Positions 1 through 64,000 of a stretch of DNA of 64,000 bases are shown here, piece after piece. Positions within the stretch are counted from its first letter, which is position 1. Every line of letters starts with the position of its first letter. The position numbers were made by a program, and so were the translations under genes. The notes beneath the pieces are model-generated. The model worked only from the letters and a program-made list of their open reading frames with translations. It did not search any database and was not told the DNA's origin. The stretch covers positions 5,146,001 through 5,210,000 of the forward strand of contig NC_045131.1 in assembly GCF_007655135.1 (NCBI RefSeq). The letters are read 5' to 3'. This stretch comes from Punica granatum (taxonomy: Eukaryota > Streptophyta > Magnoliopsida > Myrtales > Lythraceae).

Positions 1-501
1 GAGGTAGACTAGATACTAATGTAGCTTGAGCTCATTCTCTGATACGCACAGCTCTCATATTCTCTGCAATTCCGACCGAGTTTGATCTCGCGCTTGGTCC
101 AATAACCGGACACCAAGGACCAATTCTCATAATCGTTACCTAACATGATCTTTCTGCTCCACAACACGCAGTGGTCACCATTAGATTCACCTACTCAGTC
201 GTAATCTTTCGGAACAAGGACAACTTGTTCACGTTCTCTCCCCGTTTAGCACTGATTTCTTCTTTGACTCACTGATCTAACATAGTTTAGTTTTACTATG
301 TAAGCCTGACCTCCCAGCACATGCGGGCCCCACATGATTGGCATGGACGGCGCAGATTTGTACACCTCGGATAGGTTATTATTGGAAAAAAGAAAAAGGG
401 GGAAGTACCACCATATCAAAGCACAACAACCTCCGCCTCTGTTCTTCTCCTTCAGTATTCTCCTCTCCCACCTAACCCCCCCGACAAATTTTCCACCATG
501 G
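1..501. other. gene-free left edge and upstream region
   Basis: I see no convincing gene here. Short open frames on both strands overlap each other, have no recognisable domain and look like chance. The right part is the upstream region of the aminotransferase gene, with pyrimidine-rich tracts around 430-480. Confidence 0.6.
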
Positions 502-503
502 CG

Positions 504-512
504 CATATATAA
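504..512 (+). promoter_or_regulatory. probable TATA box of the aminotransferase gene
   Basis: CATATATAA lies about 90 bp upstream of the ATG at 602, which would put transcription start near 535-545 and leave a short 5' leader. This is inferred from motif and spacing only. Confidence 0.4.
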
Positions 513-601
513 CGTCTGTAAATACAAATGTTGAGGCATCGCTCTCGCAGTTTCTTCACCGGACCCAAGTCTTCCACCAACTGAGCCTACCTACCCCTCA
601 C

Positions 602-4833
<4,232 letters not shown>

Positions 4834-5836
4834 GTCCATGGAGACGATGTCAGTTTTAGCCTGTCTTTACTTGTCTGTGTATGATTATTTCCATGGAGAC
4901 TCTGTTCTGTTGTTGTACTTGCTTTTGTTGCAAATATATTTTTATGTTGTTTGAGTAAACTTCAGCTATGACATTTAACATCGATTGTTTTCCCATATTT
5001 TAATGAAGACATGAGGTGAATTCATCGATCATGAGAATTATCTTTTGGTTAAAGAAGAAAAGAATATTATTAATGCTTGATGTTTACGTACCATAAAGAC
5101 TACTTTCTTTTCTTTTTCCTTTTTTTTATTTGTTTTGTTTTAACGCGTATGAAGCATGAATGGTAAAGACCCATATTTGGCCACCTTTGACCCAGAGTTC
5201 TTTTATACATTATTAGCAAATTGTCACATGTCCTGCGAGCAGGCTACATAATTGATAAAGCCTAATCTGTAATTTTCTGATGGACTGTCGTGAGTAGTTT
5301 GAGACCTGCCCAGGGATATGCTATTGTCATCGATTAACTCGGACGTTCGACGGTTTGGGTTGTTGTCTTGGATGTTTAGCACACACCAAACCCATCTATA
5401 ACCATTCTCGTCACCCTAGAGTTTTAACTATGGAGCCAGTTGGTCCCCATTCAGCACTGATTCAATGTACGATTCAGTCGATTAAGCTACATAGCAACTG
5501 CCTCGGGAATATACCATGCAAGATGAGCTCATTCCTTGTGCTAGAAACTTTTACTACAATGAGCAATCTTCACTTGCAGGAAGCTAATTCCAGAAAAGCT
5601 CATACATATTTTTCCATCAACGGCCAATGTAATAAATAAGAGCCCCAGTGGCCTTCTTAATTAAATATTAAGCAGAGCTTCTTCAATGGTATGGCAGGTC
5701 CAATTCATGCCCTCTGCACATTGAGAAGAAGCCAACACAACCCCCCTTCAAATTTTCCCACTAGAAGGATTTGAGTTGCTTCATCTTAAAGACCAGCAAT
5801 CCCAGAAATTTTCTACAAGCTTGCCTAAACAGTTCC
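4834..5836. other. spacer between PAT and first B3 gene
   Basis: The first ~150 bp should be the PAT 3' UTR. The rest is AT-rich with no recognisable gene or repeat. The last ~150 bp probably contain promoter and leader of the B3 gene. Confidence 0.55.
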
Positions 5837-7498
5837 ATGGAAGAGACTGGGGGGAGCCACTTTGAGTCACCGACTCCTCATTTCTTCAAGATAATACATC
5901 CTTACTCACTTCGACTCGGGAAGATTGTAAGTTTGCTCCGTTCTCTGTTCTCTCACGTTTGGCTCAGTTCTGTTTCTCTTTTTTCTGATCTAGTCTTGGG
6001 ATTAATGCAATATATAAGGAGGAGGGGAATGAAAATTCTTAGTTGGATTACTTGTGTGTTCAAGTTTCTTATCTTCAAAACCTAAGTATGAAGTATTCCT
6101 TTTTTTTTTTTGGTTCTGGCTTGGAAAGGTTTCTGGATAATCCATCTTATTTACTGTACAGTAGATTAATGAATATTATGGTTCGGCGTAACTGGCTTTC
6201 CTTGTGATGGATGTATGCTTTTGTAGTTTCTTTTTTCTTGTTTGATTGATAGGTGCTTTTGTAGTTTCTTTGTTTGATCTGAGTAAGCCGATTTTATATA
6301 TCTTGTACAGTCCATTCCTAAGAGGTTTGTCAGGAAGTACGGGGACAATCTTCCGAATGCAGTGATTCTCAAGGTCCCAAACGGCGAGAGCTGGAAAGTT
6401 TGGTTGGAAAAGTGTGATGATGCCTTCTGGTTACAGAAAGGGTGGCCAGAGTTCATAGAACATTACTCTATCGAGGAACAATATCTCGTGAACTTCTGCT
6501 ATGTGAAGAAATCTGTTTTCCAAGTGGTAATATTTGACAAAAGCGCAACTGAGATAGAATACCCGCTGAAATCAGCCAATGTCAAAAGGGTTAAGCCCGT
6601 TCCTGAATCTCTTTCTTCGGAGATGGAGGAATCTGCTTATAAAACTTCACCCGGAACCTTGTCAGGTTATGAGGTGGAACAGGAGATTGAATGTGGTCAT
6701 GTTGAACCTGATGTCGAATCGTCCTCATCAGAGATGGAGGAGTCAACAGATAACTCAGTCAGTATCATGAGAGATCTTGAGCCTGCAATGGAAATTAGCT
6801 GCGACAGTGATGACCTGACTCCGAACTCTGGTCTCGAATCAAGACGTTCCAAGCTTGGGGAGAAGAAGCTGAAGCACCGGAAAACACTAAATCATTCATC
6901 GAAGCAGTTGAGAGGCATGAATCTCACTCCATACTTCATATGATTCTGCCGTTTCCCAGTCTGTTTGATTGAATTTAACTCTAGGACTTGAATAAATTCT
7001 TTGTAATGCAGGCAAAGCAATAAATGTTGCTCCGCCAGTTTCTCTGACTCGGAGAATTCTGAAGTTTGCCAAATCATCCGAAGCAGTGAATTTCAGGTCA
7101 GAGTATCCCTTCTTCCACGTTCTCATGACTGAATCGTATGTGAAGTCTGGAAGTGTGGTAAGTTTCCCCCAACAAAGGTTTGAGGTCTGTGTTTTGCAGT
7201 GTTACTATAATATCAAACCGTTCTAAGCCTCAATTTTTTATAGGCTATCTCAAAAGGATTCATCGTGAGGAATAATTTAGAGGAAGCGCCACAAAAAGTC
7301 ATGCTTCGACATTCTGACAGATTGTGGCCTGTGAGCATGAACTACTATAAGGCAAAAGCTCGTGGAGGCAGCTTATGCGGGGGATGGGCAGCATTTGTGA
7401 GGCAAAACCACATAAAGGTCGGAGATATCTGTATTTTCGAGCTCGTCAAGAAGAAAGGGGTCATCTTCAACGTGACTGTATTGAGATGCGGTGGTTAG
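5837..7498 (+). CDS. B3-domain (REM/VRN1-like) DNA-binding protein, copy 1
   Basis: Four exons (5837-5926, 6311-6914, 7012-7157, 7244-7498) join in frame to 364 residues. The product is a predicted nuclear DNA-binding protein of the plant REM subfamily, with two B3 domains. Domain 1 covers about residues 14-112 (HFFKII...SIPKRFVRKYGD...GWPEFIEHYSIEEQYLV...ATEIEYP). Domain 2 covers about residues 260-364 (EYPFFHVLMTESYV...LWPVSM...LCGGWAAFVRQNHIKVGD). An acidic Ser/Glu-rich linker joins them. ATG 5837 is the first methionine in the frame. The intron after exon 2 appears to use a GC donor (6915) with a normal AG acceptor; this is the junction that keeps phase 1 as in the two downstream paralogues. 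It is the most diverged member of the local cluster. VRN1 relatives bind DNA with little sequence specificity; the targets here are unknown. Confidence 0.85.
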
Positions 7499-8180
7499 TC
7501 GGTCACATTTGTTCCAGGAGTGATGAGACGGAAGACAGATGGTGATGGTGAAATTTGAAATCGTTGGCTAAAGTTGAAGAGAAGCCGCTTTGAAGATCAA
7601 AGAAAACTTGTGATGCCTACTTAATGCATTATCAGTTTAGTCGGTAGTTATGATCAATAAGCTCGATAATCTAAGTGTAAATCAATCACTCCTCAATTCA
7701 CATGCATATGATTTGTAAGAGGCTGTAATTATACAATGTCAGTCAAATTCAAAAGGACCCCTGTTCTCCTTTTGTCATCCAACATACCATGTTCGGTGTC
7801 CCCAACATCTGGACTAATTTGTCATCCCATGTATACTCTTAGGACCAGAAACATAAAGAAGCAAATTCTTCGGGAATTTCAGTCGTTGAACAACGGGAGC
7901 GGAGTATCTCCTCCCTCTCCGACATCGAGATTTTCCCGCCGGAGGAAAAAGCAAGTCTTCGAAAGAGAGAGGAAAAAAAAAAAAAAGGATGAACAGTACA
8001 GAATTCAGCTTTATGCAGCAAGAAACAGAGTCCAGCCATTGGTTCGGTGCTGACTGTCCTTATGTATGTGATTTATGTATGTACGTACGCTGTCCTGAAA
8101 CCGAGTCCTCCAGTATTCTGAAACCGACCACAAGAACAGTCCTCCAGATGAGTATTGGCTCCATCCCCTACCCATCACCA
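7499..8180. other. spacer between B3 copies 1 and 2
   Basis: No gene is recognised. From about 7960 the sequence (A-rich tract, then GGATGAACAGTACAG) resembles the stretch at about 12810-12860 upstream of B3 copy 3, so the duplicated unit includes the promoter or leader. An ATG at 7989 is in frame with copy 2. Confidence 0.55.
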
Positions 8181-10133
8181 ATGGCTTCTGCCCACACCCA
8201 CAGAGGAAGAAGAGCTGTGAAGCTCCAGGACGGATTCTTCAAGTCGCCAACTCCCCGGTTCTTCAAAGTCATGGTCAGAGAGTTGCTCCATCGTGGAAGA
8301 ATCGTAAGTTCTATTCCTCTCTTTGCAGCTGCCCTCTGCCTGCTCCATGTCATTCTCCGGCCATTTGAGGAACGTCTGTTGCTCTGATTCTTAGAAATCT
8401 TATTTCTGCATTTGCACAGAGTATGAATGTGTGTCTCTTTGAGTTGCTCTCCAGTTTGCTCGTTAGTAACTCGGTTTTTGATTTCTATACAGATGATTCC
8501 CCGAAAGTTTATCTGGAAATACGGGGATGTTCTCTCGGAGCTGGTGCTGCTCAGGGACCCCAGTGGGGAGTCCTTTGAAGTGCAAGTGGAAGAGGCTGAA
8601 GGCAAAGTTTGGCTCGGGAAAGGCTGGAGAGAGTTCGAAGAGCATTACCCTATCGAGGAGGGGTCATTCCTCGTGTTTGAATTGGAGGGCAACAACCTCT
8701 TCCATGTGCTGATATTGGGCATGTGTGCCACAGAGATTGACTACCCCACTGTCAACCGCAGTCAAGACCCACAGCTGGAGCCAAGCGATGAATATCTTCC
8801 ATCTGAGACAGAGGAAACCAGTGATGATGATTCTCCAGTGAAGAGCACAGATGCTTCCAATTCCGAGCCTGAACAGAAGAGAAGTCGATGTGGGCAACCG
8901 TTTCAACATTCGAAGCCCTCTAAACTTCCAACGGAAGACAGTGATGATTCTTCTACATATTCACCAAGTGTGCAATCAGAATCGGAATCGGAATCTGAAC
9001 GTTTAGGATCTACAAAAAGGAGCACCACAAGGTTAAGGAAAGAGGCGAAGCAAGGCCCTTCATCGCATTTGGCAGCCGGTATAGTTTCATGGTCCATCCA
9101 ATTCCTGCCTTTTCATTCTCGTCCCGAATTATCCCTGAAGAGGGGGAAAAACTTTTTCCAACAGGCGGTTCAGGGATTAAGAAGAGGACTATTGGGCTAC
9201 AGAAACGGGTGAAACTCGGCCATTCATCGCGACGAGCAGCTGGTATGAATTTTCATAGACCATTCATTTCCTGCTTTTTCGTTCTCGTCCCGAATTCTCT
9301 ACAATGTAGAAACTTTTTTCCAAAAGATGGATCGTAACATAACTCAGTTTATTTCTGTTATGTCGTGCTTGATGGTTGTAAAAAACTGCCATTTACATTT
9401 GTTTCAACGAATCAGAGTAGTTTATTTGCTTCCATCGTTTAATTTCACGAAGCAAAATTTCAGCATATGTTTTCATATCTTTTCTGTATGATTTTTAGGT
9501 TGCAGGCGTCCATATGTCAATCTGCCTTTACCTCCGAGCTCTCACAAAGCACTCGAGGCGGCTAAAAGGTTTCAAACCAAGTTTCCTGCATTTTGTATTC
9601 AACTGCGACCAACCTACACGAGGAGCGGAGGCGTGGTATAATTTCCAGCCCTTTATATCAACTTGCACTTTCAAAAGTAATGAAAAACAAAGAATCAGAA
9701 GCTCGTCTTTCGAACAAGGTTTTAGTTCAACAAATATCATGTAGTATCTTTGTAGAGGTTTTAGTGTTATGTTACTGTTTTATTGCTTCGGACAATAAAG
9801 CTCGACAATGGATCTTGCTAAATAGGATAAACTAGACCAGCTTGTTACGAATCCTGATTGTGATAATGTTTTCAGAGCATATGTTCCTCGTTCATGAAGA
9901 GGAACAATTTCAAGCCGACGAAGGGTCCTGTGTATCTGAATCTGAAACATAGGGGACGGTCATGGCGTGTGAAGATGTTTTGCTACACAAAGGAACACCG
10001 AGGGAAGCTCTGTGGTGGTTGGGGCGCGTTCATAGAAGAAAACTCTCTGCAAAATGGAGATGTCTGCGTATTTGAGCTTGTTGAGACGAACATATTCAGA
10101 GTTCATTTCTTCAGGTGTTCGACTTATGCTTAG
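8181..10133 (+). CDS. B3-domain (REM/VRN1-like) DNA-binding protein, copy 2
   Basis: Five exons (8181-8303, 8493-9078, 9165-9242, 9499-9635, 9876-10133) give 393 residues. Domain 1 spans about residues 22-125 (RFFKVMVRELL...MIPRKFIWKYGD...GKGWREFEEHYPIEEGSFLVFEL). Domain 2 spans about residues 275-393 (CIQLRPTYTRSGGV...SWRVKMFCYTKEHRGKLCGGW...NGDVCVFELVE). Between them is an acidic Ser/Glu linker with a basic patch. Exon 3 (78 bp, phase 1-1) has no counterpart in copy 3. It looks like a tandem duplicate of the 3' end of exon 2, so inclusion or skipping would not shift the frame. The acceptor of exon 4 is taken as AG 9497-9498; the later AG at 9505 would break the B3 frame. The frame is open upstream to an ATG at 7989. 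The start at 8181 was chosen because it matches copy 3 (MASxxxRRxAVKLQ). Confidence 0.85.
9000..9330 (+). repeat. tandem duplication of an exon end plus following intron in B3 copy 2
   Basis: Two adjacent units of about 164 bp share the exon end (TCATCGCxxxxGCAGC), the donor region and the following intron text (CGTCCCGAATT and the AAACTTTTTCCAA stretch). The first donor is at 9079 and the second at 9243. The second unit became exon 3. Confidence 0.7.
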
Positions 10134-11659
10134 ACTTTGCACATGGGCTTGAAGACTGAGTTCAGCATGCTGTTTTTCTATTTCGATGCCAGACTTGCAG
10201 TTTCAATAGGTGGTCTTTTACCATCTCTTTTATAAGTTGTGCCTAGGATATTTTTCGTACTGTTTCAAGGATGATTAATCTCTGCAGAATGATGATGTTT
10301 AGGCGTTGAAGATTTCCCTCTTTAATATCGAATAGCAACCCCGTAGATTCTTAGTATGCTGAGGTAATTGTCATTAGTTTGTTCTGATATCCCCATTCCC
10401 TGCTGCTTGTGCCAGTCGGAACTAGAAAAACCTGATCTATAGCACCCGAAATTCCATTCTTGATCGTGTCAAATCTATGTCATGGATCCATTAAACGATC
10501 TCTAATCTGTCTATAGTTCGGGTTGAACTTCATGGAAACCCCATGTGATTTTTTACTTGTGCAGATGCTCTTGCCTACGAGAAGAAGGTACTTCTTGTAG
10601 CAAACAGGGCACATGGTTTGTGGACCCCAATATCAATACGAGCGTTTTAAATGACCCTACTCCGATATCATTATGTGCATGAGTTTAGGGGCGATGCGAG
10701 TATGGTGTCTTATTTAAAAGAAACAATTGTTCTGCAAAAACATATCAATAAAATAAATGTGAGAATAATTCTCTTACCAACATCATCGAAAAACAGATAA
10801 ATCGCATGAATCCAGTAGATCTTCTAGTAGTATAAACTCAAGTCTTCCATCGCAAGGGGGCTTTAACATCCTGCTATCGCCAGAGCTTCTATCGAGACCG
10901 ACATTGCCTGAGCTACGAGTGTTTCTTTGCAGGACGAGCACAAGGCACTCGGGAGATTATAAGGCTTCAAATTTCAAAGGGTTCGAGTGATCTTTCGTGA
11001 TCAATCGCTTAAAACGACTTCTTGTAGCTGTTAATTAACTTATGTGCGTATATGTACGGACGGTTTGATCTCATGAAAAAGGAAGAAGCAAATTGGCCTT
11101 GTTATCAAAGACGAGAGATGAAATAAGAAGAAACATTCTCGTGAATCATCAGTTGACCGGTCAAAAGTAAAATGATTTCTTCCCATTTTTGTTTACATAA
11201 ATATGCATATATTTGTCAGGCGTGAAGATTTCAATACGGTTTACTTCAAAGATTTGTATATACTTCAGTAAAACATAAGATATTTCAGATCGACCGACCA
11301 AAACGTTAAGCTTCATTTGAAATCGTCGGCGATCTAAGCCTTAAGAGAAAAAAAAAGGGGTAATAAGCAAGAGCTGCAATGCTCTTCTCAGCCTTCTAAA
11401 GCGGTAAAATTCGATCCACCTGCTAAGGTTAACCATGGAGCTCTGGCAATTTCACGGACTCTACACTCTACAGTCTTAAGCCAAATTTGGAATATCCCGA
11501 ACCTGATGAGAAGCCGCTTCGGACGTCGAAGAGAATAAATTTGAGCTATTCATCCCAGGAACTGGGAGGGTCGCTGCTTAGTATTCGGGCAAAATTGTTT
11601 AACTAATTATCCGAACGGAAGGATGTGCCACTGCTGTGAAGATTAATACGGATAATCCA
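10134..11659. other. duplicated downstream flank of B3 copy 2
   Basis: Large parts, especially 10260-10580 and 10800-10980, align by eye with 15360-15650 and 15930-16340 downstream of B3 copy 3. This shows that the duplication unit ran well past the B3 gene. No intact gene remains here. Confidence 0.6.
10858..10898 (-). pseudogene. relic of the MSVSIEALAMAG-type gene
   Basis: On the minus strand the sequence reads MSVSIEALAIAGC and then stops. It matches the first 12 residues of the protein at 15961-16284 with one change, and the flanks match too. The rest of the frame is lost, so this is the decayed partner in the duplicated unit. Confidence 0.65.
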
Positions 11660-12095
11660 TCTCACTTGAATCACCAAAGCTGCCAATGGATTCCGAATGA
11701 CACACCCTTTTTTCGAGTTTGGATATATCCATCTCACTCGAGTCGTCCAGTTGATGAATTTCCCAAACTTCTCTTAACTAAACACCTAGATCGGGCAGAT
11801 ATTATTGTTCCAGAATACTGATATAGGATAAAAACTATTTTTCTTTTCTATAGAAATACGACTGATAAGAATAGTTTCCACAGACTATACTGGAAAATTT
11901 CATAAAGATGGATTCGGTGCAGAAGAGGGTATGTTATACTTAGAAGCTGAGTATTGTGAATGAATCTTGGCCCGCGAAGTTATACGATTATGATAATCAG
12001 GAAACTGCAAAGAGGCTCTCGTCTTAGCGAGGGAGATGTCTTCGAGCTAATATCAAGGAAGGGCCTCGTGTTCGATGTTACGATTTTCAAGCGTG
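11660..12095 (+). pseudogene. decayed B3-domain gene relic
   Basis: Three fragments in different frames follow the order of the second B3 domain: TPFFRVWIYPSHSSRPV with EFPKLLL (about 11700-11780), ESWPAKLYDYDNQ (from 11962), then LSEGDVFELISRKGLVFDVTIF (about 12024-12090). The order matches PFFHV, WPV(K/S)M and GD(I/V)C(I/V)FEL in the intact neighbours. In-frame stops and frame breaks separate them. The text at 11500-11570 also recalls the linker end of copy 1. Confidence 0.65.
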
Positions 12096-12140
12096 AGTCT
12101 AGACTATATAAAGGAGAAAAATGTTTGAGCATTTTGCAGT

Positions 12141-13135
12141 ACAGATTAATAGCAAAGGGTTGATTGATCACTAAAACTAAAAGACGAGCTGTTTTTGCAG
12201 TACGTCATTTACGTTCCATAATATCCCAAAGTGAATTCTCGAGGGTAAACTAAACTCTCACGTTGCGTTTGATTTTATAATAGGATTTTAAAATTAGATT
12301 TTGATTTTGATTTTGAGTGGTATAAATGGGATCCACCCTTCGACTTTGTATGAGTTATGTTGTTTTGTTGTGGGAAAAAGTGATATAAATGGGATTCACT
12401 CTTTGATTTTGTATGAGTTATTTTGTTTTGTAGTGGGTAGAATTAAGTTAGAATTGTGATTCTAAAATAGAATCGCGAAACCAAACAGGCCCGTACCCCA
12501 AAAAAACAAAACTCTTTGTTTCCAAGGTATGACAAATTATCGTGGTCGTGCCGGACAAGTCAAATTAAACAAGGAGCTGGTTACGTTAATTATGATAACT
12601 AAAGCGATAATCAATTATTTATCAGTTCACGTCATTTACGAGCGTTTGCATACTTTATTATTTCAATCAATTTCAAATATTATTTAATTATTAAGGGCCA
12701 CGTTTTGGACTAATTTCTCATTCCGGGTTTAGTAATGGGGGCAAAAGTTTAAATTGCAAATTCCTTGGGGGTTGAATAACAGCTCTGGGAGGAGAAAGCT
12801 TCAGAGAGAGAGAGCAGATGAATAGTACAGTTTCATTTATGCAGCCGCAGCAACAACCTTCACAGTCACGCCATGGCAGCGAGTCCTCCGCCCTCTCTTC
12901 TTTGCCATGCCCTTGGTGTTGACTGTACTGTGTCTGTGTGTACTCTGTCCTCTTCTGAAACCGTCCATAAAGAAGAACAGAGTTGGCTTCAACCCATCAG
13001 TATACTCCATTCCATCAATATATTCTCGGAGTACGGACAAGAAGAAGGGAACCCCATTTGCAGAGTGGGCTGACAGGAAGTAGAAAGCTCCCTCTTTTCC
13101 TTTGAAATTTGAAAACCTGCGAGTTGATTGCATCC
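12141..13135. other. spacer before B3 copy 3
   Basis: It holds a degraded MITE-like element (next entry) and, from about 12790, a promoter/leader region similar to that of copy 2 (GA-rich tract, then GATGAATAGTACAG). No gene is recognised. Confidence 0.5.
12262..12494. mobile_element. degraded MITE-like element
   Basis: The left end GCGTTTGATTTTATAATAGG and the right end, whose complement reads GGGCCTGTTTGGTTT, are imperfect inverted ends typical of common plant hAT-type MITEs. Inside, a segment with ATAAATGGGATYCAC is repeated about 65 bp apart. No clear target duplication is visible, so the class is uncertain. Confidence 0.4.
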
Positions 13136-15081
13136 ATGCCAATGGCTTCCAAGCGCAGACGAGGAGCCGTGAAGCTTCAGCATGGATCCTTCCGGTCGGC
13201 GATCCCTCGGTTTTTCAAGGTCATGGTGGGCGAGTCGCTCGATCGCAGTAGAATCGTAAGTTCAGTCCTCTCTTTCTTCGTGATGCCCTCTGCCTTCTCG
13301 ATGTTATTCCTCATCCCTTCGCCGAAACGCTCATTGCTCTGATAACTGTGTCTTAGATAAATATTTCACTCTTTTAAGTTTCTGCCTGTTTATGCTCATT
13401 TGCTGGGTGGTAAGTTTGGTTTTGGTCCCTTTTCAGGAGATTCCGCCAAAGTTTATCAGAAAATACGGGGATCGTCTCCCGCATTTGGTGCTGCTCAAGG
13501 CCCAGAATGGCGAGTCCTTCCGAGTGAAAGTGGAAGAGGCTGAAGGGAAAGTTTGGCTCGGGAGAGGCTGGAGAAAGTTCGAAAGCCACTATGCTATAAT
13601 GGAGGGATCATTTCTCGTGTTTCAACTGGAACGCAGCGATGTCCTCCGTGTGCTGATATTCGACTCGAGTGCCACAGAGATTGCTTACCCCCCTGCAAAC
13701 CGTAGTCACAACCAACGGCCGATGCTGAACAATGAGGCAGAGGAATCTGGAGATGATGATGATGATGCTTTACTGGAGGGCAGAGATGCATCTGAGCCTG
13801 CGCAGAAGAGAAGCCGACGTAGTCGACGGTTTCAACGTTCAATGCCTACTAAACAACTCCCGATCGAAGACAGTGATGATTCTTCTACATATTTGCCGAG
13901 TGAGCAATCTGCAGAATCAGAATCTGAAACTGAAAGTTCAGAACTTGAATATAGGAGGACTACAAGTAGATGGAAACGGGCGACGCTGGGCCAGTCATTG
14001 CGAGGGGTAACTGGTGTGAATTTTCATTATCCATCCGTCTCCTGCTTTTTCCAATTCTCATTCCGAATTGTCTATCAGAAGCACAAAACCTTTTCCCGAT
14101 AGACGGGTTATAACATAACTTGGTTTATTTCTGATCTCTCTGTTTGATCATGGTGGTCAACAGCGAAGTTCTTGTGAAAAAAAAAAAAGGGCCGATTTAC
14201 ATTTGTTCTGTGAATCAAAATAGTTTATATGCTTCCATCTTTTATACGTAAATCTCAGGAAATAAAACTTTAGCATATGGTTTCAAATCTTTTCTGTATG
14301 ACGCAGGTCCGAGGCCTCGAATTGTGGAGAAGCCTCTACCTCCGAGTTCTCACAAAGCGCTCGAGGTAGCAAAGAGGTTCCAACCTAAGTGTCCTGGATT
14401 TCTAGTCCGGCTGCGAGCATCGTACGTGAGGAGCGGAGGCATAGTATGATTTCCAGCTCTTTTACGTTATATCGTACTTTTAAAATTAAAGAAAACCCAA
14501 AATATCTCAAGCTCATCTTTTTTACGAGGTTAACTGATACCTCGTGGTGTTTCTTTAGAGGTTTCAGTGATATGGTACTATTTTATTTCTTCGCACGACA
14601 AAGCTCAACAAAGGATCCAGCTAAAAATCTAGTCCTTTTCCTTTCCCAATAAATCGGCTTTGCTCTTTATATTACTAAAAACCGATCATCGAAACTCTAA
14701 TACAACCCCGTCACATCCGAGCTCGAAGACACCTCACCCAGAAAGCTACTCAAGTAAATTTTGTTTTAATAGTAAAAGAATTATTTCTACTCACTTGTTG
14801 CAAATTCCTGATTGTGATGATTTGTTCAGAGCATAAATTCCAAATTCATGAAGGAGAACAACTGCAGAACCGGGGAGGGTCTTGTGTATTTGATGCATAG
14901 GGAACAGCCGTGGCCCGTGAAGATGTTTTGCTATACAGAGGAACACCGAGGCAAGTTCTGTGCTGGTTGGCTTAAGTTCCTAAAGGAGAATCATCTTCGC
15001 AATGGAGATGTCTGTGTTTTCGAGCTCGTCAAGAAGAATGTCTTTGAAGTTCACTTCTTCAGGTGTTCAGCTTATTCTTAG
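13136..15081 (+). CDS. B3-domain (REM/VRN1-like) DNA-binding protein, copy 3
   Basis: Four exons (13136-13255, 13437-14013, 14307-14443, 14830-15081) give 361 residues. The layout matches copy 2 without its extra exon. Domain 1 spans about residues 23-127 (RFFKVMVGESLDRSRI, EIPPKFIRKYGD, GRGWRKFESHYAIMEGSFLVFQLE). Domain 2 spans about residues 240-361 (FLVRLRASYVRSGGI, PWPVKMFCYTEEHRGKFCAGW, NGDVCVFELVKKNVFEVHFFRC). The linker is acidic, with an Asp run and repeated Glu-Ser. ATG 13136 is the first methionine in the frame; a second at 13142 aligns with the start of copy 2. Identity with copy 2 is high in exons and visible in introns and flanks, which points to a fairly recent tandem duplication. 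A nuclear DNA-binding role is predicted from the family. Confidence 0.86.
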
Positions 15082-15960
15082 TCTGATCGATTTGAGCTTG
15101 ATGACTCGGTTGAGGTCTGTAGTTTGTCTCTTTCGATATCGGTATTGCAGTTGCTTAGGTAGTCTATTACGAACTCCATTATCAGTTTACTCTAGTATGT
15201 CATTTGTTCTGTGTCGGGATGATTCCTTTCATGCTTCAGTTACGAACTCCTTTATCAGTAACTCTAGTATGTCTTTTGTTCTATGTCGGGGATGATTCCT
15301 TTCATGCTTCAGTTACGAACTCCTTTATCATTTAACTCTAGTATGTCTTTTGTTCTGCGTCGGGGATCATTCATTAAATTGCTTCTATAGAATGACGACA
15401 TTTCGGTGTTGAAGATTTTCCTCGTTAATTTTGAATAGCAATCCGTAGATTGTTAATCTGTTGAAGAAATTGTTCTTGTTCGGATCTGTTATCTCGGCTG
15501 CTGGTGTTGATCAGAACTAGATAAACTGGATCTAGCACCTGAAATTCCACGGTCGGTCGATATTGTTCCATGAGGCGATCACTAATTTGACTACAGTTTG
15601 GGTAGAAATTCATGGAAACTTGAAACGACTTTTTTCTAGTGTAGATATGCACCAGGAAGCCCGGATTTTTCTCGTCTATCCTTTCACCACTGCCTTCGCT
15701 ACGACATTGATTGGTCACATCAATAATCGACTCCGATATCTTTTATGTGCATTTCAGCTGATTATCATTATGTGCTTTAGGTGCGAGTATTGTATATTGT
15801 ACAAGAGGAACAAGTGCTGTTCAATAATAGATCAATAAGATGAATGCAAGAATGAATCTCTGATCAACATCATCGCGGAAAAAAAAAAAAGAAGGATAAT
15901 TAACATGAATCCTTTAAGCCTGTAATCATATATGCTCCACTCTTCGGTCGCACGAGAGCT
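15082..15960. other. 3' flank of B3 copy 3
   Basis: It holds the 73-bp tandem repeat and sequence paralogous to 10260-10580. Open frames here lack any domain and look like chance. Confidence 0.55.
15168..15385 (+). repeat. three-copy tandem repeat, period about 73 bp
   Basis: Units start at 15168, 15241 and 15314, each opening TACGAACTCC and containing CTCTAGTATGTC and TGTTCTxxGTCGGG. The third unit decays after about 60 bp. It lies just downstream of B3 copy 3. The corresponding flank of copy 2 does not show the repeat. Confidence 0.8.
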
Positions 15961-16284
15961 TCAGCCTCCCGCTATGGAATTCATCGATCTCGAGGATGCG
16001 GGTGACTTCTTATTAGACACGTTCTGCCCTTCGACTTCAAGCTCGTGAAGATCTCTGGGGACTGGACTGTTTCCAATACGCGTCGGGCGACTCTTGGGTT
16101 TTCGAGGAGAGAAGCTCTCTGGTTTTGCAGATGCATTCCATGGGATCTCCGCTTCGCTATTATCTTCTTCTTCTTCTTCCCCAACCAGTAAATGAGCTGG
16201 TGGAGCCTCCCATTCCTCCCCATCCATCTCATAGTCGAGATAGTCGGCCCCTGCCATTGCCAAAGCCTCTATCGACACCGACAT
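15961..16284 (-). CDS. small acidic protein of unknown function (MSVSIEALAMAG type)
   Basis: A single open frame encodes 107 residues from the chosen ATG, or 129 from an upstream in-frame ATG at 16350. The N terminus MSVSIEALAMAG is followed by an acidic Tyr/Trp-containing segment (DYLDYEMDGEEWE) and PPAHLL, then a Glu/Asp run at about residues 36-45. The C-terminal half is basic and Ser/Pro-rich. I believe short plant proteins with this N terminus exist, but I know no function. Support comes from the conserved start in the relic near 10.88 kb, where similarity begins at this methionine. No signal peptide or membrane segment is seen. It lies tail-to-tail with B3 copy 3. Confidence 0.55.
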   Translation of the reverse strand: MSVSIEALAMAGADYLDYEMDGEEWEAPPAHLLVGEEEEEDNSEAEIPWNASAKPESFSPRKPKSRPTRIGNSPVPRDLHELEVEGQNVSNKKSPASSRSMNSIAGG

Positions 16285-17321
16285 TGAACGTCCCGCTAGT
16301 GCTTCTCTATAAGGTGAAAGTAATGCACTCAAGAAATTATAGAACCTCAATGCTTTCGGTGATCTTTTTGCGAGTGATTAATCGGCTAAGACGACTTCAT
16401 GTACCCGTTAATCTGCGTGCGTATATATACCAATGATTCGATCTCATGAAAATTGAAGAAGCAAATTAGCATTCTTATCACAGGTCACGGGTTTCATAAG
16501 AATCAAACTAGAGCTCTTAGGCTCCTCTTCAACAAGGAGGTGCTATTCAGAGAGAATGAATTAAGATGAAACATTCTCGTGATCACATGTTGACCGGCCG
16601 ATAGTAAAATAAATAAATATATAAATAAATCTGCCCATGATTTTAGAATAATACGCATTCATACATAATCTGGTGTCAGCAGTGATGAAATATAGTTGCG
16701 TGAAAAACTTATCTGCACTTCAGTTTATCTCGAGTTCGAACCTCCCAGAACATACAATACAATTTTCTGGATCAAGGAAGGCTAGAACTTGTCGAGAAGC
16801 TCTTGATTAAACTTTGAGGGAAGCCATATAATGTCGTGTTTATGTGAAGGAATTAGAGAATGCACGGTAGCTGAATTGCCCGTGCAAAGTTGGATCGTTT
16901 TGTTTTGATCTCACGGTTCGTTTTCCATTCCATCATACCACAGGTATGATCTGACGTTTAATGAAATATTCTTCATGCTCAAATTGAGTGTCTGCTATCA
17001 ACAAGAACGGGTCAAAAACGTAAAAGAGTCTCGTAAAAAATCAAAATGTTGAACTTTTGACCATTTCCTCTTCAAGACCAAATGGCAGCTTTCTTTGAAT
17101 TAATCAGCAGAATTTCAGCTCTGAAATTTCAATCCATATGCTCCCATCATACTGGAGAATTGCAAGGCGTTAAGCTGAGATCAAGAACGCCTCCATGTCC
17201 AAATGATATTTCATTATTCATCGTAACCGAAAAAATTACATGGGATCATCTTACAAGCTACAACTGCATGAAACGCGATAAGAACCAATCATCCTCGATG
17301 AACAATTAGAGCTCAGTGATA
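16285..17321. other. spacer between the small gene and the zinc-finger gene
   Basis: AT-rich sequence with no recognisable gene. Part (16330-16480) is paralogous to the 10.95-11.1 kb region. The right end is the 3' flank of the minus-strand zinc-finger gene. Confidence 0.5.
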
Positions 17322-19182
17322 TCAAGTATCAGAGAACATGCTGATGCCGTTTCCACTTCCCAATTCATTAGCTGGGGAAAGGATGTCCCGTAAGCAGTAA
17401 AAGTCGACCGAGCCGAACCCATCTAGCAACCTTTTGAAGATCCCGTCATCCAAAGAATTCCGGGTTAATTCCTCATCTTTCAACAGCATGTCCTCATCTT
17501 CTTCCTCCTCTACAGCAGTAGCCTCATTCCTCTTGTCGTCATCATCAGCGACAGCGGGCATGTGCCCCTCAAACAGGGCCATGTGCCCGAACAACTTGTC
17601 CTTCCTCGAGAAGCTCGCCCCGCAGGAGCACTTCCACTTGGCCTCACCACAGTGCTTCATATGGCTCCTCAAATCAGCCAACACAGAGAAGCTCTTCTTG
17701 TTGCAGCGGTTGCACGAGTACATCTTCGGGCAATGGCTCCTCTTAAAGTGATTCTTCACGCAGACCACAGACTTGAGAGGCCGAAACTTCTTGTGTGCCT
17801 TATTTCTGTTGCACCTGAAGATTGCAAATTCACAGTAATCAGAGACAGTACTCGAGGAGTAGATACTAACATGAATGAACTCGGAGTTTAAAGTAGAAGC
17901 TGGGATAATTGCTATGAGGCCAAGGAACTCCCCGAACCGGCAAAGAAGTTCTAATACACGCAAATTTTTATCAGCTTTACAACACTATACTCATGCAAGA
18001 AAATGTTAATCTTATCTTCTGTCAGTTCAGCAACCCTTCAAGTTTGCCTATATGTCAAGATGCTTATTCGTATCAGGCCACCCACGACACCTTATAAACC
18101 GGTGTCAAAGTCGAAATTCTGACAAACCGTGATTCACCGCATCCTCATACTTACAATAACAATAGTAATTTTAACAACTATAGATTGAACTCTGGCACAC
18201 AATCAAATATTATGCAATATTATTTTCAAATGGAAATGAGAAATTTTGATGAGTGAACCAGATCGAACGCAAAGTTAGACATGGCCGATCATTACGTCTA
18301 TCAGATTAAATCGTTCCTGAGTTGCAGGATTCTATTGATGACCACAAACTGATTCACATTCTATGATATGCCCTGATTCAGGAAATTCTAGCTTACTATC
18401 AGCAGACTGTAAACTTGACATTCAAAATCGAAACTTGACGATAGGACCAATAAGCGTTATTGGAAAGAATCAAACAGATATTCATCATAGTACCCCTCGA
18501 AAGGACACGAAAACCGGCTCCTCTTCGTCGAAGGAGAAGGCTCAGGGCACTGGCTATCGGGCCTGGCCAACGCCTCCGGGGTCTTGAACTGATTCCCGTG
18601 GGCTCTCATGTGCATCCTCAGGTTAGCGTCTCTCTTGAAACCCTTCCCGCAGATATCACAGAAGTGAGTGTGCTCCGCAAGAAGCTCAACGGAATCGAGC
18701 TCCACGATCTCGCAATCTCCGACAAGTTCATCCTTCTCGTCCTTCATCGTGGTGAGGACGCCCTCCTCGACCTTCAAATCGCCAGTAGGAGGCCTCCCAA
18801 TCGGGCTCTTGACCGGCAGCTTCCGGTCTCCGGACTCCTCCACGGCCGCCGCCGCCGCCGCCACCGCTGCAGGCTTGCTGCCGGGATTCTCCGGGGCCTG
18901 CTGAGAGCAGGAGAGGAGAGCGGCGCCATTGACGATGATCTGGTGGATGGCGGAGACGATCTCGGAGGAGACCAAGTCCATCTGCTCCCCGCTGAGGAGA
19001 GTGTTGCTGTTGAGCGACTGCGACAGGAACTGCTGCACGGAGTCCATCCTCATGCGGACTGTGGAGAGGTTGAGGAGCGGGACTCGGGGGTCAGCGCTGC
19101 CGACGGCGGGGCCGGAGGAGGACGAGGCGCCACCGGAGGGGAGCTCCAAGGGGATCTGGGGAGGTTCGCCGGAGTGTGCCAT
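17322..19182 (-). CDS. C2H2 zinc-finger transcription factor, STOP1/STOP2-like
   Basis: Two exons on the minus strand (19182-18494, then 17814-17322) join with a phase-2 GT-AG intron to 393 residues. The family (SENSITIVE TO PROTON RHIZOTOXICITY) comprises nuclear factors for acid and aluminium tolerance. Zinc finger 1 is [20 protein letters not shown] at about residues 173-192. The second finger is split by the intron (FSCPFEG, then [10 protein letters not shown]...[13 protein letters not shown]). Finger 3 is [20 protein letters not shown]. Finger 4 is [25 protein letters not shown]. These follow the order and spacing of STOP1. The N terminus has a short polyalanine run (about 106-113) and the C-terminal part is acidic. 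The length is nearer to STOP2-like proteins than to STOP1, which is longer as I recall. STOP1 itself is regulated by protein stability; nothing in this sequence shows that. Confidence 0.88.
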
Positions 19183-20544
19183 TGAGGAGATGGGGAGGAC
19201 GAGGAGAAGGGAGTCGAGGTTTTGAGTTTATGAGGAGGAGACGAGGGGCTATGGAAGTTCCCTTCCTCTTCTTCTTCTTCTCCGCCGTCAGTCGATGTGA
19301 ACCGATGTTGACTTTTAGGAGGACCTGTCGAGTGCCCGCCATGGCTGAAAGCAATGCAATTGCTCGCTCGAAGGTTGCGCATTAGCTTAACACGTGGCGG
19401 AAGGACTGGGGGAGAGTCGATATATGCGAAATAAACAAATTCAATAATAATAAAAGAAAAAAAAAGAAAAAAGGGTTAACCTAAACTATTGGAAGAAAAT
19501 GGACTAGAAAGGAGAGAAAAAATTAGAAATATTGAGACGGATTAAAAAGACAATTATTAAGTTATTCTTTTTTTCGATAGACAGAAGGTGATTATTTCAA
19601 TCATTAAACTATTGTGCGTTAATCTAATCTAATAATGAGCATAAATGGCAGCACACGTTGTTGAGTGTGGCTCGAATTCTCACCCCAAGACTTGAAAGCA
19701 ATAGAAAGACTTAGGCTACGGACAATTGATTGCAGCATTGCTAACAGCCAACTACAATTTTGAATAGGCCGAAGAGGACAGAAGCCACAGACAGTCGACT
19801 GTAGTAAGTCGCGCAGTTAATTGTAGAAAGTAGCATAATCCCTGAGAGAGATCTAAACAATCAGCATCAAATTTGACTAGTTTGTTTATTTCCTTGCTCA
19901 GCTAATCTATATCCCTGATTCATTTCTTCTCGTACAAGAACACATTGGGGGGTGAGAGGAAAAGTGAGACTGAAAAAACTTTGTAATCGGGGTTTTGGGA
20001 AAACAGTTTGTACTTCATGGCTTCGTCGCTCATAATAAAAGAAGAACCAGCAAAGCTTCTTTTGTCGTGGACGTACTGCTGGCACACCGCTGGCCTGAAC
20101 CGCGTATACGAGTGTGCAAGCTTCTCTTCTCTTATCTCATTTTAATTGTTTAGTCGAGATTATCGTGAGTTAGATCCATTTCGATTCTTACAAATCGATC
20201 CCAACACACATAGTAAAGATATAGATAATTTTGGAAAGTGAAAGTTTTCTTTACATGATGCATGGGTTTTTTTATATATTTGTATTGGATACATATATTT
20301 ACCTTTACATACACAATTTTGAGTTTGCACTTGGAGTTACTCATGTCGTGGAAAATGTAGGAATTAGGAAGCCGGTGCTTTGTATGCTCATAGAAGTGTG
20401 TCTAGAGTAATATAAGTGCATCATGAGCTTGCTAAATGAATAATCATAAATCATTAATGTAAAATATTATTTGAAATGAATTCCACTGCATAATGCAATT
20501 ATTATTAATTTAAAAAAATCTAGGAGGGATTTAAATATAGAGTA
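19183..20544. other. upstream region of the zinc-finger gene and spacer
   Basis: The first ~200 bp are the presumed 5' leader and promoter (minus strand). A CATATATCG motif near 19415-19425 is a weak TATA candidate. The rest is AT-rich without gene-like sequence. Confidence 0.5.
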
Positions 20545-20820
20545 GGGAAAATAACCTTATATGGCACAATTTTTACCTTATTTTCACTTCATATCATGTT
20601 TTTAAAAGTTGTCGCGATTTAGCACGAATCACCATTTTATTCCAGGATCTAGCACACCATTAAACTCCGTCTAAAAACCGTTAAACACCGTTAGACGAAA
20701 TTTAACGGTGTGCTAGATCCGAGAATAAAATGGTGATTCGTGCTAGATCGTGATAACTTTTAAAAACGTGCTAGGAAGTGAAAATAAGGTAAAAACTGTG
20801 CTATATGAGACTATTTTTCC
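20545..20820. repeat. foldback MITE unit, left copy
   Basis: A near-palindrome of 276 bp. Arms contain AGCACGAATCACCATTTTAT and its inverse, with GATCTAGCACACC and GGTGTGCTAGATC near the centre and TAAATTTCGTCTAA-type sequence at the hinge. It is clearly the same family as 22079-22343. Confidence 0.88.
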
Positions 20821-20832
20821 TCTTTTTTTTTT

Positions 20833-22078
20833 GAAGATTCACTGCACATAAAAATATGAAACTTAGTGTGGAGCTTTATAATAATATCAGCAACGTCGGA
20901 TAAAAGTTTCACCTCGTTTTGAGATCGGACGATTCACAAAAGCTATCTAAATCACAACACCGAAAAAATAGATAAATATTTTTTATCTAAAGATTCACTA
21001 TCTAGAAAAATCTGAAAATATGTGTAGAACTTTACAATAACATCAGGAACATGGGATAAAAGTTTCATCTCGTTTTGAAATCGAACGATTAATAAAAACT
21101 ATTAAAATCGAAACACAAAAAAATGGGTAAATATATTTTATCTGAAGATTCACCACCCAGAAAAATCTGAATATCTGTGAGAAGCTTTATAATAATGTTA
21201 GGAACATGGTGAAAAAGTTTCATGTCGTTTTGAGATCGGACAGTTTACAAAAACTATCAAAATCAAAACACCAAAAAGAAGAGTAATTATTTTTTATCTG
21301 AAGATTCACCACCCAAAAAATTTTGAAATTTTGTGTGGAGCTTTATAATAATATTAGGAATGTTGGATAAAATTTTCACCTTATTTTGAGATCAGATGAT
21401 TCACAAAAACTATCTAAATCACAACACCGAAAAAAGAGGTAAATATTTTTTATCTGAAGATTCACAATCCAAAAAAATCTGAAAATATGCGTGGAGCTTT
21501 AAAATAACATCAGGAACATGAGGTAAAAGTTTCATCTCGTTTTGAGATCAAGCATTTAACAAAAACTATCAAAATCGAAACACCGAAAAGATGGGTAAAT
21601 ATATTTTATCTAAAGATTCACCGCCAAAAAAATCTGAATATCTGTGACGAGCTTTATAATAATGTTAGGAACATGGAGAAAACATTTCATCTCGTTTTGA
21701 TATCGGACAGTTCACAAAAACTATCAAAATCAGAGCACCGAAAAGAAGAGTAATTATTTTTTATCTGAAGATTCTCCACCCAAAAAAAATTAAAATTTTG
21801 TGTGGAGCTTTATAATAATATGAAGAACGTGGGGTAAAAGTTTCACATCATTTTGAGATCGGACGATTCACAAAAACTATCTAAATCACAACACTAAAAA
21901 AAGAGATAAATATTTTTTATCTGAAGATTGACATCCCAGAAAAATTTGAAAATTAGTGTGAAGGTTTATAATAACATTAGGAACATGGACTAAAAGTTTC
22001 ACATCGTTTTGAGATCGTACAGTTCGCAAAAATTATCAAAATCAGAACACCGAAAATAGTAGTAAATATTTTTTTAAT
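20833..22078 (+). repeat. eight-unit satellite array (156 bp) with three-unit higher-order period
   Basis: Monomers begin with GAAGATTCAC or a variant at 20833, 20989, 21144, 21300, 21456, 21612, 21767 and 21923. Spacing is 155-156 bp. Monomers 1, 4 and 7 share CTATCTAAATCACAACAC. Monomers 2 and 5 share ATGGGTAAATATATTTTATC. Monomers 3 and 6 share AGAGTAATTATTTTTTATC. This gives a higher-order period of 467-468 bp. The last unit is more diverged and truncated by the right MITE unit. Confidence 0.9.
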
Positions 22079-22343
22079 GAAAAATAGCCCCATATAACAC
22101 AGTTTTTACTTTATTTTCACTTTCTAGTACGTTTTTAAAAGTTGTCACGATCTAGCACGAATCACCATTTTATTCCCGGATCTAGCACACCGTTAAATTT
22201 CGTCTAAAGGTTTTTAGACGGAATTTAACGGTGTGCTAGATCCGGGAATAAAATGGTGATTTGCGCTAGATCGTGACAACTTTTAAAAACGTGCTAGGAA
22301 ATGAAAATAAGGAAAAAATTGTGCTATATGAGGCTATTTTCCC
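22079..22343. repeat. foldback MITE unit, right copy
   Basis: A near-palindrome of 265 bp that starts GAAAAATAGCCCCATATA and ends TATATGAGGCTATTTTCCC. It shares the central GATCTAGCACACCGTTAAAT block and its inverse with the left copy, and its arms match each other better than those of the left copy. Confidence 0.88.
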
Positions 22344-22417
22344 TATATAGTATTATTGCATGCGGGAAGCTTCCTGCACGTTTCATGCTTAAACAAGTAC
22401 TTTCTTCGATAGAGCTT

Positions 22418-22874
22418 TGTTAGGGACCAGAAAATTGGTCTGACCCGTTCGGCTTGATTTACTATTTTGGACCCACATTGATACTCTAGATTAGGTAATT
22501 AAATCCTATTAAGTATATTTCATCATCTATATCTCATAACATCTCTGATATTATCTCTAAAATATTCTGTTAATATATCATATGAGATATTATTCTATCT
22601 CTAACCACATTTATGACAAGTACATCTACTTGTTATTTATTATTAAATATTATGCACATATTACAATACCTTGATACAGATATTTTGAGACTCCTATAAA
22701 TAGCTCTCTATATACCTCTAAACCCTAAGTCCAATTCTTCTACCTTTCTTGATATATTCTCATTTAAGTATCGAAAAGGGAAATCGGGATTCTCTCAAAT
22801 TCTTCCCCTTTTTGAAGGTCACTCGAAGTTCGTGGTCTGCACATTATCAAGATTCAAAAATCGAGATCATAACA
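22418..22874 (+). repeat. 5' LTR
   Basis: The unit starts TGTTAGGGACC and ends ATCATAACA. A TATA-like CCTATAAATAGC near 22693 is followed by CTCTAAACCCTAAG, consistent with the LTR promoter. It aligns with 25756-26214. Confidence 0.85.
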
Positions 22875-24025
22875 TTGACGCCGTCTATAGGAAACGGTAC
22901 AAAAAGTCATTTGCATCGGCTGTTTTCCACCACATCGAGAAGTGACAATTCTTACAACAAGGAGCGAAGCAAACCTCAACTTGGGAATGGGGGATTGCGT
23001 ATCCCTCACGGCAAGTTGCAGGGATTAACGCGGCGAAGTCGTGCAGTAGGGTTACCTCGTGACATGACGACCACGATTCTTCTCGCGAAAGATATAAAGC
23101 ACCATCGCTCTAGGGATATCACAAGCTAAGTTTCTGCTTCTCAACTTTTGTTCTCATCATCGATCAAAAAGAATATTTTGATATTTGAAATTTAAATCAA
23201 GGTTTACTTTGTGAATCTTGACATAAATCCGATGAATTACCCTCAATTTCGTCGCATCACAATTTTTTGACTTTCCTTGACAGAATTTAATATCTATTAA
23301 GAAGAGAAAATTTTTTGTTTGATGAAATAAAATATTAACATAATGTTTGATAACGAAGTTAAGTTTGATATAAGGAAATGAACACAAAAGTAGTTAGAAA
23401 AAGTATGTGAGAGAATTTAAAGAAGAATATTAAAAAGTAATAATTTTGTCGTTAAATTGAGAAAAAAGTGTTAAAATTGAGGAAAAATGTTGAATAGTTC
23501 AGAGAAATTAGTATTAACAATTAATTTAAATAATATATAAGAAAAAGTATGAGAAAGAATTTAAAGAAAAAAATAAAAAAAAAGTAAATTGTTAAATTGA
23601 GGGAAAAGTAAAATTAAGTTATGTTAATTTTAATTTTTGTAAACAAACATACCATAAGCTTTCTCGATTCGATACTCGGATATTAATTACTTGAATCCTT
23701 ACATCTAGTTATCCATTAAGCCTAAATTTCCCTCACGAATTACATTGTTTATCTCTCAAAGATTAGGGATTTGAAAAATATTGAGCGACTGGGGGCTGAA
23801 CCATATTTTCATCCGGTACGACATCCGTCAATGATGCTAACATCTCATCCTCGAGGATCTTAGACTCTTTGCCATCAACATAAGGGAGATGTGACAATCT
23901 TGATCATCCTCGTGAAAACAATTGCACCCTCAAGTTGATCGTGGATCAATCCATCCATTATGCAAGAAAAAGAGCTGCCATGACATATCACGCGCCGACT
24001 TTCCATATCGCTCGACAACCCACGC

Positions 24026-25018
24026 AAGGTTGTCAGAATCGCAATTCTAGGTAGAATCGGTCAAGGGTCGTAGAATCGTGAATCGTGATTCGAATCGTGC
24101 ATCGTAAGATTCTACCTGTAATTAAAAAATAATATATATATATATATATATGTAGCATACTTTCCTCAGCAAAAAAATCAATCATTCTTCATTCAAATAA
24201 AGACCATAAACAACAAATCAACAAGCTATTCAGCAACCATCACTTATCTTCCATCAAATTCCGCAAGCTATTCAGCGGCAACAGTAACACTCGGAGCCAG
24301 CATCAACAACCAAACAAAATTTTCCGATTCAGCGGGCAGAGAGAGCTCAAAGAGTTAAAGCCTCACCTTGAAATTGACCGAGACCAAGATAGCTCCAAGA
24401 AAGCAAAGCTCAAGCTGAGACAAGTGGAGATGGAGACCAGGAGGAAGAGCGAACTCAAGCTGAGATTGAGGCGGAGGCGGAGGCAGAGGAGGAGGCTTCA
24501 ATCGGAGAAGCGAAGACGGAGACCGAGAGGGGGAGCGAGCTCAAGTTGAGATTGAGGCGGAGGCGGAGGCTTCAATCGGAAAAGCGGAGACCGAGACCGG
24601 GATGGGGAGAGAGCTCGAGCTGTAGATTGAGGCGGGGTGGAGAAGGAGGCGTCGGAGATTCGGAGAAGAACGCCAAAGAAAGCTCAGTTCTTCGAACTGA
24701 GTCTCTGAAGTTTGACCCCGGTTCTCTGTAAGGGTAAAGTCGAGAAGAAGGGAATTAAAAAAAAAAATTGGGTGGGCTTAGGCTGCTTGATGGACCGACA
24801 GAGTAAATGGGCTTGGCTTGGGCTGCTTGGCTAGGCTTGGGTCATGTTTGGGCTGGCAGTGGCAACACTTTGTAGAATCGGGTGAGTCGCACGATTCCAC
24901 GATTGAACGATTCAACTCCCGATTCCAATCCGATTCTACTTCTCCGATCCACCAGGTGCAATCGGAATCGATTGGCCTCCATTATTCTACGACTCGAATC
25001 ATGATTCTAAAAACTATG
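24026..25018. mobile_element. nested Mutator-like non-autonomous element with 9-bp target duplication
   Basis: A perfect 9-bp repeat AACCCACGC flanks the element (24017-24025 and 25019-25027) and interrupts LTR-element sequence. Removing element plus one repeat rejoins CGACAACCCACGCGTCGC. The left end AAGGTTGTCAGAATCGCAAT and the complement of the right end (CATAGTTTTTAGAATCATG) are only partly inverted. Both ends are dense in GAATCG/CGATTC motifs. The middle (24400-24740) is GAGGCGGAGG-rich and keeps a short open frame, but no transposase is visible. Confidence 0.75.
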
Positions 25019-25196
25019 AACCCACGCGTCGCTCGAGGACCCATACTTGAGGCAATCATTCTCATAAATGAAAAAACTTCCATCCAATGCACCATCTTTC
25101 TTGCAAGTTGAGTATAAACTCCAGCTTTGACAATATGCTCGCGTCACGTGGGTACCACCATCGCCCCAACTCTCTGAGAACATAGGCCTCTAGTTT

Positions 25197-25625
25197 CTAC
25201 ACTGGTGGATTTGTGCTTTTTACACAGAAAGATCCCGATAAGCCTTCTCTTTCTACAACGAAAGGGCCCTTGCTTTCTATTGGGATGGGTTTTTTCACCT
25301 CTCGTTGAGGTTTGCGTTTCTCGCTTTCTACATCGAGAGTACGGTGGCCTTCGCTTTCTATAGTGAAGGGCCCCATGCTTTCTATGGCGTGAGGATTCCT
25401 CACATCCATTTAGAGACCACGACCATCATTTTCTACGACGGTGGATCTTGGCATTCGTTTTCTATAACAAAAGGTCTAATGATTTCTACATCGTAGATCT
25501 CCTAATCTCTGCACTAAGGACCATGACCTTTGCTTTCTACATCGATGGAATATTGGCGTTCGCTTTTAATGGTAAAGGTCCCTTCGCTTTCTACAGCGAC
25601 GAAATTTCTCACATTAAAGGGCAAA
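25197..25625 (+). repeat. degenerate motif-repeat tract inside the LTR element
   Basis: About eleven occurrences of a GCTTTCTAYANCGA-like motif recur every 25-45 bp (for example near 25250, 25275, 25325, 25353, 25376 and 25539). They encode recurring (A)FYxE/D fragments in one frame. The spacing is irregular, so this is not a simple satellite. Origin is unknown; it may be a decayed repetitive coding region. Confidence 0.6.
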
Positions 25626-25755
25626 ACAGACTTGATGCACGACGTCACTCCGGCCACAACATGAAAAGGCCATTGCCTAAGATGTGACATCAACAACGAT
25701 GTTGATATAATCCCTTGAACTCTCGAAGCTCGAGCTCACATGATTAGGGGAGTTA

Positions 25756-26214
25756 TGTTAGCTACCATAAAATTGGTCGACCCGTTCAGGCCGATTGACC
25801 ATCCTGGGCTCACATTGATACTGCAAATTGGATAACTAAATCCTATTGAATATATTTTCCTATCTATATCTCATAATATCTATCATATTATCTCTATAAT
25901 ATTCTGTCAATATATCATATGAGATATTATTCTATCTCTAATCACATATATGGCAAGTACATCTACTTATTATTTGTTATTAAATATTATACACAGATTA
26001 CCATATCCCGATACAGATATCCCATGACTCCTATAAAAAAACTCTCTAGGTACCTCTAAACCCTAAGTTCAATTCTTCTACATTTATTCGATACATTCTC
26101 ATTTAAGTATCGGAGAGAGAAAATCGAGATTCCCTTCCGTTCTTCTCCCTTTTGAAGGTCAATCGAAACTTATGGTCTGCACATGATTAAGATCCGAAAA
26201 CCAAGATTCTAACA
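25756..26214 (+). repeat. 3' LTR
   Basis: The unit starts TGTTAGCTACC and ends GATTCTAACA, preceded by the purine tract AGGGGAG. It aligns with 22418-22874 over its whole length, with visible substitutions that suggest an insertion that is not recent. Confidence 0.85.
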
Positions 26215-27556
26215 TGCTTCACTAAGACGATCAACCCTAACTTTTTAAAGTCTCGATATATGGTAAAATTCCTTAGCAACTCCAAAGGTGCATGTGTGAA
26301 ATTAAAATACCAAGTGATTCATGCTGAAAGATGGTAAATTAAGATTGATATCTTGTGCCTTATAACTCGAAATTTTAGCTTTAATTTTCGATAAAATTAA
26401 ATGGCTTTTTTTAAAAAAATATTTGATTGGAACCCGTCATCTATCTCAATCCATTAAGGAAAATTGGTCGAATTCCATCTTTGAAGTTATTGTGCCTCCA
26501 CTAGTTGGGCCTTACTGGGCTTTTTATCTCCACACGAATGGCCCAAGCGCTTGACCATGCCCAAATTGTTCCAGAGGTATCTCATTGGGCCGGTCCAAGT
26601 GGGCCTCTTCAGGCCTAATGTGATGGGCGAGCTCTACATTTCCTATGCCCCCGAAGTTCACGGTATCTCGCTATGCAATGATAGATTCATTACAGCGGGT
26701 CTTAACTAAACCGCTAGTGAGATTTGCTTATAGCGAGACAATCGAAAAGAATATTACATAAGTTAACTTATAGAGCAAGACGAATTAATATGCCGTAATT
26801 TCACGAAGAACTCTGCCTAGTTCACGCAGTACTTGCCAACCGGATTCCTGAGGATTTTTCTAGAGTTGCAAAGGTGATGTTCAAGTAGTCCTTGGTGCCC
26901 CATCAATAATTGCATCTATCCAATAAAGGAATAACTAATCCTAGAATAATTCACCAAATGAAGCATGCATGTTGAATTTACTAGTCAATTAATCGAATCT
27001 TTGTACGTGTTGTTTTCTATAGGATGTCTTTCAGTGCCCGCTTCCTATTATGAGATCTCTCGCTTCATAAGAAGATCGTTGAGCGACTTCGATCAGTCGA
27101 TTCCTAGGTAGATCTCTGGCATGCCGCTACCTAGCTTCTACGAGCAAAGGCGAACTCATGATCTTCCGACAAGAATTTTGCACGAAATTGAAACCTTTAT
27201 AAGCATTGCTTCAAGACACATAAGCTTCTAATCAAACCCTTCCCTCGTACTGGAAAAGGTCTATTTCAACGTGGAACTTGTGCAAAGTCTACATCATACT
27301 ATGCGTATACGTATATGCATTTACATATGATGATGAGTTACTTCATATGTCAAAGCCAGGAAAAGACAGAAACCTCGGCTAGTCTCCTGAGCAGGTTGAG
27401 AATGTGGGTTTCTTGAGTCAATTTTGATTATGACCCGATCCACTGATCCGATTCATCAGCTTAATTGTTCTAGAAGTCATAAGGATGAATTAGAAAAGTC
27501 GTAGCAGGAGATAAAATTGCTTATTCATTTCGTTTTGTATTGGTGTATATATAGAT

Positions 27557-27574
27557 ACACACACACACACACAC
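27557..27574. repeat. (AC)n microsatellite
   Basis: Nine AC dinucleotides in a row, followed by ATAT. Confidence 0.9.
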
Positions 27575-28664
27575 ATATCAACTCATGAAGTTCTTTTTTG
27601 TCTTTGGGTGTTTGATAGTAAACTCGGATTATAGTCAATTTTTTGAAATTGGTGGAAGAGTAAGGAGTACTATAATTTCTGTAAATTGATCGAATCCAAA
27701 GCAATGACATAGATTGGATCACATATTAAGACAAGATTGATACAAATTAAGAACAATAGAGCTGAATTTAGGCACCTTCATATATAGTTATCAACCTAGA
27801 CCTGTAATGTACGTATAGTTATAATAACACGTGTGGAGGAAAAGAGAACTCCCGCATATATATGGCTAGCAATCGGATTTCACTTTTGCTGTCTGAGGAA
27901 ATGGTTATTGACATATGAACTTATAGAGATCCATTTCTCGGAAATTCTCTCCGTACCCCTTAAAAGGTATTTGAAATTGGCAAACAATACAAGCACGCGC
28001 ATATTATGGTTCAAGATGAGCATGGAAAACTCGAATCCGAGCTCATCTTGTGCGTTGATGTCATGAGTACATACTTGTCCTTGTACCTTCCTTCGCCCGA
28101 GCTAGCTGGCTAGAAATTACCTAACTGAGTATAAAGGAAACGTACATTATTTTTCCCCAAACGGATTAGGAACTTAGGGTCTTATTTATTGGTAAATGAG
28201 AGGTACTTAATTAATAGGTATTTCATTCGCTCAAGGGAAGAATATCCCTCTCGTCAATCCCTTGTTAGAAAAGGAACAAAGCCTACCTACTGACCAAGAA
28301 AATAGTGGCATCATATACGGGTTCTTGTCTTTGCAATTTCTTTCTTATCAGCATATGTAGGGTTAATAATTGTATTGTAAATGCATTTATTTAATTGATC
28401 AAATCACGTTCAAACAATCTTTTAAAAGGGAGCCACTTGTTCATTAGTTTATTCGAATGGTCAATACAATTAGATGTGCCATAGCGATATATAATCCATC
28501 GATATTCGATTGTTTGATTAGCATCATTTCACTCTAGAGATTTACAGTGCGTTTGATTTCAGAGTTAAAATTTGAATTTGTAATTTTGATTTTGACTGTG
28601 AAAAAAGACAAAAAAAGATGAGTCGTTTTTTTTTCCTTTTCCTTTTTTGGTCTTTAGAAGGAGA

Positions 28665-28668
<4 letters not shown>

Positions 28669-28694
<26 letters not shown>
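28669..28694. repeat. (TA)n microsatellite
   Basis: An uninterrupted run of TA dinucleotides. It separates MITE-like sequence near 28550 from unique sequence. Confidence 0.85.
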
Positions 28695-28700
<6 letters not shown>

Positions 28701-29094
28701 TCATGGAAGAGTGACAAACCTGGAGGCTGACTTTGATCTGTTATGGCGATGGTTTTTCCCCATTGATGCCTAACCTAAACCGACTACGTGTAGAAAATTA
28801 CTTGACAAAGGGAGTTGACAACGAAAAAACTACGACGTATCTTTCAATTCCGACACACGAAAGATATATGCGTGTCTGTAATTATTTATCATTACTGTAA
28901 TTAATATAGGATGTCAAAGGAGCAAAAAGAGGGAACACGAGCACAAGTTATGTCGACACAAAGTCAAGTTTAAAATCTTTCACTAACCTAACACTGATTC
29001 CTAGCTAAGACGACCTCGACCCATGAGATCTATTTGATTTATCAAAAGGAAGAATGAAGATTATTAACAAAAACTAACGTGGATCGACAGGCGG

Positions 29095-29265
29095 TCCAAT
29101 ATATATTTTTCTTAAGTAAGGTTTTAAGATTTTATTCTTTTAAATGGTGAAAATTCATTATTAGAAGAGTTTTATTCTTAAGTGGGTTGAATCAGCTTGA
29201 ATAGAGATTAGTCGGGGCTCATTGGACTTTCGAATATTAAAATGTAAAAAAAAAAAAAGAGAGAA
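29095..29265 (+). mobile_element. SINE copy (3' part, with A-rich tail)
   Basis: It shares GAATxxGATTAGTCGxGGC and GGACTTTxGxATAT with the copy at 44738-44897 and ends in a 13-base A run. The tRNA-like 5' part is not recognisable, so this copy is probably truncated or decayed. Confidence 0.55.
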
Positions 29266-31672
29266 AGAAAGAATTAATTGAAGCTGGATGCCATCATATT
29301 CGATTCCCCTCCCCTCTACTCTGTTGCCATCTCAAATCCCTATTGATAGAGCAACTTACGGGTCTAAGCCAGACATCCTAATAAAAATGCGATGAAAAAG
29401 ATCATTTCCATTCTAATACATATTTATATAATTAGTGTACTAAACAGGTGCTAGAGTAAGTCAAAGTAGGCTTGCTGGAGATAATCACCCGACTGAAATT
29501 TCTTCTGCGGGATATGTGTACGTACCGATATGAACTTGTGTATGAGACAAATATATCCCTACTTTTAGCATGTTGATATTCAAACCCATTATTTGAAGAA
29601 GAGATGAGGAAACTTTCTTAATTGTTGTAGCCACACGACCACTCCTAAAATGAATGAATATCACAAAAGTTATATATACACGACGTTCTTATGATATTTA
29701 GCTGATTATCGGGTGATTCACGTGATGTGATGTTTCGTGTGGTAATTTGGCAAGGTCAGCGCAGATTAAGAAGCAGATATGTGTGCAAATATATCGGCCT
29801 GTTTATTTTCGTGGTTAAAATCACAAAAACTTTAACTTTAATTTTAACTCAACCCACTACACAACAAAAATACATATTTCCCAAATCAATTTTAACTTTA
29901 ACTCAACACACTATACAACATTTGTCCTTTTTCACGATCAAAATCAAAGTTACTTTAATATATTTTGGATAGCTTGGTTTCGGCTCAAGACTTATTTTTG
30001 TCTTTCCCTTCCATAGCTAGAGGATTTCTCTACGTGGAGTCTCTACAATCCAGAGGTGATCTATTATTGGGCTGATGAAATTAGAAATAAGAACAGTACT
30101 TGAATGTAACGTCAAATTATTCATGGATTAATATTGAAAATAACAATTCAGGATTCTTGCTATTTCAATTTTTTTTCCCCTGCTGCCTAACTACTTGGTG
30201 GGCTCCTCCTCCTTATCATTGAGAATCCTTGTACGTCACTTTATGTTGACAATTAATGCCCCCGGTCAACCCTCTCAAAAAATAAAAAAGAAAATATGAC
30301 ACTTTTCAGTTCAAATTTTATAAGGCTAAAGCTAGCTAGCTACGTAGCTGCTACTTAAGCTCTAGTACTAAATAGTGACTATTCTCGGAAGAAAGAGCAC
30401 GAGTATTCCCGAGGAAGATTACATGTTAATGTTTTGTTCCTAAAGTTGCCCAAAATATCGAGAAATAAGAAGAGAAGAAAAAGAAGAATGTGTCTTAATA
30501 ATTATGATGTGTGGCACCATTAGTCAATTATGTATGTATTGTTAGTAGTGAATCTTATCATCAATTGCAGACGTTCAAAATTTATCGGAAACTCTTCTAG
30601 ATGAAGGCATACGGACTTAGTGCACTTTGTAGTGCATGATAAAGAATATAGTGAATTATCGAGAAATAATTTGTTTTTCCCACTACAATTTTACATATAA
30701 TTTAGGGAGCTCATCCATGAATGAAAAGAGTTGGTGACTCTATTTCCTTTGCAATAGGGGATGTTTGTTTTGAGTATTACTGCATTACACGAATGTTAAC
30801 GTTAGACGGAAATTGAACTTATACAATCATTTTCAATGATACAAATATTTAGTGACTTTTTACAGTTATGTGACGGTATAACATTTACTCAACAATTGAC
30901 AGGTATAAAAAATGTAGTTATAGCGTATAAAGTTTCTTTCTCCACCTTCATATGTGTCAATTGTTAATTGAGTTTTACACAGTCACGTGATTATGTAATA
31001 CTCATTGAACATTTTCTTTTTCAATGGATTATAGCTCAAAAAAGAGTTCGTTTTATTTAACATATTATAAGTATATTGAATTTTTGAAAATATGGATGAG
31101 AATATAATACTAGACTTATTTTTGCAGAGATACATGGTAAGTGCAGTTTCTGTACTAATATTACGAAGTATTTCTTTTCAATTACAGTTAGAAAAAATTT
31201 TACCAAAAAAAAATGTTATGTAAGATATCCTTTTATTTATGTGCAATTTGATATTCGAAAATCCAATAAACTCTAACTGGTAAAATTCTCCTAGCATGGA
31301 TTAGGTATGCTTTACTTTATTCAAACATCCAATATATGATGGAAAGTTCAGATATTTAAAGAAAATTTTAACTTTATCTTGAAAAATAACCTCTAGAAGA
31401 GCACAAATTGGAGTTCCATGAAACCCACTCGTAGAGAGCGGGAATAACATTTAATGCTCAATGTCCTGAAATTGCGAAAACACTGTCTCTCACGTAGATT
31501 TTTCTTTTTTCTTTTTTTCTTTTTAAAGTTGAAAAACGAAAGATGTTAAATCATGAGAACCCGCTTTCTCAATTGCTAAAGCTGTCGGTATTTCCATGCA
31601 GTTTCGAATATAATTAGTGAAAGAGAGTTAGGCCCATGCCTGCCTGTTAAGACATGAACATCACGAGGGTTT

Positions 31673-31700
31673 TCATCATCATCATCATCATCATCATCAT
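31673..31700. repeat. (TCA)n microsatellite
   Basis: Nine TCA trinucleotides in a row. Confidence 0.9.
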
Positions 31701-32749
31701 TCATGATTGCTTTTGATCAGATTAAAACCACGAATACATAGTCGATTTCACCTTTATATAAGATATTATAACTGTCTCAAGTTATTCGTTGCCAATGCAA
31801 GAAAAGAGTCGGAGACAAGCCTCTCATCCTCAGAGTGGTTGGGGGGTGCAGGTTTGAGGATTTGGTGGCTCTCGATCAAGACTTATATAATACTTTGCAA
31901 AAAACAAATAATATCCCTGTCAGAACGTAAAACTAATAATCCTTTAAGAGAAAAAGGAACGATCGACGGATCAATAATTATGAAGCCGGTTGTCGGATGT
32001 GAACACCATGACTTTGAGGTTAAAAACATCCTATGATGTCTGATAACCTATAATTAGGTAATGATAATCCTGTACTAGTGTCATCTTCTTCCCTCTCAAT
32101 ATCGTATTTGTTGAACTTCCATTTTCCTCTGCTTGTTACACAGAAAAGAGATAACAACATCATTGGAATCTAACGACAAATTGTTTCTTTTTTTCTTTTT
32201 GAATTCGTTCTTTCTTGTTCTTAGGATTAATATGTCTGTCTTTAATTGAAAGCTCGAATTTTATAAATTCGTGTCCAAGAAATCATGTAATTATGAAGAA
32301 AGAACACATATGTGTAATCGAAGATACATGAACACAACACACCATGTATGAGACCATATTGTACTAAACTAAGATCGTTTCGATATAAATGTGTACTCAA
32401 GCATGTAGAGGTATCGTTAACTTCTGTATTTGGACATCTGAGAATCACATCACTATCATGTATGATGGAACACAAATGATAATCTTCACTGTCAATGGTA
32501 TAAGTTTCATGATATACAAAAGGAAAAAAAAAGAAGAAAAAAGAAAAAAAAGGTAAAGTTGATGAACAACCTGTAATATTACGTACGAGACCTGCTCGGA
32601 CTGAGGCAACACGAGGTATAGGATCCATGCAGTTCGGTGGATGTATGAGTCTGCCTTCTAGGCACAACAAGGTTTGGCTTTGTTTATCATATGAAACACG
32701 TGAATTTATAAGAAGGGGGAAGCAGAGAACTCTACGGATTTCGACACGC

Positions 32750-34116
32750 CTATTGTAAAGACTGAAACAAGGGCTCATCGAGGAATATGTCGGGCCAACC
32801 CAAACAAGAAGCTGCATCATAGCTCGAGCTACTGCAGGCATCCCCATGTGTGTTTGCTATGGGGGCATCCTTCGCAACCGGAGATGATGATTTCGAGGAT
32901 GTGGGGAGCTGCCAGGGGGAGTTCGGGGAATCCTCACCCTGACCAAAGACCGTAAACTCGGGGACTTGAGCTTGAACCATGTTACTGTCCTTGTTCAGGG
33001 TTGTCTGGAAGCTACAAGGGTTTTGTAGCTCGGGCAAATGAGAGAAGGGGAAGTTATTCTCTTGGAGTGAGTTAACAGAGAGTGACCCGAAATTGGATGA
33101 CGGCGCACAGGAGGCCTCTGGTTGTGAGAGTGAACTCAAGAGCTTTAGAGTGTCCATGTCGTTAAGGCCGTTAAGAAGGTTGTTGTTCGACGAAGTAGGG
33201 CTAGGATTAACGAGCGGGGAAGTTTGTTGTGGCGTCTGGAAGAGACACTGGAGGTATTGGAGCTTGGCCATGGCTTCTGCTTGGAGTCTCAAGGCATGTT
33301 CTTCGAGAGAGTGGTGGTCCATGAGCTCCTTGAGGTTGGCCAGAGCTAGAAGATGAGGCAAGCTCGAGAATATGTCGGTCCTCGGCCTGTGAGTCATAGG
33401 ATCGAACCCCATCTGGATGAGTTTCTTTTTGAGGTGGGTGTTCCAAAAGTTTTTTATCTCGTTATCGGTCCGACCCGGCAGGTGACTCGCAATAGCTGAC
33501 CACCTAATATCCAAGACACCACAAAAGAAACAAATAATATTATTAGAGGAAAATTATCCTGTTTGACAAAGGTATAAGGGAACAAAAATGACCCAATTTT
33601 CATTTCATTGTACTAGGCTTATGGGTGTCCTTGTGACCGAAAAATATCCACAAAAATGGAAAAATGTTTCTCGAGCTTGGTAAGGATTAAGAAAGGGTTA
33701 ATTACTTGTTGCCAAGGATGGAATGGAGATTGAGAATTGTCTGCTCTTCTTCTTGGGAGAACTTCCCTCTCTTGATATCAGGTCTCAAGTAGTTCGTCCA
33801 TCGCAGTCTGCAACTCTTCCCGCATCGATTAAGACCTGCAAAATAAGCGAAAGAGCCATCACCGCCCGACATAACAACTTATTCTCGGACATGATCACTA
33901 CATATATATATATACAAGAAACCTCTGCCTTCGATATAACTCGGGCTATGCACATGGCTTGGGAGAGGGGAGATGATCAGTACCTGCGAGTTTAGGGAGG
34001 GCTCTCCAGCTGCCATGGCCGTGCTTCTTAATGTACTTGACGAGGATCTCGTCTTCCTCCGGCGTCCACGGACCTTTCTTGAGCCCGCTCTCGTCACAGC
34101 ACGGAGACCTTCCCAT
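32750..34116 (-). CDS. R2R3-MYB transcription factor, MYB53/92/93-type
   Basis: Three exons on the minus strand (34116-33984, 33835-33706, 33503-32750) join in frame to 338 residues. The start is [18 protein letters not shown]2 covers about residues 14-64 ([20 protein letters not shown], then [20 protein letters not shown]). R3 covers about 67-115 ([20 protein letters not shown], then [20 protein letters not shown]). The intron positions are the classic R2R3 ones. The sequence just after R3 ([20 protein letters not shown]) points to the MYB9/39/107 and MYB53/92/93 groups, which act in root suberin and lateral-root control. The rest is Ser/Asn-rich, with an acidic, hydrophobic C terminus ([14 protein letters not shown]) that could be an activation region. 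Finding plastid L29 in the same window favours the MYB53 subgroup, since the Arabidopsis homologues are adjacent as I recall. Confidence 0.9.
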
Positions 34117-34143
34117 TGCTGATGATGATTGATTCTTTATGAT

Positions 34144-34147
<4 letters not shown>

Positions 34148-34175
<28 letters not shown>
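34148..34175. repeat. (CT)n tract in the MYB 5' leader
   Basis: About 14 CT dinucleotides, read as GA repeats on the coding strand, between the predicted TATA box and the ATG. A second CT-rich run lies at about 34318-34355. Confidence 0.85.
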
Positions 34176-34179
<4 letters not shown>

Positions 34180-34262
34180 TGTTCTCTTCTTCTCCTATAA
34201 GATAAGGAGGGTGTGGGGGTTGCCTCCTCGGTCTCCAACCATAGCTGCTGGCATTGCCTCTC

Positions 34263-34270
34263 TATTTATA
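34263..34270 (-). promoter_or_regulatory. TATA box of the MYB gene
   Basis: On the minus strand it reads TATAAATA in the context CTGTATAAATAGAGAGG. It lies about 150 bp upstream of the ATG, giving a leader of roughly 120 bp that contains the GA repeat. Confidence 0.55.
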
Positions 34271-34749
34271 CAGTCGTCTCCACTCACGACAACACTCCTA
34301 TTTCCACAGTCTGTCTCCCTCTCTTTTTTTTTTTTCTCTCTCTCTCTCTCTGTCATATCATCCGGGGAGAGAGAGAGATGACCAACGTGCCGCCTCCGTA
34401 TTTGCTACCCCTTAAAAATTTACTAATTATTCGACTATTAAATGAAATACTCTTGGAGATTCAACTGTGCTATAGGATATGACCTCTTATTTTTCAGCGT
34501 GAGCTCTGATATTCGAAAAACTCCGTAGTAGGTCCGACTAATGCAATTCACCTACTTATAAGGGATAAAGCTCTGATCTCTCTTCTTATTCCTATCACAT
34601 GGACCAATTATATGGAGCAAATAGTATGCCCAGTTGGCCTTTACCTTACTATTCATGGAATGTACGGTCGATTATCTTCAAGCATGGGGACAACTGACAA
34701 GCGTACGTGTTAGTGAAAGTGTATCTATATATATATATATATAAAAGGA

Positions 34750-35376
34750 GAAGTGCAGCAGAAATCTTATGAGTTTGGACTTTTTTTAAACTTCAATACT
34801 ATAAGTTTTAAATTGAATTTTTCAGTCCTATATATTTGCTTCATAGCACACTTTTAGTCATATTTGTTAACAACCATTAGGCATTTGCTGACGTGAACTT
34901 TACAACATCAAATATGTCATAAGTGATTGTTAATTATACATGTGACAATTTTCTATTGGCTGATCGGAATTGAGGCCCCCACCGCTGGCCTCCGCCCCCT
35001 CCCCCCTTTTTCGATTTTCTTTTTTTAAAAAACAAATTATTTTCTAAAATATTTTTATTATTATAAAATAATAATTAATTAAAGTAATTTTTAATTTTTT
35101 CCAACAAATAGAAAATTACCATGTGAACTTCTTATGTTAATTCCTAAAATTCCTTTTTAAATTTTCAGCCAATAGAAAATTGCCATGTGGACAATTAATA
35201 ATCACCTAAGACAAATTTGATAGTGTGAAGTCCGCGTCAGCATATTCCTAACTATTGTTAACGGATAGAATTAAAAGCGCGCTACGGAGCAAATATATAA
35301 GGCTGAAAATTCAAATTGAAACTTATAGGACTAAACCTAAAAAAAGTTCAAACTTATAGGATTTCTATTACACTTC
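34750..35376. mobile_element. foldback MITE, about 630 bp
   Basis: The left end GAAGTGCAGCAGAAATCTTA and the complement of the right end (GAAGTGTAATAGAAATCCTA) match. Inverted similarity continues through AACTTATAGG/CCTATAAGTT-type arms, GAGCAAATATATA near 35290 and ATAGAAAATTG near 35170. Both sides abut TA-rich microsatellites, so a target duplication cannot be read. No coding sequence is present. Confidence 0.7.
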
Positions 35377-37402
35377 TATATATATATATATATACATATG
35401 AAACTGCTGGGAGAGAATTTTACCGTTATTAGTGCAATCCCAAGCCAGATGCAAACGTGATGGCTAGCTGTTTCATTTACTGACATGATATAGCATTAAT
35501 TGTTTGATTCTATAATAATAGGCAATCTTATCATATGTTAGTTCACTGTCGTTGTCGATTATTACTTGGCTTTTCCAGAATCTACTATTTATCAATATCA
35601 AATGATCTATGAAATTTTCATCATTTTTTATTAGTGAAAAATCCTTCTGCATGTCATTATGAGGCGTTGATGTAGCTCTTAAAGTATAGTTGGAAAATTG
35701 TGATGTCAAATAATTCAAAAAATGAAACGATAATTTAAATTAAGGATACTGACAATAATAAATAGGCAAAACTTTTTGATCCGGATCTTGGCGAAGTGCG
35801 TACATAGGACTAAGAAATGCATATATATCGTATATAATATTAAGTATTCATGCAAATTGCAATATTCAATCCACGTCCATGTGTATGTAGAAGAAATTAA
35901 TTAATAACTAGTCATATTATCCACGAGTTGCACGGGCATTTACATTTTTAAATTTTTAATGATAATGTTCATGGAAAAAATCTTAGTAAATATTTTATAA
36001 GTTAAATTTCAAAAAGTTCAAATAGATTTTATTTGTGATTTTAGCGGAAAAAAATCTAATTTTTGCTTTATTCATTTCAAAAGTGAACAATAATGATCCG
36101 TGATGTAGGTAAATATTGAAAAAAAAAATCTAGAATGCTTATTTTAAAAATTAAATGTGCATAGTAATGAAATTGTCATTAAAATTAACTAATATACATA
36201 GCGGTGAAGAGGAAGAATATAACATAAAAATTGCTCACAAAAAATAATGATATGTGATATAGACAAATGTGGAAAATAGAAAAGATTAATAATATAATGC
36301 TGAATTAAAAATCTAATGTGCATAATATTGAAATTATAATTACAATTAATCAATATACATATTGGTAATAAGGAAGAATTTATTACAAAAAAAGGTTGCA
36401 TTTCCAAGAGGTGAAAAAAAGAAAATGATTATGAAAATTTGAATATAAAAATTTTAAAAGTCAAAGTACATATTAATGAGGAGATTTTAAGAGATGTTCC
36501 ACGAAGAGCTGAGGATTCACGAAAAAAGTTTATAGAGGATATCATCATCAATCGAATGAGAAGCTCTCGTAAGAGTAGTCTAAATTATATTATATTATAT
36601 ATATATATATATTATGAGTTTGTCCGGGGGAAAGAAAATGATGATGATGATAATAATATTGAGGATGAACGTGACAGTGAAAGTCAACATGAGAGGAACA
36701 GATGGCACGTCGCGCTTGGTTAAAGGGGAGCGCTCGCCATGCACGCAAGCACCAGCGCTTTCTTTCCTTCGTCATTCTCCCTTAATTTTGCATGGACTAA
36801 TTAAATTAGTGTAAATATTGAGTGAGTATTATTCATTCACTTGAATATGTAACGCTTAATAAAAATATTTGAAAAAAAATTTATCCTCCAATGAGTCAAC
36901 GGATTTTAACTTACGAGCATTGATTTGTGAATTTTGTACGTACGACTATTTATGAATTTTGTAAGTACAATTATTTATGAATTTTCCCACAGGTTCCCCA
37001 ATAAGCAACTTAGGGCAAATCTCCCTTCAACTAATTATGAATCTTGTACATACAAATATAATATGAAACCAATGAAGCATTGATTAATTAATTAATCTCC
37101 CAATAGAAAAATTCGTGATTTGAGACCACGTACCTTCCCACATCCCCGTAAGAAACACAGAGATAATAGAAGGCAAAGTCCTAAATTAAAATTGACATTT
37201 TGCTATTGTCTTTTACTAATTATAATAAAGATCATCACTCGTTAGAGTAGAAGCTGCAGATATACTGACGTATATATATAGTTTTGAGCTTATATATTCC
37301 TCAATATTGATTAATTTCCCGTATATAGATCGAGTATGCGAACCAACTTAAGATGAGGAGGCAACTTTTAATACAATATGTTTATGTCGTTCATGTCGAT
37401 AC
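35377..37402. other. AT-rich gene-free region
   Basis: No gene recognised. It contains TA-rich runs (36585-36612) and strongly A/T-biased sequence between 35900 and 36500. A short SINE 3'-end fragment (minus) lies just outside at about 34490-34560. Confidence 0.5.
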
Positions 37403-37991
37403 TGTTGAGAGTTAAGTCCCACATCGAAAATATATAAGGAATTTCACAAATTTAGAAGAGATTGTGTACCACAACCTATCAGCTCGAACTTTTGAGTTGG
37501 AGATGGGCCTAATCGTTTATAGAGCTAGTGGAAATTTTACATGGTATCAGAGCAGGTTACGCTTTTCCGCCCACATGTGGACTCACATTACGCCAAATCT
37601 AGTTTCGAGGTAGCCAAGTCTAGTTTCGAGATAGCCAAAAGTGCGCCTCATCTTAGTCCAGCCTAAGTGTGGCCTTATTATCAATTATCCCCCTCCTCTC
37701 GCCTGAGGTGTAAGAAAAAGTTCACCTCATGGTTAAGTCCCGAGCACGGAAGTCCAGTCCCGACTCGTAATCAGTTCTTGAGGGCGAGTGTTCAAGTCCA
37801 CGTGGCACGTGTAGGTGAAGCGTCAAAGCCACACATTGCCACGTGAGGGCGGGTGTTAAGAGTTAAGTCCCACATCGAAAATATAAAAGGAATTCCACAA
37901 GTTTATAAAAGATTGTGTACCACAACCTATCAGCTCGAGCTTTAGGTTGGAGATGGGCCCAATCATTTATAGGTCCAGTTGAAATTTTACA
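37403..37991 (+). mobile_element. TRIM (miniature terminal-repeat retrotransposon)
   Basis: Two direct terminal repeats, 37403-37541 and 37854-37991 (139 and 138 bp), begin TGTTRAGAGTTAAGTCCCAC and end GAAATTTTACA. Directly after the left repeat is TGGTATCAGAGC, complementary to the 3' end of initiator tRNA-Met, the usual primer-binding site. A purine-rich GAGGGCGGG precedes the right repeat. Flanks GATAC (37398-37402) and GAGAC (37992-37996) are a 5-bp duplication with one change. The 312-bp interior has no coding capacity. It depends on enzymes from autonomous retrotransposons. Confidence 0.9.
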
Positions 37992-40737
37992 GAGACAGTT
38001 TTTTCTGAGATAAATATCTAGTCATTATAGTTTCGGCTAAATAAGCTAGCACATTCTTTGCTCATTGTATCGCATTATAAATCAATAAGTAGTATTCCGT
38101 TTTATATGAGAAAAAATCTTATATGATATTTCCTGAATTTGATTAGTCGTCCAATTTTCTGATTAGTGATTCTTCTTTGATTCCACAATATTAATCCCGA
38201 GTCCATACAAAGTCCAATATATAAATAATTTTCTTATAAAATCAAACTATATATCACAAATGTTATCCTACTACTTACGACCGGCGGGCTTATGGACCCT
38301 TATTTTTTAAATAATTGCCGAATAGATGTTCTTTTCCTGACCCCCATCCAAAAAGAAATGTTTTTTTAATTGTGAGATAACTCGTTAAGTGTTTTTTTTT
38401 TTTTGGTGAGATAACTCATTAAATATCAAAAGAGAATACGGATCCCCTTTATTCATAATCTGAACAATAATGGTCATTCAGATACCCTTTACCTGTCCTT
38501 CACATCTTATCAAAGAAGATGTTGGTGATAATGAATAGACATGCACGTATACATCAAGGGGATTGATCTAGGAATACCTTCTTATAAACCAATTCATTAA
38601 CTTTGGCTCATGACTCATCGTACGTACGTATAACTTATTGTTCAATGAAATACATGGCCTACCATATATATATGCACGGGACAATTTGCACGATCGATCT
38701 GCCTGAAAAGGTTATCTCATATATGTATATGTATATATACACACACATATTTTTAAGTTAATCTCACTACGTAAATTCAGTGAATACAAGACTTAGAAGT
38801 TAGCACGGTCTTTATTATTTTGAACTTGCATTCGTTCAAGATCTCCTGATCTTTACTGGTTGTATTAAGATGGTCTTAATAGAATTTCACCAGTTATCAA
38901 AAACGAAATTCAATCTGGACCAATAGCCAACAAAAAAAAATTATTATTATCTTTTTGCATGACCTAACTATCTAATCCTCTCTTCTCCTTCGTGATCCCA
39001 AGAGGTTTAACTGACGCTATCAGAACAGGTTGTAAATTATTATAAATGTACCATGTCTGGTCTCTACTTGGACTGCATATATATAATTGTCAGGTTGTAC
39101 GTGTGCTTGTTGTTATTATATATATGCTTCCTATAGTAATTTATATGTGCAGCAAAGGGTGTGTTTTGGGAGGTATGCCCTCGTGTGAATATATATTAAG
39201 GGTCGCTTTCCCCGTGTGTGTTTTGTGATAATCGATGGTCTTGCAATTTTTAACCCAAACCAAACACATCCACTCTCTCCCTTAATCTTTTGAATCCTTA
39301 ATCTTTTGAATTAAATTATTCAAATAAGATTGTTCTGATAAACATACAGGAAGAATAAATACCCCCTCAATTGATTTGATAATGACGCGTATCACTTACA
39401 TTTATCGATGTATAAAATGATAATGGACCTTTGGTATATATTGCTCATGGATGCTCGCTAATATGTTGCACAAACAGAGAAGTATCTGTATATACCATGA
39501 GAATTTGATTTGAGGCCCAAAGAAAACTATTATAAAAACAACACATTGGTAAGTTTCTAGCTATGCCTCAATCAGTTTAAGGCGACTTAACCGAGCCATG
39601 TCGATCGAGTATGACTCAACTGCTCACATGCACACATATGTATTTATATAATTAAGAGATCATCAGATATATAATTAAGATCATCTCTCTTCAAACTGTC
39701 AATGGCATGTTAGACAAGAAAACATACACTTTGCTTTGATCATACACGGGCTTAACGCTGAGAAAACGACATCGAGCTAGGAGATGTGACAACCCATTAA
39801 TTTGACTATTGAAAATTAAAAGAGGAAGCTAGAGTTAGAGGAGAAGTTGGTGCAACTTTCTTCATTACCCCGATGAAAATCCCCTCTTGTATCGGAAATT
39901 TCATCCATTCTAATCCTGTATATTCATTTTCTGTACAAATCAACAGTATACTTTTCTTCGGTATTCGTTGACCTGATCCTAAACATACAGACACAGAGAG
40001 AGCCCCAACTCTACCTTGGAAGATACGGAGAGATAGATTTTCCTATCGATCAGAGGATGTCAAAAGCAATTCAATCATTTCTTTTTAGAAGTCTGAATGA
40101 TCATATTTAAGAAAGTTATGCATAGGATACAACTTTTGCAGTTACACTGGACGAAGCTAACATACATCAGAGCAACCTGCCGTATTAATTTGTTCAAAGG
40201 CTTTCAAGGGTGTGAAATTGTCGAAAATTTTTCCATCTAGCACTTACTGATATATTGTGACTTCACCGAAAGAAAAACTTATTGATATATTACATGAGAA
40301 ATTTGGCATGGCATGCATTGCGCACCTTCTTTTTTTTTTTTTTTTTTTTGATAAACAACTCTAGGGGTGTATATTCATTTCATGATATTATTCGGGGTAA
40401 TCTTTTTGTAAAAGTTCTACATATTTTCGAGGTTCTAGAGTGAATTGTCTTTGGTACATGAAAGCCAGCTAGGTTTTTCTTTTATTTTACAGAAAGACAG
40501 AGACAAAGCAAAAGAAGAAGAGGAGGAAGAAGAAGATGAAGCAGCAAAGCTTCATAAGGTTGCTGTCAAACCTAAAGTCAAAATGAAAGCGTCACATCAG
40601 GGGGGCCCACTTCCGTAGTGTCAAAGTAAAAGAGGACGAGAGTGCATGAGATCCCAACACCTTTCCATCAATTTTCTACTAACCCAATTTTTTTAGCTGT
40701 CGGCACAACTTTTCGCTTCACCAAAATGCGAGATTTT

Positions 40738-40905
40738 ACCATTTAAATTGGTTTAGATGGTCAATATTTTTTTCTAAATAAAACTTAAGATTTGAATTTT
40801 TTGAATGAAAAAATTTCACAATATGATAATTTTACTTCTTAATTGGTCGATTCGGCTCAAATCTGCATTAGCTAGGATTATAATTTTGAATACTGGGAGA
40901 TGCAC
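40738..40905 (+). mobile_element. SINE copy
   Basis: It follows the order of the better copies: an A-box-like TTGGTTTAGATGGTC, a B-box-like AGATTTGAATTTTTTGAATG, then TTTCACAATxTGxxAxTTTTACTTCTTAATTGG and CTGCATTAGCTAGG. It is strongly diverged. Confidence 0.5.
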
Positions 40906-41462
40906 ACCAAAAAAAGAATGTAGAATATTTTTCTTATGGCCAGAGTGAAGTTAACGTCTGAATATAGATTACTCTGTATTAATAGACTGATAGACTAATG
41001 ACACCTCATAATCTGAAATTAATTTTTTTATTTTCTAAAAGAAATTCATTTTTTCTCTCATATTTTCGTCCGAGGAGGATGATAATAAAACTAAATTTAC
41101 AAATTCAATCTTACATTAAAGATGATTACACAATATCTTTGGCGGAGGGTATGCACAAAAACTAATCACAATACAAATGTATGCCCTCCTATGTTTCATA
41201 TATACATCATGGATAAATATATGAGAACTTTTTCCTGAAAAATATAATATTATAAGTCATGACTTAACTCGTAACCTAAAGATTATGTCGTCTCGATATA
41301 TACTAGTAAAAAATCTCAAGGTAAATATAAGTGATGACATGAGGGTTGCTTCTTCTCCTCAAGTTCCTTGTCGGAGGGACCGCGCATTGTTAACATAAAA
41401 AAAGGAGTGATTTGATAAAGAATTAGGGGGACAGGTGATGTCACATACTCCTTTAACTATAC

Positions 41463-41496
<34 letters not shown>

Positions 41497-44400
41497 TTCA
41501 ATTTATAAAAAAATATTATTATTGTTATTTGTTTTGTAATGTCAGCTAAACAACTTAGCTTGCTTGGTTAAGTTTCTACCCAACACACATCTAAACTCGG
41601 ACTTTCTATGCTTTTTCCTTGCCACGTACGTACGTCCAACGTAGGTTCTTTTCCTCCATGCAAATGAAGAGAAAAGTAACCACATGCAATTACAAGGGAC
41701 TTTTATCTCAGACTAAAATTAATTTCGATAATCCAATTTACCGTCTAAACTAATATACGAAAACACGTACGGATAATTAGATTTCCTAACTCTCGTGTCT
41801 AGATGACTACTCAGGAAACAAGGAAAACAAAAATGTACTTTATTTATATGATTCGAATACTGGTTCATTCCTATATTGATCGATCCTAAAATATATTAAG
41901 TGTGGCATATATAATCGATATCAACAACACACTCAATTTATACTAATAATTAACTAACGAGAATATGATGTTTGATTCTTTTGGAAAGATCGAGAGGAAA
42001 TGGAAAAGAATAATCATTCATAGGGTTTGCTTAAAAAATGGTTCATTTTTTTGGTTTTCAAATCGTTTAGTTATTTTCTTATGTTTCACTCCATACAATT
42101 TGATAACCTAACTACACGGTTGACACTGTAATGACTTTGGTCGCAGTTTGTTTATATTCTTCCATTAAAAGGACCAAAAGACTCGGCCAGCTTTTCGGAG
42201 ATTAGGCTTTCCTTTAATTTCTACTATTCGTTTTCTTCAGCTCAGCTACCTTTTTCTGGGGCAGCTTCGAAGTCATAATAATAATATGACTTTTTTTTTT
42301 CCCGAGAAGGAAGGTCATAAGTCTAGTAAAGGAAAATAAAAGAATACAGCTGAAAGTCTCACTAGCAAGAATCGAGAATTCAGAATATTTTGATTCCATG
42401 CAAGAGTATGTGCTACTACATAATGATTTTTTTCCCCATTGTGCACCACGTGGTATTAATTCGCAATCCCACTGAGCCCCAATTAATCTAGCTCAGAGCC
42501 GAATTGACCCACTAAATTAAGCTTTCACAATCGTGAATTTTCTTTATTTAGAAGACTAGAAATCAAGAATTTATTTAAAATGAACAATTGTCGAACAATT
42601 TAAACCAACTCACTTTGGTCATAATATGACGTCATAACCATAGTTAAACAATGTTCCTTTACCAAGAAAAAGAGATGTTCCCTATTTACAATTTTTTTTA
42701 TCTTTATTGTTTTCTTTTATTACAAAAGGAGGTCTATGGATGTACTATAATGAAATAGAAAACCTCATGAGTAGTTTCATAACGAGAAACGAATAAAAAA
42801 TCTCTAAATTATCAAGCAAGAGGCGTGTATCACTGCACAGTCTGGATTACGCCCCCTTTGTTCATTTTTTTTTCCATAATTAGTTGGAAGATCATTCTTA
42901 CAGCAAAAGTTTGTTCGGATTGTGAGATACAAAAGAATATGAAAAATTATTATACAATTTTTTTATTGTATAATAGCCCTCCCTAGCTAATTACTTCTTC
43001 ATAACCTTGCGTTTCCACGGACCTATAAACAAGTTATAATTTTCAATCACTTCCATTGTTTTTACACTTTCTTTTTTAAGTGCGAATATGAGTATATCGT
43101 GGCAGAGATACATGTTTGAAGATTAATTATTGAATGAACTAGAAATATGCCCGAGGCATCACTTCTGAAAGCGAAACATTGCTTCGGTCCCATTCATTCA
43201 CCCGAAAGAAAACATGATCAAACATGAACGATTTTATACTTTTCATTGAATATCAAAGAGAGAAAGGAAAACATCAATTTCAAAATTTTTCATCTTGTGA
43301 AACCTTAGCCAGTTTAGAATATTATGATCAATGGTGTCACCTTAGCAATCTTAATTAATTGTGTATTAAATACAAGTTAATAACTGCAAGTTATTAAATT
43401 TTGGGCTATAGCCATCAGCTACTTATAATTATCAAGAGATTAATAGCTAATAAAGAGATGATATATTCGTCAAAAAAAATTCTTGCAATATGTGATAATT
43501 TCTTTAAACAAGCATATAACACGCTTCTAGAATTATCATTTAGCCCTTGTCTTGGACTGGCTGAGGTTTATATCTTGACAACGACAGTGACTCGGAACAT
43601 CGACATATTGGATGAAAATTATTAAAGAAGAACTATAAAAGACTGACTAGTTAGAGAAATTATAATTAAAATTGGGAAATCGGAAAATAACTAATCAAAT
43701 TAAAAATAAATATTTCATTACGTCCTGTACACGTGAATCGTATTTGTGATGAAACACCCATCAAACACACCAACCTCTCCTTATTCAAACTATTCAAATA
43801 ATGGTATCATCTGAAAAACTTACATATTTATATATAAGACACTAACAACCCTAATTGAAACACAAAAAATTATAAGGTCGTGGGGTCTCAAATATCTATG
43901 CTAATTTCATCATATCTTTACCCGAAGGTTCATTTTCTCTCAGTGGGTTCTTTTGGGCTCGAACCCTATTGGACATTAGTACCACAGCCAAAGCTTCCCC
44001 TCCACGAATGCAAACTATTAAATAGTTTTGTGTCATTGGTGAGCCAAACCCTAAATAAATACTGCCCATACGATCATGGTTTGATATGATAATAATCACA
44101 TTGCTTGGCCAACGGAAAGAAATGGGTCCATTACCCAAAAAAAAAAAACAAAAGGGGAAGAAAGAGGTCTATACTTGGGTACATCAAAGCATGTTTCGGA
44201 CTCGAGGCCGTCTCATTATTCCAATTGCACATCGTAGCTAGGTTTCTACTTATAGATACCAATTCGTACATCCGTACCTGCATGGGACTCTATGTCCGAT
44301 AGGTAGTGTACGTATATGCCTATGTCTTGATGGTTTTGGGGTCGGCCCTGTTAGTCCATCGAGAAGCCGGTTTAAGGCCAACCGAATTTGTAGTACGCAT

Positions 44401-44737
44401 AGTGCTAAGACAAGAATCTTGCATTTTATGAGCCACTGGCTAAGCTATTAGTAATTGGGGACTATAATATTTATTAAGAGCCTAGACCCCTTTTATTTTA
44501 CTATGTGAACTAATAAATGGAGTTATGATCATATAAGATAGAGAAAAGTATAAGTTTAATTAACCAAACACATAAATCTTCTTCAAGGTACATCAAGCTT
44601 TTTCTATCCTTGCATGGTTATCACCTGACTAATTATAGAGTTCAATTGATTAGTAAATGAGAAATGAATAAATATATTTATAAAAAAATGTAGAGAAATG
44701 AATAAACATATATATGATCGAAATTAATCCCATACAT

Positions 44738-44897
44738 GACCAACGTTGGTTGAAATAGTTCGGCGCTTATTTCCCTTGATAAAATCTCGAGTTCAAGTCT
44801 TGTGAATAGAGAAAATCCACGTTGGAGAATTTTACCTCTTAATGGGCTAACCGAACTCGAATTAGATTAGTCGAGGCTTATAGGACTTTTGGATATG
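44738..44897 (+). mobile_element. tRNA-derived SINE copy
   Basis: CAACGTTGGTTGAAATAG resembles a pol III A box, and CTCGAGTTCAAGTCTTGTG contains a B-box match (GAGTTCAAGTC) about 45 bp later. It is followed by GAATTTTACCTCTTAATGGG and GATTAGTCGAGGCTTATAGG. The element aligns over its whole length with the minus-strand copy at 46580-46763. There is no ORF. Confidence 0.65.
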
Positions 44898-46579
44898 TAC
44901 ACTGGTCCACACTAAAATATATTAATACCACTTGCATGAAGCAATTAGACTAAAATGATCCATTGATTAACGGTAAATCTTTTCCAATTGTACAGAGCCA
45001 TTTTTATCTTCTTTTTCACTAATGGAAGCAATCCAAATTAATCGGCTGGTCGTACATTTTCCCTCTTTAATTGTGATTGAGGCGGACTTGGACTTCATGC
45101 TTTTCTTGTAATATTTAACAAAGAATATTAGAGTCACTGACAGAGAATTAATTGTTGTATATATGGTTTGCACAAATCTTCATCATGACTCCTCCCATTG
45201 CATTACAAAAGCAGTCTCAATTTTCCTAACCGTTATGCCCATTGATGGGATTTTGAATATATACAATCTGATTATTGATTTAATCCCCCTTAATAATTTT
45301 GGCTGTCGATTTCATTAAATATATAAAATCATATATGTACTTAGATATTTTTAAATGGTCGAATTGTACTCTTCTAAATCATTGTTTTAGGCATCAACTA
45401 CTACCGCTTATAATTTTGATTGGCGATGACATCACATTTAACAGCTAAGGACAATGAAAGATGGTGAGATTGACAGTTGATCATAACATTATTTTATGTG
45501 CTACGTAGTTCTTATTTTATTTTGCCAGAAGAAATTAAATCGATCACGCGCAAAGTCCGCATTCGAACCATTATAGTGCAATCGACAATCTACAATGAAC
45601 GCATTCTTTTGAAAAACATCAATATTTTTTAAAGGTTATATAATTAATGAAAGAGATTTTTTTTTTTGTAACTCTCTTCCTCAAAGCATATAACAAATTA
45701 AATAAGATGGTAATTTTCTCTGTGTGTATCCATATCTATATTCAGCTATATATTTGTATATAAAAATGAAATAATAATTCGACTAAGTGCGTCATTTTTT
45801 CAAAATAATTGCCTTATAAGACATGGCAAATAGGCTATAATCCAACAAGTAACAACCACATTGCAAGGGAAATTAAAAATGATTTTCGGCAGATCTTTCT
45901 TCCGCCAAAAACCCAAAAATTAAAAAGAACAAAAATTAAACGGGCAAATGATTTGATTCCCTAATTAATATGCCATGAAGAAACGGTTGGACGATTATCC
46001 AAAAGAAGGGAGGACGACATACTTTTTTTAGTAGCCTTCTGAAATAACATAAATCATGTTGGACAATAGAAAACAGCAACATCGGTCTCATTGACTTGCA
46101 ATGTTTCTCGACAGATATGAAATATTATTAATGTCATCGAAATAATTATTTGAAGCCACAAATAGTTTATATCATGAATATAATTATGAATCACCGTGTG
46201 CACACATACACGTACGGCTTGACCTCACTGTATATGTCACTTTGATCATTTTTGGCTTATAACATTAAGTATTTCATCTTGACATTAGGAATACGATTAT
46301 GTCTCTATTAATACCATATTTTTGCGGACAAAAAATAAAGGAAAAATGGAGTTGAGTTTTCCTGTTGGAAATTATATATATATCTATATATATGTGTGCA
46401 CGCGCGCGCATATATAGATGAAATCTATTGGGATAATTATGTATTACTGTCATCAACGTGTTATCATGAAGGCGCATTACCCGTGCATTTGTCTCCCCTG
46501 TTATGATCTCTCTAATTATTATAATTGAGTTGACCATAATCTACATTGTATAAACAGACGATTAATGTCACGATTCTTA

Positions 46580-46763
46580 TTTTTAATGTGCACCTTAATA
46601 TCTGAAAGCCCAATCGAGTTCTGACTAATTCAATCAAGCGTGGTCGGCTCACTAAAAAGTAAACTCTCCCAGTGTGAATTTTTTTTTCATTCACAAGACT
46701 CAAACTCGAAACTTTGTTTAAAGAGAATAAATGCCTAAACCGCTTGAACCAACCATATTAGTA
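46580..46763 (-). mobile_element. tRNA-derived SINE copy
   Basis: On the minus strand it reads ATGGTTGGTTCAAGCGGTTT (A-box region), then TCGAGTTTGAGTCTTGTGAA (B-box region). A body GGGAGAGTTTACTTTTTAGT and GAATTAGTCAGAAC follow. It is the same family as 44738-44897 in opposite orientation. Confidence 0.65.
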
Positions 46764-48544
46764 TTCATGATTCTTATACCCATTTAAGTATAATCTTTTT
46801 TTTTTTCTTTTGATGGGTAAAAAATAGGACTTGTATGTGTTTGTGATATATCCATATAAATTTCTCAACAGCTTAGAACTTAAAAAGGTCGTGAATATCT
46901 ATATAAATAGAAACCACATGATCTGTGTCATGATAGCCACATTATTTACCTATCAAAAAGAATATTTGCTAATTATGTCCAAGCTTTTAGCTGCCGATCG
47001 ATTTATAATTTCTAAGCTGTTTGTCGATTCGATTTGTATATATTAATTGCAACTTGCAAGTGTCTCATGCACATAAAATATGTGCCATCTTAAATTATCA
47101 TTTTACAATTACAAGGGAGTAATGTACTTATTTTATTGTTTCGATGTACGAACGGGGTATAAAAATGAAAAATTAATATACCATCTAATGTGATATTTCT
47201 CCTCCCGGTGGTACGGGAACTTCATCTTTACGAACCGCACGCGCAGATGGTCAGCAATTACGAGTTATCAGTTATATAGGAATCGAGGATCATAGAAATT
47301 TTCTCCAAGGTCCATGTCCTGAGATGGCATAGAGAAGAGGATGATCACTGTTCCCAGCAAAACGTTACATGTTCACTTGGGTTTACTTGCTCCACATCTG
47401 GGCTTGATTGGGCCTTTCAAGCAAGATCCAGTATCTTAGCTAAACCAGACTAAAACTGGGCCCAGTCACATCTTAAGGCAGCCCAAACAGAAAATTTCAA
47501 CCCGGTTCGGGTTTATATGTCTTCCATTTTCGTGTCCCTTCTCAGATTCTCGACGGAACATGAAATTGAGTCTACCTGAGAAATGTTCGTCAACGTCAAA
47601 TAGAATCACAAAGTTCGTAAGAGGGATCGATAGTCTAAATAAAGGAGATTAACCCCTAGGCGAGTTTTCAAAGGAAATAGACCAGCGTAGGCTGCGTTTG
47701 ATGAGGGTCCGTGATTTTGAATGGATGGGGCGTTTCTCTATGTCTATGGCCAAGACTACTTCAATAGACTCTATAACTCCCAAACCAGCGGTTCTTGTAG
47801 TTTTTGTGTATTCGTGAAAGAAAAAGACTGAAAGAATGACATGTCAAAACAACAGTTAATCATTTTGCCACAAGCATATAACGAGCTTCATGTATATGAT
47901 ATAGATATACGGATAAGAAATAGTACCTCATGGCCTATTGGTGTTGGGCAAAAGCAATAGGGAACATATTCCAAAACCCAGTTGTAGTAGTTATGGAGAG
48001 CCATATATGATCACGATGCCATTTAGTCAGGACAGGAACCAAACCTCATCTCAGCTTTATGGGCGGGCCGTGGACTAACAGGACGGACTTGGGCTGGATA
48101 GCGGGCCGGGCTCGACCGTCGGGCCGACAAGCTCAAGATCGGTCCCGGGAAAGGAAAAGAATCTTCGGATTTTATTTTATTTTTTTCACCATCTGCTTCC
48201 TGTTCTGTGTTGCGTTTCTTTCCTTTGCTTAACCTTTGCCTGCGTTTCGTCCAGCAGGGAACTGTCGTTTCCTAACGTTTGCAGATAGGCCCGACCAAAT
48301 CGTTGAATGGAATGAAAGGAAATTTGGGGAGCAACAGAACAAGAAAAAGCTCGGTGAAACCGATGAAGATGCGGCGATGAAATCTAATTCTCGAAGCAGA
48401 GATAGGCATTATTCTTGCTGTCACTCTCAGATCGAACAACGATTACGGTGACCCAACAACTCATTTCTATTCTCTTATATATTCTATTCCCCTCTTGTCC
48501 TTAAAGCTTCCCCCTTTTATATATTCCCTATTCCCCCGACTGGG

Positions 48545-48633
48545 ATGGTCTCAAAGCTCCACACTCCCAAGAACCCGCCGAGAGCTTCTCGCCAGCTGCA
48601 ATGCGCGGAGAAGGCTTGCTCCGTCTCGACGGC
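48545..48633 (+). other. upstream ORF overlapping the carrier-gene start
   Basis: ATG 48545 opens a 29-codon frame that ends at TGA 48631-48633, past the main ATG at 48601 and in a different frame. If transcription starts upstream (TATA-like TTATATATT near 48476), ribosomes would meet this uORF first. If the TATA-like TTTATATATTCCC at 48516 is used, it may fall at or before the cap site. Confidence 0.4.
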
Positions 48634-51600
48634 CTGATTAAATCTGAGCTCCCCGATCCGTGCTTCGTCCCCGGTGGGCTGTTTCTTGATGATTCCCTCC
48701 CATGTTCTTCTTCCTTTGTGGCTGTGGTCTCTGGGAAGAGCCGGTCGGGTCCGAAATTGGTGGTGGGTTGTTCTGAAAATTTGAGCTTGGGGGCATTACG
48801 GGCGAGGGAGGGGTTTAGGAATGGTGGGTTCTTGTCCGTGAGCCTGTCCATAAAGGGGAGTGAGGAAGGCTGTTTTCCGGAATCGACGAAAGTTTTGGGA
48901 AACAATGGGGAAGGTGACAAACTTGAAGTGGCGGTGGAGGAGGAACAGGATAAGTCGAAGAAGAAGGGGAGGAAGTCGGGTGCTTTGAATACCACCAAGC
49001 ATCTATGGGCTGGAGCTGTTGCTGCAATGGTCTCAAGGTTTTGTGCTAATTCTCACTTTGTCTTGATTTTATGTGGTCCTCTCTTTGATTTTCTTGGCTC
49101 CTTTATTATGCCTATATTAGTTATAGTTTGTTCAGCGTTGTTTCATGTATTTGTTGGTGAGATTACTACCAGGACATGCCGCTAGGAAGATAGTTGTTTC
49201 GTTTAGGAGGGTATTTCAATCTCCATTGTTCTCTTATGTAATGCTATGGAATACATAAGCAGACTTCTTAATCCTATATATAGACTTTGATGCTTTAAGA
49301 AAGAAAGAGGAAGTCAAATTTAGAAATCTGAAATCATCGACTTCTTGTGATCTGTCAAACAGTTATGCATCATCATTGCTTGTTTTGTTACCATTAGGTT
49401 AGTTTAAAGATGTGGCTCCACCCTGTGGTGTGGAAACCTGAACATGGGACTTGCCTAGGAAATAGGTGAAACTTCTTCTCCACCATGTTCGTTCAAGTTT
49501 TTATCTCGAGTACAATCTTCTTGGAGCTTGCGAAGCTGTGTTTTGTTGAATTCTAATATTCAATTCGTAATATCAGAATTCCTTAAAAGATCATCAATCT
49601 CCTGAAGATCCTGACATGATTTTCTGGTTAATACGTTATAGAATGTGAGAGAGTTTTCACTCTTTGATTGATTGGGATTAATGAACTAACTCAATCATCT
49701 TCACATAACAGGTGCTTTTCTTGCCTTGTTAGGGCATGCTAGTAAATTCTGTAGGATAGAAGTGGCTTGTTTTGTATCTCTTCTGGGTTTGTGGATTGGA
49801 AATATTGGTTGGTGAACGAGTGAAATAGAATATTATCTACTTTTAGGTCTAGAATGTGATTTTTTGTCCCTACATAATACATGGCTAAAGAAAAAAAAAA
49901 CTCTGTTTTCTCTGCATCAGAACCTTCGTTGCCCCTCTTGAGAGATTAAAGCTGGAATATATAGTACGAGGAGAACAGAAGAACCTCTCTGAGCTCATCA
50001 AGAAAATTGCAGTCACTCAGGGATTGAAGGGATTCTGGAAAGGCAATTTTGTGAATATCCTAAGGACAGCCCCATTTAAGGCCATAAATTTCTATTCTAA
50101 TGATACGTACAGAAATCAATTGCTGAAATGGTCTGGTAATGAGGAAACGACGAATTTCGAGAGGTTCATTGCTGGTGCCGCAGCAGGAATTACCGCTACC
50201 ATTCTATGCTTGCCAATGGACACGGTACGTTTAGTCTTATGTTTGATTTCTTTTGTGGAAATAGGATAGAAAAACATCAGAATAAAGGTCATGGGAGGTG
50301 AAGAAGAAAAGTTACAGATTAAAAGAGAAGCGACCTGAATTAAGAATGAGGAGGATTGGGTACTTCATCCTTTTACTTGATGTAGGATTGCAGTGGGCAT
50401 ATGATGTGGAAGCTATTTTGTGTCAGAGCACCATAGAAGGTTGACATGAAATAGATTTGAAAGCCAGATATATGATAGGGGAGTTGGTGGTGGTGCATAT
50501 CATGATGGGAGAAAGTGATGCTTTGGACATATTAATACCACATTCACACTTTCAAGATGAGAAATTGGGAGTTTCTTTAGTTGGTGATTGAGGAAGTTTG
50601 TAATAAACTAACCTGCAAGCACTGGTCTAGTGGTTAGAGAGTTGAGCTTGGGTTTTCCACTACCTTGTGGGGTGCTCATGGCACAGGCTAGGCTCAGCAA
50701 TGGAAGTCTCTCATTCACGGATTTCCTTAATAACCTCTATCACAAATTTCTTCCATTATTCAGCCTTCATTGCAGTCTGACCTGTGCGAGATTGTCCATA
50801 TTACCCAAACTATATTTCTATTTTTTTTTCGTTAATTTGTCCAACTTGATTTTGGCAATTTTTAGATAAGAACAACGATGGTGGCACCTGGTGGTGAAGC
50901 CCTTGGTGGTGTGATCGGCACTTTCCACCACATTGTTAGGACAGAGGGCTTCTTCTCTCTCTACAAGGGCCTTGTGCCTTCAATTGTTGCAATGGCCCCT
51001 TCAGGAGCTGTTTTCTATGGCGTCTATGACATACTAAAGTCGGCCTACCTGCACACACCTGAGGGAAGGAAGAGGCTTCAGCACATGAAGCAGGAAGGGC
51101 AGCAGCTGAATGCCATGGAACAGCTCGAGCTGGGCCCCATGAGGACACTGCTCTATGGGGCGATCGCAGGTGCTTGTGCTGAAGCCACCACGTATCCATT
51201 CGAAGTTGTCAGGAGACAGCTTCAGTTGCAGGCACGGACAGCAAGGTTGGGCGCTGTAGCAACATGTATGAAGATTGTCGAACAAGGGGGTGTCCCAGCC
51301 CTCTATGCAGGATTGATCCCCAGCTTGCTGCAGGTACAGAGTAGATTTATTCTTTCACTGAGCTAACTGAATCACTTGCTGCTGGTCAAGTGGTTGGAGG
51401 GGTGCCCGAGTTGTGGTAGCACATCTCAGGGTTGACCCTAGTGAACCTGTTTAATGTGGTGCACCCAGATGGGATTTGTGGTTAGGCATCAAAATATTGT
51501 ATTTTTGGGCTTGTGGGTGGTTCATGTGCATGAGGTCGATTCCATAAGAAGTCTTGGTCAACAAACAGGAAGGAAATGATTAATAAGTAAAAAACACTTT

Positions 51601-51739
51601 ACATGATTAAGTTCGATTTCAAGTAGAATATATTGGCATTTTACAAATAGGAAACCTTTTGCAGGTTTTACCTTCAGCAGCAATAAGTTACTTTATGTAC
51701 GAGTGCATGAAGATAGTTCTCAAAGTGGAATCGAGGTAG
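48601..51739 (+). CDS. mitochondrial carrier family protein, BT1-like (BTL3 type)
   Basis: Four exons (48601-49037, 49921-50224, 50866-51333, 51665-51739) give 427 residues, about the length I recall for Arabidopsis BTL3 (At5g64970). The ~130-residue N-terminal extension ends in a Lys-rich stretch (DKSKKKGRKS) and is followed by three carrier repeats. Their signatures are visible: FVAPLERLK (repeat 1), LPMDTIRT (repeat 2) and YPFEVVRRQ (repeat 3). Partial G-rich signatures are GFWKGNFVNILR, SLYKGLVPSI and ALYAGLIPSLLQ. Each repeat should form two transmembrane helices. BT1-type carriers move adenine nucleotides or related metabolites across mitochondrial or plastid envelopes; substrate and membrane cannot be settled here. 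The gene converges on the ubiquitin protease gene. Introns 2 and 3 contain tRNA/SINE-like text near 50620 and 51375. Confidence 0.87.
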
Positions 51740-52701
51740 AAGCCTGATCCGCTGAGCCTCTGCTGGTGCTCAATTCGTCGACGACAAAGTGATTTTAGTC
51801 TCCTTTTTTTCTGTGTTCTTTCTTTTATTTTTTTTTTCTTGATCATAAAGCTATTATATTTATTAGCCTCTCATTTACTCAAATTGAGATGGTCGAGAGA
51901 ATGACAGGAATGTCTGAGTGTCCCTTTTCCTAGGACATGAGACTCATATTTTCTTTTATCTTGCATCCCAAAATAGCTGGACATTGCAAAATGGAAGCGG
52001 TTATAGTGAATGGAGCAACAGATACAGAGAAACATCGATTGCATGGTTTTCCTCTCCTTTGTGACTGTTGAAAAAATGACAATGCAATGACACAAAATTA
52101 TGCACGAGAAAGTTCTGTTTTTCACGACTAATATCATTTCAGTACGAAATGTGGAGTTGTTTCGTTTTGTATCAGAGAAGGATCTAGTCAAGAAGGATGC
52201 CAGTCATTTTCCGAGATCGGTCTTAAGCAATCCAGAAAACAAATTCAGAGGTTGCCTAAGTGCCCCAGGCAACAACTTAAGCTCATGAAGTGCTAAGGCT
52301 GAAACAATTCCGGGATTAACAAAGCTTTTCTTGAACTCTTCAAGAGCTTCGCATCGGCCGACAAAAAATTACAAATCATCCCTGTGGAAAATTCGAATTC
52401 TCTCCTCCACAGTCACACAAAACCATATACAATATCGTTCCTCCCTCTTATTATTTGTTAAAAGGAAAAAAAAAATAAAACCAAAAGGGCAGAGTACTAG
52501 GTGTGCCTGTACATGGACCATCTCCCCCTCCTCCTAAGAATACAATGTTTCACAACCCCATATCATGTCATCTCACTTGATCTCCCGAAAAAAGGGAAGC
52601 TAAAGTGAAACCCCGGAGAAAAAAGGATGATAACACAACAGAAAAATAGGGTCCCCTGAACGATCAAAATATCTAAAGCTTGTGGGCGGGACAATGCCTC
52701 C
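51740..52701. other. convergent 3' intergenic region
   Basis: It contains the 3' UTRs of the carrier gene (+) and ubiquitin protease gene (-). No gene-like ORF; short open frames on both strands are chance. Confidence 0.55.
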
Positions 52702-55700
52702 TCAGCTCTTGCTGCTACCATTCATCCCGAGTCTCTCGTAGAAGAGGATGTACCCATGGTCGGTATTACTAGAGTATTCCTGGGCGGAACCGAAGAAGGT
52801 CTGAACAGCAGACTCGTCAATCATCTCCACATTCTCATCATCAAAAAAGAGCCAGTGGTTATGGCTCTTCACGAGGCTTACGTAGTGCCCATGGTTGGGT
52901 CCACTCCCCACATGTACCACCACAGCAAACAGAGAATATTCCGCATCTGCGTCTTCTACAGAGTTGATGAGCTTGAGCTCGAGCGGGAACACGACTCGGT
53001 AGGAGAGCTTCTTGTTGCGCCCTAGCTGCTCGATGTACTTAAACCGCTTGAGGTGGATTACGAGGATCTGAGGGGCCTTCTTGATCTTCATCCTCTTCTG
53101 CGCTTCTTGCAAGCTGCAAACGAAGAATCATCAAATGTTAATGATCCTGAGAATCACCTATTCAATGATCCCGCTTGATGACACAAATAAGCTTTAAGTA
53201 TTCATAGCGAATGCTGCTTAGATGTAGAACAACCTACTCCGAAAATGGCAAAAGTTGAGCAAAACTACTAATAAATAACAGAAACCAGATTAGTCGCTGC
53301 ATAATAAGATCACCTTCTCCAAACAGCACTAACACTATAATCACGGAAAAACTTCCAGTAATAAATATCCAAAAAAAAAAAAAACTGGCCAACAGTCACT
53401 AAGCCCACTGCCCTTCCAAGAAAGGGATAAGTAATGATTGTCTCAACCAAAAGCAATTCGTAAGTTCTTTCTGAAGCAGTAATGAAGATTAAAACCTAGA
53501 TATGAAAGAATTGAAAAGGCTATGTTCCTGAAAGATTTTAAAATTACCAACCTGCAGCACTTATCACAAAAGAATTTGTCCTCGGCGTTTAAAGTTTCTG
53601 TTGAGCTAAAGTTCTTCAAACAACTTGTTATCGAACTATTCTGTTCAATATCCAGGCTCAGGTCGAAGAAAGTTTCATCTCTTGCTGTCACTGTCTCACA
53701 GCGCAGGCATCTTGTCTCGTTTGTCAGTATTCCCTGAACAATGGCAAACAACTGTACTGTCAGATTCTCGAACGTCACAAAAGTTTACTGGCATATCCCT
53801 ATATCTACTTAAAAATCTTACGTGTAAACACAATTCTTCTCCCTCAACCAGGGGCTTTGCAGGTTAAAATGGGAATTGGAGGAACAGGAAATTTCCATGC
53901 AAGAGACTTGAAAATAGCAGGATGTTACAAACCAGTGACCTCATGCTAATGACAAAGGCCTCTCACCCGCTTATAAGGAGATCAAATGCTGATGCTTGCC
54001 ACTAGATGGGCAAAAGCTGTGCTTCTTTTTAGAAATTAATTTCCTCATGCTCAAATCATCGTAAACATGAAATCAGGTACATATATATTTATATATATAT
54101 GAGATTGTGTTGGACAAGAAGCATACCTGAAAATTTTTGTGAACCCAAGTGACTAATGGCTCCTTATGAACTCCATTAGCTAGAGCATTTTTTGGTCCAT
54201 TGGCAATCTTTTCAGGAGGCGATGATGTTTCTGCATCATTTTTTGCAGTTTGAGCCTCCTTCTCCAGTATATCAACAAGTTCATTGAGGAGAAAATTTAG
54301 AAATTCATGGGCATCCTGTAGAAACAACAGTAACGTGATTGCTCATCCAATCTAGAATATAATAATAGATTCATATACGCTACAGTCGATATATCTAGTC
54401 AGAAGGAGAATAGAATCTCAAGAAAAGAGTATGCGATATAAGAACACTAACAGATAGGTTCGTAAACATGATTCTGAAAACATCTCTTTAGAAAGAGGAG
54501 GAGGGAAGGGGAGGAAAAAAAAAAAGCTCCCCAGGTTCTCTGTTTTTTAGTCCCCCAACAGCATAAACTGCCCTGCTTGTCCCACAATATTGCAATATAT
54601 CATTCTTTCACACTTGATATACATCATTAAATTTTAAAGATTAAATCCATCATAAAATCACACAGTTTCATAAAACACCAAAATTTCCATCCCATCATTC
54701 TAAACACCTCCCCTAAAATGCAAGAGAATACCTGGTGCATATAGCTTCGAAAAAGCTCATTCTGTTTCTTCAATCTCTGGACAAATCTCTTTGGCGCAAT
54801 TACACCCGTTTTCTTCTTTTGAGAACTTATCTGCACAAAGAGTATAAATCAAACATTGACTCGCTCAGTAAAGCGCCAGCTTAATGAAAATAAAGCAAAT
54901 TGTAGCCATGTCCCAAGCTTTTCCATATTATTAAAAAAAAAAAAAGTGAAGGAGAACAGCTAAAATCAAAGCCCAATATTATCAACAGCCAAGATTTATG
55001 ATTAAATAATAATAAAAAAATCCATGTTGCAAACAACAGTCCCGCAACAATTTAAACATCCATTCTTCTTGGCAATAACATAAAACAAAACCAGTTAAGC
55101 GAGATACACATATTTTTATGGTTGAGAAGGAATTCCTTTATATATATTAAAGTTGCACATGACTGAACTGATCTTGTGGTTCTAGTTTCCAGTATTATTG
55201 CAAAAACAGAATGGAATTAATAAATAGACGCTTAGGAATTTAAAACCAACAAGCCACAATAAGAGCTGCTTCATCTAATCCTTCCAGCATAGGTAAGACC
55301 AAAAGCAGAGTGAGTCTACAGTTGCAGAGTTAGCACCTGAGTGAACAGGTCCGCGAGGCACGTCAAAAGATTATCTTCCGCATCCCCACTACTTTTGTTG
55401 TTCGCATAGTAATCTAGCAGTTGCTCACGAAATGGAACGCAGAAATAAAGTGCCTGCACCGAAAAATCAAAAGAAAAATGAGTAATTCCCCATGAAACTG
55501 GAGCGATCACAGCACCCATTGATGACCATATTCCAAAGATAATCTCCCCAAACCATTTTCAGTGGCCGAAGAAATTAACTCAAGGTCAGCCACCCTTACG
55601 AGATGGCACATTGTCACACATTATAATTCTATAAAACGCAGTCAAGGCAATCAACTTCAAATGGAAACAAAGTATCTATGGCAATTTCAGTGGAGACAGC

Positions 55701-55966
55701 TTCATTCCAATGCCGTGCCATATGATTTTCAATAAATGAATTGCACTTCACGACCACCACTTCGTTCTATACGCGAGATAAGAAACCATTAAACCTCGCA
55801 ATGAAAAGATTGCCGGAACCAGATTCAGCGGACACGGAAAGCTCCGAACCTGCAAGACGCTATTGCAGTAGCACGTGTTGCCGAAATTCTCGAGGCCGAA
55901 GTACCGCTCGCCCTCGGGGAACTGGTCGCCCAGAGCCTTCTCGAGTTTGGACCCCGCAGCACCCAT
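52702..55966 (-). CDS. UBP3: ubiquitin carboxyl-terminal hydrolase 3/4
   Basis: Six exons on the minus strand (55966-55850, 55453-55337, 54830-54732, 54315-54127, 53733-53552, 53113-52702) join in frame to 371 residues. It is a cysteine protease of the USP/UBP class that removes ubiquitin from proteins, probably in the nucleus as for Arabidopsis UBP3 and UBP4. The N terminus [12 protein letters not shown] could be myristoylated. The Cys box [14 protein letters not shown] carries the nucleophile at about residue 32. A zinc-binding-like pair CLRCETV and CDKCC follows. The His box [20 protein letters not shown] carries the catalytic histidine at about 311. The family core is nearly complete, with no damage. 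UBP3 and UBP4 are close paralogues, so the symbol is a best guess by length. Confidence 0.93.
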
Positions 55967-57523
55967 GGCCGGCGAGCTTCCCAGGAATCTTACGGACGGA
56001 GAGGGGGGAGGTGAGCTGTGCGCAAGGGGAGGGGTCAGATCTTCAGCTAAGCTGTTGGCTCTCCATTGACGCGGCCACCCTCGAAGTGAGCAAGCAAAAT
56101 CGCGCAAATGGGTTCCCGATTGATTGATCAATTGACCGAGATTGATGAATTCAGTTATGGCCTTCCGGAGGTTTTGGGTCTCTGAGAAGGGCAGGGGAGG
56201 AATCGGTGAAATGAGGGTTTACCTTTTCGACGAAGCAGACGAGACGGAGAAGAACGAAAGAAAATGGAGGCCTCTGCGGAGATTTGATAAAAATGAATAA
56301 CAATTTTCAGATCAGGCTGTAAAATAAAAATGAGGCAAAAAGCCCTAATGCCACTCCGTTTTTTACTTGAGGCACTCTCCCCACCGTCTCTTCGTCGTGC
56401 ACCGGTACGGTACCGGCGCTGAAATGGACTTTCTCCCCGTTAGAATTTAGCGCGTAATAAATAGATAACGATAGTTTCGCGCCTCAAACTTTCACTTACT
56501 GTTACTTTTGGTCCTAAATTTGTATTTTCAATTTTGCTGAAAACTCTGGTAAAAATAACATTTCAACATGCTTTTAGATAGTTTATATTATATACTATAT
56601 GATATTTTAGTTTCACGATGATACGATAATATTTTGGAAAATTCATTTTCCTCCGATGTGGCACATGCCGATTGTCTCTTTATAGGAATGTGCCCCTATT
56701 TTTTTATGCCACTCAGTGTATTTGACAGTGCCGAATTTAGAGGATATAGTATCTTTCTAATATTTTTCTATGCAACGTCTCTTGATATAGTTGGCTTTAG
56801 TAGTCGCAAATACGAAGAATCCTTCGTGAATGCCTACTCCGAGATCCCTTGTTCTTGGTCCCTTTTCTACCTTCTTCCTATTGGAACGTCCATCTCTAGC
56901 TATGTCGACACTCCGACTTCGCCTACTGATGCTCCCTATTTACGGGGAAGCTCACTTAGCACATAGACTCATCTTGGGTTCTACAAGTGGATATAATGAA
57001 TATTAAGATAAATTACAAAGGTCTGACAATAATGTGCATCTTGGGCTTCGACCGTACTAATATCGTGTGAATATTAAAAGTATCGGTCGTATTAAAAAAA
57101 ATAAAAATAATGAGGGAGGTTGAAGTTCTAGTCACCCTTCTCTTATTTGCAGCCTTATGATAGCGTTTAATATTCTTTTTGTTGATTATCATTTTTGAAA
57201 ATTATACAACCCATTTATAGGCACTTTGTTGATTGTCATTAGCCACAACCATTACGGAAGTTTTTCTCAATTTCAAGTGCCGCTCATATATATGATTTAA
57301 TTCCCTTTGCCTACCCAAGGATCGATTTCAAATGCAGTTCATATGGATGGTTTAATGCCCTTTGCCCTCCCAAGGATAGACTCATCAAAGGAGCTGTGTT
57401 CGTCCCTAATCCAGCACTCGAATCCCCAATTATTCCATGAAGCATACTGCATGTGCACACTTTCCACGGACTATGGGGAGCTATTATGAGAGAACTCCAA
57501 TTATAGGGATCAATTGTTGATGG
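55967..57523. other. spacer between UBP and RPL29
   Basis: The left part is the 5' leader and promoter region of the minus-strand UBP gene, where no clear TATA is seen. The rest is AT-rich, with an open frame at 56634-56966 that has no ATG start or known domain. Confidence 0.5.
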
Positions 57524-57532
57524 TATAAAAAA
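57524..57532 (+). promoter_or_regulatory. TATA box of the RPL29 gene
   Basis: TATAAAAAA lies about 170 bp upstream of the ATG at 57697, followed by a GA/CT-rich leader. Inferred from motif and spacing. Confidence 0.45.
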
Positions 57533-57696
57533 TATAGGGAGCGAATTGAAATTAACTCAAATAAGGAAGAGCAACAAGAGAGAGCTTCCCGGGCGGTAAC
57601 GGAGACCCTTATCTACATTCAGAGCTCGCTCTCACCCGCTCTCTCTCTCAAGCTCCCAAATTCCCAATCCCAACCCATTCCATCGGAGACGGAAAG

Positions 57697-59194
57697 ATGC
57701 TGAGCTTCTCAATCGCCTCCCCGGGAACCCTAACCTTCCCTCCCCGCCGAGCATTCCCCAAGTCCTCCTTCAACGGCGTCCGAATCCAGCAAGTTTGCCC
57801 CGCCACCACCGCCCCGGCTGCGTCTTTCCGCAGGGCAGGCGCCGCCGTCATGATGGCGAAGAGGGAGGAGGAGCTGAAGGAGATAAGGGCGAAGACGACG
57901 GAGGATATCAATGAGGAGGTGGTGCAGCTGAAAGGTGAGCTCCTCATGCTCCGCCTGCAGAAGTCCGCCCGGAACGAGTTCAAGTCCAGCGAATTCCGCC
58001 GCATGCGCAAAAGGGTATCATCCTTCAGTTCCTCCTCGTTAGCATGTCTTCTGGGTAGTATGTTTCCTCGTACTTTGTGAGCAGCCGCTTAGTATTGAAT
58101 TGCAAGATTAAACATTTACTAAGCACTTTTTACGTTTAGCTTTACCTGGATTGTTATGAAGCGATGATAATTTGATACTGTTAAATTCGGTTTTCTTCGG
58201 AGTTGTGCAGTAAAGCTAATCCAATTGAGTTTCGGTTTGGAAGTTTATCCTACCAATTTTAGGCTATGAAGGGTCATTCGGCATTGCGGTTGTTACTTCA
58301 AGTCTTCGACTTTTTCGAGTATTCCTATTAAATATGTTGACATTTGTCTTCAGCAAGATCCATGGACATAACATACAGACTGGGTACATGGAGAATTGGT
58401 GTAACTTTTAACTAGACTGACTGCTTGATCTATGACTCGAAGTCGAAGTATCGTGATAGTTTGTTGAGTAGTTAGCTTACTAGGACTAGACTTCATGGGC
58501 CACCTGAGACAGTTTGTGAGTCTAATGGAAATTGTTTGGATCAGGTGTCTTTGTTGATTAAGGACGGCGAATTAGAAAATAACATTAAGCCATCCATAGG
58601 GCAGGGATTTTAGTGGAACTAAAGCTCGTCATCTCATGTGCCAGAGTCAGGGGTGCCATTGTAGTTTTAAAAGATTGTAAAGAGGCAATTCTCCTGAAGT
58701 TATCGGAATGCTTGTGGAAAACTAGCCTTGTGCAAAGTTTTCCCGATGGAGACACGAGAATGGTAGAAATGATCCAGTTCCCTTTATTTATGGCACCAAA
58801 TATGGGGCCTTTTTCTCCTGCTTTTCTGATAATCAGAGCGACAGCAAACATATTACTGGTTACTGATCCTAGAAGTATAATAACCTCCATAGTGATGTCA
58901 AATATGTTACCAGTCTCCGAATCCTAGCAGTATAACAGTCTCGAGCTTCCTATAGCAATTATATGTTCAAGTTGATCTCAGCTTTCTCCTAAATGGAGCT
59001 GATCTTTTCATATCACACAGATTGCTCGCATGCTGACTGTGAAACGGGAGAGGGAAATCGAGGAAGGAATCAACAAGAGGCTATCGAGAAAGCTTGACAG
59101 GAAATGGAAGAGGAGCATTGTCGCCAGACCGCCTCCTTCGCTGATAAAGCTGCGGGAGGAAGAGGCTGCTGAAGAAGCTGAGAAATCCACGTGA
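57697..59194 (+). CDS. RPL29: 50S ribosomal protein L29, plastid
   Basis: Two exons (57697-58014, 59021-59194) encode 163 residues. This is a nuclear-encoded protein of the large plastid ribosomal subunit, near the exit tunnel. The first ~50 residues are Ser/Pro/Arg-rich and look like a transit peptide. The L29 domain follows: KREEELKEIRAKTTEDINEE, LKGELLMLRLQKSARNEFKS, and FRRMRKR joining IARMLTVKRERE in exon 2. The core is the usual long helical hairpin. A C-terminal extension (KLDRKWKRSIVARPPPSLIK, then an acidic tail) is a plastid feature. The ATG is the first in frame after the TATA box. The single 1-kb intron splits the L29 domain in phase 0. Confidence 0.93.
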
Positions 59195-60040
59195 GCCAGT
59201 TTTAGCAATTATTCTCCAGTTAATGTATGCCTCTTTTTTGTCGTTAAAGCTGTATTGGTTTCACTGTCGCACGATGCCTGGCTTCCAAGAGTCTTCATGT
59301 ATATTATGTGGTGGTGAATTGATTATATATCGAGCTCCCTTTTGCCCTCGAAGTAATTTTATCAGAATTCAATGGGTGGGTCTATATGTTGTTTGCAGAG
59401 GATTATCTCTGTTTGTTATCAGAAATTATAAAAGGCCGAATCACGACATAACTATAAAAAATCAATTACAGTATCATCACCTGTGTACCGTATGCATAAA
59501 AGCAAGAATCTAATCTTTTTTTTTGCTTGAAAGTTGTTGTGGCCTTAGTTCTTCACTGCCCCTGTAGTCGCTCACCAGCCCAGATCCTAATGTTTATCGG
59601 CAAGGCGCTTCTCGGTGAGCCTCAGCACCTCGTTCCTCGTTGTACATTCAAGAGACCCATCCACATCCCTCTCAATGGCCGAGGACCAGTCATTGTTCTT
59701 GCTGCTTCTCTCATGCATGTATCACTGACAAATCGCCCTGGCGATAGCTAGAACTTATAGTCCCCAGTCGTAACCATTGGACTGTTGTAGAGTCGTCCTC
59801 TCCTCGAAGGAAGGCCCAGTAGAGGCCGTCTTGCAATTGGGGGCTACCAGAAATTTCACAGAGCCCCCCTTCTTCTTGGCCTTGGCCTCATATGAAGAGG
59901 ACGACTAAGGGGCCGGGACAGCAGGACCCATGAATCCCTTCATGGCCTCGTAGAGCTTCATGGCATGGACGACGTTAACCCCCTCCATTCTGTCGTGGTG
60001 GAAGAAGGCATTCTGGGCTTTGTGGGTGCTACACTCTCTT
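59195..60040. other. 3' flank of RPL29 with an unidentified decayed coding-like segment (minus strand)
   Basis: Between about 59530 and 60030 the sequence is GC-richer than its surroundings. On the minus strand it reads stretches such as HHDRMEGVNVVHAMKLYEAM and RNEVLRLTEKRLADKH, broken by stops and frame changes. It looks like a degraded coding sequence, but I do not recognise the family. Confidence 0.4.
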
Positions 60041-60042
60041 TG

Positions 60043-60157
60043 ATAATTACCTCACAATTATTAAAAGCTCGCATGAGAACTTAATTGAAATTATTGATAA
60101 TACTATTGTTAGGATTAAACAAAATAAGTCTGATTTTGCAAGAAATATGGACCAAAT
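60043..60157 (+). repeat. dispersed direct repeat, copy 1
   Basis: Starts CTCACAATTATTAAA and contains AACTTAATTGAxATT, AAATAAGTCTGATT and GCAAGAAATATGG. The same order recurs at 62338-62452. Confidence 0.7.
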
Positions 60158-60899
60158 AAAATTCTCCATGGAGGCAGAGAAAAAAACTATGGAATCTTCA
60201 TTGAGATTTTGATGAGAAAAAGATATTAGCTTTCAGTCAATTTTGATCCTAAAAGTTTCAAAAAAGTCGAATCAGTCATATATGTTTGGTCCGTTAGACA
60301 ATTTTAATCCGTTCCGTAAATCAATCATATATGTTTGGTCTGTTAGATGCGTTTCATACCTTTTGAACGAAAGAAGAGACAGAGGAGGAAGAAGAGGTAC
60401 GTGTGAAGCGTTATCATCTTGTTAACGTGAAATGTGTTATTAAAAATGTCATAGGAAACATCAATTTCATTGTCGACAATCCTGTAGGTATCATATTATT
60501 TGTTCCGCCTGTGCTGCAGAAGGCGGATGGACTGTGGTTACGTGCACCACAAAGGGAGGAAGAAAACTACAGATTAGTTTGATGCAGCAACTGACGTAGG
60601 CTCCATCTCTGAGGCCGCTTTTAAGGATCAGGTGGCAAAGAAGAAGCGTAAGGAAGTCGGGCTAGATCTCTCCGGTTTCCATAAGAAGCAAGCCCGAAGA
60701 AACGGTACACAACTACTTTTACTTTTACATTGTGCCAGAACATATATTTATATTCCTTTTTAAAGTCGAATTATGTTCCTGAATGATAGCTAGCTGGAAC
60801 TGAAGTGTGGACATTTGATTTTATTCCCGGAGATAACGATGCTGCAAAGAAAATTTGATCAAGACGAAAGGCGGATACAGCAACTACGAGCAGCTAGGA

Positions 60900-61375
60900 A
60901 GTTTCGACAACCTTACTGAATACTCTGCCAAATTTGGTTTGAGGATCGAGGCCCCAAAGCAAAATCTTTTCCTCCCCTCTTGGAAGGATAGTAATCATCC
61001 AGCAATACATTTGCAGCCTTGAAATTCCTGTAGATTATTTTCGGGTCACATAGCTTGTGGAGGTAGAGAAGTTCCCTTGCTGTTCCTAAGGCGACATTCA
61101 GAATCCATACAACTTGAAGGAGGTTCTGGTGAACGGCTAGGCTGATCATCTCGATCTCGGTTTGGAATTGGACCTCTTCTCCTCTGGCATTACCATCCAA
61201 AAGCCTCTTCACAGATACCACTGACCCGTCCGTAAGAACTCCTCTATGAACTTATTCAAATCCACCCTTTCCTATTATCCTCCTGCTGCTGAAGTTATTA
61301 GTTGCAATCTGCAGTTCCCTGAAATGGAACCTTCTCAAGTTTCCAAGGGAGGTTTCCTCATGATATCAGCCTAAT
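60900..61375 (-). pseudogene. NIK/SERK-type LRR receptor kinase relic
   Basis: On the minus strand it reads [20 protein letters not shown], then IIGKGGFE followed by an in-frame stop. It continues GSVVSVKRLLDGNARGEEVQ and MISLAVHQNLLQV, and jumps to LNVALGTARELLYLHKLCDP and KIIYRNFKAANVLLDDY. These are the glycine loop, ATP-lysine and catalytic-loop regions of the NIK subfamily. The segment between HRNLL and the GAARGL region is missing, the HRD motif has become YRN, and DFG is absent. No ectodomain is found nearby. It is a truncated, non-functional kinase fragment. Confidence 0.8.
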
Positions 61376-62337
61376 AGTTTTGAAGCTCTCGTCTTCATTT
61401 TTTGATCTTCAATATAATCTATAATGAGTAAATGCACCTTAATAGCGCAGTACGAACTGTTTACGCCAAAGAAGAGCTGTCGGCTGAGCCCCCTCCTCAA
61501 CTACAGAGGTAGTCCAAATCCAAGAATAATCAGAGAAAGACAGCCGAAGCTTAATCCTAGGCAAGAGCTAGCCTGCGACTTCCCGGTTTTCTTTCCAAAG
61601 GAGAAGCTTAAGAGCAAACAGTTGAAGTCAGAATAATTTGATATGTCCAAAGCTCCTAATAGGGAAATGAACTTGCCAATTGAATATAAGGAAAGAAAAG
61701 GAGGACTTTGAGCATCTTACTCTCTGAGGTATTCAAGTTCATCGACTTGGGCTCTAGCCACATCCGAAAGCAGTCCGGTTTTGAATCTACTCAGCATATC
61801 CGAGAGTCGCCATATGGGAGTAATTGCCCCCTGAGATTTCTAAAAATTAGTCGATAGGCCTGCACGACACGCATGTTAGTGTAAGAATTTGTCGTTGTAA
61901 TCCAAAATCGTTTGTTAATATTTAATTTTTTCCTTTTTTTTTCCCTTCCTTGCTGTTTATTTCTTCTTTTTTTAGAGTAAAATAGAGAGAAATGTCTACG
62001 CAAAAGAAGATAATGATGACATACTTCTTATATATTGTTATTAAAATTTTATTTGGAAATTCTATACAACTAATGTTTATGTAGATAGAAAAATTTGAAA
62101 GGTCATTTCAAATAAATTGCTTAGACGTTAGGACCTATTTCATAATATATACTTTAATGTATTTAATGAACTCATTATTAATATCATATTAAGTTATTAA
62201 TCAAATGACTAAAATATGAACAGTCACTCAATATATGGCTTTCTCCATCCTATGTGGTACGTTTAGAAGTTTCGTGTCAGCTTTTAATATTTTCTATAGA
62301 TATAGATTGTTATGGTAATTTATATATCTGTCATACA

Positions 62338-62452
62338 ATACCTCGCAATTATTAAGGACTGTCCTGAGAACTTAATTGAGATTTTTGATGATGCTATAAA
62401 TTAGGATTAAGACCAAATAAGTCTGATTAAATTGCAAGAAATATGGGTCAAA
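62338..62452 (+). repeat. dispersed direct repeat, copy 2
   Basis: Aligns with 60043-60157 (CAATTATTAA, GAGAACTTAATTGA, AATAAGTCTGATT, GCAAGAAATATGG) with small indels. The two copies are in the same orientation 2.3 kb apart, on either side of the kinase relic. Confidence 0.7.
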
Positions 62453-62499
62453 TATTATTGAGATTATTGATATATCTCTCTTGCGTATGAGAATTTCTG

Positions 62500-62645
62500 A
62501 TATAATTAGTGCATGTCTTCAATGCGTCTAATTGATCCACTTTTTTCAGTGCACCTGCCTGTAAACTAATTTTTTCAAGTCGGGTCCCACTAGAAAATAA
62601 AACTCTCATAGTCATGAATTTTCTCCATTAACTACTTCCATAAAT
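62500..62645 (-). mobile_element. SINE fragment
   Basis: On the minus strand it reads GGAGAAAATTCATGACTATG, then GAGAGTTTTATTTTCTAGTG and GACTTGAAAAAATTAG. This corresponds to the body of the SINE family seen at 46580-46763. The tRNA-like head is not evident. Confidence 0.5.
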
Positions 62646-63474
62646 ATTCTTAGGTCAGTCCCTCTTTAACATGTTCAAAGATATTTTCGATAAGTATTTT
62701 AAAGATTATGCGGCATTATCAGGGCACGCCGCACAATCCCCAAACATTTCATGAGCCCTGACTGTGGAGAGCTCGCACTTATCGACCTTATTACCGAGTT
62801 CTCATTTTAATTCCAGGTATGTTGGGAGCATACTGTAAGTGACCAATCTTCCCAAGAGTATGGATTCGTATAAACCACCTACTAGGTTGTATTGACCGTT
62901 TGCATATTTATGTGCAAGGAGGGTGACAACTTGCGAGCATTAATGGAGAAGGTGAATCGAGGAAGTCACGATGATATTACATTTACATTACTTCAGTAGT
63001 GACGTCCTGGCTCTCATTGTCGAACAAGATCGCATCGATCCAGCAGTCAGACCGTTGTACGTTCCTTTTGCCTATTTGAAGGAGACCACACATTTGCGGA
63101 CTCAATTATTCGATGGAGCAATAAATTTGATCATCAGAAGCCTTGTCTACCTTCCCAAGCACCACAGACTCATTCAATGGCCCGTTCCTCCTTTACGTGG
63201 TTATGATATGGACATTTCATCTCCACATCATAAAATTCTCCAAGATTACAACTCTCTCGATCGTCAGGAATAATGTGCATATCTCGAGGATTAATATGAT
63301 CAATGTACGTGTACTTGAACATTGTGACGTACCTACCCCCATGCCGATATAATTTCTCACCACATACTGACTTCTCGCACATTTAATTAGATCTCATCCT
63401 CACTCTTCTGCATCATATATACAACTGTGTCAAACACTCCGTCTGTGAGAGGACCCGGGTTGATCATCTGTAAC

Positions 63475-63843
63475 ATGAAGAAAGCGTTTCCGACGGTTCC
63501 TCTGAGCCCGCAGGTAAGTGACCTCTCCGACAGCAGCGATCAGGCTCAAGAGCAGAGCATCGTCGTTCCGCCCAAGCTCATCACGATTGCTGATAGCTTG
63601 CAGGACAATGAACTTTCATGGTACTTCGTATGACAACACTTGCACTAGCAAGCTATATCTTTGAGTTAACGCTGAAACCCTGCTTAAAAACATGCTTGTA
63701 ATGAGTACCTGCAATTGCAAATCCTCGAAGTTGGTCTTGTTGTCTTTCTGTCATCTCCAAATCTATTTTGCAGGTTTGCTAATTCTCAAATTCAGCCAGA
63801 TATATCTATTCAGGTTGAAGACGTGAACTTCCGCATTCATAAG
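63475..63843 (+). CDS. NPH3/BTB family protein, DOT3-like (5' part; runs off the window)
   Basis: Two exons (63475-63620, 63774-63843) join in phase 2 and give the first 72 residues; the gene continues beyond 64000. The N terminus MKKAFPTVPLSPQVSDLSDS is followed by VVPPKLITIADSLQDNELSW. Exon 2 then opens with FANSQIQPDISIQVEDVNFR and IHK, the start of the BTB fold, and a GTAAGT donor. The order (short basic start, Ser-rich stretch, PxKL, SWF, then D(L/I)xIQV..F..HK) matches NPH3-domain proteins such as DOT3. They are substrate adaptors for CUL3 ubiquitin ligases, often at the plasma membrane in light or auxin responses. ATG 63475 is the first in this frame after an upstream stop. The NPH3 domain itself lies outside the window. 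Confidence 0.72.
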
Positions 63844-64000
63844 GTAAGTCGGCTACACTGTAGATTGTTCATGTTTAATGATCATACCATGTGACAAAGT
63901 CACCCTTTAGTGCAAGATTTTATTATTCTCCCTGGAGAAAACTCATCAACTGTATGAGAAAAGAGCTACTGCTCTTTAGAGATTTAAAGCAGACTATTCA

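What the first reader, a model, noticed from the sequence alone, without database searches (positions are those of the whole stretch)
20536..22352. Composite mobile element: two foldback MITEs carrying an eight-unit satellite array as one insertion
Seen: inverted outer ends GGGAAAATA / TATTTTCCC, near-identical outer 9-bp flanks (TATAGAGTA / TATATAGTA), and no matching flank at either inner MITE border. Known: 9-bp duplications mark Mutator-type insertion. Inference: the whole MITE-array-MITE block moved as one non-autonomous unit, so a transposase could spread a ready-made satellite array. That would be a direct route from a transposon to satellite DNA.
Basis: partly seen in the sequence, partly recalled or inferred. 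Interest (0 to 1): 0.75.

Follow-up and report, generated by a model that had tools for sequence, protein, structure and literature searches.

The report
Foldback transposon with tandem-repeat interior
A 1.8-kb stretch of a pomegranate-like plant genome looks like one inserted jumping-DNA element whose two hairpin-shaped ends enclose eight copies of a 156-base repeat; such repeat-carrying elements are already known, so this is a neat new example rather than a new kind of thing.

Summary
Two near-palindromes (20545-20820, 22078-22343) enclose an eight-unit, 156-bp array (20823-22074). The outer ends are GGGAAAATA/TATTTTCCC, flanked by TATAGAGTA/TATATAGTA (8 of 9 match, chance about 3-8e-4); neither palindrome has a flank pair of its own. 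Single insertion is well supported: the array abuts both palindromes, no monomer lies elsewhere in the window, and the right palindrome is an inverted copy of the left (5 of 5 two-against-two sites, not all independent). It is better described as one non-autonomous, Mutator-type foldback element whose terminal inverted repeats are themselves palindromes than as two MITEs with cargo. The same window holds a 334-bp foldback (4020-4353) with a perfect 9-bp duplication. The array order A-B-C-A-B-C-A-X means a three-unit block was duplicated after the monomers had diverged. Not shown: that a ready-made array was spread. No second copy could be sought in the host genome; that search failed as busy 13 of 13 times. 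The transposon-to-satellite route is already in print (Tetris; Xenopus MITEs). New member of a known kind.

The parts
20536..20544 (.). left copy of the 9-bp target-site duplication, TATAGAGTA
   Evidence: 8 of 9 match to 22344-22352; chance 3-8e-4
20545..20820 (+). left terminal repeat: a 276-bp near-palindrome, outer end GGGAAAATA, inner end TATTTTTCC
   Evidence: hairpin fold; its two arms 83.3% identical over 138 columns
20823..22074 (+). interior: array of eight monomers of 155-156 bp in the order A-B-C-A-B-C-A-X
   Evidence: TRF; shift identities; monomer matrix; tree with 100% support for the B and C pairs, 91% for the split that sets A apart
22078..22343 (-). right terminal repeat: a 266-bp near-palindrome, an inverted copy of the left one, outer end TATTTTCCC, inner end TGAAAAATA
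   Evidence: 87.7% to the left one when inverted, 85.4% when direct; 5 of 5 two-against-two sites pair outer with outer and inner with inner arm
22344..22352 (.). right copy of the 9-bp target-site duplication, TATATAGTA

Best explanation
The block 20545-22343 is one non-autonomous foldback transposon of the Mutator type. Its ends are about 270-bp terminal inverted repeats, each itself a near-palindrome, and its whole interior is an eight-unit 156-bp tandem array. A Mutator-family transposase, supplied from elsewhere, would have cut at the outer GGGAAAATA ends and inserted the unit, making a 9-bp duplication (structure shown; transposase and event inferred). The array grew in at least two stages: old tandem duplication of the monomer, now about 20% diverged, then duplication of a three-monomer block, most simply by unequal exchange (order shown, mechanism inferred). 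Whether growth preceded or followed this insertion is not determined.
For: Outer 9-bp flanks match at 8 of 9 (chance 3-8e-4) and inner ones do not. The terminal 9-mer occurs in the 64 kb only at the two outer ends. Array and palindromes are separated by 2 and 3 bp, and BLAST finds no monomer elsewhere in the window. All 5 two-against-two sites in the four-arm alignment group outer with outer and inner with inner arm, 0 either other grouping. The window holds another element of this style, 4020-4353, with a perfect 9-bp duplication ATAAATAAA and GGG/CCC ends. Array order ABCABCAX: same-type monomers 86.5-91% identical, other pairs 75-83%.
Against: The duplication is imperfect (1 of 9 differs) and lies in AT-rich DNA. 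Only one copy is known; mobility was not demonstrated. No transposase was found: Pfam was run on 8 of the 11 ORFs of 150 aa or more listed, and none of the 8 matched one; shorter or interrupted frames were not scanned. Mutator membership rests on the 9-bp length and the long inverted repeats only. By raw identity the right outer arm is closer to the left inner arm (90.2%) than to the left outer arm (88.7%), because the left outer arm has many changes of its own; 3 of the 5 grouping sites lie beside the hairpin apex, where the halving of the palindromes and the alignment are least sure. That grouping would also be seen if two members of one asymmetric MITE family had inserted in opposite directions.
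Confidence: 0.82

Rival explanations
1. Two solo palindromic MITEs of one family inserted separately, in opposite orientation, at the two edges of an older array.
For: Each palindrome has recognisable ends on both sides: the inner ends GGAAAAATA and TGAAAAATA are only 1 and 2 bases from the outer GGGAAAATA.
Against: No own duplication at either palindrome (3 and 4 of 9), matching outer flanks, array abutting both and absent elsewhere in the window. Both inserts would have had to hit the array edges exactly.
Confidence: 0.08
2. A composite transposon in the bacterial sense: two mobile MITEs came to flank an array and were then moved together by a transposase acting on the outer ends, the inner ends being suppressed or decayed. 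(This overlaps with the best explanation, since it too is one insertion.)
For: Both palindromes have two recognisable ends; the inner ends share a change from the outer ones.
Against: No solo copy of this family was seen in the window, and the host genome could not be searched.
Confidence: 0.12
3. A foldback element with one or a few monomers inserted, and the eight-unit array grew at this locus afterwards, so that no ready-made array was ever moved. (A sub-case of the best explanation, not an alternative to a single insertion.)
For: The ABCABCAX order shows later duplication of a three-unit block. Repeat number differs between two allelic copies of Tetris (PMC4079207).
Against: The three-unit copies (86.5-91%) are about as diverged as the matching arms of the two terminal repeats (88.7 and 92.5%), so the duplication is not recent; but terminal-repeat divergence does not date the insertion.
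Confidence: 0.4

Closest known systems
Tetris foldback element, Drosophila virilis (PMC4079207; abstract, section 10 and part 1 of section 16 read)
   Same: Non-autonomous, long inverted repeats, TSDs of 8-10 bp, internal tandem repeats of about 220 bp that fed satellite arrays; suggested by its authors to belong to Mutator.
   Different: Tetris repeats lie inside each inverted repeat and share 37 bp with its outer domain; here the array is the whole interior between the inverted repeats, and no clear similarity to the ends was found.
MULEs with multiple terminal inverted repeats (PMC3310237; abstract and sections 3.1 and 4.2 read)
   Same: Extra copies of the terminal repeat inside the element, a recognisable duplication at the outer ends and none at the inner copy.
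   Different: There most extra copies (48 of 61 tomato elements) are in tandem with the outer one on both ends; here each end is a palindrome, so its inner half is inverted, and the interior is a tandem array.
MITEs with tandem repeats in Xenopus (Hikosaka and Kawahara 2004; Scalvenzi and Pollet), seen only as passages of the review PMC12628747
   Same: A MITE with an internal array of variable copy number, proposed as a source of satellite DNA.
   Different: miDNA4 of Scalvenzi and Pollet is a Tc1/mariner MITE, not Mutator-type.
Tm1 Mutator/Foldback family of root-knot nematodes (PMC3169594; passages only)
   Same: Composite inverted repeats with internal redundancy; 45 of 53 complete elements have 8-10 bp duplications, most often 9.
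   Different: The repeated motif is about 14 bp and lies within the terminal repeats.

Membership tests
Mutator-type (MULE) non-autonomous element | target-site duplication of about 9 bp | tested here: met
   8 of 9 at the outer borders; chance 3-8e-4
Mutator-type (MULE) non-autonomous element | long terminal inverted repeats | tested here: met
   276 and 266 bp, 87.7% identical when inverted
Mutator-type (MULE) non-autonomous element | terminal sequence shared with an autonomous MULE that encodes a transposase | not testable with these tools
   host genome search failed as busy
Foldback element | long inverted repeats able to fold back | tested here: met
   each terminal repeat folds nearly end to end, and the two are inverted copies
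Foldback element | tandem repeats inside the inverted repeats themselves | tested here: inconclusive
   exact TAGCAC (either strand) occurs 6 and 5 times in the two palindromes, within each half at steps of 28-30 bp (once 58), 0 times in the array and 36 times in the whole window; no longer unit was tested
MITE | many near-identical dispersed short copies | not testable with these tools
   no further copy in the window; genome not searchable; 4 patterns in viral contigs and 1 in prokaryote contigs gave 0 hits, as expected for a plant repeat (39)
Satellite DNA | long homogeneous arrays in the genome | not testable with these tools
   only eight units seen, 75-91% alike

The most novel reading that the evidence does not exclude
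A eukaryotic counterpart of a bacterial composite transposon: two individually mobile palindromic MITEs acting together as ends that move a multi-unit, higher-order satellite array as cargo, seeding new arrays at gene-rich sites such as the upstream flank of a gene.
Probability: 0.12. Interest if true: 0.6.

Novelty: new member of a known kind. Interest (0 to 1): 0.3.

Why it matters
It is a compact plant example in which the whole interior of a transposon is a tandem array with higher-order structure. If further copies with the same A-B-C-X order and their own duplications exist, it would show directly that a ready-made array, not just a monomer, can be moved by a DNA transposon. If copies differ in repeat number, it would show array growth inside the element.

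Tried and rejected
Array derived from the terminal repeats (as in part for Tetris): local alignment scores of the array to the two palindromes, both strands, were reached by 33, 6, 27 and 3 of 100 shuffles, so not supported; the last value is borderline before any correction for four tests. Protein coding in the block: stop-to-stop frames within it reach at most 81 aa, and two of them found no relatives in the protein collection. Known RNA family: none at gathering threshold in 20400-22500. Three 11-letter motifs from the ends and arms in print: 15 papers hold at least one, 14 listed; judged by title and start of abstract only, none is about a transposon. Other literature searches: (0 papers); no listing title or abstract start names this element. 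Two pomegranate genome papers listed (PMC5999313, PMC7061868; two occurrences of 'mite' each) were not opened, and of the barley MULE paper PMC9168764 only the abstract was seen. Subscription papers and repeat databases were not searched.

Dating the insertion from terminal-repeat divergence was considered and rejected, since these repeats are not made identical at insertion (general knowledge).

Full report
Where it is. An ORF in the window (18457-19182, minus strand) matches a Punica granatum SENSITIVE TO PROTON RHIZOTOXICITY 1-like protein at 100% over 95% of its length; among the 120 best of 805 hits the next named plants reach 72% or less, two unnamed entries 73 and 75%. The window is therefore from pomegranate or a very near relative. 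The block lies about 1.35 kb upstream of the ATG of that ORF.

What is there. Left palindrome 20545-20820, array 20823-22074, right palindrome 22078-22343. The outer ends are GGGAAAATA and TATTTTCCC, which occur nowhere else in the 64 kb on either strand. The flanking 9-mers agree at 8 of 9; the frequency of that is 3.2e-4 at the same spacing across the window, 8.2e-4 among AT-rich pairs and 3.6e-4 among pairs from the 400-bp flanks, the real pair included. Neither palindrome has a flank pair of its own (3 and 4 of 9; at best 5 and 6 when the inner border slides). A window-wide scan for 9-bp flanks plus inverted ends found 14 pairs, the block among them. Three of the others are pairs of arms within the two palindromes and five are AT- or A-rich. 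Twenty shuffles gave 53 pairs in all, 0 beginning GG, against 3 of 14 in the real window; one of those three, 11480-13453, was not examined further.

One element, not two. Splitting each palindrome in half gives four arms. Identities: outer-outer 88.7%, inner-inner 92.5%, left outer-left inner 83.3%, right inner-right outer 88.7%, left inner-right outer 90.2%, left outer-right inner 83.5% (138 columns for left outer-left inner, 133 for the rest). All 5 sites that split the arms two against two join outer with outer and inner with inner. A further 25 two-state sites are changes in a single arm, 11 of them in the left outer arm, which is why raw identity puts the right outer arm slightly nearer the left inner one. 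Three of the 5 sites lie beside the hairpin apex, two of them adjacent, so they are not fully independent. The palindromes are best read as inverted copies of one palindrome whose arms had already diverged. BLAST agrees (87.7% inverted, 85.4% direct), and so do the asymmetric loop sequences. This alone would also fit two oppositely inserted members of one family. It is the combination with the outer duplication, the missing inner ones and the confinement of the array that favours a single unit.

The interior. Nothing but 2 and 3 bp separates the array from the palindromes. It is closer to itself at a shift of three monomers (86.6%) than of one (79.7%). Monomers 1, 4 and 7 (86.5-89.1% alike), 2 and 5 (87.7%), and 3 and 6 (91.0%) form types A, B and C; monomer 8 is 75-82% like all others. 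The tree gives 100% support to the B and C pairs and 91% to the split that sets A apart; the place of monomer 8 is unresolved (42%; 200 bootstraps). Order A-B-C-A-B-C-A-X follows simply from A-B-C-A-X by one unequal exchange between the two A units (inference). No clear similarity of array to terminal repeat was found (33, 6, 27 and 3 of 100 shuffles reach the observed scores). The motif TAGCAC recurs at about 30-bp steps in the palindromes and is absent from the array; these could be transposase binding sites (inference).

How it most likely works. A transposase supplied in trans recognises the outer ends and moves the whole unit, with the interior as passenger. The superfamily assignment rests on the 9-bp duplication and the long inverted repeats; [quoted passage not shown] A control in the same window, the 334-bp foldback at 4020-4353, has GGG/CCC ends and a perfect 9-bp duplication, with a two-copy 30-bp repeat near its hairpin apex (4138-4198).

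What could not be shown. No second copy was available. The host genome search failed as busy 13 of 13 times, and the DNA collections that did answer (viral and prokaryote contigs) are not where a plant repeat would be expected. Mobility of the whole block, its copy number, and the timing of array growth relative to insertion remain open. No transposase was seen in the 8 of 11 long ORFs given to Pfam.

Known or new. Foldback elements with internal tandem repeats and 8-10 bp duplications (Tetris), MULEs with extra terminal repeats and duplications only at the outer ends (PMC3310237), and MITEs carrying satellite arrays (review PMC12628747) are all in print. The combination here, palindromic terminal repeats with an interior made wholly of a higher-order array, was not seen in the parts of papers read, but the search was not exhaustive. 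I rate it a new member of a known kind.

Noticed in passing
4011-4362: A 334-bp foldback element (4020-4353) with GGGCAAATTACA / TGTAATTTACCC ends, a perfect 9-bp duplication ATAAATAAA, and a two-copy 30-bp tandem repeat (4138-4198) near its hairpin apex.
   Followed up: partly
34722-35398: Two inverted copies of about 240 bp (78.5%) with a spacer of about 200 bp, each end carrying a (TA)n run; perhaps another inverted-repeat element inserted in a TA run.
   Followed up: partly
22412-26215: Old LTR-retrotransposon-like pair of direct repeats (22412-22875 and 25750-26215, 82% identical; TGTTAG and CTAACA at the outer ends), starting about 60-65 bp right of the block; the longest stop-to-stop frame listed there is 138 aa.
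   Followed up: partly
8206-16610: Duplicated region of about 3 kb (8.2-11.2 kb and 13.2-16.6 kb, aligned pieces 68-84% identical) with a B3 DNA-binding-domain ORF in each copy; a further B3 ORF at 6362-6943.
   Followed up: no
37403-37991: Direct repeat of about 139 bp (89%), copies at 37403-37541 and 37854-37991; nature not determined.
   Followed up: no
11480-13453: A pair with 8/9 flanks and GG-starting inverted 12-mers (2 mismatches) that the scan turned up; not examined and possibly chance.
   Followed up: no
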